Assembly (NCBI RefSeq): GCF_947492455.1
Contig: NZ_CANLNB010000001.1
Location: 434,001 to 498,000 of the forward strand
Source: an uncultured Aliiroseovarius sp.
Lineage (GTDB): Bacteria; Pseudomonadota; Alphaproteobacteria; Rhodobacterales; Rhodobacteraceae
Length of the DNA stretch: 64,000 nucleotides
Direction: 5' to 3'
Every line of letters starts with the position of its first letter. Position 1 is the first letter of the stretch. Of the stretch, positions 1 through 64,000 are shown one piece after another. A program made the position numbers and the translations under genes. The notes below the pieces were generated by a model. It was given only the letters and a program-made list of their open reading frames with translations, was not told where the DNA came from and ran no database searches.

Positions 1-1274
1 TTCGACATGGACAGCACCCCACCGGGCGAGAAGATGGCAATCGCGTCCTCGATACAGTCCAGCGCGGATTGGCCCATCTCAAGCTCGCGGCGGAAGCGGC
101 GGGTGAGCGAGATTTCGGACGTAATGTCTTCGAACAGGAAGGCCACGGCGCCATCCGGATGCGGGCGCCCGGTAATGCGATAGGTCTGACCGGTGGGCAG
201 GGACCACGTTTCCTCGTAGGTGCCATTCACCGCGGCACTTTCCAGATCTGACATCTGTTGCCGCCACGAGACATAATCCTTTGGTTCCGGCATCATCCGC
301 TTCTCGCGCAGGCGGTCGAGGAAGGTAAACAGCGTGGGTTTGCCCACAAGGAACGAAGCATCCAGCGCCAAAATATCGGTCAGGGCCGGGTTGAACAGGG
401 TCAGCTGCCGTTTGCGGTCGAAAATGGCCAGACCGATGGGAAGATGCGCAAAGGTTTTGGTCAGGGTCGAGACGAACTCGGTCCGTGATTTTTCGGCATT
501 TACCACGCGATCCACGGGGATGGCGGTCAGCAGGGTCTCGGTCCCCAAGGGGGCGTCGTGCAGCTCGAACCAGTGGCGTTCACCATCGGTGGGCAGCTGG
601 ACGGCCACGCGGCGCGGGGTTTCCAAGTTTTTGGCATCTTCAAGCCGGGGCCGATCAAACAGCTTTTGCGGGGGCCAGCTGGCGACCTCGTCCGAGGTGT
701 CGGGGTCGGCGGCCTGATCCAGATAAGTCTTGTTGGCCCATGTGATTTTGCCGTTTGCGTCTTCGCGCCACATCATGACGGGTGCGTGATGCGCAATCGC
801 GCGCAGCCCGTCCAATTCGTCCCGCATGGCGTCAAAGCTGACACGGTCGACAATCGGATCGGCGCCCTCGGTGCCAGCGGTTACCAAGTGGATCCGCGCT
901 AGCCCGTCGCGCCATTCCGCGTCAATGCGATGCGCCCCGTCAGTCGAGGGGATCGAGAGCGTGCCAAGCTCGGCCAGTTCGCCGATCTGGTTGGACAGGT
1001 TGGGAAAGCGCGCCTCCAGGACTTGTGATAGATGCTGCCAGTCAGAGCCGGAGTTGTGCCGCGGAAGCGCATCCAGAATCTGACGCCCCGCCGGGGTCAC
1101 ATCTGTCAGCATCTGATCATCGAACAGAAAGACGACGCTGTCTTTTTCCTGCGAGGTCCGCTTGCGCAGCTTTCGATCCCGCGCCGGGTCCAGCACGGAA
1201 AGAATGTACAGCGCCGCGATCGAGATTGTGAGGGCCGTCAGCACCAGCCCCACCGCGTAAAGAGTATTCATCAT
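1..1274 (-). CDS. PAS-domain sensor kinase, N-terminal part (cut by window edge)
   Basis: An open frame runs from the ATG at 1274 (a second ATG follows at 1271) off the left edge, giving about 424 residues. It starts with one membrane helix (about residues 4-24) and then shows PAS-like segments: VVFLFDDQMLTDVTPAGRQ near residue 46, HHAPVMMWREDANGKITWAN near 160, and HLPIGLAIFDRKRQLTLFN near 285. The tail seen, SALDCIEDAIAIFSPGG, begins a further PAS unit, so the kinase core lies outside. It follows regB in the same direction after a 113-nt gap that holds a CtrA-type box. Family knowledge: multi-PAS sensor proteins of DivL type are a plausible identity in Rhodobacterales, but the phospho-acceptor (His or Tyr) is not visible, so this is inference. 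Confidence 0.75.
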   Translation of the reverse strand, partial: MMNTLYAVGLVLTALTISIAALYILSVLDPARDRKLRKRTSQEKDSVVFLFDDQMLTDVTPAGRQILDALPRHNSGSDWQHLSQVLEARFPNLSNQIGELAELGTLSIPSTDGAHRIDAEWRDGLARIHLVTAGTEGADPIVDRVSFDAMRDELDGLRAIAHHAPVMMWREDANGKITWANKTYLDQAADPDTSDEVASWPPQKLFDRPRLEDAKNLETPRRVAVQLPTDGERHWFELHDAPLGTETLLTAIPVDRVVNAEKSRTEFVSTLTKTFAHLPIGLAIFDRKRQLTLFNPALTDILALDASFLVGKPTLFTFLDRLREKRMMPEPKDYVSWRQQMSDLESAAVNGTYEETWSLPTGQTYRITGRPHPDGAVAFLFEDITSEISLTRRFRRELEMGQSALDCIEDAIAIFSPGGVLSMS

Positions 1275-1341
1275 GTCCACACCTGTCGTTTCGGCGGTCT
1301 GCCACCCGCGTTATCAACGGATTAACCTTAGTCTGGTGTGG

Positions 1342-1356
1342 TTAATGAAGGTTTAA
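1342..1356 (-). promoter_or_regulatory. CtrA-type binding box
   Basis: The sequence reads TTAA-N7-TTAA, followed on the minus strand by C, a full match to the alphaproteobacterial CtrA consensus. It lies about 70 nt upstream of the PAS kinase start at 1274. A further TTAACC half-site lies nearby at about 1322-1327. The match is seen directly; binding by CtrA is inference. Confidence 0.5.
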
Positions 1357-1387
1357 TCAAGGTGAACTGCTTGATTCTACGGGGTTT

Positions 1388-2803
1388 CTAGCCCGCATCA
1401 TGGGTGAAATGAATATTCTCGCCCAGCGCGCCGCTTGTGTCTGTCGCTTCCAGCCCACGCGTGCCACGCCGCCATTCCACCTGTGCAATCGCGCCCGATT
1501 TCTCGCGCGGGTGGGGGCGGCCAGTATAAGGCGACGAGGCATTGGCGAAATGCAACGTGGCGCCGGTGCGTTCCAGCAGTGTCTTGGCGATGAACAGGCC
1601 CAGCCCCATGCCTTTGTACGCCTGCCGTTGGCCATGCTCGGCCTGCGATTTGCGGCGGCGGATGAAGGGGTCTCCGATCCAGCCCAGAACTTGCGGGGAA
1701 TACCCTTTGCCGTCGTCCAGAATGCGGATGGTGATGCGCTCGTCATTCCAGCACAGCTCGATCCAGACCTTGGTCGAGGCGAAATCCACTGCGTTCTGGA
1801 TCAGGTTGCGTAGCCCGTGAATGATCTCGGGGCGGCGCATCAGGATGGGCTGATCCAAGGGATCGGCCTCGATACAGGTGATCTCAATCTCAAGCGCCTT
1901 GCCGCGCTCGCGGTGGGGTTCGGCGGCCTCTTCGATCAGGGCGATCAGGGGGGCGTGTTTGACCAGCATGTCGTCTTTGCCGGCGCGGCCCATGGATTGC
2001 AGAATATCCCGGCAACGGTCGGCCTGCTCGCCGATCAGGCGGGCGTCGTCACGTAGCTCGTCATCGCCGTCCAGTTCCTCGACCAGCTCGGACGAGACCA
2101 GCTTGATCGTCGCCAGCGGGGTGCCAAGTTCGTGTGCGGCAGCAGCGACCACGCCGCCCAGATCGGTCAGGTTCTGCTCGCGGGACAGGGCCATTTGGGT
2201 GGCCAGAAGCGCTTCGGACATCGAGCGCATCTCGGACGAAATCCGGCGGGTATAGAGGCCAATAAACCCGACCGAGATCGTGACCGAGACCCACAGGCCA
2301 AAGACGAAAAGGTCCGGCATCTGCAGAACGCCCGTCGCAGTCTGAAGCGGAATATTGACCCACGTGACCAGACTGGTGGCCGCGATGGCCACAGCCCCCA
2401 CCATAATGGTCGAGCGAGTCGACAACGCGGTCGCGGCAACGGTTACCGGGGCAAGGATCAGCACCATGAATGGGTTGTGGATGCCGCCGGTCAGCAACAT
2501 CATCAGGCCCAGTTGCAGCGTGTCGAAGACCAAAATGCCGGTGGCCTGACGTTCGTTCAGGCGGGTGTTGCGCGGAAAAAGCGTGCTGGAGACAAGATTG
2601 GCGATCACCGCAATCCCGATGGCGGCGGCTACCAATCCGAACGGGATCTGAACCGTAAAGAACTGAACTGACACGGCAATTGCCGCGATCTGACCCGCGA
2701 TCGCCGCCCAGCGCAGAAGGATCAGCGTGCGCAGGCGCACCCAGCTGCGTTGCTGGCTTCCAACGGCGGCATCAGTGGCCGGGTCTGTTTGCTGTTCCAC
2801 CAT
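1388..2803 (-). CDS. regB: Redox sensor histidine kinase RegB/PrrB/ActS
   Basis: This is the membrane sensor kinase of the global redox two-component system, controlling photosynthesis, respiration, carbon and nitrogen fixation genes in this order. The 471 residues hold about six membrane helices (residues 30-185), the quinone-site motif GGIHNPF at 106-112, the phospho-acceptor His224 in AHELGTPLATIKL, and the redox-active Cys264 in EQADRCRDIL. The ATP-binding core shows LRNLIQNAVDFA, DDGKGYSP and GMGLGLFIAKTLL. It is divergent from senC with about 100 nt between, the classical regB / senC-regA arrangement. The length and all signature residues are intact, so it should be active. Confidence 0.96.
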   Translation of the reverse strand: MVEQQTDPATDAAVGSQQRSWVRLRTLILLRWAAIAGQIAAIAVSVQFFTVQIPFGLVAAAIGIAVIANLVSSTLFPRNTRLNERQATGILVFDTLQLGLMMLLTGGIHNPFMVLILAPVTVAATALSTRSTIMVGAVAIAATSLVTWVNIPLQTATGVLQMPDLFVFGLWVSVTISVGFIGLYTRRISSEMRSMSEALLATQMALSREQNLTDLGGVVAAAAHELGTPLATIKLVSSELVEELDGDDELRDDARLIGEQADRCRDILQSMGRAGKDDMLVKHAPLIALIEEAAEPHRERGKALEIEITCIEADPLDQPILMRRPEIIHGLRNLIQNAVDFASTKVWIELCWNDERITIRILDDGKGYSPQVLGWIGDPFIRRRKSQAEHGQRQAYKGMGLGLFIAKTLLERTGATLHFANASSPYTGRPHPREKSGAIAQVEWRRGTRGLEATDTSGALGENIHFTHDAG

Positions 2804-2907
2804 TTGTGATCAGGGCTAATTGCTTTTTCGGTTGCGTCAATGTGTTCTCTTGCTAGTCGTGACGAAAGGCAGGATCAATGCCTGCGCGAACAAACCGGAG
2901 AATTTCT

Positions 2908-3534
2908 ATGCAACGCATCATTGCTGTGACGGCCGCAACGGCGATTGTGGCACTTGTCGGGGTGACGTGGTTTGTCACCAGCGGGGAAGAGGATGCCTTT
3001 GCCGAATGTCGTGCAGGCGCCATCGGAACCGGCGTTGCGTCGATCGGGGGTCCGTTCGAGCTGACGGATGAAACCGGCGCTCTTGTGACCGAGAAAGACG
3101 TGATTACCAAGCCGACGCTGGTCTATTTCGGCTACACCTTCTGCCCCGATGTCTGCCCCTTGGACAATGCCCGCAATGCCGAAGCGATGCGCATTCTGGA
3201 TGGTCAGGGTTATGACGTGCAGGCGGCCTTTATCTCGGTCGATCCAGAGCGCGACACGCCCGAGCATCTGGCGGATTTCACCAGCTATATGCATGACAAC
3301 ATGATCGGTCTGACCGGTACGCCCGAGCAGGTCAAAGCGGCCAGCCAGGCCTACAAGACCTATTACCGCAAGCAAGAGCCGGAAGAGGGGCAGGAAGAGT
3401 ATTATCTGATTGATCACTCGACCTTTACCTATCTGATGTTCCCGGAAACCGGGTTTGCAGATTTCTTCAAGCGGGACGAGACGCCCGAGTCGATGGCCAA
3501 GCGGGTCAGCTGCTTCATTGACGCGGGCGCATAG
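2908..3534 (+). CDS. senC: SCO1/SenC/PrrC family copper chaperone
   Basis: This is a membrane-anchored periplasmic thioredoxin-fold protein that helps load the CuA/CuB centres of cytochrome oxidase and influences the RegB/RegA signal. The start at 2908 is chosen because GGAG lies 7 nt upstream and the protein then begins with an N-terminal membrane anchor (MQRIIAVTAATAIVALVG); an ATG at 2878 would add ten polar residues with a poorly spaced ribosome site. The 208-residue product keeps the copper ligands Cys79 and Cys83 in YTFCPDVCP and His170 in IDHSTF. It sits between regB (divergent) and regA (same strand, about 80 nt downstream). Confidence 0.93.
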   Translation: MQRIIAVTAATAIVALVGVTWFVTSGEEDAFAECRAGAIGTGVASIGGPFELTDETGALVTEKDVITKPTLVYFGYTFCPDVCPLDNARNAEAMRILDGQGYDVQAAFISVDPERDTPEHLADFTSYMHDNMIGLTGTPEQVKAASQAYKTYYRKQEPEEGQEEYYLIDHSTFTYLMFPETGFADFFKRDETPESMAKRVSCFIDAGA

Positions 3535-3555
3535 CAGGCATCGTAGCGTCAAAAT

Positions 3556-3569
3556 TGACCTTACGGTCA
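3556..3569 (+). promoter_or_regulatory. Inverted repeat in the regA promoter region
   Basis: TGACC-TTAC-GGTCA is a perfect 5-bp inverted repeat about 48 nt before the regA start. It overlaps a possible -35 element TTGACC (3555-3560), with TACCTA 17 nt further on as a possible -10. The spacing of the arms resembles FNR/CRP-family operators, but no regulator is proven. Confidence 0.35.
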
Positions 3570-3616
3570 TTAGTACCTACCTATCATGATGCAGACGCAA
3601 ACCGGAGGTTGCTGCG

Positions 3617-4171
3617 ATGACCACTGAGGAACTCAAGCCGATTGGCGAAGACGCGTCCCTGTTGTTGGTAGACGACGACGAACCGTTCCTGCGCCGCTTG
3701 GCGCGCGCGATGGAAAAGCGTGGCTTTTCTGTTGAAACTGCAGGATCTGTTGCTGCGGGTAAGGCCATCGCCACCGCCCGCCCGCCGGCCTATGCCGTGG
3801 TGGACTTGCGGCTTGAGGATGGCAACGGGCTGGATGTGGTGGAAACCATCCACGAGAAACGACCGGACTCCCGGGTTGTTGTTCTGACCGGTTATGGCGC
3901 GATTGCCACCGCGGTTGCAGCGGTCAAACTGGGTGCGGCGGATTATCTGTCGAAACCTGCAGATGCAAATGACATTACCGCTGCTCTGCTGGCCATGCCA
4001 GACGAGCTTCCGCCGCCACCGGAAAACCCCATGTCCGCTGACCGCGTCCGGTGGGAGCATATCCAGCGGGTGTATGAACTGTGCGACCGCAATGTTTCCG
4101 AGACCGCGCGCCGTCTGAACATGCACCGCCGCACGCTTCAGCGCATTCTGGCCAAGCGCAGCCCGAAATGA
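3617..4171 (+). CDS. regA: Redox response regulator RegA/PrrA/ActR
   Basis: This is the DNA-binding partner of RegB. The 184-residue protein has a receiver domain with the acidic pair in LLLVDDDEPF, phospho-acceptor Asp63 in VVDLRLEDGNGL, and the conserved Lys in DYLSKPAD. A short linker of prolines (ELPPPPENP) leads to a Fis-type helix-turn-helix (VSETARRLNMHRRTLQRIL) at the C terminus, the compact layout typical of this family. CCGGAGG provides a ribosome site before the ATG. The TGA stop overlaps the ATG of the following lipoprotein gene (ATGA), suggesting translational coupling. Confidence 0.96.
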   Translation: MTTEELKPIGEDASLLLVDDDEPFLRRLARAMEKRGFSVETAGSVAAGKAIATARPPAYAVVDLRLEDGNGLDVVETIHEKRPDSRVVVLTGYGAIATAVAAVKLGAADYLSKPADANDITAALLAMPDELPPPPENPMSADRVRWEHIQRVYELCDRNVSETARRLNMHRRTLQRILAKRSPK

Positions 4172-4509
4172 GGCTTCTCGCGGGCGTGATGGGCCTTGCG
4201 CTGCTGTCCGCCTGCGTCCAGCCCAGCGCGCCAACACCTACGCCGCGCCAAGCCGTCAGTTTTTCGCCCGACGCGCAGGGGCTGGCCGTTCTGCCCAGCA
4301 ATCAGCGTATTGACTTCGGACGCTCGCCCAAGGGCGTAATCCCCGCCCTGACCCGAGAGCTTGGCCACCCAACCACCTTGCCTTTAACCGGTTGCCCGAC
4401 AGGCATCACGCAACGCCTGCGCTGGGCGGAGCTGGAACTCAGCTTCACTCCCGAGCGGTTCGTGGGGTGGAAACGTGGTACTGACCAGCGCGGCCGCGTC
4501 TGCGCCTAG
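4168..4509 (+). CDS. Small predicted lipoprotein, function unknown
   Basis: This is a 113-residue protein whose start overlaps the regA stop by 4 nt. It has a lipoprotein signal: a short hydrophobic stretch followed by the lipobox LLSAC with Cys16. The mature part is rich in Pro and Arg, contains two further Cys residues (TGCPTG and the C-terminal RVCA) that could form a disulfide, and has no domain that I recognise. Its coupling to regA is a matter of position only; no role in redox sensing can be claimed. Convergent with the HD hydrolase gene, 31 nt apart. Confidence 0.7.
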   Translation: MRLLAGVMGLALLSACVQPSAPTPTPRQAVSFSPDAQGLAVLPSNQRIDFGRSPKGVIPALTRELGHPTTLPLTGCPTGITQRLRWAELELSFTPERFVGWKRGTDQRGRVCA

Positions 4510-4540
4510 GCGTTTTGGGCTGGAATAGTCTCTGACGTGA

Positions 4541-5137
4541 CTACCCCATCCGCTCCAACAGGCGATTGTGGCGCGCGGTGAAATCGGTGCGGACCTCGGC
4601 GGGGGGGCGCAGGGTGATGTCCAGCCCCTTGGTGATGGTGGGATCGGGCACGCCAAAGAACTTCCCGGCCTCTTCAACACTGAAACCGGCGATCTGCGTG
4701 GCCTCCAAAAAGGCCGAGATCCTGTCCGCGCGCTTAATGGCCTTTTTCACCGCCACAGGGATCTTCGCGGGCAGGCTAAAGCGGATGTGGATGGCGGCGG
4801 TTAGGCGGTCGTCCAGCTCTCCATACCCCGCACCGACCGAGGCTTTCACCGGCGAGATCATGTCGCCAATCACATATTCCGGTGCATCATGCAGAAGGGC
4901 AGCCAGCTGCCATTTTACCGGCGCTTTGGGGTTCATCCGTGTGTAAAGCGCTTCGACCAACAGCGAATGTTCGGCGACGGAATAGGGGAAGTCGCCAAAG
5001 GTCTGCCCATTCCAGCGCGCAACGAAGGCAAGGCCGTGGGCGATGTCCTCAATTTCAATGTCGACGGGGGTCGGATCCAGCAGATCCAGCCGCCGACCAG
5101 AGAGCATCCGTTGCCATGCGCGGGGTTTTGCGGGCAT
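4541..5137 (-). CDS. HD-domain phosphohydrolase (YfbR-like)
   Basis: This 198-residue protein belongs to the HD superfamily of metal-dependent phosphohydrolases. Metal-ligand motifs are visible as SVAEHSLLV, ALLHDAPEYVIGD and the later KRADRISAFLEA. Similar proteins act as 5'-deoxynucleotidases, but the substrate cannot be read from the sequence. The start at 5137 (MPAKPRAW) is preferred over 5164 because AGGAAGGA sits 6 nt upstream. The gene is divergent from ahcY. Confidence 0.85.
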   Translation of the reverse strand: MPAKPRAWQRMLSGRRLDLLDPTPVDIEIEDIAHGLAFVARWNGQTFGDFPYSVAEHSLLVEALYTRMNPKAPVKWQLAALLHDAPEYVIGDMISPVKASVGAGYGELDDRLTAAIHIRFSLPAKIPVAVKKAIKRADRISAFLEATQIAGFSVEEAGKFFGVPDPTITKGLDITLRPPAEVRTDFTARHNRLLERMG

Positions 5138-5272
5138 TTTCGGTCCTTCCTGCGGGTTTCGCAACGCAATGTCGCCTTTTTCACGGGCAAGTCAATTGGC
5201 CTTCATTGCGTGTTCGTGGTTAGAATGCTACGGCACGCGCAACAGTAACGGGATCAGGATCGGAGAAACACC

Positions 5273-6658
5273 GTGACCCAGGATTATATCGTCAAAGACA
5301 TCGCTCTGGCCGAGTTCGGCCGCAAAGAGCTGGACATCGCTGAAACCGAAATGCCGGGCCTGATGGCCCTGCGTGAGGAATACGGTGAAACGAAACCGCT
5401 GGCAGGCGCACGCATTGTCGGCTCGCTGCACATGACCATTCAGACCGCGGTTCTGATTGAAACGCTGGTCGCGCTGGGCGCCGATGTGCGTTGGGCCTCG
5501 TGCAACATCTTCTCGACCCAAGACCACGCGGCTGCTGCGATTGCGCAGGCAGGCGTTCCGGTCTTCGCCATCAAAGGCCAGTCGCTGGAAGAGCACTGGG
5601 ACTATCTGGACCTGTCCTTCCAATTCCCGGACGGCCCGAACCTGATCCTGGACGATGGCGGCGATGCGACGCTGTACATCCTGCTGGGCGCGCGCGCCGA
5701 AGCCGGTGAAGATCTGGGTGTTCCTGGGTCGGAAGAAGAAACCGTCATCCACGCGCAGATCAAGAAGCGCATGGAAGCCAGCCCCGGTTGGTTCACTAAG
5801 ATGCGCGACCAGATCAAAGGTGTCTCGGAAGAGACCACCACCGGTGTGCACCGCCTGTATGATCTGGTTAAGAACGGCCAACTGCCGTTCCCGGCGATCA
5901 ACGTGAACGACTCGGTCACCAAATCGAAGTTCGACAACAAGTACGGCTGTAAGGAATCGCTGGTCGACGGCATCCGCCGTGCCACCGACACCATGATGGC
6001 CGGTAAGGTTGCCGTGGTTTGTGGTTATGGCGACGTGGGCAAAGGTTCGGCCGCGTCGCTGCGTGGTGCTGGCGCCCGCGTGAAAGTGACCGAGATCGAC
6101 CCGATCTGCGCGCTGCAAGCTGCGATGGACGGGTTCGAGGTGCTGACGCTGGAAGACGCTGTCGCAGACGCCGACATCTTCATCACCACCACTGGCAACA
6201 AAGACGTCATCCGCATCGAGCATATGCGCGCGATGAAGGACATGGCGATCGTTGGCAACATTGGCCACTTCGACAACGAAATTCAGGTGGCAAACCTGAA
6301 AAACCACAAGTGGACCAACATCAAAGACCAAGTGGACATGATCGAGATGCCCTCGGGCAACCGCATCATCCTTCTGTCGGAAGGCCGTTTGCTGAACCTC
6401 GGCAACGCCACAGGTCACCCGTCCTTCGTGATGTCGGCCAGCTTCACCAACCAGGTTCTGGCTCAGATCGAGCTGTGGACCAAAGGTGATGAATACAACA
6501 ACGACGTCTACATCCTGCCCAAGCATCTGGACGAGAAAGTCGCCCGTCTGCATCTGGACCGCATCGGCGTGAAACTGTCGTCGCTGAACAAGGAACAGGC
6601 GGATTATATCGGCGTGTCGACCGAAGGCCCGTTCAAGCCGGAACACTATCGTTACTGA
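5273..6658 (+). CDS. ahcY: S-adenosylhomocysteinase
   Basis: This cytosolic NAD-dependent enzyme splits S-adenosylhomocysteine into adenosine and homocysteine and so keeps the methyl cycle running. The 461 residues are the usual length of the bacterial form with the internal insertion. Signature stretches include [32 protein letters not shown], the NAD-binding [13 protein letters not shown], and the C-terminal KPEHYRY. Translation begins at GTG, with CGGAG 8 nt upstream. A strong hairpin terminator follows the stop. The 108 nt upstream show no convincing SAH riboswitch. Confidence 0.98.
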
Positions 6659-6680
6659 GCCAATAAGGTATCAGAATGGA

Positions 6681-6708
6681 AAAGCGCCGCCCGGTTGGGC
6701 GGCGCTTT
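6681..6708 (+). terminator. Rho-independent-like terminator after ahcY
   Basis: A perfect 12-bp stem (AAAGCGCCGCCC paired with its complement) closes a GGTT loop, 22 nt after the ahcY stop, and is followed by GCGTTTTGG. It is a good terminator for ahcY. Confidence 0.8.
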
Positions 6709-6724
6709 GCGTTTTGGATGTGTG

Positions 6725-6787
6725 TAAGGGGCGTTGCCCCTCGCGGCTGCGCCGCTCACCCCAGGATATTTCCGACAAGAAAAAGAG
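6725..6787 (+). repeat. Intergenic hairpin repeat, copy 1
   Basis: Two small hairpins (GGGGC-GTT-GCCCC and GCGGC-TGC-GCCGC) are followed by the core AGGATATTT, four variable bases and CAAGAAAAAG at 6763-6785. The same core occurs at 52749-52770 and 62230-62252. It lies between the convergent ahcY and trpB-like genes. Confidence 0.7.
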
Positions 6788-6803
6788 GGGGTGCGACACG
6801 TGA

Positions 6804-8012
6804 TCAGAGGTCTTCGCCGAACCCAAAGTTCTCGGTCACGTAATCGATGTCTTTGTCGCCACGACCAGACATGTTGATCAGGATCGACTTGCCCGGATGT
6901 TTCGGGGCTTCGCGCATCGCGAAGGCAACCGCGTGGGCGCTTTCGAGTGCCGGGATGATGCCCTCGGTGCGGCTGACGGTGAAGAAGGCGTTCAGCGCTT
7001 CTTTGTCGTCACAGGCGGTATAGTTCGCCTTGCCGGTGCGATAGAGGTGCGCGTGCTCTGGCCCGACACCCGGATAGTCCAGACCCGAGGCGACGGTGTG
7101 CACGGGGGCCGGTTCGCCGTTTTCGTCCTTCAGAACCATCGTGCGGAAGCCGTGAATGTCGCCGTCTTCGCCGAAGGTGATGGTCGCGGCGTGTTCGCCC
7201 AGTTTCGACGAGGTGCCCATCGGCTCGACGCCATAAAGCGCTACATCGTCATCGTCGATAAAGCCCGAGAACAGGCCCATTGCGTTCGATCCACCGCCCA
7301 CACAGGCGGCAACCATGTCAGGCAGACCGCCGGTCATCTCAAGGAACTGTTCGCGGGCTTCGACGCCGACGACGTGCTGGAAGTCGCGAACCATCATCGG
7401 GAACGGGTGCGGTCCCACGACCGAGCCAATGGCGAAGAGCGCTTGGTCGGCCTGCTCCATGTAGCTGCCGAAACAGCTGTCCACGGCCTCTTTCAGCGAA
7501 CGGCCACCAAAGCCCACGGGAACAACCTCGGCGCCCAGCAGCTTCATGCGGGTCACGTTGGGGGCTTCTTTGGCGATGTCGATCTCGCCCATGTGGATTT
7601 CGCATTCCAGACCAAAGTAAGCGGCGGCAGTGGCCAGCGCCACGCCGTGCTGACCGGCACCGGTTTCGGCCATTAGCTTTTTCTTGCCCATGAACTTGGC
7701 CAGCAGACCTTCGCCCATGCAGTGGTTCAGCTTATGCGCACCAGTGTGGTTCAGGTCTTCGCGCTTGGCATAGATCTGAGCGCCACCGCACTGCTCGGAC
7801 AGGTTCTTCAGATAGGACACCGGGGTCGGACGGCCCTGGAAGTGCTTACGGATGTGGCGCAGCTCGGCGATGAAATCTGCCGACTTCGAAATCCGGTCAT
7901 AAGCCTCGCGGATTTCTTTGAAATGCGGCTCCAGCGGGGGCGGCAGCATCGCGCCGCCGTAGTCGCCGAAATACCCGTCACGTGTCGGTGTGGATTTAAG
8001 ATAAGACGCCAT
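6804..8012 (-). CDS. trpB: Tryptophan synthase beta-chain, divergent stand-alone copy
   Basis: This is a 402-residue pyridoxal-phosphate enzyme of the tryptophan synthase beta family, which joins indole (from the alpha subunit) to serine. PLP is held by Lys94 in NHTGAHKLN; other family motifs are [10 protein letters not shown], the phosphate loop [22 protein letters not shown] and SGRGDKD. The start at 8012 (MASYLKSTP) has GAGGG 9 nt upstream; the earlier ATG at 8075 gives an unrelated leader. No trpA or trpF lies beside it, and several segments ([23 protein letters not shown]) differ from canonical alphaproteobacterial TrpB, so it may be a paralogue beside a normal trpFBA set elsewhere. Confidence 0.88.
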
Positions 8013-8112
8013 TCCTGTGTTCCCTCGTGTCTGTTTTGTCCACGGGATGAGACAGGGAAATGCGCGGCGCCTCAAGCAGAAAGTTGCGGTTTACAATGAA
8101 TATCTAGAATAA

Positions 8113-8144
8113 AATTGCGGCCCGGCGTGGGCAGGGCCGCAATT
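8113..8144 (-). terminator. Terminator of the BON-LysM gene
   Basis: An 11-bp perfect stem (AATTGCGGCCC and its complement) with a 10-nt loop is followed on the minus strand by a TTTTATT run, just after the BON-LysM stop. Confidence 0.8.
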
Positions 8145-8162
8145 CAAGGAGTTTCAGCCTAT

Positions 8163-8579
8163 TCAGCTGGGAATGCGCAGGTTCTGACCCGGGTAAATCA
8201 GGTCTGGATCCTTCAGCATCGGGGTGTTGGCTTCAAAGATGTCCTTGTAGCGCGCACCGTTGCCCAGCGTCTTTTCAGCAATCGCCCACAGGGTGTCGCC
8301 CTTTTCAACGGTGTGGAAGGTCGGCTCGTTGTCCAGATCGGCTTCAACCTCGGCCACACCTTCGACGTTGCCCACGGCCAGGATGACCTTCTCGCGCTCT
8401 TCCGCGCTTAGGTTTTCGCCACCTTTGACGGTGACTTTCTCGCCCTCGACCTGAATATCCAGACCCGAGGTGTCGATGCCCAGATCGGCGACTTCCTTGT
8501 TCAGGCTGTCGGCAGATGCGGCTTCGTCACCACCGAACAGCGATTTACCAGCACCTTTTACGAAGCTCCAAAGACCCAT
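8163..8579 (-). CDS. BON-LysM domain protein (Kbp/YgaU-like)
   Basis: This 138-residue protein pairs a BON domain (residues 25-85) with a C-terminal LysM domain (FHTVEKGDTLWAIAEKTLG to LIYPGQNLRIPS, residues 88-138). The layout and length match E. coli Kbp/YgaU, a cytoplasmic potassium-binding protein; many annotations call it a peptidoglycan-binding LysM protein. There is no signal peptide, which fits a cytoplasmic role. The gene is divergent from the DUF2853 gene, and TCTCTCC upstream on the plus strand gives GGAGAGA as its ribosome site. Confidence 0.88.
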   Translation of the reverse strand: MGLWSFVKGAGKSLFGGDEAASADSLNKEVADLGIDTSGLDIQVEGEKVTVKGGENLSAEEREKVILAVGNVEGVAEVEADLDNEPTFHTVEKGDTLWAIAEKTLGNGARYKDIFEANTPMLKDPDLIYPGQNLRIPS

Positions 8580-8738
8580 TGTTCTCTCCTAAAGCAATAT
8601 GTGTCGCCGCCATCCTGTGCCAGATAGGCGGAAAAACATAGGGGGAAAGCTGCGGCAAACTTTTCCTTTGTGGAAATCCTGAATGCGCCTAGAGTTTCGA
8701 TGAAAATCATTGAACGTCCATAAAATTGGGAGACACAG

Positions 8739-9080
8739 ATGGGAAAGCGTGACGACTTGATCGCGAAATATGCAGATGATCTTAAGAACAAATGCGGCAT
8801 GACGCCGGATATGGATCTTCTGACCAAGGTGACAATTGGCTGTGGCCCTGCGATTTACAATGACGATGCCTCGACCGTGGCTGCGACGCAGGAAAGCGAG
8901 CTTGAGACCGTCAAAAACAACTTCCTGATCAAGAAGCTGGGTCTGGCTGATGGCCCGCAGTTGATGGACGCGATCAACGCCGTCATCGACACCTATGGCC
9001 GCAGCGAGCGCAACAAGTACCGCGCCGTTGTGTACTACATGCTGGTGAAGCATTTCGGGAAAGAAGCCGTCTACGGCTAA
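8739..9080 (+). CDS. DUF2853 family protein
   Basis: This small cytosolic protein of 113 residues (MGKRDDLIAKYADDLKNKCG at the start, YYMLVKHFGKEAVYG at the end) matches the DUF2853 pattern as I remember it; the function of the family is unknown. The sequence is mostly helical and charged with two Cys residues (20 and 35). GGGAGA precedes the ATG by 6 nt. A terminator hairpin follows at 9105-9130, so the gene is a single unit. Confidence 0.8.
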   Translation: MGKRDDLIAKYADDLKNKCGMTPDMDLLTKVTIGCGPAIYNDDASTVAATQESELETVKNNFLIKKLGLADGPQLMDAINAVIDTYGRSERNKYRAVVYYMLVKHFGKEAVYG

Positions 9081-9104
9081 ACCGCCCAGACACCTGACCT
9101 TTTC

Positions 9105-9130
9105 AAAGCGCGGCCTTCGGGTCGCGCTTT
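9105..9130 (+). terminator. Terminator after the DUF2853 gene
   Basis: AAAGCGCG pairs with CGCGCTTT (8 bp) around a 10-nt loop and is followed by TT and a short T-rich tract (TTGAGTCTTT). Confidence 0.75.
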
Positions 9131-9164
9131 TTGAGTCTTTAACGGAAGGTGAACGTAAACCACT

Positions 9165-9199
9165 GCAATTGAACGGTATTTTACGGTCAATTCAATTGC
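9165..9199. promoter_or_regulatory. Perfect 9-bp palindrome, possible operator
   Basis: GCAATTGAA (9165-9173) is perfectly repeated in inverted form at 9191-9199, with ACGGT present twice as a direct repeat inside the 17-nt spacer. The right arm overlaps the possible -35 (TTGCTT, 9196-9201) of the candidate small RNA downstream. Confidence 0.4.
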
Positions 9200-9230
9200 T
9201 TGGGGGCGCAACCTGCGCTAGCTTCATCTA

Positions 9231-9332
9231 CGAAGACCAGGACGGTCGGACCTTTAATTCAGAGACACGTGCGGTGCTGAGGGAGCACGTGGGGTGAGGA
9301 AGGGGTCCGAGACGTCGGGCCCCTTCTTGTTT
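9231..9332 (+). ncRNA. Candidate small RNA with its own promoter and terminator
   Basis: A possible sigma-70 promoter (TTGCTT at 9196, 17-nt spacer, TAGCTT at 9219) would start a transcript of about 100 nt. It contains a small hairpin GACC...GGTC (9234-9246), a second stem CACGTGC / GCACGTG (about 9266-9291), and a 12-bp terminator stem (9299-9326) followed by TTGTTT. One base pair in the terminator is U-G when read on the plus strand and a mismatch on the minus strand, which favours plus-strand transcription. No open frame with a ribosome site is seen. I do not recognise a known RNA family. Confidence 0.45.
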
Positions 9333-9333
9333 C

Positions 9334-9723
9334 TCACATCACGCCCAGAACCAGCCCGATGATGGTGCAGCCCCCAACGGCATAGCCCCCATCCATCCAG
9401 ATCAAGGATTTTGACCGGTCGCTGAACATGACGTTGTTGATCATCCACGGCGCGACGACGAACAATCCAAGCCCCAGCCCGGCAATCAGGCTTTTGCCCG
9501 CGCCATCAATGCCCGCCATGCTGAACATGTGCCGCATCATTCCAGCAACAACTAGCGCGCCCACGAAGGCCACGATATAGGGTTTCGGGTCGGACGCGTT
9601 ATGGGGTTTGCCCGCGTCATCCGTTTGGATGCCCGCGGCGACAACCCATTGTTTCGACAGCGCCATATACCAGACCGCGCCGAACGCATAGCCCGCGATG
9701 GCGGCGACGATGACTTCCAACAT
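9334..9723 (-). CDS. DUF1761 family membrane protein
   Basis: This is a 129-residue inner-membrane protein with about four helices (residues 2-22, 48-66, 78-98 and 108-128). The start IAGYAFGAVWYMALSKQW and the later pattern fit DUF1761, whose function is unknown. The start at 9723 is chosen because a perfect AGGAGG lies 7 nt upstream; a longer reading to 9813 overlaps the EVE gene and adds a basic, unrelated leader. It is separate from the EVE/YciI/gpsA/tsaD group by the 54-nt gap to the EVE stop. Confidence 0.75.
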   Translation of the reverse strand: MLEVIVAAIAGYAFGAVWYMALSKQWVVAAGIQTDDAGKPHNASDPKPYIVAFVGALVVAGMMRHMFSMAGIDGAGKSLIAGLGLGLFVVAPWMINNVMFSDRSKSLIWMDGGYAVGGCTIIGLVLGVM

Positions 9724-9776
9724 GTGATTTCCTCCTGTTCGACTGGGTTCATGCGACCAGCCGGACAGGGGGGTTG

Positions 9777-10193
9777 TCAAGCGTCGCCCGCAAGCTCCAA
9801 CACGATGGCCCATTCGGCCTCGGTCACCGGTTGGACGGACAGGCGGGTGTTGTTGACCAGCACCATATCGGCCAGACGGGGATCGTCTTTACACATGGCC
9901 AGCGTCACCGGCTTGGGCAACGCACGCACCGCTTTGATGTCCACGCAATCCCAGCGTTCGTCGTCGGTCGTGCTGTCCTGATGGCTTTCCGCGATCACCT
10001 CGACGATGCCGACGATCTCTTTTTCTTTCTGCGAGTGGTAGAAGAAGCCAAGATCGCCGATTTTCATAGCGCGCATGTGGTTGCGCGCCTGATAGTTGCG
10101 CACGCCGTCCCATTCCTCGCCCGCGTCACCTTTGGCGACCTGTTGGTCCCAGCTCCAGGTCGAGACTTCGGATTTGAACAGCCAATACGCCAT
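9777..10193 (-). CDS. EVE-domain protein (PUA-like)
   Basis: This 138-residue cytosolic protein consists of one EVE domain (MAYWLFKSEVSTWSWDQQ, WDGVRNYQARNHMRAMKIGD, FFYHSQKEKEIVGIVEV). EVE domains share the PUA/YTH fold and are thought to bind modified nucleotides in RNA or DNA. The start is at 10193, where ATG overlaps the TAA stop of the YciI gene by one base (TAATG). It belongs to a chain tsaD-gpsA-yciI-EVE with overlaps or no gaps, so the four are probably cotranscribed. Confidence 0.9.
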   Translation of the reverse strand: MAYWLFKSEVSTWSWDQQVAKGDAGEEWDGVRNYQARNHMRAMKIGDLGFFYHSQKEKEIVGIVEVIAESHQDSTTDDERWDCVDIKAVRALPKPVTLAMCKDDPRLADMVLVNNTRLSVQPVTEAEWAIVLELAGDA

Positions 10194-10465
10194 TAGCCGA
10201 CCACCCGGTTCCACTGCTCGATGCGCACGTCAGCAAACAGACCGGCCTTGGCATAGGGGTCGCCGTCCGCCCACGCCTGCGCGGCGGCCATGTCATCGAC
10301 GTCCAGCACCAAAAGCGATCCGCACATCATGCCGTCGGCATCCAGAAACGGGCCCGCCTGCGCGACCACGCCGGTGTCCTTGATATAGGCCAGATGCGCC
10401 TCGCGGTTGGCTTTGCGGGTTTCGATGGCACCGGGTTTGTCAGTGCAGATGACGGCTACGAGCAT
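10193..10465 (-). CDS. YciI family protein
   Basis: This 90-residue protein has the YciI ferredoxin-like fold pattern: MLVAVICTDKPGAIETRK, then AHLAYI, GPFLDADG, GSLLVLDVDD and the C-terminal ADVRIEQWN. YciI proteins are thought to be small enzymes using a His-Asp pair; the reaction here is unknown. The gene begins directly at the end of gpsA, with AGGAGG overlapping the gpsA tail as its ribosome site. Such YciI-EVE-gpsA-tsaD chains occur in related alphaproteobacteria. Confidence 0.88.
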   Translation of the reverse strand: MLVAVICTDKPGAIETRKANREAHLAYIKDTGVVAQAGPFLDADGMMCGSLLVLDVDDMAAAQAWADGDPYAKAGLFADVRIEQWNRVVG

Positions 10466-11413
10466 TCATTCCTCCTTGAGCGGCCGTGACAAGAGCATGT
10501 CGACAGCTTCGTTTATGGTCAGTTGATTGTCCAGCACGGCGACGACCATCTGCGCGATGGGCATCTCGATCCCGGCGATTTGGGCAGCGTTAGAGACTGC
10601 TTTTGCAGTTGCGCGCCCTTCGACGGTGGTGCCTTCGGGCAGGGGATCGCCGTGACCAAGCGCCAGTCCAAAGCTGTAGTTGCGCGATTTCTCGGACGAG
10701 CAGGTCAGGGTTAGATCGCCAAAGCCCGACAGCCCGGACAGCGTTTCCGGCTGCGCACCTTTCAGGGCGGCATAGCGTTGCATCTCGGCATAGCCACGGG
10801 TCATCAGGGCCGCACGGGCGCTTTCGCCCAACCCTGCACCGATGGCGATGCCGCAGGCGATGGCGACGACGTTTTTCAAGGCGCCCCCGATCTCGACCCC
10901 GATCAGATCTGTTGAGCGATAGAGGCGGATGTTGTTGGTGGACAACGCGGCTTGCAGTGCTTCTCCGTCCTCGCAGGCCAAGGTCAGGGCCGTGGGAAGG
11001 CCAGCCGCAATGTCGACTGCAAAGCTGGGTCCAGACAAGATCGCTGGCGTGGCCGAGGGACAGGTGCGCTGAATGATCTCAGCCGGACCAAGCCCGGTCT
11101 GCAAATCGACGCCCTTACAGCAGGCCACCAGCGTTTTGCCTAGAAATAGGGACGCGTTTTCTTCCAGAAACCCGGCCAGCTTCTGCATCGGGACGGCCAA
11201 TAGGATGATGTCCGAGGTCTGCACATCCTCGATCCGCTCAAGCACGGTTAGGCTGTCGGGAAAGGTAAAGCCGGGCAGGCGGCGGGTGTTTTCGCGGGCA
11301 GTTGCCATGTCGCCCGGATCGCGCGCCCATAGGCCAACGGCGCGACCGCTTTGCGCCAAAGAGATGGCCAAAGCCGTACCAAATGCGCCTGCGCCCAGAA
11401 CCGAAATGCTCAT
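10466..11413 (-). CDS. gpsA: NAD(P)-dependent glycerol-3-phosphate dehydrogenase
   Basis: This enzyme reduces dihydroxyacetone phosphate to sn-glycerol-3-phosphate for membrane lipid synthesis. The 315 residues begin with the nucleotide-binding loop [18 protein letters not shown], followed by [15 protein letters not shown], the active-site region [16 protein letters not shown], and [16 protein letters not shown] with the catalytic Lys. [19 protein letters not shown] is the substrate-side motif. Its ATG overlaps the TGA of tsaD (ATGA). The length is normal, with nothing missing. Confidence 0.97.
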
Positions 11414-12516
11414 GCTTTTGCCCCCTTTTTTCCTGATCCCAACATTGCAGGAGCGCGCTGGTCAAGCGGCCATCGCGGGCGGGCTTGCAAGGACATATCG
11501 TCTTGCTGCCCTGCGCGGAAGCGTTCGATCCCGGCCCAGGCGATCATCGCGGCATTGTCGGTGCACAGCGCCAGCGGTGGGGCAAGGAAAGTAGTGTCGT
11601 GCTGTGCACAAACAGTCTCTAACTCGCCCCGAATGGCCATATTTGCCGCAACGCCCCCGGCCACGGCCAAGGTGGGCTGGGCGGGGGTCAGGGACAGGTA
11701 CTCTTTCAGCGCACGGCGTGATTTTTCGGCCAGAACATCTCGCACAGCGGCTTGGAACCCGGCGCACAGGTCCGCGCGGTCCTGAACGCGCAGCCCGCCA
11801 TGTTCCGCCACCAGCCGGTCGCGTTCGCGCAGCAGCGCGGTTTTCAGGCCCGAAAAGCTCATATCACAGCCGGGGCGATCCAACAGCGGACGCGGGAATT
11901 TGAAGCGTTTGGGGTCGCCCTTCTTCGCCTCAGCCTCGACCGAGGGGCCGCCGGGTTGGGGAAGACCCAAAAGTTTGGCGGTTTTGTCGAAGGCTTCGCC
12001 CGGGGCATCGTCGATGGTGCCGCCAAGACGGGTGAAATCCTCGGACCCTTTGGCGATCAGGAACTGGCAATGCCCGCCCGAGACCAGAAGCATCAGATAG
12101 GGAAACGCCGCCTGATCCGTCAGGCGCGGGGTCAGGGCGTGGCCAGCAAGGTGGTTCACGCCGACCAGCGGCTTGCCCGAACCGATCGACAGCCCCTTGG
12201 CACACATGACACCCGCCAGCACGCCCCCGATCAGGCCGGGGCCTGCGGTGACGGCGATGGCGTCGACCTCGGACAAAGCCATATTCGCCTGCGTTAGAGC
12301 CTGTTCCACGCAGCTATCCAGCTTTTCGGTATGTGCCCGCGCGGCGATTTCAGGTACGACACCGCCGAAATCTGCGTGCAGCTCGGTCTGGCCAGCCACC
12401 ACCGACGACAGCACTTCGGGCACCTGTCCCGGCACATGGCGGACCACCGCCGCAGCGGTATCATCGCATGAGCTTTCCAGCCCAAGAACGGTAAGGGGTT
12501 GATCAGTTTCAGTCAT
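11410..12516 (-). CDS. tsaD: tRNA N6-adenosine threonylcarbamoyltransferase TsaD
   Basis: TsaD transfers the threonylcarbamoyl group to A37 of ANN-reading tRNAs (t6A). The ASKHA-fold motifs are clear: [15 protein letters not shown] at the start, the metal pair in [18 protein letters not shown], and [13 protein letters not shown] near the end. The start at 12516 (MTETDQPL) gives 368 residues, the normal length; a GTG at 12561 is also open. It heads a chain with gpsA, yciI and the EVE gene and is divergent from hemD. Note that mtaB, which adds a methylthio group to t6A, lies at 45.6 kb in the same window. Confidence 0.97.
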
Positions 12517-12594
12517 CACGCTTGCGATCTGTTGCGGGAACGGGTCGGTTGGGGGTAACACCTAGACAGTTCGCAGACAATCCCGGCCCGAAAC

Positions 12595-13287
12595 ATGCCC
12601 AAGCTTCCAATCCTTGTCCTGACGCGCCCAACGGCGGCGGCGCAGCGGTTTCTGACGCAGGTCGAAGCGGCGCTGGGGCAGGAAGTGCCGCATGTGATCT
12701 CGCCCATTTTGCAGATCCAGCCGGTTGGGGAGTGGCCCGACCTGTCTGAGGTAGAAGTCATCCTGACCTCGGAACACGCGGTGCGGGGGGATTTGACCGG
12801 CATCACCGCCCATTGCGTGGGCAGGCGTACTGCCGAGGCTGCAGCCGCGCAAGGCGCGCAGGTCCAAACGGTTGCGGTGAATGCCGAAGCGCTGTTGCAG
12901 AAGCTGGGTGCGCAACCGGGCAACTATGTGCATCTCTGTGGCTCGCACAAAGCGGTCGATATCTCGGCCCGTTTGACCGTTGCAGGCCTGTCCTGCTGCG
13001 ACCATCAGGTCTATGCGCAGGTGGCGCAGCCCCTGACCGATACCGCACGCGCGGCGTTGGAAGGGGAAGACCCCGCCCTGCTTCCCCTTTTTTCGCCACG
13101 TTCGGCGCGTTTGGTTGGGGAAGCCATTGCGAAACCGGCTCGGCACCTCCAAGTCATTGGTATGAGCGATGCGGTCGCAGAAGAATGGCGTGTGGTGACT
13201 GGCGAAACCGCCGAAATCGCCGACGCGCCGACCGGTGATGCGATGGTGAGCGGGATTGTCGCAGCGTTGCGTGGTCACGTCGCTTGA
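12595..13287 (+). CDS. hemD: Uroporphyrinogen-III synthase
   Basis: HemD closes and inverts ring D of hydroxymethylbilane in tetrapyrrole synthesis. The 230-residue protein has the weakly conserved two-domain HemD pattern: LPILVLTRPTAAAQRF at the start, VILTSEHAV, VGRRTAEAAAAQG, HLCGSHKAVD and LPLFSPRSARLVGEA. It is divergent from tsaD and followed by the mitofilin-like gene and hemY. The usual upstream partner hemC is not here: only about 80 nt separate tsaD and hemD. No strong ribosome site is seen before the ATG. Confidence 0.88.
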   Translation: MPKLPILVLTRPTAAAQRFLTQVEAALGQEVPHVISPILQIQPVGEWPDLSEVEVILTSEHAVRGDLTGITAHCVGRRTAEAAAAQGAQVQTVAVNAEALLQKLGAQPGNYVHLCGSHKAVDISARLTVAGLSCCDHQVYAQVAQPLTDTARAALEGEDPALLPLFSPRSARLVGEAIAKPARHLQVIGMSDAVAEEWRVVTGETAEIADAPTGDAMVSGIVAALRGHVA

Positions 13288-13362
13288 GCCGCACCAAGGC
13301 AAGGGGTAGGCTGTTCTACGCAGCTGCAGCATTTTAAAGCAAGATTCGAGGGGGTCCTGATT

Positions 13363-14649
13363 TTGGCCAAGTCTCCGAAAACAGCCAAGGAAACGGTAGA
13401 AACGGCGGAAGACGCCGTTGTCGTTGAAGAAACCAAGCTGGACGAGGACCAGGATACACCTCCTGAAAACCCGACCGAGGATGCGCCCGCAGCGGAGTCT
13501 GAGCAGGATGACGCTGTGATTTCCGACGAGGCCGAGAGCACGGACGGCGAAGATTTGCCGAAGGACGAAGCTGACGCCGAGGAGCGTGTCGAGGAGACCC
13601 CGGAAGAGGTCGAAACCCCGGACGAACCGACCCCAGCCCCGGCTGACGCAGAACCCAAGAAAAGCGGATCTGCTTTTGGTCCGATGGTGCTGGGTGGCGT
13701 GATTGCTGCAGCCCTTGGATTTGGGGCCGCCCAGTTTGCGGGTCAGTGGTCTTTCGGACAGCCAGAAGAAGATCCGATGATCGCTGAAATGGCTGCGCTT
13801 CAGGATCGGATTGCCGGTTTGGAAAGCAGCACCGCCGCGCAGGGCGACAGCCTGAGCGCCTTGGCCACGGATGATGGGCTGGATCGGCTGCGGGACGAGA
13901 CATCAGGCACGATGGACCAGCTGCGCACGCAGCTTGACGGGATGACCGCCAAGCTGGACGAGCTTGAGAACCGCATTCACACGGTCGAAAAACTGCCTCA
14001 GGGCTCGGGCATGGAAGCTGCTGCGGCGGCTGCGGCAGCCTATGAGCGTGAATTGCAGCAGATGCGCCAGATGCTGGATACCGAACTTGCGCGGATCACT
14101 AGCCAGAAAGAAGACGCGCAGACGTTGGAAATGTCCGCTGCTGAAACGGCACGGGCAGCAGCAGCACGTGCCGCGATGGCGCGGGTGCATGCAGCCCTTG
14201 AAACCGGCCAACCCTTTGGGGACGCACTGTTTGATCTGACGGAAAACGCAGGTGTTGAAGCGCCCGATGTGCTGTCGGCTATTGCGGCGGATGGTGTGGC
14301 CACCCAACAAACACTTCAGTCCAGCTTCCCGGAGGTCGCCCGCGCGTCGCTCGATGCGTCGATCCGCGCCGCTGTGGAAGCGGGCGAGATGGATCGCGTT
14401 TCGGCCTTCTTCCGCACACAGCTGGGCGCGCGGTCGCTGGAACCGAAAGAGGGGGACGATCCCGACGCCATCCTGTCGCGCGCTGAAGCCGCGTTGAAAG
14501 CCGGGCAGCTGGACACCGCACTAACGGAACTGGCCGCCATGCCCGCCGCCGGACAGCCCGCGCTGGCCCCGTGGATCGCTACCGCCACCGCGCGTCGCGA
14601 TGCCTTGGCCGCCGCCGCCGATCTGTCCCAGCACATGAACACGAACTGA
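13363..14649 (+). CDS. Mitofilin-like / HemX-like inner-membrane protein
   Basis: This 428-residue protein starts at TTG with GAGGGGG upstream. A long acidic, Pro/Glu-rich cytosolic segment (residues 1-100) precedes one membrane helix (FGPMVLGGVIAAALGFGAAQ, about 105-125). A coiled coil follows (about 135-275), and then a helical C-terminal domain. This layout fits the alphaproteobacterial mitofilin-like proteins found between hemD and hemY; they resemble mitochondrial Mic60, which shapes inner-membrane folds. The gene order hemD-mitofilin-hemY supports the call. Direct involvement in heme synthesis is not shown. Confidence 0.85.
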   Translation: MAKSPKTAKETVETAEDAVVVEETKLDEDQDTPPENPTEDAPAAESEQDDAVISDEAESTDGEDLPKDEADAEERVEETPEEVETPDEPTPAPADAEPKKSGSAFGPMVLGGVIAAALGFGAAQFAGQWSFGQPEEDPMIAEMAALQDRIAGLESSTAAQGDSLSALATDDGLDRLRDETSGTMDQLRTQLDGMTAKLDELENRIHTVEKLPQGSGMEAAAAAAAAYERELQQMRQMLDTELARITSQKEDAQTLEMSAAETARAAAARAAMARVHAALETGQPFGDALFDLTENAGVEAPDVLSAIAADGVATQQTLQSSFPEVARASLDASIRAAVEAGEMDRVSAFFRTQLGARSLEPKEGDDPDAILSRAEAALKAGQLDTALTELAAMPAAGQPALAPWIATATARRDALAAAADLSQHMNTN

Positions 14650-14659
14650 GGAACCGCCG

Positions 14660-16135
14660 ATGCTTTGGTCTTTGATTAAGATTATCCTGTTCATCGCAGC
14701 GATTGCACTTTTGACGGTGGGCGCTGGGATCCTCATGGAAACCGAAGGTGGCGTGCGCATCGCCATCGGCGGGATCGAGTTTAACATGGAGCCCTTGCAG
14801 GCGGTTATCGCCGGGGTGCTTCTCGTGATTGCGATCTGGCTGGCGCTGATCGTGTTCGGACTGGTCGTTGCTTTTGTCCGCTTTGTGAATGGCGACGAAA
14901 CCGCGATTTCGCGCTATTTCGACCGCTCGCGTGAACGTAAGGGCTATGAGGCGCTGGCCGAGGGTATGATGGCGATTGCCTCGGGCGAAAGCTCGACCGC
15001 GATGTCGAAAGCCGCCCGGGCCGAGAAATATCTGCGCCGCCCCGAGCTGACCAACCTGCTGACCGCGCAGGCGGCCGAGATGTCGGGCGACAAGCGCAAG
15101 GCGGCTCAGGTCTATAAGCGGTTGCTGAAAGATGAACGCACGCAGTTTGTTGGCGTGCGCGGGATCATGAAGCAGAAGCTGGAAGAGGGCGACACCGAGA
15201 CCGCGATGAAGCTGGCCGAGAAAGCCTTTGCGCTGAAGCCGCGTCACACTGAAACGCAGGATGTGTTGCTGGGCCTTCAGGCGCAAAACAACGACTGGGC
15301 CGGTGCGCGCAAGACGCTGGGCGCCAAGCTGAAATACGGCGCCCTGCCGCGTGACGTGCACAAGCGCCGCGATGCGGTTCTGGCGCTGTCGGAAGCCAAG
15401 GGCGTGATGAAGGAAGGCAATCCGATCGAGGCGCGTGTCGCCGCGATCGAAGCCAACCGCCTGTCGCCCGATCTGGTGCCCGCTGCGGTGATGGCAGCGC
15501 GTGGCTATATCGCCGACGGCAAACCGAAATATGCCGCGCGCGTGCTGGTCAAGGCGTGGTCGGCGCAGCCCCACCCGGATCTGGCCGCGGCCTTTGCCGA
15601 CATCGCGCCCGACGAAAGCCCCGCCGAGCGGATCAAGCGGTTCCGTGCCTTGACCAAGCATCAGGACGGCAACCCCGAAACCCGCATGCTGCTGGCCGAA
15701 CTGAACATCGCAGCCGAGGATTATCCCGCTGCCCGCACCGCACTGGGTGATCTGCCCGATGCGATGCCGACCCAACGTGCGCTGACGCTTTTGGCGGCGA
15801 TTGAACGGGGCGAGGGTGCCTCGGATCACGATGTGCGCGCCACACTCGCCCGCGCAGTAACCGCGCCGCGTGGGCCTCAGTGGGTCTGCGAAAGCTGCAA
15901 CCATGTGCACGCTGCGTGGCTTCCGGTTTGTAACAACTGCGATGGCTTCGACACGCTGGCGTGGAAACAAGCGCCCGAGGCTGAGGGTGCGGTGCCATCG
16001 GGCGCCGAGATGCTGCCTTTGGTCGTCGGTGACGCCCCGGTGGATGCGGTTGAAGACGCAGAAGAGCTGCCCGATGAAACCGCCGTTCTGGACGGTGAAG
16101 TCGTGAAAGAGGCGGACGACAAGCCCGCCGCATAA
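14660..16135 (+). CDS. hemY: HemY-like protein with C-terminal zinc ribbon
   Basis: This 491-residue inner-membrane protein begins with two membrane helices (residues 3-25 and 42-65), typical of the HemY N-terminal domain, followed by tetratricopeptide repeats (about 95-395). HemY proteins are thought to organise late heme synthesis. Near residues 413-433 there is a rubredoxin-like metal site, VCESCNHVHAAWLPVCNNC, with two CxxC knuckles 15 residues apart; the acidic tail follows. A similar knuckle pair is known in the TPR protein LapB. The gene starts 10 nt after the mitofilin-like stop, so the two are cotranscribed. Confidence 0.88.
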   Translation: MLWSLIKIILFIAAIALLTVGAGILMETEGGVRIAIGGIEFNMEPLQAVIAGVLLVIAIWLALIVFGLVVAFVRFVNGDETAISRYFDRSRERKGYEALAEGMMAIASGESSTAMSKAARAEKYLRRPELTNLLTAQAAEMSGDKRKAAQVYKRLLKDERTQFVGVRGIMKQKLEEGDTETAMKLAEKAFALKPRHTETQDVLLGLQAQNNDWAGARKTLGAKLKYGALPRDVHKRRDAVLALSEAKGVMKEGNPIEARVAAIEANRLSPDLVPAAVMAARGYIADGKPKYAARVLVKAWSAQPHPDLAAAFADIAPDESPAERIKRFRALTKHQDGNPETRMLLAELNIAAEDYPAARTALGDLPDAMPTQRALTLLAAIERGEGASDHDVRATLARAVTAPRGPQWVCESCNHVHAAWLPVCNNCDGFDTLAWKQAPEAEGAVPSGAEMLPLVVGDAPVDAVEDAEELPDETAVLDGEVVKEADDKPAA

Positions 16136-16278
16136 AGATCAGATCAGGCGGTACCACTTGGTCGCCGCTTGATCCTGTTTTTACGGCCCATCCCGAACGC
16201 CATTTTTGCTTGCGCAAAGATCGTGTCGCGTCTAAAACCCCCAACGCTGCGAGGCGGAATTCGCCCGGCAGCCAGTGC

Positions 16279-16354
16279 GCCTCAATAGCTCAGCTGGTAG
16301 AGCAGGTCCTTCGTAAGGACAAGGTCGGGGGTTCGAGTCCCTCTTGAGGCACCA
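16279..16354 (+). tRNA. tRNA-Thr (anticodon CGT)
   Basis: A full cloverleaf of 76 nt with encoded CCA is present. The acceptor GCCTCAA pairs with TTGAGGC, the D arm is GCTCAGCTGGTAGAGC, the anticodon loop TTCGTAA carries CGT, and the T arm has GGTTCGAGTCC. It reads ACG threonine codons. Confidence 0.95.
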
Positions 16355-16378
16355 CTTCTTCTATTTTTTGGGTTTCCT

Positions 16379-16405
16379 TGGAATTGGCGTGCGTGCCCAA
16401 TTCCA
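16379..16405. other. Perfect 9-bp inverted repeat downstream of tRNA-Thr
   Basis: TGGAATTGG and its complement are separated by 9 nt. No T run follows on the plus strand, so its role as a terminator or operator is open. The rest of 16406-16603 holds a possible promoter for the IalB-like gene (TTGACA at 16514, weak CTTTCT 17 nt later). Confidence 0.35.
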
Positions 16406-16603
16406 TGTCGAAGACTGATCCATGCAAGATTGCAGAGCTCTTTTCCTTGCGCATGCATATCGGACCCTTTTCACAACAAGTCCGGACAATTGCTGCGCCA
16501 TCTCTGCCAGTGCTTGACACCTGCAACAGCTTTTCGCTTTCTGGTTCGGACTGCGCGCACAGCGCGATTAAGACCAGAAATTTAGTTTAGAAAAGAGGCC
16601 CCT

Positions 16604-17080
16604 ATGATCCGATTTGCTGCAACCTGCCTGTTTGTGTCCACACTTCCAATGATCGCGCAGGCGCAAGAGGCGCGCAATTGGCAGCAACAGTGCGTCTCGA
16701 CAGCGCGTGGGGCCACGTTGGTGTGTCGGGCGACGCAGACCGTGATTGACGCGCAAAGCGGCGCGCCGATCGTACGCAGCACGGTTGTGACCTCGGAAGA
16801 GTTGGACGTTCCGGAACATGCGCTGTTGTCGGTTGAGTTGCCCGTCGGCGTGCACATCCCGACTGGTGTCACCCTTGGCAACATCACCTTGGCGCTTGAA
16901 ACCTGCGATACCGCGGCCTGCTATGCGCAAACGCCGTTCTCGGGCGAGATTTCAGAGATGTTTCTGGCCGGAGGCGAGCAGCCGCTGACCTTCCGGATGG
17001 CGCCTGATCAGGACGTTAGCTTTACCCTTCAGCTGGATGGGTTTGCGCAAAGCTTCGATGCAATCAAACTGGCCGAATAA
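16604..17080 (+). CDS. IalB-family periplasmic protein
   Basis: This 158-residue protein has a cleavable signal peptide (FAATCLFVSTLPMIAQAQ, cut after AQA). The mature part shows the IalB pattern: NWQQQCV near the start, LVCRATQ, the ELPVGVHIPTGVTL stretch, CDTAACYAQTPFS, and LDGFAQSFDAI at the end, with four Cys residues likely forming two disulfides. IalB (invasion-associated locus B) proteins are periplasmic; in free-living marine bacteria their role is unknown. AAAGAGG precedes the ATG. It is convergent with the giant autotransporter gene, the two sharing one hairpin. Confidence 0.88.
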   Translation: MIRFAATCLFVSTLPMIAQAQEARNWQQQCVSTARGATLVCRATQTVIDAQSGAPIVRSTVVTSEELDVPEHALLSVELPVGVHIPTGVTLGNITLALETCDTAACYAQTPFSGEISEMFLAGGEQPLTFRMAPDQDVSFTLQLDGFAQSFDAIKLAE

Positions 17081-17087
17081 GCCAGTC

Positions 17088-17119
17088 TAAAGCGCGCCAC
17101 CACGACGCGGCGCGCTTTA
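17088..17119. terminator. Shared hairpin between convergent genes
   Basis: An 11-bp stem (TAAAGCGCGCC with its complement) around a 10-nt loop ends the IalB-like transcript. It also includes the TAA stop codon of the autotransporter on the other strand. Confidence 0.75.
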
Positions 17120-20100
17120 AAATGCGTGTTCGAACCGGAAGCCAAAACTGTGTGAGGTCGAGTTGCCCAGCCAGCGCCGCTCGGCCACGATTTCAGCCGA
17201 GGTGAGCGGCGCGAATTCCAGCCCGACGGATGCTTCGACCGCCCAGCTATCTTCCAGCGCATCTGTCACAGTGAACGGATCAGAATCCGTGGGGCTGGCG
17301 ACGAACCGACCGACCGAGCTGGCCGAACGGTTGCCCAGATACGTTTGACGCGACAGCTTCAGCCCGCCGGTGACTGTGGTGCATTGCGCGCGGCAGCCGT
17401 CCTGCATGGGGCCGTCAAAGCCCAGCTCGATGGACGGTGTAAAGACGACGAACCAGTCCGCGCTGTGTTCCAGCGCCAAGGCCAGATCTCCGCCTGTTTC
17501 GCTGGTTGCCTGCGCGGATGTTTTGCCAAGGCTCAGATGCGCGCCGGGGCGGACGAAGAGGCCTTGGGCCAGATCAAACTGTTTTCCGGCTCTCACGGAC
17601 AGCGCAATGCTGGAGGTGTTGAGTACACCTTCCGTTTCGCCCCCGATGAATGGGAAGCGTGTGACGTCCGAGCTTGCCTGACCAGCGGCCAAACCGAAGC
17701 CCCAGTCGACCCCATACCGCGCCACATCATAGCTCAGCCCCAGCCTCAGGTGACGCCCAGTTGCACTGGCGCCGGTGTTCGTGTGCCCGGTCCCGTGTGC
17801 GCCGAAATCGAACCCAAAGCCAAGCCGGGCGCCGCTGTCCAGAATGCGCGCGGCGCTAAGCTGCCCAGACGCGCGCGCGGTGGTCTGATCCTGATATTCG
17901 ACATCTCCGCTGCGGAAGCCCTTTTCGCTGCCGAAGCTGAAGGTCAGGCAGCTGGACATTTCATCCGACATCTCGCAGCGTCCAAACCGTTCTGCAAAGC
18001 CCAGTAGCCCGCGGTGGTCCGAGGCTTTGCGCGCGGCATAGACGTCGGCGTTCATCGTGTCATAGAGCGGGGGAAGAAGGCTTGCTTCCGGCACCCAGAA
18101 CAGTGCCTGTGAAAGCCCTTGCAATCCGGTCGGCGCGCCATCCACAAAGGCCGCGTTCAGATGCTCGCCCAGCGAGGTTTCGTTGCGATTAAAGTTGGCG
18201 TCCTCTGGCGCGAAGTCCACCTCCCATTCCACCGCCAGCGCGTTCGCAGACAGGGCGGTGATCTGGTAATCGACGATTGCGCTGGGCGCGATATCAAGGG
18301 TCAAACCGCCCATATCCGCACCGCCCGACGCGCTCGAGAACGTGGCGCGCGAAATGCCCGACCGCAGATGCGTTGCGTTATAGGTCAGGACGGACAGCGT
18401 TCCGTCCCAATTGGCTGTCCCGGTGTTGATTAGGTGGTCCGCAGTCCGGGTGCCGAAATCAAGGTCGATGAAGGTGGTTCCGGTTGTGGTCTGCTGGAAG
18501 TCCCCTGTTAGGTACAGGTCGTCCAGAGTGGCCGGGCGCGCGACCGGGTCATAGGCTGCAATCAGTGCGGCGTAGTTCAGGTAACCAGTGTCGCCAAACG
18601 ACAGCTCGCCCGCGTTTCGCAGCAGTCCCGAGGCGCCAGCGCTGCTGTCATGCAAATGCGATTGCGCGCCCAGCAGCATCAGACCGCCGTCTTGGTTGTC
18701 GAACAGGTTCTGGCCGGCGCCCAGATCGAACGTGCCGACGAAAATGCCTGCGTTGGTGATCACGTCATTGCCGCTTTGGGCCTCGATCACGGTGGCGTCC
18801 AATCCACCCGAGGACTGTAGCTGCCCTTCGTTGGTCAACGAATTGTCGGTGCCGCCGACCAAAGACACCGTGGCCGTGTCCGTGCCGCCGGTGACAGTCG
18901 AACCTTTACCGATGCCGATCTCGACGCGGTTTGCAGGGCCGCCGATGGCCGTGGTTTGGGCAAGGATCGCATGGGCGCCTTTGCCCAGAACGGTGATGTC
19001 CCCCGAATAGTTGACGGTCACGCTGCCCGAAGGCGCGCCGTTTCCGTCAAGCGCGGTGGCAAAGATGCCGTGGGCGCCATCGCCTGCGGTGATGATCGTG
19101 CCGGTGTGATCCACAAGCACGTTGCCCGCGGTCCCGACTGCACCTGTGCTGCCGACCAGCCCCCTGCCGTCACCGACCTGGCCCAACAGGCCGCCACCGC
19201 CGCCGACCGACTGTGCGAAAATTGCCGTCGCGCCGTCGCCCAGCGTTACAATGGCGCCGTTGCTGATCACGGTGACATCGCCACCATTGCCGCCTGCGCC
19301 ACCCGAGGCGCCAAAAGCCAGGGCGTCTGTGTTTTCCTCGCCAGCTACGCCGCGGTCGACATTGCCAGCCATGCCGCCGCCGCCGCCCACAGATTGGGCG
19401 AAGATGCCATAGCCTGCGGTTCCAGCGGTCAAAATCAGGCCATCATTCGTGACAAGAACGTCTCCGCCATTGCCGCCAGCACCGCCCGAGCCACCCAGCC
19501 CGATGGTGCCCGTTTCGCCCACGGCGCCATAGCCGCCAAGGCCACCGCCACCGCCGACGGATTGTGCAAAGACCCCAATGGCCCCTTCGCCCAGTGCCAT
19601 CACGTTGCCACGGTTGGCCACGGTCACCAGACCACCATCCCCGCTGGCGCCACCGCGACCACCGACGGCGATCTCGAACCGGCTGACGCCGTCTTCTTCG
19701 TCTTCCGCCTCTGGGGCTTCAGGTGCCTCGGGCGGTTCGGGGGCAGGGGGCAGGCCCGGGACGTCCGGCGCCTCGGGAAGATTTGCGACCGCAGGCAGGC
19801 CAGGCAAACCGGGCAGACCCGGAAGCCCGGGTACCGTGATGCCATTCAAGCCCGGCAGACCGCCCAGATCCTTCAGGCTGGGCAGGTCGGGCAAGTTGGT
19901 GAAATTGGGCATCGTGGGGAGGCCCGGAAGACCCGGTGCGCCGGGCAGGCCGGGTGTGGAGCCAACCGAGGGGAAGGCCGGAAGGGCAGGGATTGTCGGC
20001 AGATTTGCAACCAGATCGCCACCAATGGCGACCAGTTCGTCGATGGTGGGCTTGCCGTGCTCGCCATGGCCACCGACTCCACCGCCGCCGCCCACGGATT

Positions 20101-23100
20101 GCGCCATGATCCCGAACGCATTCGCGCCATAGGTCACGACCCAGCTGTCATTCTCGACATTTACGTCGCCGCCATTGCCAGCCGCGCCGCCGTCACCGCC
20201 CATCGTCAACACGCGCGAGCGGTTCTGCGGGCCGTCCGGCTGGTTGGTGTCTTCCTTTCCAGCAAAGATCGTGACGGCTTTCGAGTTGCCACCCGCGCCG
20301 CCGCCGCCGCCGATGGACTGCGCCATAACGCCGTGCGAACTCAGGCCGAATGTGTTCACAACTCCGTCGATGTCGACGTTTACCGCGCCGCCATGTGCGC
20401 CGGTCCCGCCTTGACCGCCGATCCCGACGGCCACCGCAAGATTGCGGGCGGGATCGCCGTTCTGACCGTTCGCGGGGGTTGTGGCGCGTGTCATGGCCAA
20501 TGCCGACCCGCCTGCACCACCACCGCCGCCAATCGACTGCGCCAGTACACCTTCCGAGAACGCCCCCGTGGTCAGAAGATATCCCGCATGGGCCACATGG
20601 ACCGCGCCGCCGATATTGCCTACACCACCTGCACCACCGATGGCGAAGGCGTATTGGTTCGTATCGCCTCCGCGTCCCATCGCTGCACTGCCGGAGAAGC
20701 CACCCGCGCCACCACCGCCGCCGATGGACTGGGCTTGGATGCCACGGCTGAAAATACCTTGAGTGTATAGTGCAGCGGTGTTGGTGACCGAGACCCGGTC
20801 TGCAAAGCCGCCATCGCCGCCGTCGCCGCCCAGCGACAGACCAAATGCAGTGCTATCCGCCCCCGAGAAGGCAAGCGACAGGGCTTGGTTGGCTGTACCG
20901 CCGCCACCGCCGATAGATTGGGCCAAGATTGCATGAGAGTTCGCCGCCAGCGTGGTAATACCCGCTTGGTTCTGCACTTCGACGGTGCCAGCGTGGTTGC
21001 CGTCGCCTCCGGACCCGCCAAGGCCCACGAAGAATTGCTTCGCGCCCGACCCAGCTTTCTTCGCAACGATGCTGCCCGCCACGGCCTGTCCGCCGTTGCC
21101 ACCGCCGCCGCCGATGGATTGGGCTGTGATACCGTGACTACGTGTGCCACCGGTCGAGATCGACGCCGTGTTTGTGACGGAAACGCCCGAGGCATAGCCG
21201 CCCGTCACGCCTGATCCACCGCCTGCCAGAGCCAGTTGTGTTGCTTCATTATCCAAGGCGAAGTTGAACGCCATCGCGCCGCCGCCCGAACCGCCGCCGC
21301 CGCCCAGCGACAGCGCGCTGATGCCGATCGCATCTGCGCCACGCGTCAGGATCGCACCGTGAGAGGCCACGTCTACCGTGCCGCCAAAATGCCCGGTGCC
21401 ACCATTGCCACCCAGCTGCAGGTTAAGCGTTTTGCCATCGTCGAACGATCCGGCAAAGGCGCCTGCAAAGCCGCCGGTGCCGCCCCCGCCGCCCACGGCG
21501 TGCGCCATGATGCCTCCGCTGCCATCCGCGGCTGTGTCGATCACGCTGTTCGACACCACCGAGACCGCGCCGGAATGTCCGCCGCTGCCGCCCGTGCCGC
21601 CAAGCGTCACCGCAACACCATTGGATTTCGAGGACAGTGCCAGCCCGATATTCACCCCGGCATTACCACCACCGCCGCCAATCGACCGCGCCACGATCCC
21701 GGCTGCGTTCACGCCTTGCGTGACGACATGTCCGTTCGACACGATCCGCACATTGCCCGCGCGCGATCCGGTGCCGCCATCGGCGCCCAGTTGCAGCGAC
21801 AGAGCGTTCGATTTCGACAGCGCACCAGACAGGTGCAAGTTCGCCGAGCCGCCGCCACCGCCAATGCTTTCCGCCACGATGCCCGCGCTGCCTGCGCCGG
21901 CTGTGTAGATGTTGGCGTGCAGCTCTTCCAGCGTGACGGCGCCACCAGCGCCGCCCGATCCGCCGCGACCGCCCATGGTCAGGCTCAGCCCGGCACCGCT
22001 GGTGCCCTGCGCGGCCATTGTGAAGCTGCCATTGCCACCTCCGCCACCGATGGATTGCGCGCGGATCGCGGCCGCGTCATCGCCGCGTGTGTATATGCCG
22101 ATCAACGCGCCCGCCGCGCCGACTTGCCCGGTGACCGTGCCAGCATTGCCGCCAGCCCCGCCGCTCGAACCCATGGACAGGCTGCCGCCAGCCCCTTTGT
22201 TGCCGCCGCCCGCGATGATGTAGGATCCGTTGCCGCCGCCGCCGCCAATCGATTGCAGTTGCACTGCGTCGGCGCCTTGGCCGTGTGTTTGCAAGAGCGT
22301 GCCACCGCCCACGGTTCCGGTTTGGATCAGCGCCACGTTGCTGCCTGCGCCGCCGATGCCGCCAGTGGCCCCGATGGTCAGGCTGGCCGCGGCCGATCCA
22401 GCAGCCCGCAGCGACAACGTGCCGCCTGCCATGCCGCCACCACCGCCGACGGATTGCGCCAAAAGCGCCTGCGCGCCTTCACCGGATGTCGAGATGCTGC
22501 CCGAATTGGTGACGTAGACTGCACCGCCATTGCCGCCATTTCCACCGCTGCCACCCAGTGCAAGGGTCAGCGCATTGCCCGAGGTCGCCGACAAGCTGCC
22601 CGCAGACCCCGCCGTGCCGCCGCCACCGCCGATGGACTGTGCGACCAGCCCGCCCGCGCGGTCACCCAGCGTGAACAGGTCCCCGGTGTTGTAAACCGTC
22701 ACCAGCCCGCCCGCGCCGCCGCTGCCGGCGTTGCCACCAAGGCTAACGGTTGCCGCACGGCCTGAACTGGCCGTTCCGCCCAGCGTGAAGCCGCCATTGC
22801 CGCCCCCGCCACCGATGGATTGGACGCGCAGGGCCGCGCTGTCATTGCCATAGGTTCGGATTTGCGCGGTTTGCGTCACCGAGACGCTGCCGCCATAGGC
22901 GCCGCCCGATGCGCTGCCGCCCAAGCGCAGCGAGGCCGAGTTGCCGCCGCCTGCCAGACCTGCGGACATGCCGCCATTTCCGCCGCCGCCGCCGATGGAC
23001 TGCGCTAGCAACCCGTCTGACTGCACGCCGCCCGTTGTGATGTCGCCAGTGTTCGTCACCTCGACCGAGCCGCCTTGCACCGCACCTGCGCCAGCACCTC

Positions 23101-26100
23101 CAATGGTCACGCCCATGCTGGCAGATCTGGCCAGCGTGCCGCCGATGGTGAAGCCTCCGTTTCCGCCGCCTCCTCCGATCGACTGCGCCGCAAGGCCCAT
23201 TGCGAAATCACCCGCTGTGATGATGCTGGCTGCGTTGGTCACGCCGACAAAGCTACCCGCACCGCCTGCGCTGCCGCGCCCGCCGATGCCCACATTGGCA
23301 GAAGCGGTTCTGCTGAAGCTGCCAGTGATGGCGAAGCCACCGTTGCCGCCGCCTCCGCCAATGGATTGCGCCAGAATACCGGCCGAGTGATCGCCCAGCG
23401 TCAGCAGCTGGCCTTCGGCACTGACCTGCACCGATCCGGCCGATCCGCCAGAGGCACCTCGCCCGCCAAGGGCGAAGCCTCCGTTCGCGGTCGAGGACAC
23501 ACCCGCCTTGGCCGAGAAGCCGCCATTGCCGCCGCCACCGCCGATGGATTGCGCAAGGATCGCCCCCGAGAAGCTGCCTGCAGTGCTGATGTCTTTATAG
23601 CTTTCCAAGGTCACGCTGCTGCCCGCGCCACCTGCGCCGCCCGCACCACCCAGCGCCACGTTCAACGCTGCCGTGCCTGCGTTCAGGCCGCCCGAGACTG
23701 CAAAGCCGCCATTGCCGCCGCCGCCGCCGATGGACTGTACTGACAGACCCGTGGCGTGATCGCCCAGCGTGGTGACCGATGCGCGGCTGGTCAAAGACAC
23801 GGTGCTGCCATTGGCGCCCGTGCCGCCGGATCCGCCCATCGCCATGCCCGCGGTAAACGCGCTGTTCGAGGCATCCGCCCCGATGGCAAAGCCGCCATTG
23901 CCGCCGCCTCCGCCGATGGATTGCGCAAGGACGCCGACCGAGCCGTCGCCTTCGGTGCGGATGGATGTGTCAAACGTCGTTGTGCCCAGCGAAACCGCGA
24001 CCGCGCCACCGATCTGGCCATTGCCACCCGATCCGCCCATCGCCAGCGTCGCCCGGTTGCCGCCAAAGCCGCCGGACAGGGCGAAGCCGCCATTGCCGCC
24101 ACCGCCACCCACGGATTGCGCCACAAGACCGTGGGACATGTCGCCTGTGGTAAGAATGCTTTCGGTTACGCTCGCGGTGACATATCCGCCGCGACCGCCG
24201 ATGCTGGCAGAGCCGCCGAAGGCCATCGTCGCGCTGCCGGTGCCAGCATTCGCGCTGGAGGCCGAGAAGCCGCCATTGCCGCCACCGCCACCGATGGATT
24301 GGGCAAGAATGGCCGTCGAGTTGTCGCCATAGGTTTCGATGTTGCGATCCGGAATGGCCGAGTTCGCCACGATGACGTCAACCCGTCCGCCATGTCCGCC
24401 AATGCCTCCAGCCCCGCCGAAGCCCAGCCCGACCGAGCCCGTCGCTGCAAAGCTGCCCGAGCTGGACATGCCACCATTTCCGCCGCCGCCACCGATGGAT
24501 TGTGCCACCAGCGCATTGGCGTTGTCACCAAAGGTCCATGCGCCGTTCGAAGCGCGCAGATCGACCCGTGCGCCGTTGCCTCCGACGCCGCCGGATCCCC
24601 CGATGCTGGCGGTTGCGCTGGCGGTGAAGCTGGCCGAGGCGCTGATCGCCATGCCGCCGTCTCCGCCGCCGCCGCCGATGGATTGGGCCAAAACGCCAGT
24701 CGCGCCGTCGCCTTGTGTCAGAACCAGCCCGGCTGCGTTGGTCCAAACGTCTGCGCCATGACCGCCGCCGCCGCCACGTCCACCAAGGGACAGGCTGCCT
24801 GATACGGTTCCAGATAGCGCGCCTGCGATAGCCATGCCGCCACGACCACCCCCGCCGCCAATGGATTGCGCCACAAGGCCCGAGGACATATCGCCCGCCG
24901 TGACAATGGCGCCATTCGCGGTCACCGACACGCGCTGGGATGTGCCGCCATCGCCGCCTGCTCCGCCAAGGGCGACCGACAGCGCCCCTTTGCCCGAGGC
25001 ACCTGCCGCAAGGGCCATCCCGCCATTTCCGCCGCCGCCGCCAAGCGATTGGGCCAAGATCCCCGTGGCGTGGTCGCCTTGGGTGCCGATCCGGTCATAT
25101 GTGGTGACGGTGACGGTCCGTCCGCCGCCACCAGCACCTGCGTTGCCGCCCACGGCCACCGACAGACTGCCCCCGCCACTGGCCGCACCTGTAACCGCGA
25201 AGCCGCCATTGCCGCCGCCGCCGCCGATGGACTGCGCCACGATCCCGTGGGCGCCGTCACCTGCGGTGTCGATTTGACCGCGCGACGTCACCGTGACGTG
25301 GCTGCCATAGGTGCCCAATGCGCCGCTGCCGCCCAAGGCCAGAGATCCAGCCCCAGCGCCGCCAAAGCTTTGCGCCATCGAGTGCCCGCCATTTCCGCCA
25401 CCCCCACCGATGGACTGCGCTACGATGCCCGAGGACATCAGCCCGGCAGTAGCAATGTTTCCGTGGCTGTCGACGTTGACATTTGCGCCGTTTCCACCAC
25501 GTCCGCCGCTGCCACCAAGCGCGAAGCTCAGGCTGCCGACGCCGCTCATGGCACCTGCGAATGCGAAGCCACCGTTCCCGCCTCCGCCGCCAATGGACTG
25601 CGCCAGAATGGCCGAGGAACGGTCCCCGTAGGTGAGAAGATTGTTATATGTCGTGACACTTACGTTTCGCGCTTGGCCGCCTGTCTCGCCCGATCCGCCC
25701 AGCGCGAAGCTGAGGGCGCCGGTTGTGGCCGCTGATCCCGAAATCGCATAGCCGCCGCTACCTCCGCCACCGCCCAGTGATTGCGCGCGGACGGCGCTGG
25801 ACCAGTCGCCTTCGGTCCGGATGTTGCCGCGATAGGCAACGTTCACGCTGCCTGCGCCGCCTCCGACGCCGCCATTGGCGCCGATCGCAAACGCGACTGA
25901 AAAGCCTGCACCGAACGAACTGGACTTCGCCCCGCCGCCATTGCCGCCGCCGCCGCCGATGGACTGCGCCAGAATGCCGTCCGCGTAATCTCCGCGTGTG
26001 GTGATGTTGGCCAACCCGCTAAATCCGCCGGTGTTCGTGACCTGAACAGAGGACCCGTAGCCGCCAAATCCGCCGCTGCCACCCATTGCGAAGGACGCAA

Positions 26101-27967
26101 AGGCGCCGCTTGACGTGGCCGAGCCGCCGGTGCCTCCGCCCCCGCCAATGCTTTGTGCCGAGATCCCCGTGGCATAGCGCCCCCAAGTCGAGATCAGGCC
26201 GTCATTGTGGACGTTGGTGCGTTCGCCATTCCCACCAGCTCCGCCACGCCCACCGATGGCCGCCATGCCACTGGCATTGCCGCCGTGACCGCCCCCGCCG
26301 CCGATGGATTGGGCGAAGATGCCGATCGCGTCCTGCCCGGCCGTATAGATAGCGCCTGTGTTTACAACAGTAACGACACCCGACGACCCGGCCGAATTGC
26401 CGGCGCCCCCAAGCGCGCCCGCACCGTTGGCATTGCCGCCTACGCCGCCGCCACCGCCAATGGATTGCGCCAAAATGCCGTGGCTGCGTAGCCCCCAATG
26501 GGTGTTGATCGTGCCGCGGTTGGTTACTGAGACGCCCCAGCCATTGCCGCCCAATCCGCCGGTACCGCCAATGGCATAGGCCCCATCCGCCGCGCCGCCC
26601 GCACCGCCGCCACCGCCAATGGACTGTGCCAAGATCCCGACCGCATCATAGCCGCCCGAGGTGTTGATCGAGGCGTTGTTCGTGACGGTCACGCCGCGCC
26701 CGTCACCGCCTGACAGGCCATTGCCGCCTGCCGAGAACAGATAGCCGCCCGACCCGCCCGACCCTGCAAAGCCACCAATGGACTGCGCCAGAATGCCGTT
26801 GGCGCCCGCACCGCGTGTCACGATGCTGGCCCAGTTTTGGTTGGTTACCCGCACGAAGTTCCCACGCGAGGCGGAACCACCTGATCCACCAGAGCCGTAC
26901 ACCCAGCCACCGTTCCCGCCCAGACCGCCACCGCCACCCAGCGATTGTGCCACGATCCCTGAGGATCGGAACCCATAGGTGCTGATCGAGGCCATGTTGT
27001 TCAGAACAACGTATTCGCCGCGCCCACCGATGCCGCCACGCCCGCCGCCGCCGAAGAGCGTCCCGTTGTGCCCGTTGCCGCCATTGCCACCCTGACTGCG
27101 CATCAGGATCCCGGCTGCATCTTGGCCATGCGTGGTGATACGGCCCTGGATGATTGCACCAAGCGTACCGCCGCGCCCACCTGGCCCTCCGGACGTGCTG
27201 TCGCTTGATCCGCCGGATCCGTGTCCCCCCGCGCTTGCCATGACAACGCCGTGCCCGCGGTCCCCGGAGGTTACGATCTGGAACACGTTGCCAGCCGCCC
27301 AGTTTGCGTATTGGGCATTGGTACGGTCATGACCGAAGTCATGCACCGTGTCGTCGTAATAGATCGCCCCGTCGCCCGGACCACGTGTCGGGAAAGAGTT
27401 GTCGATCCGCAGGGACAAATCGCTTCCAGAGAAGCCGAAGCGCTCATCAAGGTAGGGGAAGTTCAGATCCCCTTGCATTAAAAACGCACCATACGAGCTG
27501 AGCTCAACCGCAGAGGCGCCGACACCGTTGGCGCCAATGTATCGACCAGCCCCATCCGGAAGAAGCCGTGCCTCGAAATCGTGGCCATAGTCTAGATATG
27601 GCTGCGCATAGGTGAGCAGGCGAACGGCCGAGATGTTGTTGGTTACAATCGGACGATCTAGATAGGCGATCTCGATTTCCGAGAATGTGTTCGGATTAAA
27701 AGGATTGACCAGGTGCAACCCGGCCAAGGGGACATAGGTGAATGTTGGAAAGTGAACGCCGTTTGATTGATTGCCTTCGCAGAAAACCTCGACAATCGCA
27801 CCCGAGACAGGATTGCCGTCATCCTCGATACACGGATCATTGGCCCAAGCAGGGGCGCCAACCAATGCATGAAGCCCGGCCAGAAGGCCGAGTTTGGAAA
27901 CATAACATGTTAATTTAATGCCAATACCCAAGCGAAGCCCGGACACGCGCAGAAAACGTGAAATCAT
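17117..27967 (-). CDS. Giant glycine-repeat autotransporter (3616 residues)
   Basis: This type V secreted surface protein has a long signal peptide ending GAPAWA, then a passenger of about 3250 residues, and a C-terminal outer-membrane beta-barrel (about 3290-3616) ending in Phe (FRFEHAF). Residues about 230-2640 are made of roughly fifty repeats of 40-50 residues built on the motif AQSIGGGGGNGG with GD..A.GI before it and LGG.GG.GG after it, as in a repetitive beta-solenoid. A collagen-like, Pro-rich insert lies at about 2640-2760, and more repeats follow. The frame is open for 10.8 kb without a break, which argues for selection. A promoter lies just upstream. The function (adhesion, biofilm or shielding) is inference. 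Confidence 0.93.
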   Translation of the reverse strand: MISRFLRVSGLRLGIGIKLTCYVSKLGLLAGLHALVGAPAWANDPCIEDDGNPVSGAIVEVFCEGNQSNGVHFPTFTYVPLAGLHLVNPFNPNTFSEIEIAYLDRPIVTNNISAVRLLTYAQPYLDYGHDFEARLLPDGAGRYIGANGVGASAVELSSYGAFLMQGDLNFPYLDERFGFSGSDLSLRIDNSFPTRGPGDGAIYYDDTVHDFGHDRTNAQYANWAAGNVFQIVTSGDRGHGVVMASAGGHGSGGSSDSTSGGPGGRGGTLGAIIQGRITTHGQDAAGILMRSQGGNGGNGHNGTLFGGGGRGGIGGRGEYVVLNNMASISTYGFRSSGIVAQSLGGGGGLGGNGGWVYGSGGSGGSASRGNFVRVTNQNWASIVTRGAGANGILAQSIGGFAGSGGSGGYLFSAGGNGLSGGDGRGVTVTNNASINTSGGYDAVGILAQSIGGGGGAGGAADGAYAIGGTGGLGGNGWGVSVTNRGTINTHWGLRSHGILAQSIGGGGGVGGNANGAGALGGAGNSAGSSGVVTVVNTGAIYTAGQDAIGIFAQSIGGGGGHGGNASGMAAIGGRGGAGGNGERTNVHNDGLISTWGRYATGISAQSIGGGGGTGGSATSSGAFASFAMGGSGGFGGYGSSVQVTNTGGFSGLANITTRGDYADGILAQSIGGGGGNGGGAKSSSFGAGFSVAFAIGANGGVGGGAGSVNVAYRGNIRTEGDWSSAVRAQSLGGGGGSGGYAISGSAATTGALSFALGGSGETGGQARNVSVTTYNNLLTYGDRSSAILAQSIGGGGGNGGFAFAGAMSGVGSLSFALGGSGGRGGNGANVNVDSHGNIATAGLMSSGIVAQSIGGGGGNGGHSMAQSFGGAGAGSLALGGSGALGTYGSHVTVTSRGQIDTAGDGAHGIVAQSIGGGGGNGGFAVTGAASGGGSLSVAVGGNAGAGGGGRTVTVTTYDRIGTQGDHATGILAQSLGGGGGNGGMALAAGASGKGALSVALGGAGGDGGTSQRVSVTANGAIVTAGDMSSGLVAQSIGGGGGRGGMAIAGALSGTVSGSLSLGGRGGGGGHGADVWTNAAGLVLTQGDGATGVLAQSIGGGGGDGGMAISASASFTASATASIGGSGGVGGNGARVDLRASNGAWTFGDNANALVAQSIGGGGGNGGMSSSGSFAATGSVGLGFGGAGGIGGHGGRVDVIVANSAIPDRNIETYGDNSTAILAQSIGGGGGNGGFSASSANAGTGSATMAFGGSASIGGRGGYVTASVTESILTTGDMSHGLVAQSVGGGGGNGGFALSGGFGGNRATLAMGGSGGNGQIGGAVAVSLGTTTFDTSIRTEGDGSVGVLAQSIGGGGGNGGFAIGADASNSAFTAGMAMGGSGGTGANGSTVSLTSRASVTTLGDHATGLSVQSIGGGGGNGGFAVSGGLNAGTAALNVALGGAGGAGGAGSSVTLESYKDISTAGSFSGAILAQSIGGGGGNGGFSAKAGVSSTANGGFALGGRGASGGSAGSVQVSAEGQLLTLGDHSAGILAQSIGGGGGNGGFAITGSFSRTASANVGIGGRGSAGGAGSFVGVTNAASIITAGDFAMGLAAQSIGGGGGNGGFTIGGTLARSASMGVTIGGAGAGAVQGGSVEVTNTGDITTGGVQSDGLLAQSIGGGGGNGGMSAGLAGGGNSASLRLGGSASGGAYGGSVSVTQTAQIRTYGNDSAALRVQSIGGGGGNGGFTLGGTASSGRAATVSLGGNAGSGGAGGLVTVYNTGDLFTLGDRAGGLVAQSIGGGGGTAGSAGSLSATSGNALTLALGGSGGNGGNGGAVYVTNSGSISTSGEGAQALLAQSVGGGGGMAGGTLSLRAAGSAAASLTIGATGGIGGAGSNVALIQTGTVGGGTLLQTHGQGADAVQLQSIGGGGGNGSYIIAGGGNKGAGGSLSMGSSGGAGGNAGTVTGQVGAAGALIGIYTRGDDAAAIRAQSIGGGGGNGSFTMAAQGTSGAGLSLTMGGRGGSGGAGGAVTLEELHANIYTAGAGSAGIVAESIGGGGGSANLHLSGALSKSNALSLQLGADGGTGSRAGNVRIVSNGHVVTQGVNAAGIVARSIGGGGGNAGVNIGLALSSKSNGVAVTLGGTGGSGGHSGAVSVVSNSVIDTAADGSGGIMAHAVGGGGGTGGFAGAFAGSFDDGKTLNLQLGGNGGTGHFGGTVDVASHGAILTRGADAIGISALSLGGGGGSGGGAMAFNFALDNEATQLALAGGGSGVTGGYASGVSVTNTASISTGGTRSHGITAQSIGGGGGNGGQAVAGSIVAKKAGSGAKQFFVGLGGSGGDGNHAGTVEVQNQAGITTLAANSHAILAQSIGGGGGTANQALSLAFSGADSTAFGLSLGGDGGDGGFADRVSVTNTAALYTQGIFSRGIQAQSIGGGGGAGGFSGSAAMGRGGDTNQYAFAIGGAGGVGNIGGAVHVAHAGYLLTTGAFSEGVLAQSIGGGGGAGGSALAMTRATTPANGQNGDPARNLAVAVGIGGQGGTGAHGGAVNVDIDGVVNTFGLSSHGVMAQSIGGGGGAGGNSKAVTIFAGKEDTNQPDGPQNRSRVLTMGGDGGAAGNGGDVNVENDSWVVTYGANAFGIMAQSVGGGGGVGGHGEHGKPTIDELVAIGGDLVANLPTIPALPAFPSVGSTPGLPGAPGLPGLPTMPNFTNLPDLPSLKDLGGLPGLNGITVPGLPGLPGLPGLPAVANLPEAPDVPGLPPAPEPPEAPEAPEAEDEEDGVSRFEIAVGGRGGASGDGGLVTVANRGNVMALGEGAIGVFAQSVGGGGGLGGYGAVGETGTIGLGGSGGAGGNGGDVLVTNDGLILTAGTAGYGIFAQSVGGGGGMAGNVDRGVAGEENTDALAFGASGGAGGNGGDVTVISNGAIVTLGDGATAIFAQSVGGGGGLLGQVGDGRGLVGSTGAVGTAGNVLVDHTGTIITAGDGAHGIFATALDGNGAPSGSVTVNYSGDITVLGKGAHAILAQTTAIGGPANRVEIGIGKGSTVTGGTDTATVSLVGGTDNSLTNEGQLQSSGGLDATVIEAQSGNDVITNAGIFVGTFDLGAGQNLFDNQDGGLMLLGAQSHLHDSSAGASGLLRNAGELSFGDTGYLNYAALIAAYDPVARPATLDDLYLTGDFQQTTTGTTFIDLDFGTRTADHLINTGTANWDGTLSVLTYNATHLRSGISRATFSSASGGADMGGLTLDIAPSAIVDYQITALSANALAVEWEVDFAPEDANFNRNETSLGEHLNAAFVDGAPTGLQGLSQALFWVPEASLLPPLYDTMNADVYAARKASDHRGLLGFAERFGRCEMSDEMSSCLTFSFGSEKGFRSGDVEYQDQTTARASGQLSAARILDSGARLGFGFDFGAHGTGHTNTGASATGRHLRLGLSYDVARYGVDWGFGLAAGQASSDVTRFPFIGGETEGVLNTSSIALSVRAGKQFDLAQGLFVRPGAHLSLGKTSAQATSETGGDLALALEHSADWFVVFTPSIELGFDGPMQDGCRAQCTTVTGGLKLSRQTYLGNRSASSVGRFVASPTDSDPFTVTDALEDSWAVEASVGLEFAPLTSAEIVAERRWLGNSTSHSFGFRFEHAF
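19680..20030 (-). other. Collagen-like / Pro-rich insert inside the autotransporter
   Basis: The repeat solenoid is interrupted by a segment with G-x-P periodicity, for example PGLPGAPGLPGLP and VPGLPGLPGLPGLP, ending in a Pro/Glu-rich acidic run (APEPPEAPEAPEAEDEED). It looks like a flexible or triple-helix-like spacer between the main solenoid and the distal repeats. Confidence 0.7.
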
Positions 27968-28032
27968 CTATCTATTACGTAGAGCACCCACGGCAGTTAA
28001 TCTGCACTTAAGGTCACCCTTCCCTCATAACG

Positions 28033-28068
28033 TGGTGCGAGGTTAGAGACGCAGTATTTCCCTGTCAA
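28033..28068 (-). promoter_or_regulatory. Sigma-70-type promoter of the giant autotransporter
   Basis: On the minus strand a perfect -35 TTGACA (28068-28063) is followed after exactly 17 nt by TAACCT (28045-28040). Transcription would begin near 28033, leaving a 5' leader of about 65 nt before the ATG at 27967. No clear ribosome site precedes that ATG. Confidence 0.6.
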
Positions 28069-28148
28069 CAAGCCTAAAAATAGACATAAAATTGACAGTT
28101 TTCCCGTCGGGTGAGAGGGGGTGAGGCGGGTGTCATCAGCCAATGAAA

Positions 28149-28178
28149 AAGGGCGGCTGGTTCGCACCGGCCGCCCTT
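28149..28178 (-). terminator. Terminator of the small autotransporter gene
   Basis: AAGGGCGGC and its complement form a 9-bp stem; on the minus strand it is followed by TTTTT CA. It separates the small autotransporter gene from the giant one. Confidence 0.8.
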
Positions 28179-28200
28179 GGTCTTTTCGGATCGCGTCAGA

Positions 28201-29610
28201 TCAGAACGTATAGTCCAGACCGACGGTTACACCCAAAGCGTTCCAATCGGTGCCGCCGTCCATGAAGACTGCGCCGTTGATCAGCAGGTTGTTGTCGGTG
28301 GCATAGTCCAGACCGATTTCAATCCGGCCCGAGTGGCCTTCGGTCACCACCGCAGCGGCACCGCCATTGCTGACATCGAAGGTCCAGATCGACGAAGCGC
28401 TAAGGTTTGCCGTCAGAGTCGCGCCGTTGCCTGCATCGAAGCTGCGCGAAATCGTCGGGCCGATCTCGAACGATCCAAAGGATGTGCTCATCGGGGCAAC
28501 AAGGATATTGTTGCTGTCCAGATACGCATCAGAGGTTTCCTCGAACCAGGACAGGCGTGCTTCGGGTTGGATGGTCAGATCGCCGACCTGAAAATCACCA
28601 ATCAGGGCAGCGGTGGCCAGCCAGCGTTCCGCGCTCACCGTATCGGTGTAGGTCCCGAAGGGCGAAACGTCGTTGGTCGAGCGACCCCAAGCGACGCGGG
28701 CATCGAAATACAGGTTATCCTGAATGCGCTTGGTCACGTACGGGCCAACCATAAAGCCGTTGCCCGAGATCTCGGCGCCGCCACCGCTCAGGCGTGCGTT
28801 GTCGAGCTGCAGGCCCAGACCGATCAGAAGGTCAGGGTTCACCAGACGGTCAACACCCATGTGGATGATGTTGAAGTTACCATCCATGTTCCCAGCCGAG
28901 AACTTGGCATGCGCGGCTTCGATCCACAGATCATAAGGCGACGTCCGAGCAATGGTGTTGGAGGCCGCCAGGAAGGTGCCACCAGCAGCAGCTTCGCCTT
29001 CGGGTGCGGCGCTGTTGCGGCTGGCAACGTCACCTGCGGCACCAGTATTGCGGCTACGGCTGTTCAGACGGCCAACGCGGCGTTCAAGGTTCGGACCGTT
29101 TTGCAGGATCAGACGGCCACGTGCCTCGGACAGCGTCGCAACAAGTTCTTGCGCTTCGCCAGCGGGGTCGATGACGTTGATATTGATGAACCGCGATGTC
29201 GCACAGGACCCAACGTCACAATAGGTCGTGATAACAATTTGGTGCGCGCCGGGCGCCGTATTGGCGGGAATAACAACCGATGTGTTCACTGACCGTGTAA
29301 CGGTGCCATTGACTGACGGCTCCGAGCCAGAGGCCAGCAAAGTTACGCCATCAAGATAGATTTCCCAAGGCGCGGGCGGCGCATGTCCTGCGTGCCAGAT
29401 CTCGTAGTCAAACCCGATGTCAATCGTGTCACCAGCAATGCCCGTCGTGGTCGAGCTGGTGACGTTTTCCATCCCGTAAATACTGTGCGCATCCGCGTTG
29501 GTCGCGCCGAACAGGCCAACGGCCATCACTGCGGCAAGCATGCGCATCCCTTTGAACAAGCTGGACAAACCCTTCCATCCCAGCACGTTCATTCTTTGTT
29601 TTGTGGCCAT
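28201..29610 (-). CDS. Autotransporter-type outer-membrane beta-barrel protein
   Basis: This 469-residue protein has an N-terminal signal peptide (hydrophobic stretch around 24-40, cut after ADA, next to HSIYG). A short domain with an Ig-like beta pattern follows (about 42-150, with the Cys pair in YCDVGSCATS). A linker comes next, and then a beta-barrel of about 260 residues that alternates hydrophobic and polar residues and ends in YTF. The C-terminal Phe is the usual outer-membrane insertion signal. The passenger is very small for an autotransporter. Two starts are possible (29610 and 29592); neither has a strong ribosome site. Confidence 0.85.
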   Translation of the reverse strand: MATKQRMNVLGWKGLSSLFKGMRMLAAVMAVGLFGATNADAHSIYGMENVTSSTTTGIAGDTIDIGFDYEIWHAGHAPPAPWEIYLDGVTLLASGSEPSVNGTVTRSVNTSVVIPANTAPGAHQIVITTYCDVGSCATSRFININVIDPAGEAQELVATLSEARGRLILQNGPNLERRVGRLNSRSRNTGAAGDVASRNSAAPEGEAAAGGTFLAASNTIARTSPYDLWIEAAHAKFSAGNMDGNFNIIHMGVDRLVNPDLLIGLGLQLDNARLSGGGAEISGNGFMVGPYVTKRIQDNLYFDARVAWGRSTNDVSPFGTYTDTVSAERWLATAALIGDFQVGDLTIQPEARLSWFEETSDAYLDSNNILVAPMSTSFGSFEIGPTISRSFDAGNGATLTANLSASSIWTFDVSNGGAAAVVTEGHSGRIEIGLDYATDNNLLINGAVFMDGGTDWNALGVTVGLDYTF

Positions 29611-29965
29611 CCCCTAGCTACTTGTGGCTCAAATGTGTGCCGTTCGGCGTAAAAAATCAGGCAGCCAATGTGACAGAAAATCCGAGGTGAGCGTTAGTTC
29701 TTGGTGCGCTTCTGAAGGCGCAGCTTGCTTTCTTGCCCGGAAAATGTTGTCAGATTTGACGTATTGCCCTAGGGTCAATCTTTAATAATTTTTTCTTAAC
29801 AGTTGAGGAAAAGTGGATCGAGATTCCTAGCCGAAAGACTAAAAATCTCCGCATGGGTATTTATGATACAGTTATAGTTACCTATAGCAGAACTTGCAAA
29901 ACGCAACGGAACTACCGGTAGAGCGCCAGTTCGGGATGAAACCCTTTTTGGCCGATCTGGGTGGT
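29611..29965. other. AT-rich intergenic region upstream of the small autotransporter
   Basis: This stretch of about 355 nt is clearly AT-richer than its surroundings (for example the TTTAATAATTTTTTCTTAAC region near 29780). It should hold the promoter of the small autotransporter gene. I see no convincing promoter, coding frame or strong hairpin. Confidence 0.4.
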
Positions 29966-30352
29966 CTATTTGACGCGAGTCAGGTCCCAAAATGCACCTT
30001 CGCGAAACATCCGCAGCACAATCGGGGCCGATTTAGGGGCTGAAATCCCAACGGCGGCGAATTTGTTAGGAGGTGTGAACTGCAGGTCAAGGTCGGTCTG
30101 GGTGGTGCCATCCACCAGCAGCGCGTCGATGGTGATGTTCTGTGCGTCGCGCGGCTCCAGATTTAGATCATACAGATAGATCGCGATTTCGTCGTCTGAC
30201 CGGACCAGCTCGATATGGTTGTGCTGGGTCACATGCACCACGCCACCATTCTTCCCGTTGTGATCGGGGCTTTATTGCGCGATGGCTGCACCAATCATGA
30301 ACTGAGAGAATACGAGTGTTGCGAACAGTTTCGTGATCTTGGGCAGGAACAT
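29966..30352 (-). pseudogene. Secreted small protein broken by an in-frame stop
   Basis: Reading from the ATG at 30352 gives a typical signal peptide (MFLPKITKLFATLVFSQFMI then GAAIAQ) and then TAA at 30274-30272. The same frame continues without another stop to 29966 as SPDHNGKNGGVVHVTQHNHI and beyond, 102 more residues. So one stop codon splits the export signal from its mature domain, exactly at the expected cleavage site. The mature part (HVTQHNHIELVR, IAIYLYDLNLEP, TPPNKFAAVG) resembles small metal-efflux-associated periplasmic domains, a weak resemblance. Either the gene is dead, or the base is a sequencing error. Downstream of the sensor kinase gene on the same strand. Confidence 0.7.
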
Positions 30353-30491
30353 ATCTGGTTGGTCTTTTCTGTTTAAGGAGATGGCACATCAGCTTTCGAA
30401 CGGCCCGCGCGGGCATACATCAAACTCCACACAATCGCGGCGAATGTCGACAGAAAAGTCTGGGTCTGCGGATTTCGGTCCGTGTGTTGCG

Positions 30492-31847
30492 TCACAGAGC
30501 ATCAGCCTGCGTGGCCTCGGGCGCTGCAAGACACACTTTCACGCCGCCCAATTCGGATTGATCCAGCGACAGGGTGCAGCCATGGGCCTGTGCCATGCGC
30601 TGTGCAATGCTCAGCCCCAAGCCCGTGCCCGGCTGTTCTGGGTCCAGTCGCGCCCCGCGTGCCAGCACCGCATCGCGGTCTTCCTCGGGGATGCCGGGGC
30701 CGTCATCTTCGATGCACAAGCGCACACCTGTGCCGTCCTGTTCGCCCCGCACGGCAATGCGGCTGTCCGACCACTTCACCGCATTGTCCAGCAGGTTGCC
30801 CAACAGTTCGGTCAGGTCGTACTCGTCAAAGGGCAGGTACAGGGGGCGGGGCAGGTCGATGTCCCACTGAATGTGCTCGGCACCGGGCTGGCGGCCAAGT
30901 GCCTTGTGCAGGCGGTCAATGATCGGACCCGCGTCGCAGTTCAACAGCGCCTGCTGGCTGTCGCGGGTCGAGGCCAGCTCCCGTTCGACAATGTGCTGAA
31001 TGCTGGTGATTTCCGTCATCAGATCATCGGCAAGCTTGTCTTGGTCCGCGCGCCGCACCTTGCGCTCGATCCCGTGCATGATTGTCAGGGGGGTCTTCAG
31101 GCCGTGGGCCAGATCCCCCGCGCGTGAGCGCGCGCGCTCCAGCGCCTCGGCGTTGACGTTCAGAAGTTGGTTTACCTCTTCGACCAGCGGCAGAACTTCG
31201 GAGGGATAATCCGACGACAACCGCCCGTTTGGGGTGTGCGAGACGCGGGCGATCTCGGATCGGATCTTTTGCAGCGGGTTCAATCCAAGGCGCACTTGGA
31301 ACCAACTGGCGATCATCAAAAATACGCCCAAGACCCCCAGCCAGAAGACCGAGTTCGTGGTGAAACGCGCGACCGACATATCCAGATCCGCGCGGTCGAT
31401 GGCCACTGCCAGAAAGACCTCTTTCCGGGTCTCGCCTTCGCCCATCGTGATGATCCAGTTCGCGACTGCGACTGCGTCTCCGGTTCCGGTCACCACATCG
31501 ATATACGAGATCACGCCAGCGGTTTGCGGGCGGGTCAGTTCCAACGGCGCGGCCCAGAAGGATGGCGACAATAGCGGTTCGGCGTCATCGATCTGCACCT
31601 GCCAGTAATATCCGGACAGCGCCTGATTAAAGCGCGGGTCTGGAATCGGAGTGACCTCGATCGCGCCCTCGGCCGTGGCCGAGACATTCCCGCTGAGTTG
31701 GATCAGATAGGTCTCAAGCTCGTCGCGCGCGCGGTCTTCGAAATAGAGGCGGAACAAGAAGTTGAAGACAATGGCCGTGGCCACCAAGGCAATTGCCGTT
31801 GTCATGGCGGCTGCCAACAACAAGCGAAGGCTGAGGGACAGCTTCAT
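30492..31847 (-). CDS. Sensor histidine kinase (TctE/PhoQ-like)
   Basis: This 451-residue inner-membrane kinase has two membrane helices (about 8-30 and 167-187) enclosing a periplasmic sensor domain, then a HAMP-like linker (LGLNPLQKIRSEIARV). Its dimerisation helix carries His in DLAHGLKTPLTIMH, and its ATP-binding core shows LLGNLLDNAVKWS, IEDDGPGIPEED and GTGLGLSIAQRM. Its ATG overlaps the stop of the response regulator by 4 nt, so the pair is coupled. The operon context (PepSY-like protein just upstream) is common for kinases that sense cations or envelope state. Confidence 0.93.
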   Translation of the reverse strand: MKLSLSLRLLLAAAMTTAIALVATAIVFNFLFRLYFEDRARDELETYLIQLSGNVSATAEGAIEVTPIPDPRFNQALSGYYWQVQIDDAEPLLSPSFWAAPLELTRPQTAGVISYIDVVTGTGDAVAVANWIITMGEGETRKEVFLAVAIDRADLDMSVARFTTNSVFWLGVLGVFLMIASWFQVRLGLNPLQKIRSEIARVSHTPNGRLSSDYPSEVLPLVEEVNQLLNVNAEALERARSRAGDLAHGLKTPLTIMHGIERKVRRADQDKLADDLMTEITSIQHIVERELASTRDSQQALLNCDAGPIIDRLHKALGRQPGAEHIQWDIDLPRPLYLPFDEYDLTELLGNLLDNAVKWSDSRIAVRGEQDGTGVRLCIEDDGPGIPEEDRDAVLARGARLDPEQPGTGLGLSIAQRMAQAHGCTLSLDQSELGGVKVCLAAPEATQADAL

Positions 31848-32509
31848 GCCTCGTCCCCGGCGATCATGTACCCAAACCCGCGACGTGTCTCGATCACACC
31901 GCCGCCAATCTTGCGGCGCAGGCGCCCGACCAGAACCTCGACCGCGTTGCTGTCAGGTTCCTGATCTCGGTAATAGATGTTCTCGACCAGCTCTTCCTGT
32001 GTCACCACCTCGCCGCGATGGTGCAAAAGATAGTTTAGCAGGCGATATTCCAAGGGCGTGACCTTCAACGGTCGCCCGTCGACTGAAACGCGCATCTGCC
32101 GCAGATCAACGCGTAGCGACCCGGCCTCAAGGATCGTAGCTTTCTGCCCGCTGGACCGGCGCAACAGGGCGCGCAGTCGTGCGACCAGTTCTTCCATCTG
32201 GAAGGGTTTGCCCAGATAGTCATCCGCCCCGGCGTCGATGCCTTCGACCCGCTCGTTCCAGTTGGCGCGCGCGGTCAGCAGGATGACGGGCAGGTCCAGC
32301 CCCTCGTCCCGCCAAGCGCGCAATACGGACAGGCCATCGCGCTTGGGCAGACCGATGTCGAGAATTGCGGCGGCGTAGCTTTCGGTACTTCCCAGAAACC
32401 AGCCCTCTTCGCCATCATGTGCGATTTCGGGGATCAGCCCCTCACCTTCCAGAACATCGGCGATCAGCTCGGCAATTTTCTGTTCGTCTTCCACGATGAG
32501 GATACGCAT
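31844..32509 (-). CDS. OmpR/PhoB-family response regulator
   Basis: This 221-residue transcription factor has a receiver domain (MRILIVEDEQKIAELIADVL, phospho-acceptor Asp in AAILDIGLPKRDGL, Lys in YLGKPFQM) and a winged-helix DNA-binding domain (VTPLEYRLLNYLLHHRGEV, VLVGRLRRKIGGG, TRRGFGYMI). It starts with no gap after the Tat Ser/Pro-rich PepSY-like gene and overlaps the kinase gene by 4 nt. Its targets are unknown; the operon itself is the first candidate. Confidence 0.95.
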   Translation of the reverse strand: MRILIVEDEQKIAELIADVLEGEGLIPEIAHDGEEGWFLGSTESYAAAILDIGLPKRDGLSVLRAWRDEGLDLPVILLTARANWNERVEGIDAGADDYLGKPFQMEELVARLRALLRRSSGQKATILEAGSLRVDLRQMRVSVDGRPLKVTPLEYRLLNYLLHHRGEVVTQEELVENIYYRDQEPDSNAVEVLVGRLRRKIGGGVIETRRGFGYMIAGDEA

Positions 32510-33028
32510 TCAGCACTTCCGTATGCTTGTGATCCGCCCAGAACCCGCATCGACCGAAACCGACACCACCGCGCCGGACTGGTCCACGATCAAGACCCTA
32601 AAGTTTGCACGCTGTCCTGTGTCAGAAAATCCGACCTGTAGCAACTTTCCGGGCTGCTTGGATTGTACATTCTTCAAGACCTCTTGTAGCGGTCGCGCCT
32701 CGCCACGCGCAATCGCGCGTTGGGCGCGTTGATAGTCTTTACGTGAAATCTGGGCGTCGCCCGGCATGGACGAGCTTCGGCAGGTGCCCGGACCGCTGGG
32801 GCCGCTTGGAAGGCTCGCACCCGGACCGCTGGGGGTGCTAGCTGCGGAAGGTGCAGATGCTGGGCTGGCTGGGGACGGAGACGAGGCTGGGCTGGGCGAC
32901 GAGGAGGAGCTTGAAGACGCGTGCGCCTGACTCAGCCCGACCAAGCTGGGCGCCATATAGGCGCTGGCGGCCCCAAGCCCCAATCGGATCAGCGCAGCGC
33001 GGCGGGATATGCGCATGCTGCGGTTCAT
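32510..33028 (-). CDS. Tat-type Ser/Pro-rich protein with PepSY-like tail
   Basis: This 172-residue protein opens with a twin-Arg leader (ISRRAALIRLGLGAASAYM) and a hydrophobic stretch ending in SQAHASS. A low-complexity Ser/Pro/Ala linker of about 45 residues follows, and then a C-terminal domain of about 85 residues (ISRKDYQRAQRAIARGE, PLQEVLKNVQ, NFRVLIVDQSGAVVSVSVDA, ITSIRKC) that looks like PepSY. PepSY domains are extracytoplasmic and often sit beside two-component systems. The leader closely resembles that of the 34391-34729 protein. The start overlaps the stop of the HprK-PqqD gene by 4 nt. Export by Tat is inference. Confidence 0.78.
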   Translation of the reverse strand: MNRSMRISRRAALIRLGLGAASAYMAPSLVGLSQAHASSSSSSSPSPASSPSPASPASAPSAASTPSGPGASLPSGPSGPGTCRSSSMPGDAQISRKDYQRAQRAIARGEARPLQEVLKNVQSKQPGKLLQVGFSDTGQRANFRVLIVDQSGAVVSVSVDAGSGRITSIRKC

Positions 33029-34266
33029 TGTGCGGCCACAGTGTGGGGAACGGGGGTGATCAGTCGCGCCTGTGTCAGACTGCGCATCAGGTTTTCGCTA
33101 TCCGCGGCAATCTGGTCGACGGGCACGTTTGGGAACGCTTCGGACAGGATCTCGACGACTTCGCCCAGATCGGTCGGTTCTTCCAGCAGGTCCCAGATCG
33201 CGGCCGAGACCGGGTTCAGGCGGAAAATGCCGATGCCCGAGCCGTCGGCCAGAAACGCTTCGTCCCCCACCACGCTTTCGGTCACACCTTCGGCCTGTGC
33301 GTAACATAGCTCTTTCACGAAGGCGATTGCGGGATAGATCGGCTGGTCCAGCGGGGCCTGACGGTCATCGCGCGCAAGATCGGTCAGTTGGGCGGCGGGC
33401 AGGGTCGCCAAATCGGGATGCGCGGACAGATATGCGGCAGCCTCTTCAGCGCAATGGTAAGTCAGCCGATAGATCGGCAAGTGGCGCGTTAAAAGGTCGA
33501 TCGAGTGCAGGATCGCCCCGGCATGACGCGTGCGTGCGAAATTCTGAGTGATCAGGCTGGCCAGCGCGTCCTCGCGCGCCATCGGGCTAAGCTGTGGCGG
33601 CTGCGGATCGTCGCTGCGCTCAAGCATCACCATAGCGCCCAAAGGCAGCGCCTCGCCCCACGGGGCAACGGGCGCGTTGGCAAGGTACTTGTACTGGCGG
33701 TTCGACAGGCCTTGATCTTGCGCGACATCGGCATGAAAGGCGTCACTGAAGCCATCAGGCAGAGGCAGACGTAAGCGTGGCTGAATGCCGTTCGCAATGC
33801 CCACACAGCTTTGGGTCGTCGCATCTACGCGGACGGGCAAAAAGTCGTCGGAATACAAGGGTTTCCCCAGACGCGCCAAAGCAATCGCAAGAGTGCTTTT
33901 TCCGGCGCGTCTGGCATTTGGCATCACCACAAGACGCCCATGAAACTCGATCGCTGCGGCATGCAGACACAGAAGATTCGGGTCGGAGCGAAGCCGCTCC
34001 CACGCCATTTCAGCGACGATATCGCAGACCGTGTTAACCCCGTCCCATATCTGCACCGTGTCAGGCTGATCCGCATGAATCACCTCCCAATGGTCTGGCC
34101 CGGCAGGGCGGATCGTTATGAATGGCGGCTCAGTTGGGGGCGTTGTCAGAATGTGGTGTGGCCAGGCTGTCAGGATTCTGGGCAGCATCACTGCGATTTC
34201 GTCCGCGTTTTCCAACGCGACCGGATGGGTCAATCCCTCGAACTGAATATATTGCGGTTCCACCAC
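33025..34266 (-). CDS. HprK-like kinase fused to a PqqD-like domain
   Basis: This 413-residue cytosolic protein has, at about 98-145, an HPr-kinase-like nucleotide site: LLCLHAAAIEFHGRLVVMPN, then RRAGKSTLAIALARLG and LYSDDFLPVRV. The P loop keeps AGKST but lacks the usual first glycines. Residues about 330-410 form a PqqD-like fold (GIFRLNPVSAAIWDLLEE, VVEILSEAFPNVPVDQI, LMRSLTQARLI). Family knowledge: PqqD-like domains bind peptide leaders in RiPP pathways, and HprK-related kinases modify peptides in some lasso-peptide clusters. Here the gene sits between two Ser/Pro-rich exported proteins. No radical SAM enzyme, cyclase or peptidase is nearby, so the product is unknown. Confidence 0.82.
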   Translation of the reverse strand: MVEPQYIQFEGLTHPVALENADEIAVMLPRILTAWPHHILTTPPTEPPFITIRPAGPDHWEVIHADQPDTVQIWDGVNTVCDIVAEMAWERLRSDPNLLCLHAAAIEFHGRLVVMPNARRAGKSTLAIALARLGKPLYSDDFLPVRVDATTQSCVGIANGIQPRLRLPLPDGFSDAFHADVAQDQGLSNRQYKYLANAPVAPWGEALPLGAMVMLERSDDPQPPQLSPMAREDALASLITQNFARTRHAGAILHSIDLLTRHLPIYRLTYHCAEEAAAYLSAHPDLATLPAAQLTDLARDDRQAPLDQPIYPAIAFVKELCYAQAEGVTESVVGDEAFLADGSGIGIFRLNPVSAAIWDLLEEPTDLGEVVEILSEAFPNVPVDQIAADSENLMRSLTQARLITPVPHTVAAQ

Positions 34267-34327
34267 GTTCCGCTCCTACTTGTCACTTATAACAACAGCG
34301 TTTTTCCCCCGCGCGTCAACGCAATCT

Positions 34328-34358
34328 GACCTGCCCACAAGTAGCTTGCGGGCAGGTC
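34328..34358 (-). other. Hairpin between the first Tat Ser/Pro gene and the HprK-PqqD gene
   Basis: GACCTGCCC and its complement form a perfect 9-bp stem with a 13-nt loop, 32 nt after the stop of the first Ser/Pro gene. There is no immediate T run, so it could be an RNA processing or stability element that sets more of the first product than of the rest. Confidence 0.45.
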
Positions 34359-34390
34359 GACGATCAGGTGGGGATGACCCGTATCGCGGA

Positions 34391-34729
34391 TTAGCTTTGA
34401 CAAACCTTAACACCGTCTTCGCGGGTTACGACGGTGCCCCCACCTGCTTCGCATTCCTCAGCCGTTACCACTTCGGGGCCGCTGGGCTCGGACGGAGCAC
34501 TGGGTTCCGAGGGTACACTGGGTTCGGACGGTGCACTGGGATCAGACGGCGCGCTCGGATCGGAAGGTGCGCTGGCGGGCGACGGTGCGCTTGCCGGCGA
34601 CGGAGCCGAAGATGCGTGGGCAGCCGACAGCGTGGTCAGTGCAGGTACGGAATAGGCGGCCAGTGCCAGCCCACCAATGCGGGTCAGCGCCTTGCGCCGC
34701 GATACTACCTTGTCGTCTTCTTTGGTCAT
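34391..34729 (-). CDS. Tat-type Ser/Pro-rich small protein with Cys-containing tail
   Basis: This 112-residue protein has a twin-Arg leader (VSRRKALTRIGGLALAAYSV) ending TTLSAAHASS. A repeat linker of the type SAPSPASAPS, then SAPSDPS and SAPSEPS units, is followed by a short tail (TAEECEAGGGTVVTREDG, then VKVCQS) whose two Cys residues could pair. The leader shares SRR.AL.R.G, AY, P.L, LS.AHASS with the 32510-33028 protein, so the two are related. The ribosome site is AGGACAG. It heads the operon leading into the HprK-PqqD gene. No known domain; possibly a substrate or partner of that protein. Confidence 0.75.
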   Translation of the reverse strand: MTKEDDKVVSRRKALTRIGGLALAAYSVPALTTLSAAHASSAPSPASAPSPASAPSDPSAPSDPSAPSEPSVPSEPSAPSEPSGPEVVTAEECEAGGGTVVTREDGVKVCQS

Positions 34730-34964
34730 GTGCTCTGTCCTTTTCTATTCATTCCGGCGCGATTGATTCGGGCGCCTCAACCCTTGATAGCGGTTTGGGT
34801 GCGTCAAATGCCTGAATAAGAGTGTCAGCGTTTTGTCAGGTTGCGGGCAAGGGCCAAGTAAGAGCCCACGTTTGGTCGGTGCCAAAAGCGGGGCCAGAAT
34901 TGCGCATGAATTTTACGGGTAGAATGGATCGCCACTGCGGCCTGCGCCGGTTAAGCTGCCCGGA

Positions 34965-35600
34965 ATGGAAACGCTTTCAATACTCTTCGTGCCGCTCTCG
35001 CTGATCGCAACTGCCGTGATGGCGGCGTCCGCGGCCATTCAGGCGCGCCGCTTTAACCTCGATTTGTTCGGCGCGACCGTTTTGGGGGTCGTCACCGCTG
35101 TTGGCGGCGGCACGCTGCGGGATCTGCTTTTGGGTCTGACCCCGGTGTTTTGGATTTCCGACCTACGGTTTCTACTGGTGGCGGTCCCGTCATCGCTGCT
35201 GAGTTTTGTCATCGCGGCCCGCATGCCAACGGGCAACGGGCGGCGGCTTGCCCTTCTGATGTATCTGGATGCGGTCGGGCTGGCGCTGTTCACCCTGACC
35301 GGCGTTCAGGTCGCGCTCGAGGCGGGGGTGGCGCCAGTTCTAACCATTGTTATCGGATGCGTAACCGGCACCGCAGGCGGCATGATCCGCGATCTATTGT
35401 GCAACATCACCCCAAGCGTTTTGCGCGAAGATCTCTACGCCACGATCTCGCTGGTCGGAGGCGCCGCCTATCTGGCGTTCTCGCAGTTTCTGGGGGAAAC
35501 GATGGCGACACTTGTCACATTCGGCCTCATCCTCCTCGCGCGCCTTGTTGTGCTGTGGGTGAACCCTCCGAAGCCGGATGACGAAGCGTCCCGGAGCTAG
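34965..35600 (+). CDS. TRIC-type (YicG/UPF0126) cation channel family protein
   Basis: This 211-residue inner-membrane protein has seven predicted helices in two inverted repeats. Each repeat carries the family motif: GGGTLRDLLLGLTPVFW in the first and AGGMIRDLLCNITPSVL in the second. Bacterial homologues form trimeric, potassium- or sodium-selective channels. The length is normal. It stands alone, converging with the CMD-family gene after a 28-nt gap. Confidence 0.9.
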   Translation: METLSILFVPLSLIATAVMAASAAIQARRFNLDLFGATVLGVVTAVGGGTLRDLLLGLTPVFWISDLRFLLVAVPSSLLSFVIAARMPTGNGRRLALLMYLDAVGLALFTLTGVQVALEAGVAPVLTIVIGCVTGTAGGMIRDLLCNITPSVLREDLYATISLVGGAAYLAFSQFLGETMATLVTFGLILLARLVVLWVNPPKPDDEASRS

Positions 35601-35628
35601 TCCACGCTCCGTTCCCCAGGCCGGTGCG

Positions 35629-36012
35629 TTACGCGGTTTCTTCCAGCACTTTGCGCGCCGCGCGGAAGCATTCCAGCGCTTGTGGCACACCGCAATAGAT
35701 CCCGATCACGTGGATAATCGCGCGGATTTCTTCCTTGGTGACGCCATTGTTGATCGCGCCGCGGCAGTGCAGCTCCCATTCGTGCATCTTGCCCAAAGCG
35801 CCGATCATCGACAGGTTCATCATCGAGCGGGTCTTGGCGTCGATCACGTCGTCGCCCCAGCCAAATCCCCAGCACCACGCGGTCATGGCTTCCTGAAACG
35901 GGCGAGTAAAATCGTCTGCAGCGGCGAGGTTCTTTTCCACATATTCGGCACCCAAGGTGCCTTTGCGCTGCTCTAGTCCCTTCAGGAACAGGTCTTCGTC
36001 AAACGTGCTCAT
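35629..36012 (-). CDS. Carboxymuconolactone decarboxylase-family protein
   Basis: This 127-residue helical protein has the CMD/AhpD fold pattern: TRSMMNLSMIGALGKMHEWELH, then GAINNGVTKEEIRAIIHVIG and YCGVPQALECFRAA. It lacks the paired CxxC of AhpD; the conserved His in HCRGAINNG is present. Such single-domain proteins act as decarboxylases or as accessory proteins in ring and carboxylate breakdown. It starts 3 nt after the aldehyde dehydrogenase stop, as the last gene of the RpiR-Rieske-ALDH-CMD operon, so a step in the same pathway is likely, but the reaction is unknown. [motif quoted in parts; first part spans residues 61-82]. Confidence 0.85.
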   Translation of the reverse strand: MSTFDEDLFLKGLEQRKGTLGAEYVEKNLAAADDFTRPFQEAMTAWCWGFGWGDDVIDAKTRSMMNLSMIGALGKMHEWELHCRGAINNGVTKEEIRAIIHVIGIYCGVPQALECFRAARKVLEETA

Positions 36013-36015
36013 CTC

Positions 36016-37461
36016 TTAGCCCTTCAATTTGATTGCGACATTTTTTGTCTGCACATAGTTCCACAGCGCCTCGCGCCCTTTTTCGCGACCATAGCCGGAT
36101 TTGCCGTAGCCACCGAAGGGTGTTTCGACGCCGCCTGCGTACCATTCATTGACGAACACTTGCCCCGCACGCAACTGACGCGCGGCAGAAGTGGCACGGT
36201 CGAGATCGCTTGTGAAGACGCCGCCGACCAGACCATAGGGCGTGCCGTTGGCAATCTGGATTGCCTCGTCATCGTCGCGGAATTTCAGGACGGACAGGAC
36301 CGGGCCAAAGACCTCGTCATTGGCGATGGTCATGTCGGGGGTGACACCCGTCAAGATGGTGGGTTCCAGAAACGCACCGGGAATGTTCATCTTGCGGCCC
36401 CCGGTTGCAACGGTGGCCCCGTCCGCTTTCGCGGCTTGGATCATGCCCGCCGCCCGATCCCGCTGTGCTTCGGACACCATCGCGCCCATCGTCGCCCCAA
36501 ACTCTGGCTGGTCGATGCCGGGTTTGACGGTGAGCGACTGGGCAACACCGACCATACGCTCGACCAGCTCGTCGTGGATGCTATCATGCACGATCACGCG
36601 GCTCATGGCGGAACACACCTGACCGGCGTTGAAGTAGATGCCCCAGCGGACGTCATTTTCGAACGCGTCCAGATCGGCGTCATCATGCACAATCGCGGCG
36701 GATTTCCCGCCAAGTTCCAGCACGCAGGGGACGACATTCTTGGCCGCAGCCGAGGCAATGGCAATGCCCGTGGGTACCGAGCCGGTGAAGACGATCTGGT
36801 TCACCTCGGGGTGGGCCGACAGGGACGCGCCGGCTTCTTGACCCAACCCACAGAGGATGTTCACGGCGCCCTTTGGCAAGCCTACCGCCTCGGCAGCATC
36901 CGCGAACCATGCATTGCTCAGCGGCGTTAGCTCGGGCGTCTTGATCACGCAAGCGTTGCCGGTGGCCAAGGCTGCCGACAGCGACCGGGCGGTCATTTCC
37001 ACGGGATAGTTCCACGGGATGATCTGCGCCGAGACACCGAAGGGTTCGTAGGTTGTGAAGTCGAAATATCCTTTCCCCAGCGGGATCGAGCGGCCTTCGA
37101 CGGTTTCGGCCTGATTGCCGTAATACTCGAAATAGCGCGCCGCGCCCTCAACCTCGATCCGGGCTTCCCACAGCGGCTTGCCCTGTTCCAGCGTCAGAAC
37201 CTCGGCGATCTCGTCGATGTGGGTCAGCAGATAGCGGCCCATCGCCTGCACCATCCGGCCACGCTCGACCGGGCGCAGATCGGACAGGGCGCCCGACAGA
37301 TGCACACGGCGCGCAGCCATAACGGCGCGGTCCACGTCGCCCGCATCGGCCAGCGCCTGCTCGGCCAGCTTTTCGCCGGTGCCGGGATTGATCACGTCGA
37401 TCCGCCCCGCGCCGCCGTCGACCCACGCGCCGTCAATGTAGTTTTGCCAATAGGTCTTCAT
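36016..37461 (-). CDS. NAD(P)-dependent aldehyde dehydrogenase
   Basis: This 481-residue cytosolic enzyme oxidises an aldehyde to its acid. The nucleotide-binding and catalytic motifs are intact: IIPWNYPVEM, FTGSVPTGIAIA, the general base Glu in VLELGGKSA, and the nucleophile Cys in NAGQVCSAMSRV. EVFGPVLSVLKF and VNEWYAGGVETPFGGYGKSG are also typical; the last resembles betaine- or gamma-aminobutyraldehyde-type enzymes. It lies between the Rieske oxygenase gene (36 nt upstream) and the CMD gene, so its substrate is probably an aldehyde released by the oxygenase pathway. Confidence 0.93.
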   Translation of the reverse strand: MKTYWQNYIDGAWVDGGAGRIDVINPGTGEKLAEQALADAGDVDRAVMAARRVHLSGALSDLRPVERGRMVQAMGRYLLTHIDEIAEVLTLEQGKPLWEARIEVEGAARYFEYYGNQAETVEGRSIPLGKGYFDFTTYEPFGVSAQIIPWNYPVEMTARSLSAALATGNACVIKTPELTPLSNAWFADAAEAVGLPKGAVNILCGLGQEAGASLSAHPEVNQIVFTGSVPTGIAIASAAAKNVVPCVLELGGKSAAIVHDDADLDAFENDVRWGIYFNAGQVCSAMSRVIVHDSIHDELVERMVGVAQSLTVKPGIDQPEFGATMGAMVSEAQRDRAAGMIQAAKADGATVATGGRKMNIPGAFLEPTILTGVTPDMTIANDEVFGPVLSVLKFRDDDEAIQIANGTPYGLVGGVFTSDLDRATSAARQLRAGQVFVNEWYAGGVETPFGGYGKSGYGREKGREALWNYVQTKNVAIKLKG

Positions 37462-37497
37462 TTTGGGTCTCGTCCTGTTTGGGCGCGTCGCGCGTTC

Positions 37498-38592
37498 CTA
37501 TTCCGGGCCATCCACGGCCTCGCGCATCCACTGATGCAACGCGGCAATCGAGTGTTCCGAGCTGACCCCGCAGGCAGGATCCAGCACCAGAGGGCCGGGG
37601 CGATAGCCGCGCGACTTCAGCCCGCGCTGCACACTCTCCACCAGTCGGATGTCCTCTTCAACCGTGGTGTCTCGATCCTGCACGGCAAGCCCGCGGATCA
37701 CGTCACTTTCGGCGCCGTCGGGCGTGTACCAACCGCGCCAGACGGTGCAGTTTTCGGGCCCATCCGCGCGCCAGTGATAGGTGTTCAGCACATTGCCCGG
37801 ATAGCACTGGAACGAGAACATGGGCCACAGGAACCAGCTTTGATAATCCCCCGCGTGGGGCACCGAGAGGTCCACGGGATAGGTCATTTTGTCCATCGAC
37901 TGGCATTCGGTCGTGTGGCGCAGGACATAGCCGCCGCCCGCATCCGGTTGGATGTCATAGGTTTCCGGCTTGATCACGCCCTCGGCGAAAGTCGCATGGT
38001 TCATCGGGCAGTGATAGCACTCGGAATAATTTTCGACCGAGACCTTCCAGTTGCAATTCTCGGGCACCTCGACCCATTCCAAGGGCGCCAGCGCGTCGAC
38101 GTTTGGGACGAAGGCGGCGATTTCTTCCCGCACGCCGGGGAACCAGTCGTCCATCGGCGCGGCATCTTCGTCGAGATTGACGAAGAGAAAGCCGTGGAAA
38201 TCCTCGGTCTGGACCTCGGTCAGGCAGATCTCGGACCGGTCAAATCCCGGAACGGATTTGATGTTCGGACCCGCCCGCAAATGACCGGTCAGCTCGTAGG
38301 TCCAGGCGTGATAGGGGCAGACCACCACGCGGGTGTTGCCGGTGCCCGTGACCATCTCGTGCGCGCGGTGTTGGCAGACGTTATAGAAGGTGCGGATCAC
38401 CTCGTCCCGGCCACGGATCGAGAACAGGCTTTGGCCTGCGATCTCGAAGGTGAAATAGTCGCCGACATTGGGCAGCTGGCTGGCATGGCCCGCGAACTGC
38501 CACGTTCGTGCAAGCAGGCCGGACATCTCCTGCGCGTAAATATCCGGGTCGGTGTAATAGCGCGCGGCCAAAGACCTGATGGGTTCGGTCAT
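37498..38592 (-). CDS. Rieske-type ring-hydroxylating/demethylating oxygenase, alpha subunit
   Basis: This 364-residue oxygenase has an N-terminal Rieske domain with the [2Fe-2S] ligands in NVCQHRAHE and VVCPYHAWTYELTG. Its C-terminal catalytic domain carries the mononuclear iron site in NYSECYHCPMNHATF. The size and the ECYHCP-N-H pattern resemble choline monooxygenase, glycine betaine and proline betaine demethylases rather than aromatic dioxygenases. No reductase gene is in the window, so a partner from elsewhere is needed. The start overlaps the RpiR stop by 4 nt. The context with a dimethylglycine-dehydrogenase-like enzyme supports N-demethylation (inference). Confidence 0.88.
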   Translation of the reverse strand: MTEPIRSLAARYYTDPDIYAQEMSGLLARTWQFAGHASQLPNVGDYFTFEIAGQSLFSIRGRDEVIRTFYNVCQHRAHEMVTGTGNTRVVVCPYHAWTYELTGHLRAGPNIKSVPGFDRSEICLTEVQTEDFHGFLFVNLDEDAAPMDDWFPGVREEIAAFVPNVDALAPLEWVEVPENCNWKVSVENYSECYHCPMNHATFAEGVIKPETYDIQPDAGGGYVLRHTTECQSMDKMTYPVDLSVPHAGDYQSWFLWPMFSFQCYPGNVLNTYHWRADGPENCTVWRGWYTPDGAESDVIRGLAVQDRDTTVEEDIRLVESVQRGLKSRGYRPGPLVLDPACGVSSEHSIAALHQWMREAVDGPE

Positions 38593-39476
38593 GTCTTCTC
38601 CTCGTGATACAGTCCCAACTGGTGGCGACGGGTGTGGAATTTCTCGACCCGCTCGACGATCTCGTCGCTGGCGACGGCGATGACGAAGGACAGCAAGGTT
38701 TCAAGCAAAGCGATGATGCTGACCGAGGACGGGAAGAATTGCGGCGTGTCGACCGAGACCACGAAGCCATGATCTGCCAGTCGCAGGATCGGGCTGGCGG
38801 GGCTGTCTGACAAGGCGACGATGACCATGCCTTGTTCCCGCGCGATTTCGACGGCTTTGACCACTTCGGTTCGGTAGGGTTTGCAGGTGATCGCGATCAA
38901 CACGTCGCTTTCATCCGCCCATGCCAGATCATCCACAGGGGTCGAGCCGGGGCGCGGGATGGCGTGAAACTCTTTCATGCCGGTCGAGGCCAGATAGGTA
39001 AAATTGCGCGCGATCGAGTTATTGACGCCCACGCCAAGGGTGAACACGTTGCGCGAGGCCCAGATCGCCTCGGCGGCTGCTTTCAAGTCATCGGTCGAGA
39101 TGCCTGCGAAGGTCTCTTCCACATTGCGCAGCACGTCCTGCACCATGTCGGCATACAGTCCGCCCAGATCGTCAGATTTGCGAATGTCCTGAAGCCAGCG
39201 CGCGCGATCAGGGAAGTCCGCCGCGCCGCGTCGGATTGCATCGCGGAAGGGCGCGCGGAAATCTTCGTAGCCCTCAAAGCCCACCTGCCGCGCCATGCGC
39301 ACCACGGTGTTGGGTTTCACATTCGCGGCTTCGGCGATTTCGCGCACGGTGGACACCCCCACATCGCGGGGGTTTTCCAAGACGTAAGTGGCCGCCTTGC
39401 GTGCTTCGGGCGTCAGCTCGGACAGCTCATCGGCCAGACGCTCGAGAATCGTGTTTGATACATTTGTCCCATTCAT
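38589..39476 (-). CDS. RpiR/MurR-family transcriptional regulator
   Basis: This 295-residue regulator has an N-terminal RpiR helix-turn-helix (LTPEARKAATYVLENP, VREIAEAANVKPNTVVRMAR) and a C-terminal SIS sugar-phosphate-type domain (FTLGVGVNNSIARNFTYL, DVLIAITCKPYRTEVV, VIVALSDSPASPILRLAD). The start at 39476 (MNGTNVSNTILERL) is preferred; longer readings run into the divergent FAD-enzyme gene. It heads the minus-strand operon and faces the plus-strand operon across 67 nt, so it probably controls both. Confidence 0.92.
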   Translation of the reverse strand: MNGTNVSNTILERLADELSELTPEARKAATYVLENPRDVGVSTVREIAEAANVKPNTVVRMARQVGFEGYEDFRAPFRDAIRRGAADFPDRARWLQDIRKSDDLGGLYADMVQDVLRNVEETFAGISTDDLKAAAEAIWASRNVFTLGVGVNNSIARNFTYLASTGMKEFHAIPRPGSTPVDDLAWADESDVLIAITCKPYRTEVVKAVEIAREQGMVIVALSDSPASPILRLADHGFVVSVDTPQFFPSSVSIIALLETLLSFVIAVASDEIVERVEKFHTRRHQLGLYHEEKT

Positions 39477-39543
39477 GATTGACGATGGTATTTTTGTTTG
39501 CTTAGCCTGTCGAGAGGAAAAACGACTCGAAAAGGATGTTGTC

Positions 39544-41979
39544 GTGGCTGCAGAGTTTCCATCCCACGCACGCGTGGTCATCGTCGGCGGAGGCGTCATG
39601 GGCGTCGGGCTGGCCTATCATCTTGGGCATGAGGGCTGGGGTGAAGATACGGTGCTGCTTGAAAAGGCCGAGCTGACCTCGGGCAGCACGTGGCACGCCG
39701 CTGGGCAGATCACGCATTCGACCTCGTCCTTCGGGCTTGGGAAGTGCGTGGACTACAACATTGGTCTCTATTCCGGCGGGTTGGAGGCCGAAACAGGCCA
39801 GCCTGTGACATGGCACGGCTGCGGGTCGTTCCGTCTGGCCTATACGGAAGACGAAATGGACTGGCTTCGGCATACGCTGTCGGTGGGCCGCTCGCTGGGC
39901 TTCAACATTGAACTGGTCGGGCCCGAGAAAGTGGCCGAGCTGCATCCGTTCTATAACCTCGACGGTGTTCTGGGCGCGCTGCACACGCCTGATGATGGGC
40001 ACGTCGATCCGACCAACGTCACAATGGCGATGGCGGCGGGCGCGCGTCAAAAGGGCGTGCGGATCATCCGTCAGTGTCGCGCCACCAACATCACGCAGGC
40101 CGACAGCGGCGAATGGGTGGTCGAGACCGAGAAAGGCACGATCACCTGCGAGCATGTCGTCAATGCGGGCGGCACCTATGCGCGGCAGATGGGCGAATGG
40201 TCGGGGCTGCAATTGCCCATGACCTCGATGACGCACCACTATTTCGTCACGGACGAGGTGCCGGAGTTCCAAGACCTCGACACCGAACTGCCGGTCATTC
40301 GCGACGACAAAAAGGTCTCGGGCTATATTCGGATGGAGCAGAAGAAAGGCCTGATCGGGATTTACGAGAAAGAGAACCCGAACTCGGTCTGGCATGACGA
40401 ATGCCCGTGGGAATACGAGAACTGGCTGTTCGACGCGGATTATGACCGCGTCATGCCGTATCTGGAAGAAAGCCTGAACCGGATGCCGATCTTTGCCAAG
40501 CTGGGCATTCAGCGTGATGTGCACGGCGCGATCAGCCACCCGCCAGATGGTAACCCGCTGATCGGTCCTGCGCCGGGGGTGCGCAATTATTGGTGCTGTT
40601 GCGGAACGCAGATCGGTATCGGCTGGGGCCCCGGCCTGACGCGCGAGTTGGCGCGGTGGATGGTGCATGGGGCGGCGGATATTTCGATGCGCGAGTTTGA
40701 TCCGCGTCGCTTCGGCAGCTACGCCACGAAGGACTGGCAGGTGGTGAAAGCCGAGGAGGATTACTGCCTGCGCCACGAAATCCCCTTCCCGCATTTCAAC
40801 CGTCTGGCCGGACGTCCGATCAAGCCGTCCCCCCTGCATGACCTTCTGAAATCCAAAGGTGCCGTGCATGAAGAGGTCTATGGCTTCGAGCGCCCGCGTT
40901 TCTTCGCGAAAGGGATCGAGCAGCGCGACCATTATTCCTTCAACCGCTCCCCCGTCGACGACATGGTCGCGGCCGAGGTGAAAGCGGTGCGCGACGACGT
41001 CGGCATCATGGATGTGACCGCCTTTACCAAGGTGCTGGTCGAAGGGCCGGATGCTTATGCGTTGCTGGACCGCCTGACCGCGAACCGGATGCCGCAGAAG
41101 GTCGGCTCGATCACGCTCACCCACATGCTAAACCGCGCCGGGCGGATCGAGTTGGAAACGACGATCGTGCGGATGGCTGAGGATCGCTTCTATCTGGTTT
41201 GCGCCGCCTTCTTTGAACAGCGTCTGCTGGACCACCTGAACCATCAGCGCACGGATGAAGACGTAGCGATCACCGCCCTGTCGTCCGATTGGAGCGCCCT
41301 GTCGCTGAACGGGCCAAAGTCGCGGGACGTGTTGGCAGCCTGCACCGATGCGGACCTGTCGAACGGGGGCTTCCGCTGGCTATCCGCACAGGAAATCACT
41401 GTCGCGGGCCACAGGATCTGGGCCTTCCGCATGTCCTACGCGGGCGAGCTTGGCTGGGAATTCCACATGCCACACGCCGCTTGTCTGGATGTCTACACCG
41501 CGCTTTGGGCTGCGGGCGAAGCACATGGCATTGCCGATTACGGCAGCTTTGCCATGAACGCGATGCGGATGGAGAAGGGCTTTAAGGGCGCGGGCGAGTT
41601 GACCAACGAAGTCACGCTGGCCGAGGCCGACGTGCTGCGCTTTGCCCGGACGGACAAGGACTATTTGGGTCGGGACAAGACCCTGAACACCGACCTACCG
41701 TGGGTCTGCGCCTATCTAGAAATCGAGCCTGACGGCGTAGCTGACGGTCACGGCGGCGAGGCGGTGATGCTGGACGGGCAGGTGGTTGGCTCCACCGCGT
41801 CCGTGGCCTTTGGGCCGACGGTCGGGAAAATCCTGGCCTTTGCCTATATCAAGCCCGACGCCGCCACCCCCGGCTCGGCGCTTGAGGTCGTGATCCACGG
41901 CACCCCCCGCGCGGCGCGCGTGTTGGGCGAACCCGCCTATGATCCCGAAAGCCTGAAGCCAAGGATGGACGCGTCATGA
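39544..41979 (+). CDS. FAD-dependent dimethylglycine/sarcosine dehydrogenase-like enzyme
   Basis: This 811-residue enzyme has an N-terminal DAO domain with the FAD loop VVIVGGGVMGVGLAYHLG and the flavin-attachment region STWHAAGQITH. The middle (about 360-430) has the FAO domain, and the C-terminal half (about 430-805) is a folate-binding GcvT-like domain (VDDMVAAEVKAVRDDVGIMD, RMSYAGELGWEFHMP, MRMEKGFKGAGELTNEV). This is the layout of enzymes that remove an N-methyl group and pass it to tetrahydrofolate. The start is the GTG at 39544, with AAGGA 7 nt upstream. The stop overlaps the next ATG by 4 nt. Confidence 0.92.
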   Translation: MAAEFPSHARVVIVGGGVMGVGLAYHLGHEGWGEDTVLLEKAELTSGSTWHAAGQITHSTSSFGLGKCVDYNIGLYSGGLEAETGQPVTWHGCGSFRLAYTEDEMDWLRHTLSVGRSLGFNIELVGPEKVAELHPFYNLDGVLGALHTPDDGHVDPTNVTMAMAAGARQKGVRIIRQCRATNITQADSGEWVVETEKGTITCEHVVNAGGTYARQMGEWSGLQLPMTSMTHHYFVTDEVPEFQDLDTELPVIRDDKKVSGYIRMEQKKGLIGIYEKENPNSVWHDECPWEYENWLFDADYDRVMPYLEESLNRMPIFAKLGIQRDVHGAISHPPDGNPLIGPAPGVRNYWCCCGTQIGIGWGPGLTRELARWMVHGAADISMREFDPRRFGSYATKDWQVVKAEEDYCLRHEIPFPHFNRLAGRPIKPSPLHDLLKSKGAVHEEVYGFERPRFFAKGIEQRDHYSFNRSPVDDMVAAEVKAVRDDVGIMDVTAFTKVLVEGPDAYALLDRLTANRMPQKVGSITLTHMLNRAGRIELETTIVRMAEDRFYLVCAAFFEQRLLDHLNHQRTDEDVAITALSSDWSALSLNGPKSRDVLAACTDADLSNGGFRWLSAQEITVAGHRIWAFRMSYAGELGWEFHMPHAACLDVYTALWAAGEAHGIADYGSFAMNAMRMEKGFKGAGELTNEVTLAEADVLRFARTDKDYLGRDKTLNTDLPWVCAYLEIEPDGVADGHGGEAVMLDGQVVGSTASVAFGPTVGKILAFAYIKPDAATPGSALEVVIHGTPRAARVLGEPAYDPESLKPRMDAS

Positions 41980-43079
41980 AGATCTCTCGTATCACGCTGT
42001 GGTCGGTCGATCTGACCAGCCATGAAACCTACTACATGGCCGAGGGCAAAACCTGCGATACGGTCAAAAGCCATGTGCTGTGTCTGGAAACGGACACCGG
42101 CCTGCGCGGCTGGGGCGAGGTCTGCCCGATCCCGCATTACCTACCGGCCTTCGCGGATGGCGTCCCCAGCGCGGTTCAGGAAATGGCGCCGGAAGTCCTT
42201 GGCATTGAACCCTTTGGTGTCGACGCGCCCATGCGCAAGCTGGATGCGTTCCTGCAAGGGCATTTCCATGCGAAATCCATTGTCGACATGGCACTGTGGG
42301 ATCTGTTCGGGAAGGCGACCGGGCAGCCGCTTTATGCGCTGCTTGGCGGGCGGACCCAAGCGGATATGCCGCTCTATCATTCGATCACCTGCATCGCGCC
42401 CGATGACATGGCGCGGATTGCGCGCGAGGCCTATGCCACGGGCATCCGCCAGTTTCAGGTCAAGCTGGGCGCCGACGGCGATTGGCAGGCCGATGCTGAG
42501 CGGTTGACCAAAGTGCGCGAGGCGGTGGGGGACGGTCCCTTGGTCTATGGCGACTGGAACTGCGGGGCGACCAAGTTGCAGGCCACGCGGACCGGGCGTG
42601 CGGTGGCCCATCTGGACGTGATGCTAGAGCAGCCCTGCAAAACGCTGGAGGATTGCGCGGCTGTCCGACAGGCAACTGGCCTGCCAATGAAAATCGACGA
42701 GGGCGCCTTCGATCTCGCGTCGCTCATCCGCGCGCACGAACTTGGTGTGCTCGATGCGGTGGCGCTGAAACTGTCGAAGTTCGGCGGGCTGTCCGCCATG
42801 CGCCGCGCCCGCGATCTGACCGTGCATCTGGGGGCGGAAATCTGCGCCGAATGCACCTGGGGATCGGACATCGTGACGGCGGCGTCGCTGCATTTCGCCG
42901 CCTCGACCCCGCAGGGCGCGCTGCTGAATACCTGCGATTTGTCGTCCTATGTCGGCCCGCGCATTGCGCCTGATTGCACGACCCGCAAGGATGGGCGCAT
43001 CGCCCCGCCAGAAGGCCCAGGGCTTGGGGTGACGCCCGACCCGGACATCCTTGGAACCCCCATTCTTGAGCTGGAGTGA
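41976..43079 (+). CDS. Enolase-superfamily (mandelate racemase/MLE) enzyme
   Basis: This 367-residue protein has the enolase-superfamily capping domain (about 1-125) and barrel. Candidate acid/base residues are the Lys in FQVKLG and the Lys in AVALKLSKFGG; metal ligands are Asp in YGDWNCG, Glu in MLEQPC and Asp/Glu in KIDEGAFD. The two-Lys arrangement fits racemases and epimerases or hydroxyproline dehydratases rather than mandelate racemase, which uses Lys/His. A proline-betaine or hydroxyproline-betaine 2-epimerase role would fit the neighbouring demethylases, but it is inference. It lies in an operon between the FAD enzyme and the aminotransferase. Confidence 0.88.
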   Translation: MKISRITLWSVDLTSHETYYMAEGKTCDTVKSHVLCLETDTGLRGWGEVCPIPHYLPAFADGVPSAVQEMAPEVLGIEPFGVDAPMRKLDAFLQGHFHAKSIVDMALWDLFGKATGQPLYALLGGRTQADMPLYHSITCIAPDDMARIAREAYATGIRQFQVKLGADGDWQADAERLTKVREAVGDGPLVYGDWNCGATKLQATRTGRAVAHLDVMLEQPCKTLEDCAAVRQATGLPMKIDEGAFDLASLIRAHELGVLDAVALKLSKFGGLSAMRRARDLTVHLGAEICAECTWGSDIVTAASLHFAASTPQGALLNTCDLSSYVGPRIAPDCTTRKDGRIAPPEGPGLGVTPDPDILGTPILELE

Positions 43080-43082
43080 CCC

Positions 43083-44360
43083 ATGCAGAAACTGACCTCT
43101 CAAGCTGATTGGATCGCCCGCGCCCGCGCCGTGTTGCCCGCTGGCGGCTTTGGAAACTTCGACCCCGGCATTGTCATCGCGCGCGGGGAAGGAAGCCATG
43201 TCTGGGACGAGGATGGGAACGAATATATCGACTATCTGATTGGCTCTGGCCCGATGCTTTTGGGGCACGGCCACCCCGAGGTGATCGAGGCCGTGCTTCA
43301 ACAGCTTCCCCTTGGCATGACCTTCTTTGCGAACAATGCAAAAGGTATCGAACTGGCCGAGGCGATCGTCGACGCGGTGCCCTGCTGTGAACAGGTGCGG
43401 TTCGTCGCGTCGGGTGGCGAGGCCGACATGTACGCCATCCGCCTTGCCCGCGCCTATACCGGGCGCGACAAGATCCTGAAGTTCGAGGGCGGCTATCACG
43501 GGATGAGCGCCGAGGCACAGATGAGCCTTGCCCCCGAAGCCCGCGTGAATTTCCCCCAAGCCGTGCCCGACAGCGCAGGCATCCCGCAAGGGGTCGCCGA
43601 CCAGATGTTGATCGCGCCCTTCAACGATCTGGCCGCAGTCGAAGCGCTGCTGACCGAACACAACGACGTCGCTGCGATCATCGTCGAGCCTCTGCAACGG
43701 ATCATTCCCGCCGACCCGGGCTATCTGCAAGGGCTGCGCGATCTGTGTGACAAGCACAGCGTTCTGCTGATTTTCGACGAGATCGTTACCGGCTTCCGGC
43801 TGGCCTATGGCGGCGCGCAGGAACGCTATGGCGTGACGCCTGATATCTGCACCTTGGGCAAGATCATCGGCGGGGGCTTCCCCCTGGCCGCGCTTGGCGC
43901 CAGCGCCGAGATCATGCAGCATTTCGACAAGTCTATCGTCGGCGCGGAGAAGTGGCTGATGCAACTGGGCACGTTGTCGGGGAACCCCATCGCCTCGGTC
44001 GCGGGGCTGAAAACGATGGAGATCCTGCGGCGCGAGGGCAGTTATGATCGCCTGCGCTCCATCGGGAAACAGCTGCAAGACATGCAAACTGAGGCGTTGA
44101 GCGCGGCGGATATTCCGCACCAGATATGTGGGGACGAGACCCTGTTCGACATCTTCTTCACAAGCGGCACCTGCCGGGACTACCGGACCGCCAAACACGA
44201 TGATCCGCAGCGCAACGCGACTTACAACGCGACGCTGCGACGTCATGGCATCTTCAAGTCTCCGGGCAAGCTGTACCCGTCGCTGGCGATCACCGAGGCA
44301 GATCTGGAGCAGACCCGCATTGCCGTTCAGGCAGCGGTACAGGCGATCTGCTCTGAGTAA
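43083..44360 (+). CDS. Class III (GSA-aminomutase-like) aminotransferase
   Basis: This 425-residue PLP enzyme of fold type I has the pattern DGNEYIDYLIGSGPMLLGHG, then RFVASGGEADMYAIRLARAY, FEGGYHGMS, LLIFDEIVTGFRLAYGG and the PLP-binding Lys in TLGKIIGGGFPLAALG. It resembles glutamate-1-semialdehyde aminomutase and other class III transaminases; a role in heme synthesis is unlikely, because the gene is the last of the FAD-enzyme operon (3-nt gap). In this setting it may deaminate the demethylated amino acid. A folded intergenic region follows the stop at once. Confidence 0.9.
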   Translation: MQKLTSQADWIARARAVLPAGGFGNFDPGIVIARGEGSHVWDEDGNEYIDYLIGSGPMLLGHGHPEVIEAVLQQLPLGMTFFANNAKGIELAEAIVDAVPCCEQVRFVASGGEADMYAIRLARAYTGRDKILKFEGGYHGMSAEAQMSLAPEARVNFPQAVPDSAGIPQGVADQMLIAPFNDLAAVEALLTEHNDVAAIIVEPLQRIIPADPGYLQGLRDLCDKHSVLLIFDEIVTGFRLAYGGAQERYGVTPDICTLGKIIGGGFPLAALGASAEIMQHFDKSIVGAEKWLMQLGTLSGNPIASVAGLKTMEILRREGSYDRLRSIGKQLQDMQTEALSAADIPHQICGDETLFDIFFTSGTCRDYRTAKHDDPQRNATYNATLRRHGIFKSPGKLYPSLAITEADLEQTRIAVQAAVQAICSE

Positions 44361-44362
44361 GA

Positions 44363-44589
44363 CCGCCGCCGGCACTCAAAGACCTGCGCTGCTTCGTTTC
44401 CCATTAGGAGGCAAGCAGAGCAGGTCGAAAAATCACGCTTAGAAGTGATCGCCCGTGCCGACCCGAACGATTCTGTTCGCTTGCTTTTGAGTGGTGGAAA
44501 CGGCGGGTAAATTGCCCAAGAATGCCCTTAAGGATTAGCAACGGTACGCAAATCAGACCGCAAGCTCGGGTAAGAATCTAATCTTAAGG
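44363..44589. other. Strongly folded intergenic region, possible structured RNA
   Basis: Starting 2 nt after the aminotransferase stop, CCGCCG (44363-44368) can pair with CGGCGG (44501-44506), and CACTCAAA (44373-44380) with TTTGAGTG (44486-44493). They enclose three hairpins: 44381-44426 (13 pairs, one mismatch), 44432-44449 (5 pairs) and 44464-44479 (5 pairs). This is a four-way junction. A second hairpin, 44526-44589, has 12 pairs with one bulge. The region lies between the aminotransferase gene and the 3' end of tRNA-Lys. Strand and function are unknown; no coding frame is seen. Confidence 0.45.
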
Positions 44590-44597
44590 AGGTTCAG

Positions 44598-44673
44598 TGG
44601 TGAGCCGTGAAGGATTCGAACCTTCGACCCACTGATTAAAAGTCAGTTGCTCTACCAACTGAGCTAACGGCCC
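44598..44673 (-). tRNA. tRNA-Lys (anticodon TTT)
   Basis: A full cloverleaf with encoded CCA is present on the minus strand. The acceptor GGGCCGT pairs with ACGGCTC (one G-T pair), the D arm is GCTCAGTTGGTAGAGC, the anticodon loop CTTTTAA carries TTT, and the T arm contains GGTTCGAATCC. Confidence 0.96.
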
Positions 44674-44804
44674 ACTCTGTGAGCGCGGTGACTAAAGGGA
44701 GTGGCGGGTGGGGTCAACCCCAATTTCGAATGAATCTGCACGATCTCTGGCAAAAGTTTTGCCAAGGGCTTATATCGCGGCTCATGGCGGATGCGCAGAC
44801 TCAT

Positions 44805-45620
44805 ATGAATGGCCTTGAGTTCATGAAATGGCATGGGGCGGGCAATGACTTCGTGATGATTGATTCACGGGGGCGCGATGCTGTGGTGACTCGCGAATTG
44901 GCGGCTGGGTTGGGCGATCGCAATCGCGGCGTTGGCTTTGATCAGCTGGCTGAGATTCGCAGCTCGGACGTGGCGGATATTGATCTGGATTTCTGGAATT
45001 CGGATGGCAGCCGGGCCGGGGCCTGTGGAAACGCGACCCGCTGCGTGGCGCGCTATATGATGGACCAGACCGGCAAGGATGCTTTGACCATTCGCACCTC
45101 GCGCGGTGTACTGGAAGCACGCGCTGACGGAGATCTGGTGGCTGTGAATATGGGACAGCCTCAGCTGACATGGGAAGAGGTGCCTCTTTCGCAGGATGTG
45201 GACCTGCAGCACCTGCCGCTGGACGGCGATCCCGTCGCCGTTGGCATGGGCAATCCGCATTGCGTGTTCTTTGTGGACGATGCCGAGGCGGTCGATGTCG
45301 CCGGGATCGGACCGGGCTTTGAAACTGACCCGCTGTTTCCCGAAGCCACCAATGTTGAATTCGCCGAAATCCGGTCGCGGAACGAGATTCGCATGCGCGT
45401 CTGGGAGCGTGGCACGGGGATCACTCTGGCCTGCGGCTCGGGCGCTTGCGCGACCGCCGTTGCCGCCCATCAGCGCGGTCTGACCGGCAAGCGCGTGCGG
45501 ATGGAGCTGGATGGCGGCTGGCTGACGCTGGATTGGCGCGACGATGGCGTTTGGATGACTGGCCCCACCGCTTTTGTTTATAGCGGCCAGCTGACGCAAG
45601 CCTTCCTGAAGGGTCTGTAA
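44805..45620 (+). CDS. dapF: Diaminopimelate epimerase
   Basis: DapF turns LL- into meso-diaminopimelate for lysine and peptidoglycan. Both catalytic Cys residues are present, in [14 protein letters not shown] and [15 protein letters not shown], together with [13 protein letters not shown] at the start and [11 protein letters not shown]. The start at 44805 ([11 protein letters not shown]) gives 271 residues, the normal length; 44784 and 44823 are alternatives, and none has a strong ribosome site. The stop is one base before the mtaB ATG, so both are cotranslated. Confidence 0.96.
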
Positions 45621-45621
45621 A

Positions 45622-46884
45622 ATGGGCGCGAAACCCCCAATTTTCGCGACGCTTGGCTGTCGCTTGAATGCCTATGAGACCGAGGCGATGAAACGTCTGG
45701 CCGATGAGGCAGGCGTTGAAGGCGCCGTGGTGGTGAACACCTGCGCCGTGACGGCTGAGGCCGTGCGCAAGGCCCGTCAGGAAATCCGCAAGCTGCGGCG
45801 CGAAAACCCGGACGCCAAGGTGATCGTCACCGGCTGCGCGGCGCAAACAGAACCCGAGACCTTCGCCAACATGGACGAGGTCGACGCAGTTATCGGCAAT
45901 CACGAAAAGATGTCACCCGAGACCTGGGCGGGCCTTGCCCCCGACCTGATTGGCAAAACCGAGCGCGTGCAGGTCAACGACATCATGTCCGTGACCGAAA
46001 CCGCCAGCCACTTGATTGATGGGTTCGGCACGCGATCCCGCGCCTATGTGCAGGTTCAGAACGGCTGCGATCACCGCTGCACGTTCTGCATTATTCCTTA
46101 TGGCCGCGGAAATTCCCGGTCGGTGCCTGCGGGCGTCGTGGTCGATCAGATCAAGCGCCTTGTGGATCGTGGCTTTAACGAGGTCGTCTTGACCGGCGTG
46201 GACCTGACCAGCTGGGGTGCCGACCTGCCCGGAGAGCCACGCTTGGGCGATCTGGTCATGCGCATCCTGCGACTGGTGCCGGACCTGCCGCGCCTGCGCA
46301 TCAGCTCTATCGATTCGATTGAGGCGGATGAGAACCTGATGCTGGCGATTGCGTCCGAGCCGCGCCTGATGCCGCATCTGCACCTCAGCCTTCAGCATGG
46401 GGACGACCTGATTCTGAAGCGGATGAAGCGTCGGCATCTGCGCGACGATGCGATTGCCTTCTGTGAAGAGGCGCGCAAGCTGCGCCCCGGCATCACATTT
46501 GGCGCCGACATCATCGCGGGCTTCCCGACCGAAACTGACGCGCATTTTGAAAACAGCGTGAAGTTGGTCGAGGACTGCGATCTGACATGGCTGCACGTCT
46601 TCCCGTACTCGAAACGCGAAGGCACGCCTGCCGCGAAAATCCCCAATACCGTGGATGGGAACGTGATCAAGGCGCGTGCGGCGCGTCTGCGGGCGGCGGG
46701 GGATGCTCAGGTTCAGCGGCATTTGCAGGCGCAAGTCGGGCAGGAACATCAGATCCTGATGGAGAACCCCACGATGGGCCGCACCGCCCATTTTGCCGAG
46801 GTGATCTTCACCACGCCAAAGGAAGAGGGCGCGCTGATCACCGCCACGCCCACGCGGATTGTAGACAAACAGCTGGTTGTCTGA
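45622..46884 (+). CDS. mtaB: tRNA t6A methylthiotransferase MtaB
   Basis: MtaB converts t6A37 of tRNA to ms2t6A. It has an N-terminal UPF0004 domain (TLGCRLNAYETEAMKRLADE, then VVNTCAVT and VTGCAAQ with the Cys ligands of the auxiliary cluster). The radical SAM domain has the cluster motif in NGCDHRCTFCIIPYGRGNSR, followed by DLTSWG and HLHLSLQHGDD, and the C terminus is a TRAM domain. The 420 residues are complete and end in RIVDKQLVV. The last 35 bp of the gene (46850-46884) occur again at 47847-47881, after the FkbM gene. Confidence 0.96.
   Translation: MGAKPPIFATLGCRLNAYETEAMKRLADEAGVEGAVVVNTCAVTAEAVRKARQEIRKLRRENPDAKVIVTGCAAQTEPETFANMDEVDAVIGNHEKMSPETWAGLAPDLIGKTERVQVNDIMSVTETASHLIDGFGTRSRAYVQVQNGCDHRCTFCIIPYGRGNSRSVPAGVVVDQIKRLVDRGFNEVVLTGVDLTSWGADLPGEPRLGDLVMRILRLVPDLPRLRISSIDSIEADENLMLAIASEPRLMPHLHLSLQHGDDLILKRMKRRHLRDDAIAFCEEARKLRPGITFGADIIAGFPTETDAHFENSVKLVEDCDLTWLHVFPYSKREGTPAAKIPNTVDGNVIKARAARLRAAGDAQVQRHLQAQVGQEHQILMENPTMGRTAHFAEVIFTTPKEEGALITATPTRIVDKQLVV
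46850..46884 (+). repeat. Direct repeat, left copy (3' end of mtaB)
   Basis: This 35-bp stretch, beginning CCACGCGGATTGTAGACAAA and ending at the mtaB stop, is repeated at 47847-47881 with one difference (G46875 versus A47872). The two copies bracket the FkbM insertion. Confidence 0.9.
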
Positions 46885-46920
46885 CGGTCCGCCAAATTGG
46901 ACTACGTGCCTTTGCTCAGA

Positions 46921-47709
46921 TCATTCAGGATCAAACACGTAGTCGTGTGCCCCGAGTTTCATTGACTGCTTGTAGCCATATTTTGCAAGGAATTTTGAGC
47001 CAGATTCGTATTCACCCTTGTGCGCGCGCAGTTCGATCCAGATTTTGGGCCGCGCTTCCTCAAGAGTTTTCACTGCGCCAGAGAGAACTTGGACATGCAT
47101 GCCTTCAACATCCATTTTCAGGAAGTCCACTTTGCCGTCTGATTGCTCTTTGATCACGGAATCCAGTTTGCGCATGGGAACTTCACCACGCGGATCCTCG
47201 CGGAATGTCGTGCCCCCGGTGTTGTTCTGGCCGAAATGTGAGATCGACCCGGTGCCTTCCATGCTGCCCAAAAGGCAGTTCACAATTCTTGCGTTGTTCA
47301 GCTTATTGAATTCTAGATTGGTGCGCAGGGTTTGCGATGCAGTTTGCTGAGGCTCGATCGAAACTAAAAGGGAAGGCCCAAAAAATAGACCAAAATAAAC
47401 GCTGTGATTTCCTATGTTTGCGCCGACATCATAGATAATACTGCCCTTTTTTATGTCCGTGGAATCGCGCAAATGGTCAAGCAGGCGACTTTCATAGAAC
47501 TTTCCCTTTCGGATAATTTCTTTTTGAATGTAATCCCGTTGGGCCAAAGGAAGGCTCATCCGAACGTGGCGATCCATGTGCAGAAACTCGTAAATGTGAC
47601 CGTCCTCAAGTTGTGCGATCCGCTGCAAATGTAGCATCGCCTCGAGAATCTGGGACATACGATTGGTGTTTTCCATGATTACACCAAGTTTTTCATCTAG
47701 TTCGTTCAT
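46921..47709 (-). CDS. FkbM-family methyltransferase
   Basis: This 262-residue protein has an N-terminal helical or coiled-coil part (about 1-60) and a Rossmann-type SAM-binding domain: IIYDVGANIGNHSVYFG (motif I), SIEPQQTASQTL, VDFLKMDVEGMHVQVLSGA and KIWIELRAH. FkbM enzymes O-methylate sugars or polyketides, often in surface-polysaccharide loci. The gene is on the opposite strand to its neighbours and clearly AT-richer. It sits alone between two copies of the mtaB 3' end, so it was probably acquired. Its substrate is unknown. Confidence 0.88.
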   Translation of the reverse strand: MNELDEKLGVIMENTNRMSQILEAMLHLQRIAQLEDGHIYEFLHMDRHVRMSLPLAQRDYIQKEIIRKGKFYESRLLDHLRDSTDIKKGSIIYDVGANIGNHSVYFGLFFGPSLLVSIEPQQTASQTLRTNLEFNKLNNARIVNCLLGSMEGTGSISHFGQNNTGGTTFREDPRGEVPMRKLDSVIKEQSDGKVDFLKMDVEGMHVQVLSGAVKTLEEARPKIWIELRAHKGEYESGSKFLAKYGYKQSMKLGAHDYVFDPE

Positions 47710-47845
47710 TATTCACCTAAGCTGTTTGCTTTACGCCCCGAACAACAAGGAGTGGGCGGTTAGATGAGCTATAGCCTGTGTGACTGACAATGAGAACAAC
47801 CATAGACGACAGTGAGCATCGCAAGGCACTCACCACAACACAGAT

Positions 47846-47881
47846 ACCACGCGGATTGTAGACAAACAGCTAGTTGTCTGA
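47846..47881 (+). pseudogene. Displaced copy of the mtaB 3' end (right repeat)
   Basis: Read in frame this fragment gives TTRIVDKQLVV and a stop, against PTRIVDKQLVV at the end of intact mtaB. The only base change within the 35-bp repeat, CTG to CTA, is synonymous. It therefore descends from the end of an mtaB gene and was kept while the FkbM-bearing segment came to lie between the two copies. The PaiB-like gene starts 33 nt further on. Confidence 0.85.
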
Positions 47882-47914
47882 TCACCTGTCCTCAGCACCG
47901 CCAGAGGACCCGCC

Positions 47915-48523
47915 ATGCACCCGAACCCTGTTTTTCGTCGCAGTCAGCGCGAGCAGAACATCGCTTTCGCCCAGACCCGCGCCTTTGGCACGCTCTGCGT
48001 GGCGAGCGCCGCGCCGCTTCTGTCCCATATCCCGTTTCTGTTGTCCGATGACGGCACACTGGCCGAGTTCCATCTGGTCCGCTCGAACCCTATCGCGCGG
48101 GTGGGCGAGATGAAGGCCGTGATCGCGGTGACCGGGCCCGACGGCTATGTCTCGCCCGATTGGTACGGGGCTGACCAGCAAGTGCCCACATGGAACTATG
48201 TCGCCGTGCATCTACGCGGGCGCTTGGTGCCGCTGGAACACGACGCTCTGCATGACATTCTGGTCCGCCAATCCGCCGAGTATGAAGCGCGGATCGACGG
48301 CAAAGCCCCGTGGACCTTCGACAAGATGACGCCTGAGGTGGTGACCAAGATGGAACGGATGATCGTCCCCATGCGGCTTGAGGTCGAGACCATCGACGGC
48401 ACGTGGAAACTGGGCCAGAACAAGGACGATCCAGTGCGCGAAGCGGCGGCCGCGCAGATGCATACGGGCTTTGGGCAAGAGCTTGCCGAAATCGCCAAGC
48501 TGATGGGTGATCCCCCCGCGTAA
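47915..48523 (+). CDS. PaiB-like FMN-binding protein
   Basis: This 202-residue protein of the PaiB/FMN-binding split-barrel family has the pattern MHPNPVFRRSQREQNIAF, then GTLCVASAAPLLSHIPFLLS, FHLVRSNPIAR and the family signature WYGADQQVPTWNYVAVHLRG. In Bacillus PaiB acts as a negative regulator of sporulation and protease genes; in proteobacteria the function is not clear. It begins 33 nt after the second mtaB tail, suggesting that mtaB and this gene were direct neighbours before the insertion. It is followed by a small gene and a GST in the same direction. Confidence 0.88.
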   Translation: MHPNPVFRRSQREQNIAFAQTRAFGTLCVASAAPLLSHIPFLLSDDGTLAEFHLVRSNPIARVGEMKAVIAVTGPDGYVSPDWYGADQQVPTWNYVAVHLRGRLVPLEHDALHDILVRQSAEYEARIDGKAPWTFDKMTPEVVTKMERMIVPMRLEVETIDGTWKLGQNKDDPVREAAAAQMHTGFGQELAEIAKLMGDPPA

Positions 48524-48572
48524 GTGGACATAAGCCCCCAGCCCACCTACATTTCTATATAAGGAGGATCCT

Positions 48573-48863
48573 ATGGCCTTACCGCTTGCCCCAATTGCCG
48601 CCGTCGCGCTGCGCTATGGCGCTGTCGCCCTGACCACCTATGCCATCGCCCGTTCGGTCGAACGTGGGCGGCGGGATCAGCGTCATGAAGATGCCTTGGA
48701 CGAGATGCCCGAGGGGCTGACTGCGCGGCGCGAGAAAACGGAAGACAGCGAGCAAGTGAACGCCACCGCGCGGATGCGCCGGGTGATCCGTCTGGGGGAA
48801 AACGGACCGGGGGTCGAGATTGACGCCGTCGGCCTGACCCGCATTCGCTTTCGAAAGGTATAG
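48573..48863 (+). CDS. Small conserved-looking protein, function unknown
   Basis: This 96-residue protein has an N-terminal hydrophobic helix (LAPIAAVALRYGAVALTTYA) followed by a charged segment and a short C-terminal beta-rich end (RMRRVIRLGENGPGVEIDAV, then TRIRFRKV). AAGGAGG lies 6-7 nt before the ATG, a strong ribosome site, and the gene sits 3 nt before the GST gene, which supports it being real. No domain is recognised. Confidence 0.75.
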   Translation: MALPLAPIAAVALRYGAVALTTYAIARSVERGRRDQRHEDALDEMPEGLTARREKTEDSEQVNATARMRRVIRLGENGPGVEIDAVGLTRIRFRKV

Positions 48864-48866
48864 GCT

Positions 48867-49469
48867 ATGCAACTGATCTCGTCCGTGACGTCCCCGTTTG
48901 CGCGCAAGGTTCGTGTGCTGTTGCAAGAAACCGGTCAGGCGGATGACGTGGAAGAGATCATGGCCGCCACCCTACCCACCGCCCCCGACCCCACGGTGAC
49001 GGCGGCGAATCCGCTGTCGAAAATCCCGGCTTTGATCCGGCCCGACACCCCGACGCTCTATGACAGCCGGGTGATCACCCGCTTTCTGGATGCCCGCAGC
49101 GGCGGGAAACTCTATCCCGAGCACCAAATCTGGGACGTCCTGACGCTCGAGGCGACGGCGGACGCGATGATGGATGCCGCCGTTCTGATGACCTACGAGT
49201 TGCGCCTGCGCCCCGAACCGATGCGGTTCGAGGACTGGATCGAAGGCCAGTGGGGCAAGATCGAAGGTGCGCTGGATGCGCTGAACACCCGCTGGATGAG
49301 CCACCTGTCCGGCCCGCTGGACATGGGCCAAATCGCGGTCGGCTGCGCGCTGGGCTATCTGGACTTCCGCCACGACGCCCGCGGCTGGCGTAAGGGCCGA
49401 GATGCGCTGGACGACTGGTTCGCCGTGTTCTGTGAGCGCGACAGCATGAAGGCGACGAAGCCGGTGTAA
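48867..49469 (+). CDS. Glutathione S-transferase family protein
   Basis: This 200-residue protein has an N-terminal thioredoxin-like domain (MQLISSVTSPFARKVRVLLQ, then NPLSKIPALIRPDTPTLYDS with the cis-Pro and the Ser of the glutathione site) and an all-helical C-terminal domain (LEATADAMMDAAVLMTYELR, and GCALGYLDFRHD near the end). It is a soluble GST of the kind common in proteobacteria; substrate unknown. It starts 3 nt after the small upstream gene. Confidence 0.9.
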   Translation: MQLISSVTSPFARKVRVLLQETGQADDVEEIMAATLPTAPDPTVTAANPLSKIPALIRPDTPTLYDSRVITRFLDARSGGKLYPEHQIWDVLTLEATADAMMDAAVLMTYELRLRPEPMRFEDWIEGQWGKIEGALDALNTRWMSHLSGPLDMGQIAVGCALGYLDFRHDARGWRKGRDALDDWFAVFCERDSMKATKPV

Positions 49470-49921
49470 CGGGTGGTGCAGAGGGTCACGCCTGACCCTG
49501 CGTGGGCGTTTCGCTGCGGCGTAGCTATATGCGGCGTCGCGTTTCTTGAAATTTTGCATCTGTGCGTGGCCTCGCAATACGCCCTCCCGGGGGGAGGGTC
49601 GGGCGTGGCCCGTGCGGTGCACGTGCCGGATTTATCCCCAAACGACTCACGCGCCAAATCGTCGCGTGCGGTTTGACTTAAGTCATGGGCGTGGGACTAG
49701 GTTTGGGTAAAATTATCCCTGACATTCTAGATGTTCGCGCCAACAGTGCAGTTGCAGCATGTTTTCAGGGTACCATATCCTTGAAAACCGACACCTGCGC
49801 CCTAATGACTTCTGGACTGAGCGCGTTTCCTTAGCTAAACAGCCGCGAAACGGACCGCTTGCAAAGGCGGTCTTCAGTCGTGTCGGTTGCCATAATGCAA
49901 CCTAGCTAGGGAGATGCGCTC
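49470..49921. other. petABC upstream region with hairpins
   Basis: This 452-nt gap holds, in order, a 7-bp hairpin just after the GST (49482-49499), a GC hairpin near 49581-49604 (CCCTCCC/GGGAGGG), an FNR-like box (49673-49686) and a folded leader. In the leader ACCGACAC (49787-49794) pairs with GTGTCGGT (49880-49887) around an inner hairpin (49853-49872), and a 10-bp palindrome CCTAGCTAGG (49901-49910) runs into the petA ribosome site. No coding frame with good support is seen. Confidence 0.5.
49673..49686 (+). promoter_or_regulatory. FNR/FixK-like box upstream of petA
   Basis: TTGACTTAAGTCAT contains a perfect 12-bp palindrome (TGACTTAAGTCA) and has the TTGAC-N4-GTCAT spacing of FNR/FixK-family operators. 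It lies 236 nt before the petA start. Regulator and effect are inference. Confidence 0.4.
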
Positions 49922-50488
49922 GTGTCACACGCCGACGACCACGAAGGAACCCGCCGGGATTTCCTTTACTATGCGACCGGTGGCGCCGCAGCCGTAACGG
50001 CTGGTGCTGCTGTTTGGCCGCTCGTCAATCAAATGAACCCCTCTGCCGATGTTCGGGCGCTCAGCTCGATCCGCGTGGATGTTGCTGACGTTGCCGTCGG
50101 CAGCCAGATCACCGTGAAATGGCTGGGCAAGCCGGTGTTCATTCGCCGCCGTACTGCAGAAGAAATCGAACAGGCCCGCGCGGACAACACCGCAAACGAC
50201 CTGATCGACGCGTTTGCGCGTAACGACAACCGCGATGCGGCCCTGTCGGCAGACGACCAAAACCGTGCGATGGACGAAGCTGGCGAATGGCTGGTGATGA
50301 TGGGTGTGTGTACCCACCTTGGCTGTGTGCCTCTGGGCGACGGCGCTGGCGAGTACAATGGCTGGTACTGCCCGTGCCACGGGTCGCACTACGACACCTC
50401 GGGCCGTATCCGCAAAGGTCCGGCACCTGAGAATCTGCCGGTTCCGCCTGCAGAATTCGTCGACGAAACGACGATCAAGCTGGGCTAA
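49922..50488 (+). CDS. petA: Rieske iron-sulfur subunit of the cytochrome bc1 complex
   Basis: This 188-residue subunit carries electrons from ubiquinol to cytochrome c1. It has a twin-Arg type N terminus ([20 protein letters not shown]) that doubles as the membrane anchor, and the cluster ligands in [10 protein letters not shown] and [12 protein letters not shown]. It starts at GTG with AGGGAG upstream. It is the first gene of petA-petB-petC, 11 nt before petB. Confidence 0.98.
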
Positions 50489-50499
50489 GGGAGGCTTAC

Positions 50500-51813
50500 A
50501 TGTCTGGAATTCCTCACGATCACTACGAGCCCAAGTCGGGCTTTGAAAAGTGGCTGCACGAACGTCTGCCCGTTGTAGGTCTGGCCTATGACACGCTGAT
50601 GATCCCCACCCCGAAAAACCTGAACTGGTGGTGGATCTGGGGCATCGTTCTGGCGTTCTGCCTGGTGCTGCAAATCGTTACCGGCATCATCCTGGTGATG
50701 CACTACACCCCGCATGTTGATCTGGCCTTTGCGTCGGTTGAACACATCATGCGCAACGTGAACGGCGGTCACATGATCCGCTATATCCACATGAACGGCG
50801 CGTCGCTGTTCTTCGTGGCTGTTTACATCCACATCTTCCGCGGCCTGTTCTACGGTTCGTACAAGGCGCCCCGCGAAATCACATGGATTGTAGGTATGCT
50901 CATCTACCTGATGATGATGGGCACCGCGTTCATGGGTTACGTTCTGCCTTGGGGTCAGATGTCCTTCTGGGGTGCGACGGTTATCACCGGCCTGTTTGGC
51001 GCCATCCCCTTCATCGGCGAGCCGATCCAGACCCTGCTTCTGGGTGGTCCTGCCGTGGACAACGCCACGCTGAACCGCTTCTTCTCGCTGCACTACCTGC
51101 TGCCCTTCGTGATCGCCGCGCTTGTCGCCGTTCACATCTGGGCCTTCCACACCACGGGCAACAACAACCCGACCGGTGTTGAGGTTCGCCGCGGTTCGAA
51201 AGAAGAAGCCAAGAAAGACACCCTGCCGTTCTGGCCCTACTTCGTGATCAAAGATCTGGTCGGCCTGGGCATGGTTCTGATCATCTTCTTTGCCGTTGTT
51301 GGCTTCATGCCCAACTATCTGGGTCACCCCGACAACTACATCGAGGCAAACGCTCTGGCGACGCCGGCACACATCGTTCCCGAATGGTACTTCCTGCCGT
51401 TCTACGCGATCCTGCGTGCCTTCACCGCTGATGTTTGGGCTGTACAGTTCGTCAGCTTCATCACCGGTGGCATCGTTGACGCGAAGTTCTTCGGCGTGCT
51501 GGCCATGTTCGGCGCCATCATCGTGATGGCTCTGGCACCGTGGCTGGACACCTCGTCGGTACGTTCGGGTCAGTATCGCCCGGCCTTCAAATGGTGGTAC
51601 CGCCTGCTGCTGATCGACTTCGTCGTTCTGATGTGGGTTGGCGCTCGTGACACGAACTTCCCGCATGACTGGATTTCGCTGATCGGGTCGACCTACTGGT
51701 TCGCCTACTTCCTGGTAATCCTGCCGCTGCTGGGTCTGTTTGAAAAACCGACCACGCCTCCGGCAACGATCGAGGAAGACTTCAACGCCCACTATCCCGG
51801 CGCAGCCGAGTGA
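50500..51813 (+). CDS. petB: Cytochrome b of the bc1 complex
   Basis: This 437-residue integral membrane subunit has eight helices and two heme b groups. The heme and quinone motifs are visible: [37 protein letters not shown], and [15 protein letters not shown] (the PEWY motif of the Qo site). His ligands occur in the HMNGASLFF and [18 protein letters not shown] regions. AGGGAGG precedes the ATG. It is cotranscribed with petA and petC. Confidence 0.98.
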
Positions 51814-51827
51814 GAGGATTGAGAACA

Positions 51828-52625
51828 ATGATCAAACAACTCACAGCATCCGCTATCGTCGCTTTGGGTCTCGCCACTGGCGCGGCTCAGGCCGCTGGCG
51901 CAGGCGGCGAAGTCCATGACACGGCCTTCTCGTTCGAGGGTCCGTTCGGCAAGTACGACAAAGAACAGCTGCGTCGCGGCCTGAAAGTGTACACCGAGGT
52001 CTGTGCGGCCTGTCACGGTCTGCGCTATGTCCCGCTGCGTACCCTGTCGGACAAAGGTGGCCCCGAGTACACCGAGGACGAAGTACGCGCCTACGCCGCT
52101 GAAAACTTCACCATCTACGATCCGGAACTGGATGACGACCGCGCCCGCGTGCCGGCTGACTTCTTCCCGACCGTTGAAGGCGAAGGCATGGGTCCCGACC
52201 TGTCGCTGATGGCCAAAGCCCGCGCTGGCTTCCACGGCCCGGCCGGCACCGGCATCAACCAGCTGGTCAAAGGCATGGGTGGCGCTGAATACATCGCCTC
52301 GTTCCTGACGGCCTTCAACGGTAAAGAGCAGGAAGTCGCTGGTCAGTACCTGAACGGCAACGACGTGTTCCCGGGTGGCTGGACCTCGATGCCTCCGCAG
52401 CTGGAAGATGGCACCGTCGAATTCGACGATGGCCACAACAACTCGGCCCATCACCTGGCCGAAGACGTTGCAGCCTTCCTGATGTGGACCGCCGAGCCCA
52501 AGATGATGGCCCGTAAACAGACCGGCTTTGTTGCTGTTCTGATGCTGGTCCTGCTGACCTCGCTTCTGTACCTGACCAACAAGAAGCTTTGGGCTCCGCA
52601 CAAGGGCAAAAAATTCGACGCATAA
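51828..52625 (+). CDS. petC: Cytochrome c1 of the bc1 complex
   Basis: This 265-residue periplasmic heme protein has a C-terminal anchor. The start at 51828 ([15 protein letters not shown]) gives a clean signal peptide cut after AQA and has GAGAGGA upstream; an earlier start at 51810 is possible. Heme c is attached at [13 protein letters not shown]. The C-terminal helix ([17 protein letters not shown]) is followed by [16 protein letters not shown] second, diverged copy of this tail and its terminator lies at 55548-55667. Confidence 0.97.
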
Positions 52626-52648
52626 GCGTTAGATTTGATGGAATAGAG

Positions 52649-52670
52649 AAGGGCGCCTTGGGGCGCCCTT
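52649..52670 (+). terminator. petABC terminator
   Basis: AAGGGCGCC pairs with GGCGCCCTT (9 bp) around TTGG and is followed by TTT, 23 nt after the petC stop. Confidence 0.85.
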
Positions 52671-52682
52671 TTTGCTTTTGAT

Positions 52683-52771
52683 GGCTCACTTCGTGAGCCT
52701 GAGGGGCGCTGCCCCTATGACCCAAGCCTGCGGCTTGGTTCCCCCCCGAGGTATTTACGGCAAGAGGAAGA
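52683..52771 (+). repeat. Intergenic hairpin repeat, copy 2
   Basis: Three hairpins (GGCTCAC-TTC-GTGAGCC, AGGGGC-GCT-GCCCCT, CCAAGCC-TGC-GGCTTGG) precede the core AGGTATTT, four variable bases and CAAGAGGAAG at 52749-52770. The core matches copies at 6763 and 62230 with small changes. Confidence 0.65.
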
Positions 52772-52896
52772 GCTGTTCGTTTGTGCGACGTGCCGTCCAT
52801 CGCAATCCACAAACAGAAGGTCGTTTCTTCCCAAGCCCTTGGGTGCGTGGTTGGGCAATCTGCCTGTAGGCAATTGGACCATGACAGGGGCACGAT

Positions 52897-54198
52897 ATGG
52901 CAGACGCAAAACCGATCATCGGATTTCTTAATCCGCAGCCTTATATGCAGGATGCGATTACAGATATGCGCAGCCGGTTGGACGTGCGCATTCTGTCGCC
53001 GGAAACGTGGGACGAGGGTGAGATCAAGTCGCTAGCTGACCAATGTACCAGCGAGGGCGTTCAGGCCGTTGCCGGATTTGCGCAGAAAGACGCGTTCCAC
53101 CATATCCTGATCAACGAGCGTCTGGGCAATCCGACGATCTCGCGCCGGGCGTTTTTGTACTGCATGAACAAATACCTGATGCGCACGCTGGAAACCGATC
53201 CGTTCTGGTTTGCGCCGATTGATCCGCTGGCGGAGAGCGATGACGAGATCATCGCCAAGATCGCGGAATGGCCGTTCATGTTGAAAAACACCTCGTTGTC
53301 GCTGGGGCGCGGGATTTTCAAGATCAAGACGCCGGACGATCTGCGCGCCGTTCTGGCGGATTATCGCGCGGACACCGACCTGCAGGATTTGATTTCCTTT
53401 CAGAACGAGCATTTCTCGGAAGGCATCCCTGTGAATCAGATGCCTGAAGTTGTGCCGCCCTTCCTGGCCGAACATCTGGTCGATATGAATACGGCCATCG
53501 AGTATTGTTACGAGGGCTATATCACCGCCGAAGGTGAGGTGGTGCATTATGCCCTGACCGAAGAGGTCTATTTCGCCAACCATCAGGCGCTGGGATACCT
53601 GACCCCGCCGCTGTCTTTGTCATCTGAGCAGACTGCCGAAATCGAGGCCTGGGTGAATGACTACATGGGCAAGATGTCGGATTTGGGCTATCGCAACCAG
53701 TTCTTCAATCTGGAATTCTGGATCATGCCCGACGGCACCATTGCCCTGACTGAAATTAACCCGCGCGCGGCCCATAGCTATCATTATAACTATCTGTATT
53801 CGTTCGGGTCGTCGCTGTTCGAAGATAACCTGACGCTGGTGGCAGATGGGGGCAAGCTGCCCGATACGCCGTGGCGCAAGTGGCGCGATGGAGAGGATTT
53901 CAAATACACCCTGATCGTGCTGATCACCGCAACCCAGACCGGCCCGGTCGAGGATATTCTGGACTATGACTATGTGGCGCATCTGGAGCAGAACGAGGGC
54001 ATCCTGATCCGTCATACTCGCCAGCGTGACGACATCTTGACCGAGGGCGATATGACCGCGGCAGGCGTGATGTTGCAGCAGCTCTGGGTCTCGGGCGACA
54101 CGGCGCAGGAACTGATCGCGAAAGAACGCGAGATCCGAGCCAAGATCTATCGCCAGCCGCAAGACGGGTGTGAGTATCCTGATTACTGGACCGAGTAA
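52897..54198 (+). CDS. ATP-grasp-like protein, function unknown
   Basis: This 433-residue cytosolic protein (MADAKPIIGFLNPQPYMQDA at the start) has features of ATP-grasp ligases. WPFMLKNTSLSLGRGIFKIK contains an ATP-binding Lys followed by a small-residue loop. FNLEFWIMPDGTIALTEINP matches the typical metal-binding Glu...Glu-x-Asn motif of these enzymes, with RAAHSYHYNYLYSFG after it. Such enzymes join a carboxylate to an amine or thiol. Neither a substrate nor a partner gene is visible. AGGGGC precedes the ATG, and a terminator follows, so it is a single-gene unit in the accessory stretch after petC. Confidence 0.75.
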   Translation: MADAKPIIGFLNPQPYMQDAITDMRSRLDVRILSPETWDEGEIKSLADQCTSEGVQAVAGFAQKDAFHHILINERLGNPTISRRAFLYCMNKYLMRTLETDPFWFAPIDPLAESDDEIIAKIAEWPFMLKNTSLSLGRGIFKIKTPDDLRAVLADYRADTDLQDLISFQNEHFSEGIPVNQMPEVVPPFLAEHLVDMNTAIEYCYEGYITAEGEVVHYALTEEVYFANHQALGYLTPPLSLSSEQTAEIEAWVNDYMGKMSDLGYRNQFFNLEFWIMPDGTIALTEINPRAAHSYHYNYLYSFGSSLFEDNLTLVADGGKLPDTPWRKWRDGEDFKYTLIVLITATQTGPVEDILDYDYVAHLEQNEGILIRHTRQRDDILTEGDMTAAGVMLQQLWVSGDTAQELIAKEREIRAKIYRQPQDGCEYPDYWTE

Positions 54199-54234
54199 TC
54201 CCGGCGTAGGGATTAGGGGTTTGACGGGAGAAAG

Positions 54235-54256
54235 AAGGGCGCGGCAGAGCGCCCTT
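54235..54256 (+). terminator. Terminator of the ATP-grasp gene
   Basis: AAGGGCGC pairs with GCGCCCTT (8 bp) around GGCAGA and is followed by TTTT, 36 nt after the stop. Confidence 0.85.
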
Positions 54257-54360
54257 TTTTGTGGTCGGTTTAAGACCGGGAAGTATCCTCGCTGCGGGAC
54301 GATCCGGCGATTATTTACCTGAATTTGCGCCGATCCAGCATCTGGGCGTAGAGTAAGGGC

Positions 54361-54915
54361 ATGACACCTCAAGCAAATACATCCTGTATGAACAGCCTGG
54401 TATCTTCGGAAAAGCTTTACCTCATCAAAGGTCTACTCGCTTTTCTGGTAGCATTTGCAGCAGCCCCCGCCACTGCAGCCGATGCTATGAAAACATTCAA
54501 AAAGTGGTCGGTTTTCGTTGAGGTCACACCCAAACCAAAGACTTGCTGGGCTGCGACAAGGATATTGCGTGATCCGGAGACCGGTCAAAACTACTTCTTA
54601 GCAGTGACGAGGTTTCGGGGGATAAGGGACCCTCAAGTGTCGATCTATTCGGACAAGAGAATGCGGAAGTCTTCTGCGATTTACTTAGAAATTGCTGGCC
54701 GAAATTATCGTATGCGCTCTGACGGGATGAGCGCTTGGCCAACACAAAATGCTGATAAGAGGATAATCTCGGAACTACTGAAGGTTTCGCAAGCAAAGCA
54801 ACCGAGTGAACGAATTGTTTTTGTAGGTCAGAAAGGCGTTATCCGTGTTCAGGTTAGAATCGATGGATTTGCTCAAGCAATGAGCATCGTAACGAATAAA
54901 TGTGCCCGCCCATAG
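54361..54915 (+). CDS. IalB-like secreted protein
   Basis: This protein of 184 residues (175 if it starts at the second Met, 54388) has a signal peptide (LLAFLVAFAAAPATAADA). Its mature part follows a second IalB-type pattern: WSVFVEVTPKPKTCWAATRI, then NYFLAVTRFRG, YLEIAGRNYRM, GMSAWPTQNAD and RIDGFAQAMS near the end, with two Cys at the ends that could pair. It is clearly AT-richer than the pet genes before it, in line with recent acquisition. No strong ribosome site is seen. Its role is unknown. Confidence 0.72.
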   Translation: MTPQANTSCMNSLVSSEKLYLIKGLLAFLVAFAAAPATAADAMKTFKKWSVFVEVTPKPKTCWAATRILRDPETGQNYFLAVTRFRGIRDPQVSIYSDKRMRKSSAIYLEIAGRNYRMRSDGMSAWPTQNADKRIISELLKVSQAKQPSERIVFVGQKGVIRVQVRIDGFAQAMSIVTNKCARP

Positions 54916-55021
54916 GCTCGGCAGGCGTCACCGAAATCTAGCAGCGCTGAACGCCGGACAAGGCTCATAGTGACCCTTCCTGCAGCCCCCCGCCCCTGTC
55001 TTGGCAATGGGCCTGATGACA

Positions 55022-55049
55022 AAGAAGGGCACCCGAGGGTGCCCTTCTT
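55022..55049. terminator. Bidirectional hairpin
   Basis: A perfect 13-bp stem (AAGAAGGGCACCC with its complement) closes a 2-base GA gap, so the real loop is larger. It can end transcripts from both the IalB-like gene and the convergent ABM gene. Confidence 0.75.
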
Positions 55050-55095
55050 GTGCCGCGGCAAGGAGAGAAATTTTCCCTGCCTTGAAGTACTTAAA

Positions 55096-55383
55096 TCAAT
55101 TCGTCCAGTTGGCGATCACGTCATATCCGTTGGGCGATGGGGTCGCCTCAAGCAGATCCGAAAACTGCGCCCATGCGGCGGCGACGGCCTCGGCATTGGC
55201 GTTGGATATCTCTTCGCTTTCGACAAGCGCGACGACATAGCCTGTTCCGTCCTCGTTCATCACAGCGACGAATTGCAGCATGCCGGGCATCGCCATGATC
55301 TGAGACTTCATCGCGTTCAGCTTCTCGGTTGCGGCATCTCGGGAACCAGATTTCATTTTGTATTCAGTAACACGTGCAAACAT
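55096..55383 (-). CDS. ABM-like dimeric alpha-beta barrel protein
   Basis: This 95-residue protein has the pattern of antibiotic-biosynthesis-monooxygenase-type dimeric alpha-beta barrels: MFARVTEYKMKSGSRDAATE, then MKSQIMAMPGMLQFVAVMNE and GYVVALVESEE with WAQFSDLLEATP after it. Such small proteins act as monooxygenases, heme-degrading enzymes or have no known role. AGGAGG lies just before the ATG on the minus strand. It stands alone within the accessory stretch. Confidence 0.8.
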   Translation of the reverse strand: MFARVTEYKMKSGSRDAATEKLNAMKSQIMAMPGMLQFVAVMNEDGTGYVVALVESEEISNANAEAVAAAWAQFSDLLEATPSPNGYDVIANWTN

Positions 55384-55472
55384 AACTCCCTCCTAAAATA
55401 GATTACGGCCCGAAGGCCCTGAAGGGGCAGAGGATACCACAAACGGGGGATTCTCTCAAAAATGGGCGGGTT

Positions 55473-55550
55473 TCAGTGTCCCACGTAGTCCCGCGTTACC
55501 TCTAGAGTGTTGGTGAAAATCTGGACCGTTGCGACGGGCGTAAGTGCCTG
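55473..55550 (-). pseudogene. Remnant of a thiQ 3' end
   Basis: On the minus strand this fragment reads QALTPVATVQIF and then EVTRDYVGH with a stop, against QAHTPVATDEMF and EVMREYLGR at the end of the intact thiQ at 56413. About 25 codons remain; the 5' part is missing. It meets the petC-tail remnant head to head at about 55546-55550. Confidence 0.8.
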
Positions 55551-55667
55551 CTGACCGCGCTTCTGCTCCTGACGAACAAGAAGCTCTGGGCACCGCACAA
55601 GGGCAAGAAATTCGACGCATAGGCGTTGGGTTTGAGGAAATAGAGAAGGGCGCCGCAAGGCGCCCTT
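55548..55667 (+). pseudogene. Displaced copy of the petC 3' end with terminator
   Basis: In frame from 55548 the fragment encodes [20 protein letters not shown] and then KFDA with a stop at 55622, matching the last 24 residues of petC except for two changes; the base differences are mostly silent. The homology runs on through the spacer to a terminator hairpin (55646-55654 with 55659-55667) of the same design as that after petC. It lacks the rest of the gene. The silent changes point to a diverged allele rather than a very recent copy. Confidence 0.88.
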
Positions 55668-55692
55668 TTTTGTTGTCGGGTGTAGGTCAAGC

Positions 55693-55871
55693 AATGCCAG
55701 CTTAGCGAGCATTGCCGCCATTGTCCGCAGCAGGCAAACGCGTGACTAGAAATACATATAGTTGCTATTGACCGCAGATTTTCGACCGGTAATTGTACCA
55801 CCAAAACAAAAGACTGCTTAGAGAATGTGTGGTCAAATTTACATTAGGCGATTGATAGTTAGGAAATACTT
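55693..55871. other. Spacer before the DUF1311-like gene
   Basis: This AT-rich stretch holds a 6-bp inverted repeat CAATGC/GCATTG (55693-55715) and the TAGGA ribosome site of the next gene. No clear promoter or other gene is seen. The part of the gap between 55384 and 55472 is featureless apart from the ABM gene start signals. Confidence 0.35.
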
Positions 55872-56408
55872 ATGATGAAGTGGATCTTGGTTTTTGGTTT
55901 TGCGATTTTTGGAACCTCTGTCCAAGCAAATGATTGGGAAGCAGCTGAAGCTGAATACAATAGATCCTATCTTAAGGTTGAAGGGTGCTTTGCAAACAAT
56001 CGCACTCAAAGGGAAGTTTGCGTGATAGCGGGCATTCAAGAGTGTGTGAATGACTTGGAAGCCGTCCTGGAAAGCAAAGGAATCCTCATACCTGGAGGAG
56101 CCGAATTGTCTCCCCACGAGTACTGCAATTACATCGGCCTCGAACGCGCGGATGAACATCTGAACAGTGTTTATCAGCGCATACTGACGCAAGGACCAGT
56201 GCACCCTCGCAAAGAGGAAGGGATCGCTAGTTTGCGCTCTGCTCAGCGGCTCTGGATTAAATTCGCTAATGAAATGTGTTCCGAAGAGAACATTGTCGGT
56301 TGGCACGCCGGTGGCTCGGGATGGGGTGCAATAACAGCTGAATGCACGACGCGCCTTTCAATCCAGCAAGCTGATCACTTGGAGCGCTACTTCTCCATCA
56401 GTAACTGA
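55872..56408 (+). CDS. LprI/DUF1311-like secreted protein
   Basis: This 178-residue protein has a signal peptide (MMKWILVFGFAIFGTSVQAN). The mature part has the lysozyme-inhibitor LprI (DUF1311) pattern near its C-terminal half: LERADEHLNSVYQRIL, then LRSAQRLWIKFANEMC with the family's R.AQR.W..F....C signature and several Cys residues likely in disulfides. TAGGA lies 8 nt before the ATG. It is AT-richer than the surrounding core genes and converges with thiQ, the stops being 4 nt apart. Likely part of the acquired stretch. Confidence 0.8.
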   Translation: MMKWILVFGFAIFGTSVQANDWEAAEAEYNRSYLKVEGCFANNRTQREVCVIAGIQECVNDLEAVLESKGILIPGGAELSPHEYCNYIGLERADEHLNSVYQRILTQGPVHPRKEEGIASLRSAQRLWIKFANEMCSEENIVGWHAGGSGWGAITAECTTRLSIQQADHLERYFSISN

Positions 56409-56412
56409 GGCG

Positions 56413-57105
56413 TCACCTACCCAAATACTCCCGCATCACCTCGGGCGGGCTGGCAAACATCTCATCCGTCGCGACGGGGGTATGGGCCTGCCCATCCGCC
56501 ACCAGCACCACCTGATCGCAGAGCACGCGGGCGTCTTCGGGGTCGTGACTGACCATCAGAAGGGTGGCGCCGGTCTCGTCCAGTAGCGTGCGGACCAGTT
56601 CCAGCATTTCCGCTTTCAGCGCGGGTCCGAGCGCGCCGAAGGGTTCGTCCAGCAGAAGCACCGGGCGGTCGCGCAGAAGCACACGGGCCAGCGCCACGCG
56701 GGCGATCTGACCGCCGGAAAGCTGCGCGGGTTTGCGCTCGCCCATGCCCTCCAGCCCCACGCGGGTCAGGGCGCTTTCGACACGGGCGTGGTCGTCGGAC
56801 GACAGCCGCAGGTTTGGGCGCAGACCGAGGCCGACGTTTTGTGCAACGGTGAGGTGGGGGAACAGGTTGTTGTCCTGAAACACCATGCTGATCGGCCGCG
56901 CAGCGGGGTCTTTGGGCATCGCTGTGTCGTTCCAGCGGATCGAGCCGCTATCCATTGGCTGGAACCCCGCGATGGCGGCCAGTAGCGTGGATTTCCCCGC
57001 ACCCGAGGGACCAAGCACGGCAACGCGTGCGCCGGACGCGATCTTGAAGTCTCCAGCAAGACTGAAATCGCCCATCTTGATGCGCATGTTGTCAACGGTC
57101 AGCAT
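56413..57105 (-). CDS. thiQ: Thiamine ABC transporter ATPase
   Basis: This 230-residue ATP-binding subunit of the thiamine/TPP importer has Walker A GPSGAGKSTLL, the Q loop FQDNNLFPHL, the signature LSGGQIARVALAR, Walker B VLLLDEPFGALG and the switch His in MVSHDPEDA. It overlaps the thiP stop by 14 nt and ends the riboswitch-controlled thiB-thiP-thiQ operon. A 25-codon remnant of a thiQ tail lies at 55473-55550. Confidence 0.96.
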   Translation of the reverse strand: MLTVDNMRIKMGDFSLAGDFKIASGARVAVLGPSGAGKSTLLAAIAGFQPMDSGSIRWNDTAMPKDPAARPISMVFQDNNLFPHLTVAQNVGLGLRPNLRLSSDDHARVESALTRVGLEGMGERKPAQLSGGQIARVALARVLLRDRPVLLLDEPFGALGPALKAEMLELVRTLLDETGATLLMVSHDPEDARVLCDQVVLVADGQAHTPVATDEMFASPPEVMREYLGR

Positions 57106-58651
57106 TTACGCGACCTCCTTTATCAAACAGCCAGAACAGGCCCAGCGAGAGGGTCAGCAGCAGAAGGGCGGCGGCGGCGGCGTCCTCCATCCGGTATGCG
57201 GCCATCAGGCGGAAGAGCTGCAATGGCAGGGTGGCGTTATCGCCGTCGGCAAACAGCGCGATGACGCCAAGGTCGCCCATCGACAGGGCCGCGGCCAGTC
57301 CCAGTGCAAACCCCATCGGGCGGCGCAGGCGGGGCAGCCACAGGTGACGCAGGCGGGTCCAGCCGGTCATGCCAAGACCATCGGCCAGTGGGCCGAAGTC
57401 GCGTTCCACGGCGGCCAAGGCCGGCACCAGCGCGCGCAGGGTGAAGGGCAGACTGAGGGCGGCGTTCACCACGGCGGTGATGGGCAGGGCGAGGTCCGAG
57501 GGTTTCACAAAGGGGAAGGTGATGATGAACAGCCCCGTGCCGATCACCAGCGGCGAGGCGGCAATGGTCAGATAGCCCAACGCCTCGACCACGCGCGAGT
57601 TGTGGCGGACGGCGAGGGCAGCGATGGGCAGGGATAGGGCAAGGGTTAGCGCGGCTGATACGAGTGCGACGATGACAGATCGTAGGGCCGCGCCAAAGAC
57701 GACGTCGGGCAGGTGCAAAAGGCGTGGGAGGCCATCGAGAACGACCATGCCCAGCGGCAGAAGTAAGAAGAGTGTAGCAAGCGTGATTGCGGCGATGTCC
57801 TGCACCAGCAATGCGGGCCGGTCGTCCCAGCGGGTGACGGCGCGGTCCAGCCCTGCGCCCATGTCGGACGGCATGGCCACACGTAGGGCGATCAGGGCCA
57901 GCGCTGCACCCAGCCCGAACTGTACCAAAGCCAGCAGCGACGCGCGGGCAAGGTCGAAGTCGAAACGGAAGGCCTCGTAGATTGCAAGCTCCACGGTGGT
58001 TGCCTTCGGCCCGCCACCAAGGGCCAGCGCCACAGCGAAGGACGTCAGGCAGATCAGGAAAATGACAAGGAACGCGCCCGGTACGACCTCGCGCAGCATG
58101 GGGCGTTCTAGCGTGCGGGCGATGTCGGAGGGGCCCATGCCGAGCGAGGCTGCGAGGCGGAAGCGCTCGGACGGGATGGCGAGCCAGCCCTGAAGGATCA
58201 GGCGGGTAGCCAGCGGCAGGTTGAAGAACACGTGGGCGAGGATGACGCCGTGATAGCCATAGACGGATATCGGTTCGATCCCGAACAGGCCTAAGATTTG
58301 GCTGATCAGACCCGTGCGGCCAAAGACAGCGATCAGGCCCAGAATAGCAACGATCACGGGCAGAATGAAAGGCGCCCCCAGAAGGGTGATCAGCACAGAG
58401 CGACCGGGGAAGCTGCGCCGCGCCAGTGCGCGGGCGACGGGGATCGCCAGAAGGATGCTGAGCGTGGCGGATGCAGCGGCCTGCCAAAGCGTGAAGCGAA
58501 TGGCAGCCCAATCGGCTGGGCCAAGCCTGCCCGCACCCTCGGCCCGCATCGCAACCGCGACCAGCGTGCCAAGGGTCAGGCAGACCACCACCCCAAGCGC
58601 CAAGACGCCTAGGATGGTGGTGGAACTTATTTGGACGCTGCGGCGAGCCAT
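57092..58651 (-). CDS. thiP: Thiamine ABC transporter permease
   Basis: This 519-residue protein spans the inner membrane about twelve times and contains two permease halves, each with an EAA-like loop (LAASLGMGPSDIARTLERPM in the first; LADGLGMTGWTRLRHLWLPR in the second). This double-length form is typical of ThiP. The start overlaps the end of thiB by 25 nt, and the stop overlaps thiQ. Its role is thiamine uptake together with ThiB and ThiQ. Confidence 0.95.
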   Translation of the reverse strand: MARRSVQISSTTILGVLALGVVVCLTLGTLVAVAMRAEGAGRLGPADWAAIRFTLWQAAASATLSILLAIPVARALARRSFPGRSVLITLLGAPFILPVIVAILGLIAVFGRTGLISQILGLFGIEPISVYGYHGVILAHVFFNLPLATRLILQGWLAIPSERFRLAASLGMGPSDIARTLERPMLREVVPGAFLVIFLICLTSFAVALALGGGPKATTVELAIYEAFRFDFDLARASLLALVQFGLGAALALIALRVAMPSDMGAGLDRAVTRWDDRPALLVQDIAAITLATLFLLLPLGMVVLDGLPRLLHLPDVVFGAALRSVIVALVSAALTLALSLPIAALAVRHNSRVVEALGYLTIAASPLVIGTGLFIITFPFVKPSDLALPITAVVNAALSLPFTLRALVPALAAVERDFGPLADGLGMTGWTRLRHLWLPRLRRPMGFALGLAAALSMGDLGVIALFADGDNATLPLQLFRLMAAYRMEDAAAAALLLLTLSLGLFWLFDKGGRVNADR

Positions 58652-59616
58652 TCGTCCAGAGCCGGCTTGCGGATTGCCTCGGCTTCTTCTTCGCTGAACA
58701 CCAGCGCCTTGGCCGGCACGGGTAGACTGGCGAAGCCTTCGGGCAGCTTGTCAGTTGCCAGTTTCGACGGGAACGACCAGTTGGTGGTCGCGATGCCGGA
58801 CTGGAATTCTTCGCTTAGCACATAGGCCATGAAGGCGTCGGCCAGTTCAGGCTGATCGGTGTTCGCGATTTTGCCCACAAGGTCGACGAACAGATAGTGG
58901 CCTTCGTCAAAGATCGCGGCGGACTTGGTCAGGTCCTCTTCCGCGATGATGTGGTAGGCGGGCGAGGTGACGTAGGACAGCACCATATCGGCTTCGCCGT
59001 CGGTGAACATGCCGTAGGCCTCGGACCAGCCTTTGGTGACGGTCAGGATCTTCGGGTTCAGCTTGGCCCAGGCCTCGGAGGCCTTGTCGCCATAGACCGA
59101 TTTCACCCACAGAAGCAGCGCCAGACCCGAGATCGAGCTGCGCGGGTCCTGAATGACGATCTTGGTGTCGTCTGGCATCGCCAAGAGCGCGTCAAAGCTG
59201 GTCGGCGCGTCGGTGATCTTGGTGTTGTCATAGATGAAGGCGGTGTAGCTGTAGTCGAACGGCACGAACACGTCGTCGGTCCAGTCGACCGGCAGGGTCA
59301 GGCCGCTGACGTCCAGACCGTGCGGGGCAAACAGGCCCGAGGCACGGGCGCGTGCAGTCACGTCGGTGTTCAGGCCGATCACAACGTCAGCTTCGGTGCG
59401 CTCGCCCTCCAGCATCAGGCGGGGCATCACGTCGCCGGTGACGAATTCCAGATCGCAACCGCACTGGGCTTCAAAGCCCGCCTCGATCGAGGGGCCGGGC
59501 CCCCACTCGGATGCGAAATAGTCAGGAGCATAAACTTGCAGCACGGGTTTATCCGCAGCCATGGCAGCGGTCGTGGTCAGTGCAAGTCCTGCGACAAATG
59601 AAAGGGCTGTCTTCAT
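58627..59616 (-). CDS. thiB: Thiamine-binding periplasmic protein
   Basis: This solute-binding protein brings thiamine to ThiPQ. The start at 59616 gives 329 residues with a signal peptide (MKTALSFVAGLALTTTAAMA, cut before ADK) and has GGAGG 6 nt upstream; longer readings run into the riboswitch. Typical stretches are LQVYAPDYFASEWGPGP, ADVVIGLNTDV, VPFDYSYTAFIYD, IQDPRSSISGLALLLWVK and YVTSPAYHI. It is the first gene of the operon under a TPP riboswitch. Confidence 0.96.
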   Translation of the reverse strand: MKTALSFVAGLALTTTAAMAADKPVLQVYAPDYFASEWGPGPSIEAGFEAQCGCDLEFVTGDVMPRLMLEGERTEADVVIGLNTDVTARARASGLFAPHGLDVSGLTLPVDWTDDVFVPFDYSYTAFIYDNTKITDAPTSFDALLAMPDDTKIVIQDPRSSISGLALLLWVKSVYGDKASEAWAKLNPKILTVTKGWSEAYGMFTDGEADMVLSYVTSPAYHIIAEEDLTKSAAIFDEGHYLFVDLVGKIANTDQPELADAFMAYVLSEEFQSGIATTNWSFPSKLATDKLPEGFASLPVPAKALVFSEEEAEAIRKPALDEWLAAASK

Positions 59617-59669
59617 TGGGTCCTCCATATGCGCCGAACGGATGGGGGCATTTGGGGATGTCCAAATCA

Positions 59670-59760
59670 CCTTCCCTCCGCCGGTGTTAGCCGGTTCAGG
59701 TTCTACGGGTCCGCGCCGATTGCGCATCTCAGCTGTGGGATCACAGCACCCCGAGGTGCC
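59670..59760 (-). promoter_or_regulatory. TPP riboswitch (THI box)
   Basis: On the minus strand the aptamer is clear: GGCACCTCGGGGTGCTGTGA at the 5' end, then CTGAGATGC, GCGGACCCGTAGAACCTGAA and CCGGCTAACACCGGCG followed by AGGGAAGG. The order of CUGAGA, ACCCGU.GAACCUGA and the UAACACCGGCG..AGGGA segment matches the THI consensus. It ends about 55 nt before thiB and should turn the operon down when TPP is plentiful. Confidence 0.97.
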
Positions 59761-60003
59761 TCGTACGTGCACAATGCGCAGAAGAATGGCAAGCAGATTT
59801 GGCGGGCGCATTTGCGCAAGCCCGACCATTCCAGCGCAACCCCATGAAAAGAAACCTCATTTGCCCTAAGGCCTGTTTTGCGAATTCGTAGGGCCAGCCG
59901 AGCCGCATCTGTAAACGCGCGAAAATGCATAGCGGCATTGCCCTTGACCCACAGGACACAATCAGCAATGTGATCGCTAACACCTTCAGCATCGGAGCGG
60001 TCC
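59761..60003. other. Divergent promoter region of thiB and the EamA gene
   Basis: This spacer must hold the thi promoter (minus strand) and that of the EamA gene (plus strand). A possible plus-strand -35, TTGACC, is at about 59952-59957; no matching -10 is convincing. No coding frame or further hairpin stands out. Confidence 0.35.
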
Positions 60004-60969
60004 ATGCCGGACACATCTCAATCCCCCCTGCGCGGGCTTGGTTTCGCCTTTGCAGCCTTTGGGCTGTTTGCCACTCATGACGCGGTGATCAAGCTGCTGG
60101 GCATGCAATTTGCCGTATTCCAGATCATCTTTTTCGCGATGCTGTTTGCCTTTGTTCCCATGTCGATCATGATGCTGGCGGACCGTCAGGTGGACAATTT
60201 CCGCCCGCATCACCCGTGGCTGATCCTGATCCGCTCGGCGACGACGGTGATTGCCATGTCAGCGGCGTTCTATGCCTTCACCGTGCTGCCGCTGGCCGAG
60301 GTCTATGCCCTGCTTTTCGCCACGCCCCTTCTGATTACCGCCATGTCGGCATGGCTGCTGGGCGAGCCCGTGCGCGGTCAGCGTTGGGCGGCGGTGATCG
60401 TCGGCCTGATTGGCGTGCTGATCGTGTTGCGCCCCGGCGTGACCGTGATCTCGTTCGGACATATCTGCGCGCTGATCGCGGCCTTCTGCTCGGCGTCGGG
60501 ATCCATCATCATGCGCAAGATCGGAGGAGAGGAGCGGACCGCCGTGATGATCCTCTACCCGATGCTGTCGTCCATTCTGGCGATGGGGCTGATCCTGCCC
60601 TTCGTCTATGTGCCAATGCAGATCGTGGATCTGGGCCTTGCAGCCAGTGTCGGGGTCATGTCGGTCTTCGCGCAGATGATGATCATCGTCGCCTACCGTT
60701 CGGCCCCCGCCGCGGTGGTGGCCCCCACGCAATACAGCCAGATCCTGTGGGCGACCGCCTTCGGCGCGCTGTTCTTTGATGAACTGCCGGACATGTGGGT
60801 GGGCGTCGGTGCCGCGGTGATCATCGCATCGGGCGTGTTCATCGTGTGGCGCGAAAGTCGCCCGTCCGTCTCGGTCCGCAACCCGATCCTGCGCGATCCG
60901 AACCCGCGCTATGACGCTGGCCCCACGCCGAAGCCAAAACACCGCAGGCCGCAACAAAGCGAAAGCTAA
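60004..60969 (+). CDS. EamA/DMT-family transporter
   Basis: This 321-residue inner-membrane protein has ten predicted helices in two EamA repeats (first about 8-140, for example GLGFAFAAFGLFATHDAVIK; second about 150-285, with MSVFAQMMIIVAYRSAPAAV and PTQYSQILWATAFGALFF). It is followed by a basic, Pro-rich cytosolic tail of about 40 residues. The family exports or imports small metabolites; the substrate cannot be read here. GGAG precedes the ATG. It is divergent from the thiamine operon but need not be linked to thiamine. Confidence 0.92.
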   Translation: MPDTSQSPLRGLGFAFAAFGLFATHDAVIKLLGMQFAVFQIIFFAMLFAFVPMSIMMLADRQVDNFRPHHPWLILIRSATTVIAMSAAFYAFTVLPLAEVYALLFATPLLITAMSAWLLGEPVRGQRWAAVIVGLIGVLIVLRPGVTVISFGHICALIAAFCSASGSIIMRKIGGEERTAVMILYPMLSSILAMGLILPFVYVPMQIVDLGLAASVGVMSVFAQMMIIVAYRSAPAAVVAPTQYSQILWATAFGALFFDELPDMWVGVGAAVIIASGVFIVWRESRPSVSVRNPILRDPNPRYDAGPTPKPKHRRPQQSES

Positions 60970-61035
60970 CGCCTTGGGGCGCTTCCCTTTCGTTTCCCCC
61001 TTCGCTATCACGCTTGGGAATGAAGGAGCGCGCCC

Positions 61036-62142
61036 ATGTCGATGAACAGCTTTGGTCATATTTTCCGTGTCACCACTTGGGGTGAAAGCCACGGACCCGC
61101 CTTGGGCGCGACCGTCGACGGGTGCCCCCCCGGTGTGCCGCTTGAGGCCGAGATGTTGCAGGTCTGGCTGGACAAGCGCCGCCCCGGTCAGAACAAGAAC
61201 ACCACGGCCCGGAACGAGCCTGATCAGGTGCGCATCCTGTCAGGTGTGTACGAGGGGCAGACCACCGGCACACCGATCCAGCTGATGATCGAGAATACCG
61301 ACCAGCGGTCGAAGGATTATGGCGAGATCGAAAAGACCTTCCGTCCGGGTCACGCTGACATCACCTATTGGCAGAAGTACGGGATCCGCGATCCGCGTGG
61401 TGGCGGTCGCTCTTCGGCCCGTGAAACAGCCGCGCGCGTGGCCGCAGGTGGCGTTGCCCGCGAGGCGCTGAAAGCGCTGGTGCCGGGGTTGGAGATCAAG
61501 GGCTATATGACCCAGATGGGCGAAAAGCATCTGGACCGGTCGAAGTTCGATTGGGACGCCATCGACAACAACCCGTTCTGGCTGCCCGATGCCACTGCCG
61601 TGCAGGAATGGGAAGACTATCTGCAATTCCTGCGCGTGAAGGAAAACGACTCGGTCGGTGCCGCGGTCGAGGTCGTGGTGCGTGGTGCGCCTGCCGGGCT
61701 GGGAGCACCCGTTTATGCCAAGTTAGACACTGATTTGGCCGCCGCGATGATGTCGATCAACGCCGTGAAAGGCGTCGAGATTGGCGAAGGTATGGCCGCT
61801 GCTGGTCTGCGCGGGACGGCGAATGCGGACGAGATTTCGATGGGGCCTGACGGGCCGGTTTATGCCTCGAACCACGCGGGTGGTATTCTTGGCGGCATCT
61901 CGACCGGGCAGGATATTGTGGTGCGCTTTGCAGTGAAGCCAACCAGCTCGATCCTGACGCCGCGCAAGTCGATCACCAAATCGGGCGAACCGATTGAAGT
62001 GATCACCAAAGGCCGTCACGACCCCTGCGTCGGCATCCGCGCTGTTCCGGTGGGCGAGGCGATGGCCGCCTGTGTGATCCTTGATCACCTGATGCTGCAC
62101 CGCGCGCAGATCGGTGAAGGTCCGCGCGGCCAGATTGGTTAA
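61036..62142 (+). CDS. aroC: Chorismate synthase
   Basis: AroC makes chorismate from EPSP using reduced FMN, the last common step to aromatic amino acids. The 368 residues show the three family signatures: [20 protein letters not shown], then [20 protein letters not shown] with [20 protein letters not shown], and the C-terminal [21 protein letters not shown] strong ribosome site (AAGGAG) precedes the ATG. Convergent with the thioredoxin gene; a repeat lies between. Confidence 0.98.
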
Positions 62143-62179
62143 GGCTCCCGCCCCATCAGGCTCATCTTCGATGATCCCT

Positions 62180-62252
62180 CTGGGTTGGGGGGGCCGCGCT
62201 GATGCGCGGCAGATTCAATGCCTTCGGCGAGGATATTTGAGACAAGAAAAAG
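62180..62252 (+). repeat. Intergenic hairpin repeat, copy 3
   Basis: A hairpin CCGCGC-TGAT-GCGCGG (62193-62208) is followed by the core AGGATATTT, four variable bases and CAAGAAAAAG at 62230-62252. It lies between the convergent aroC and thioredoxin genes, the same setting as copy 1. Confidence 0.7.
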
Positions 62253-62255
62253 TCG

Positions 62256-62666
62256 TTAGGCCGTCGCGGCAGCCAGCGCTGTGTCCATTAGCGCTTTGAT
62301 GTCGGCTTTCGATGTGCCTGCTACGATGCGGCCCAGTTCGTCCTCGCCTTTTAGGACAACCAAGGTTGACCGGCGCGGGATGCGCAGGGAACGGGACAGT
62401 TTCGACTTCCCATACTTGTCCCAGTCGACATTGATGAAGGTGATGTTTTCCTCATAGGCGGGGTTCTCGGCCTTCAGGGCCTTGATCACGCGTTCTTGCG
62501 CCGCGCAGGTCGTGCACCAGCTTGCTTTGAAGTCCAGAAACACGGTTTCCCCGTTTGCCAAAGCCTGTTCGACAAGGCCACGGGAATAGTCCATCGCACC
62601 TGCGCGCGCTAAGGCGGGGGCAAGCGATACGGCGGCGGTGAGGGACAGGAAATCTCGTCGGTTCAT
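62256..62666 (-). CDS. Thioredoxin-family exported protein
   Basis: This 136-residue protein has a twin-Arg type signal (NRRDFLSLTAAVSLAPALAR, cut near AGA) and a thioredoxin fold with the active site ASWCTTCAAQ. The cis-Pro region RIPRRSTLVVL is also present. It begins 12 nt after the ccdA stop, so CcdA likely keeps it reduced in the periplasm, as in CcdA-TlpA or SoxV-SoxW pairs. The exact target is unknown. Confidence 0.9.
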   Translation of the reverse strand: MNRRDFLSLTAAVSLAPALARAGAMDYSRGLVEQALANGETVFLDFKASWCTTCAAQERVIKALKAENPAYEENITFINVDWDKYGKSKLSRSLRIPRRSTLVVLKGEDELGRIVAGTSKADIKALMDTALAAATA

Positions 62667-62678
62667 GGTGGTCTCCTT

Positions 62679-63392
62679 TCAGAGGGATACAGAGAGGTCA
62701 TTCAGCCAGGCGGGCAGGTTTTGCACGGCCCAGGCTTCGAGTGTGTGGTGAAAGCGGAACAGGATGGCGGTGCCGACGGCGACAAAGATCACGCCCATGA
62801 TCGGGCGGGATTTCTGCGCAATCCGCCGCATTAGAGCCTGTCTGCGCATAATCGCAGCCCGCGCGCCATAGCCCAATGCGATGATGATCGTGGATACGCC
62901 TAGGGCAAACATCAGCATGATCGCAGCGGCCCACGGGATCGACTTGCCTTGCGACGCCAAAGAGATTGCGCCGCCTAAAGTGGGGCCGATGCAGGGGCTC
63001 CAGACCGCGCCAAGCAACATGCCGCCGAGGAACTGGCCGGACAGGCCGGTGCGGTTCACATCATCCAGCGAGCTGTCTGCTTGGGACGAGAAACCGGCGG
63101 TGGCTGTCGCAAACCGTTCGGACAGGACCGGGGTCATCAGAATCAGGCCAAAGCCGACCATCAGGATGGCACCCGCTTGCGCGACCATGTCCTCGGTCAG
63201 GCCGATCGTATAGCCCAGCACGGTGACCAGCAGACCAAGAGTGACGAAGGATACGCTCATCCCGGCGGCGACGGCCAAGGGGCCAAAGCGGCTGGCTTGC
63301 AATGCGGTGGCCAGCACGATTGGCAGCACCGGCAAGACGCAGGGATTGATCAGGGTCAGAAGCCCGGCCAGATATCCAAAGACAAGTTCCAT
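62679..63392 (-). CDS. ccdA: CcdA-family thiol transporter
   Basis: This 237-residue inner-membrane protein has six or seven helices and carries reducing power to the periplasm. The paired Cys motifs are present: LINPCVLPVLPIVLATAL in the first half and GAVWSPCIGPTLGGAISLA in the second, each Cys near a helix-breaking Pro. The length and pattern fit CcdA/DsbD-type proteins. It precedes the exported thioredoxin gene by 12 nt, which supports a joint function. Confidence 0.92.
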   Translation of the reverse strand: MELVFGYLAGLLTLINPCVLPVLPIVLATALQASRFGPLAVAAGMSVSFVTLGLLVTVLGYTIGLTEDMVAQAGAILMVGFGLILMTPVLSERFATATAGFSSQADSSLDDVNRTGLSGQFLGGMLLGAVWSPCIGPTLGGAISLASQGKSIPWAAAIMLMFALGVSTIIIALGYGARAAIMRRQALMRRIAQKSRPIMGVIFVAVGTAILFRFHHTLEAWAVQNLPAWLNDLSVSL

Positions 63393-63449
63393 GCTTGGAA
63401 TGTGTTGGAAATCGCCGCGAAAGTCATCTCACGAAGCGGGCAAGGGGCT

Positions 63450-64000
63450 TCACGTTGCTGTGGGGTTTTGTTTCGAAAGCTGCACCGCAAGGATGCCGAC
63501 CGTGATGATCGCCACGCCGATGAAATCCACCATGCTCAGCGCCTCGCCCAGCAAAAGCCACGCGATGGCAACGCCAAAAAACGGGTTCAGGAAGTGGAAC
63601 GTGGCGGCTTTGACCGCGCCAATGCGTCCGACAAGGGCGAACCAGATCCACGTGGCCAGCAGTCCGGGCACCAGAACGGTATAGGTAAAGGCCATGCCAA
63701 GGCGCATGCTGGGCGTGAAGGCCGGGCTTTCCAGAAACAGCGCCGCGACGAACAGCGCGCCGGAGCCCACGAACATTTGCAGCCCGACGATCATCATCAG
63801 ATTGCCGCCCGAGGATGCCGTGCGGACCGACAAGGTGGCAGCGGTCAGCGCGGCGGCGGCCACGAAGCACAGGATGACGCCGGTGATGTCCACGCCACCC
63901 GACAGGCGCGAGCCCATGATCAGCGTCACGCCGACGACGCCCGCAAACAATCCCGCGACGGCCATCGGGCGCAAACGGTCGCCCAGAAGGATCCACCCGG
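63450..64000 (-). CDS. EamA/DMT-family transporter, C-terminal part (cut by window edge)
   Basis: The frame is open from the right edge to the stop at 63450, about 183 residues. Visible are WILLGDRLRPMAVAGLFAGV at the window edge, and the second EamA repeat with GLQMFVGSGALFVAALFLES, then WFALVGRIGAVKAATFHFLN, PFFGVAIAWLLLGEALSMVD and FIGVAIITVGILAVQ. A TTG inside (63974) is not the true start, since the reading continues upstream. The substrate is unknown. Confidence 0.9.
   Translation of the reverse strand, partial: GWILLGDRLRPMAVAGLFAGVVGVTLIMGSRLSGGVDITGVILCFVAAAALTAATLSVRTASSGGNLMMIVGLQMFVGSGALFVAALFLESPAFTPSMRLGMAFTYTVLVPGLLATWIWFALVGRIGAVKAATFHFLNPFFGVAIAWLLLGEALSMVDFIGVAIITVGILAVQLSKQNPTAT

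Follow-up and report, generated by a model that had tools for sequence, protein, structure and literature searches.

A gene that fuses an HprK-like kinase to a PqqD-like RRE domain and the gene for a small Tat-signal protein upstream of it form a conserved pair, and these two genes, rather than the five found at the locus studied here, are the core of the system. We conclude that they probably encode a peptide kinase system that is guided by an RRE, relies on Tat export and phosphorylates the Ser-rich region of the partner protein before that step. The strongest evidence, which went unnoticed in the first-pass annotation of this DNA, is a YxxP motif placed inside the Tat signal; it is the motif bound by the PqqD-like RREs of lasso-peptide systems.

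Organization of the locus

The locus lies on the minus strand of a 64,000-nucleotide stretch of DNA, referred to as the window, from the Aliiroseovarius-like genome of a marine bacterium, and consists of five closely spaced ORFs, all confirmed as initially described. TatA (34391–34729), a 112-aa Tat-signal protein with a Ser/Pro array, is the proposed phospho-acceptor. It is followed by the 413-aa HprK-like/PqqD-like fusion (33025–34266, GTG start) and by TatB (32510–33028), a 172-aa protein with a Tat signal, a Ser/Pro linker and a PepSY-like tail. Pfam and NCBIfam profiles agreed with the earlier identification of the last two genes as an OmpR/PhoP-type response regulator (31844–32509) and a sensor histidine kinase (30492–31847) whose best NCBIfam match, below cut-off, is PhoQ. 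Overlaps of 4 nt join the fusion gene to the TatB gene and the regulator gene to the sensor gene, and the TatB and regulator genes abut. The 124-nt gap between the TatA and fusion genes folds at z -4.7 relative to 60 shuffles and contains a 14-pair hairpin (34328–34358), which a terminator scan did not report. A separate HprK-type gene is present elsewhere in the window's own genome.

Conservation of the kinase and its Tat partner

We identified 23 HprK-PqqD fusions in 295 genomes of the family (Rhodobacteraceae), and a small Tat-signal protein with a Ser/Thr-rich tail is encoded upstream in 23/23. Beyond the family, a Tat partner is found upstream of 6/6 full-length fusions, namely 4/4 at class level, among 40 loci fetched, and 2/2 outside the class. 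These neighbourhood counts indicate that the gene arrangement is more than chance. They bear out the suggestion that the partners of the fusion are Ser-rich Tat proteins, and a check for homologues lacking a Tat partner, proposed along with it, found none in either set.

A leader profile was trained on 27 partner leaders, TatA of the window among them, so that the scores of those leaders, including E 1.9e-19 for this TatA, are by construction. At E < 1e-8 the profile matched 24 of the 295 genomes, comprising the 23 fusion genomes and G196, in which the contig stops 281 nt past TatA and the stub there matches the fusion N-terminus (31.8 bits); the next matches scored at most 29.8 bits. Gap lengths between TatA and the kinase were surveyed up to the kinase match rather than to the start codon and are overestimates in L051, L052, L056 and L057.

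TatB, the response regulator and the sensor kinase lie beside the pair, in the order KIN-TatB-RR-HK, in only 7/23 family genomes, so these three genes are accessory; on this point the initial description of the set is not supported in its original form. This distribution also weighs on an alternative in which all five genes make up one dedicated signalling circuit, the kinase tuning TatB for the two-component system and TatA being incidental. Such a circuit would account for the tight overlaps in the window operon and for the gene order shared by seven genomes. We regard it as very improbable given that 16/23 genomes lack the accessory set next to the pair while TatA is present in 23/23; among these 16, L053 and L056 have only distantly similar regulator/sensor pairs upstream. 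Apparent ECF sigma genes were seen by eye at L051, L053 and L098.

A leader motif within the Tat signal

YxxPx[hydrophobic] was found in 39/39 leader proteins of the family, where the ORF filter required P or A and then a hydrophobic residue near the motif position and left Tyr free, and in 21/22 leader proteins at class level (Alphaproteobacteria), where partners were found with such a leader profile. It was found in 0/28 ordinary Tat leaders, which were top-scoring TAT_signal matches from 13 genomes, several of them mutual orthologues; 29 of the 30 loci L199–L228 were used (L224 omitted) and 28 were counted (L213, with no twin Arg, was dropped). One extra leader protein, L165, has YVAT in place of YxxP. 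The Y and P of the motif are invariant in 27 aligned leaders, as are R7, R8, A33 and A35, which supply the twin Arg and the A-x-A; with the hydrophobic stretch, these features make the proteins predicted Tat substrates. In the window, the motif reads YSVPAL in TatA (signal residues 26–31; 34637–34654) and YMAPSL in TatB (signal residues 24–29; 32942–32959). Besides Ser-array and PepSY proteins, the same type of leader is carried by subtilases. YxxP precursors sought beside 15 HprK-type loci with no Tat partner yielded nothing convincing.

The kinase and RRE halves of the fusion

The two halves of the fusion, an HprK-type kinase and a PqqD-like RRE, were recognised at the outset and both were matched in profile searches. 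The best named relative of the kinase half is NCBIfam HprK_rel_A (TIGR04352; E 1.3e-10), but membership in this family was rejected on score, the 40.8 bits of the fusion and the 25–53 bits of eight relatives being well under the cut-off of 200. For the members tried, no Pfam or NCBIfam match of this half exceeded a curated cut-off. Profile-profile comparison (hhalign) of a 47-sequence alignment with HprK gave 96.5% (E 7.5e-10, 51 columns), and a PDB profile search gave the HprK structure 3tqf (E 8.8e-5). The HprK core, residues 98–147 (33826–33975), contains H102, G122-K123-S124 and D140-D141, all invariant in the 47 sequences together with W35, R166, P168 and R217. An AlphaFold model of the whole fusion (pLDDT 38.5) was too poor and was used for no fold claim, so the HprK assignment rests on sequence profiles covering about 50 residues. 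Structure prediction drew on a five-sequence alignment, and a search of viral contigs for relatives with which to enlarge it found none.

In BsfK, activity is lowered by changes in residues including H, K, S, D and D, and the first P-loop glycine, G163, is described as important in that study (PMC10368454). The equivalent glycine is missing from the window fusion and many relatives. This absence, the position of the conserved motif within the Tat signal itself and the near one-to-one pairing with Tat cargo would be compatible with a fusion that acts as a proofreading chaperone, its RRE holding the signal and a P-loop nucleotide switch releasing the cargo to Tat with no covalent modification. 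TorD-type chaperones of redox enzymes are the model for such an activity. We find this explanation improbable, since the H, GKS and DD residues never vary among the 47 aligned sequences and known pairs of HprK and RRE phosphorylate; the cargo, moreover, consists mostly of simple Ser-rich tails, in which nothing points to cofactor loading.

The RRE domain (residues about 335–405; 33052–33264) matches PqqD, PF05402, at residues 345–403 (Pfam E 5e-13). PDB profile searches returned TbiB1 (5.2e-8) and, as second-best, 9x8z_B (1.7e-7), which we take to be LppB. When a model of the RRE domain only (mean pLDDT 62.5; 52–61 over residues 11–40 and 65–85 over residues 41–90) was submitted to Foldseek, each of the top five matches was a TbiB1-leader complex (prob 1.00, E 1e-3 to 3e-3). 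Residues that hold the leader in LppB map onto D389 (D in 26/27), N351 (N in 23/27, D in 4/27), L374 (27/27) and F378 (F in 26/27) of the fusion; the equivalents of V35, V63, T30 and F74 are variable. Because the contact residues mapped here are largely conserved across PqqD-like domains generally, they indicate competence for leader binding rather than specificity.

Candidate acceptor regions

The Ser array of TatA extends over residues about 40–84 (34478–34612), with S/T often at every third residue. Its tail has 15 S/T pairs three residues apart, compared with 5.0 in shuffles of the tail, and such spacing is above shuffles (p < 0.01) in 22/27 TatA tails and not significant in 5/27. Both Ser codon classes are used in 26/27 tails, and some arrays use Thr. 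A library profile search with TatA gave weak low-complexity matches only. In family leader proteins, the Ser/Thr-rich region begins 14–20 residues after the motif Tyr; for RRE-guided HprK kinases already known, the site of action lies 18–19 residues after it.

An alternative is that phosphorylation is confined to one Ser near the start, about 19 residues beyond Tyr, which might carry a polyphosphate chain as made by LppK; the long array would then serve only as a disordered spacer or carry some other modification. LppK adds several phosphates to the same Ser, S3 (PMC13381572). At class level, L104 has its only tail Ser/Thr at Tyr+19, S/T occupies this position in 9/21 leader proteins, and some tails have few Ser, with only 1–3 Ser/Thr in 3/21. 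Within the family, S/T shows no preference for Tyr+19 (11/37), and in the 22 TatA tails the three-residue spacing is kept along the tail despite differing surrounding residues. A single site thus appears unlikely.

In TatB, the PepSY-like domain spans residues 114–169 (32522–32689). The PepSY-like tail noted in the first-pass annotation is corroborated by matches to PF03413 in 7/7 aligned TatB proteins (best 7.4e-6), the window member itself being weak (E 0.041, below the Pfam cut-off).

Proposed mechanism and significance

From the computed architecture, pairing, motif and conserved kinase and RRE residues, we infer how the leader is bound, that phosphate is added, in which order the steps occur and what the module does, as follows. 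In the cytoplasm, the C-terminal RRE would bind YxxPx[LIVMFA] late in the Tat signals of TatA and TatB, and docking would place the HprK-type kinase domain, at the N-terminus, next to the Ser/Thr-rich region, in which at least one Ser/Thr would receive phosphate from ATP. Export of the modified protein through the Tat system would come next, followed by cleavage at A-x-A by the ordinary signal peptidase I, which would remove the Tat signal and the RRE motif in one step. With a single cut removing both, no dedicated leader peptidase or exporter would be needed, and the absence of a protease from the locus requires no special explanation if the ordinary signal peptidase removes the leader. The envelope would thereby receive a Ser-rich peptide (TatA) or segment (the TatB linker) that is phosphorylated and probably disordered. 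In the window, a link between the module and envelope sensing is probably provided by the PepSY tail of TatB together with the coupled two-component genes. The original idea that the fusion recognises and phosphorylates its Ser-rich partners before export is sustained in part, for the RRE, the HprK-type kinase and the Ser-rich Tat partners, while phosphorylation itself is what we infer from them. Several points count against our preferred reading. The single changes Y(-17)A and L(-12)A in BsfA left phosphorylation unaffected (PMC10368454), and LppK did not phosphorylate Thr at its site (PMC13381572), while some arrays here use Thr. The missing first P-loop glycine, the TatA tails lacking significant three-residue spacing, the class-level tails with few Ser/Thr and the YVAT leader of L165 also weigh against it.

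A more tentative proposal, to which we give somewhat less than even weight, is that one leader, at once Tat signal and lasso-type RRE motif, marks unrelated proteins (Ser-array peptides, PepSY sensor proteins and subtilases) for multiple cytoplasmic phosphorylation by the fused HprK-RRE kinase. With S/T at every third residue, the phosphates would line a single face of an extended rod resembling polyproline II, and the envelope would gain a genetically encoded, cation-binding polyphospho-protein under envelope-stress regulators.

If RRE-guided phosphorylation before Tat export is correct, two fields that have so far stood apart, leader recognition in RiPPs and protein export by Tat, would be joined; RREs would act on exported proteins and not only on small natural products, and an export signal would double as an enzyme docking site. 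Periplasmic phosphoserine proteins would be predicted in Alphaproteobacteria. The pair of kinase and partner itself recurs in many other bacteria. A partner and a likely chemistry are also offered for kinases whose kinase half, in the members tried, tops no curated Pfam or NCBIfam cut-off.

Comparison with known systems

FeuN-FeuP-FeuQ is a PepSY/two-component set in which a small exported PepSY-type protein is encoded next to a response regulator and sensor kinase; TatB differs in its Tat/YxxP leader and Ser-rich linker. HPr kinase/phosphorylase shares the H, P-loop and DD region, but the match covers about 50 residues only, and the fusion has an extra N-terminal region and the RRE.

Lasso-peptide kinases of the BsfK/paeninodin type (PMC10368454) resemble the fusion in their HprK-type H-GKS-DD residues, the help of an RRE (B1) and a YxxPxL leader, and they phosphorylate Ser on the precursor. 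Three features that mark RRE-guided HprK kinase systems of the lasso and LPP kinds, namely a PqqD-like RRE, an HprK-type kinase with H, GKS and DD, and a precursor close by with [Y/W]xxPx[L/V/I/F/A], are all present here. Here, in contrast, the RRE is fused, the leader is a Tat signal, and no lasso cyclase or B2-type protease is found near the fusion. Across the 23 fusion genomes, a B2-type protease (PF13471) occurs in two, on other contigs in G132 and about 640 kb away in G184; strong cyclase matches (PF00733) are confined to G165 and G132, on other contigs, and the weak ones listed (up to 31.5 bits) are not near fusions. A lasso peptide cluster was rejected on these grounds.

The closest parallel in principle is the LPP ('linear polyphosphorylated peptide') family of RiPPs from Bacillota, reported in May 2026 (PMC13381572), which combines a precursor YxxP motif, an RRE (LppB) and an HprK-like kinase (LppK) with no cyclase. 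That family also uses a signal-peptidase-like enzyme to remove the leader and an NTP-transferase; here, an NTP-transferase adjoins the split-type L099, and among called genes beside fusions, not all of them annotated, no LppS-like (SpI-like) peptidase or MsbA-like transporter was noticed by eye. In comparison with LPP as described there, the present system has kinase and RRE in one protein and its motif within a Tat signal. Its proposed substrates are proteins with Ser arrays, in some cases with a PepSY or subtilase domain as well, and it occurs in Alphaproteobacteria and one further class. The terms 'Tat', 'proteobacteria' and 'Pseudomonadota' do not occur in the main text of the LPP paper, and open-licence papers searched by title and abstract start describe no Tat-linked system of this kind. 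The first-pass statement that no such system had been described is thus partly outdated, LPP working on a similar principle. Relative to LPP and the lasso kinases, the differences are the kinase-RRE fusion, the Tat route, the serine arrays and a leader that a PepSY protein and subtilases also carry.

A conserved pair of Tat protein and kinase fusion

The five minus-strand ORFs described in the first-pass annotation are present with the same boundaries. TatA (34391–34729) and TatB (32510–33028) both carry Tat signals and Ser/Pro-rich regions, and the response regulator (RR, 31844–32509) and sensor histidine kinase (HK, 30492–31847) are ordinary OmpR-like and PhoQ-like proteins. The 413-aa protein encoded at 33025–34266 is an HprK-like/PqqD-like fusion as described, with its PqqD-like domain, an RRE, at residues 345–403 (Pfam 5e-13); the top named model for its HprK-like part is HprK_rel_A, at 40.8 bits vs a cut-off of 200. 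The PepSY-like tail of TatB is borne out as a weak C-terminal PepSY domain, matched by 7/7 aligned TatB proteins (best 7.4e-6; window TatB 0.041). Elsewhere in the window, an autotransporter-like protein of 3616 aa with abundant GGGGNGG-type repeats (17117–27967) adjoins a 469-aa protein with an autotransporter domain (28201–29610); the latter and a 91-aa ORF (29966–30241) are both retained 3′ of the sensor kinase in fetched loci L002 and L005.

The core of the locus is the TatA/fusion pair. Of 295 Rhodobacteraceae genomes searched, 29 had a match at 1e-5, and 23, the source genome included, encode fusions (broken into two frames in genome G123). All 23 keep the Tat partner proposed earlier, a small upstream Tat protein with a Ser/Thr-rich tail (in L037 a stretch of this tail is ambiguous bases, N). 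The distance from its stop to the start of the kinase match is 70–133 nt in 19/23; the other four have a broken gene or a match that begins inside it. By eye, the six non-fusion matches resemble lasso-type loci (L058, L060), lie among glycosyltransferase-like genes (L059, L061), or resemble true HprK genes that have an HPr gene nearby (L062, L063). At class level, 55 of 385 genomes matched at 1e-10, and 40 loci were fetched from 39 of these. Four encode full-length fusions (L095–L098), each with a Tat partner. In 14, a Tat-leader protein lies no more than 2 kb from a split-type kinase (downstream in L109), and in 21 there is none at that distance; the fragment L126 was set aside. A phylum search of 299 genomes gave four matches at 1e-20: the source genome, two genomes from beyond the class with fusions whose Tat partners abut the kinase gene or lie within ~10 nt of it, and L119, a split-type gene that has no Tat partner. 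In a tree of 70 kinase domains, omitting L044, L057 and L126, one weakly supported group of 42 rows (81/66) takes in all 31 fusions included and 10/14 split-with-Tat genes; only one row in it lacks a Tat partner, a fragment that covers 11% of the columns.

Alphaproteobacterial HprK-like kinases without a Tat partner (L108, L110–L115, L117, L119–L124, L127) mostly adjoin a PqqD gene, and several, by eye, adjoin RegB/RegA-like, CtrA-like or type I secretion-like genes. Nothing convincing was found near these loci in the way of a small YxxP ORF.

The five-gene set is conserved only in part: the pair is kept in 23/23 genomes, and TatB-RR-HK follows the fusion in only 7/23 (source genome, L036, L038, L039, L041, L042, L047); the two-component system is therefore accessory. 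The same three genes occur in all four named Aliiroseovarius records, which are four of the five genome-contig matches (84–86% identity). In L042, ~1.2–3.2 kb after the kinase-match start, a transposase insert splits TatB, with the RR and HK genes still present downstream. Distantly similar RR/HK pairs lie upstream in L053 and L056, and L051 and L054 have other distant matches.

A YxxP motif within the Tat leader

The leaders in the alignment (n=27) have R-R-x(13)-Y-x-x-P and A-x-A in common, with R7, R8, Y22, P25, A33 and A35 invariant. Scanned against the 295 family genomes at E < 1e-8, the leader profile matched 24: the 23 fusion genomes and G196, a genome 64% complete in which the contig stops 281 nt past TatA. 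The stub after this TatA aligns with the N-terminal end of the fusion profile (31.8 bits), and thus the pair is seemingly present there too. All other matches scored ≤29.8 bits. Since scores of the 27 model leaders follow by construction, the informative results are the lack of such a match in 271 genomes and the matches from outside the model, among them a second array protein in L050, two subtilases and an array protein in L165. The subtilases carry the same Tat/YxxP leader and a Ser/Gly-rich stretch, one adjoining the pair (L051:7220–8536, Peptidase_S8 4e-30) and one on another contig than the pair (L164:6190–7536, 4.8e-24). Both subtilases adjoin apparent ECF sigma and anti-sigma genes. 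The L165 protein, an extra Ser-array protein distant from the kinase (L165:6480–6929), has the leader with YVAT replacing YxxP.

YxxPx[hydrophobic] is found in 39/39 leader proteins from the 23 fusion genomes, the four Aliiroseovarius records and G196, counted after removal of two wrong-frame ORFs and with an ORF filter that required P or A then a hydrophobic residue near the motif position, not Tyr. The class-level count of 21/22, the exception resembling a frame-shifted copy, is not independent, because those proteins were found via the leader profile. None of 28 ordinary Tat leaders, taken from the source genome and its relatives and partly orthologous to each other, has YxxP at that position.

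RRE and kinase domains

For the RRE, profile searches of solved structures matched TbiB1 (5.2e-8), 9x8z_B (1.7e-7), TfuB1 (5.9e-5) and 9x90_B (8e-5). We identify 9x8z_B, from its sequence, as LppB, the RRE of the linear polyphosphorylated peptide (LPP) RiPPs of Bacillota, because its letters fit residue numbers quoted in PMC13381572. There, D70 bonds the leader Tyr, N33 fixes the Pro kink, and I56 and Y60 lie in the Tyr pocket. The counterparts in the window fusion are D389 (D in 26/27 fusions), N351 (N 23, D 4), L374 (27/27) and F378 (F 26, Y 1); those of T30, V35, V63 and F74 are variable. For an AlphaFold model of the domain, built from six sequences (mean pLDDT 62.5), the top five PDB matches were all TbiB1-leader complexes (probability 1.00, E 0.001–0.003, TM to target 0.63–0.68).

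In the kinase alignment (n=47, some from loci lacking a Tat partner), the invariant residues are H102, G122-K123-S124, D140-D141, W35, R166, P168 and R217. The lasso-peptide kinase BsfK has the motif H-G-G-G-K-S-D-D, and its activity is reported to drop on substitution of H, the first G, K, S or one of the two D residues (PMC10368454); all of these except the first Gly are present in the window fusion. HprK structures match the kinase part at 8.8e-5 to 2.6e-4, and aligning its profile to one of seven HprK proteins gave 96.5%, E 7.5e-10, over 51 columns.

The Ser/Thr array and a proposed order of events

In 22/27 TatA tails, Ser/Thr pairs at a spacing of three residues are more frequent than in position shuffles (p < 0.01), as they are in 29/37 sequences when TatB linkers are included, amid otherwise diverse residues (SAP, SAA, SEP, GSS, RPS, RPT). 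Both Ser codon families occur in 26/27 TatA tails (279 TCN, 231 AGY). This speaks for selection on Ser, but both families could also have been spread by duplication of a mixed unit. The first Ser/Thr lies 14–20 residues past the Tyr in family leader proteins; S3 of LppA, the LPP precursor, and S3 of BsfA, the BsfK precursor, lie 18 and 19 residues past theirs, counted via the numbering in PMC13381572 and PMC10368454. Class-level tails are sometimes Ser-poor (1–3 in 3/21), one having its sole Ser/Thr at Tyr+19.

The system probably works in the following order: the RRE half would dock onto YxxPx[hydrophobic] within the Tat signal, the kinase half would then phosphorylate Ser/Thr downstream, Tat would export the phosphorylated product, and signal peptidase I would cut off the docking site together with the signal. 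The Tat route suits proteins needing completion in the cytoplasm. Export and cleavage of this kind would also leave no need for a leader peptidase or exporter. A hairpin in the TatA/fusion gap (gap z −4.7 in the window; z ≤−2.0 in 16/25 other measured gaps) fits a demand for more precursor than enzyme. The PepSY/PhoPQ-like and ECF-sigma-like genes nearby suggest a link with envelope stress.

Relation to known systems

The first-pass annotation had noted no cyclase or protease at the locus; in the 23 family genomes, the surroundings of the fusion contain neither a lasso cyclase nor a B2-type protease, and by eye we noticed no genes of the LppS (LPP peptidase) or exporter type at fusions. On the opposite strand, an NTP_transf_5-type gene follows the split kinase and PqqD in L099 (PF14907 3.3e-12 in the L099 piece) and, by eye, in L101; LPP clusters likewise contain an NTP-transferase. 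Judged from titles and abstract openings, none of the papers found by our literature searches describes a Tat-linked version of such a kinase system, and as far as those searches go this is the first Tat signal seen to contain an RRE motif. The earlier view that no described system was known with this gene set holds only in part, as the LPP RiPPs work on a comparable principle; the fusion system has the RRE, kinase and motif in common with the LPP and lasso-kinase systems and probably works as they do.
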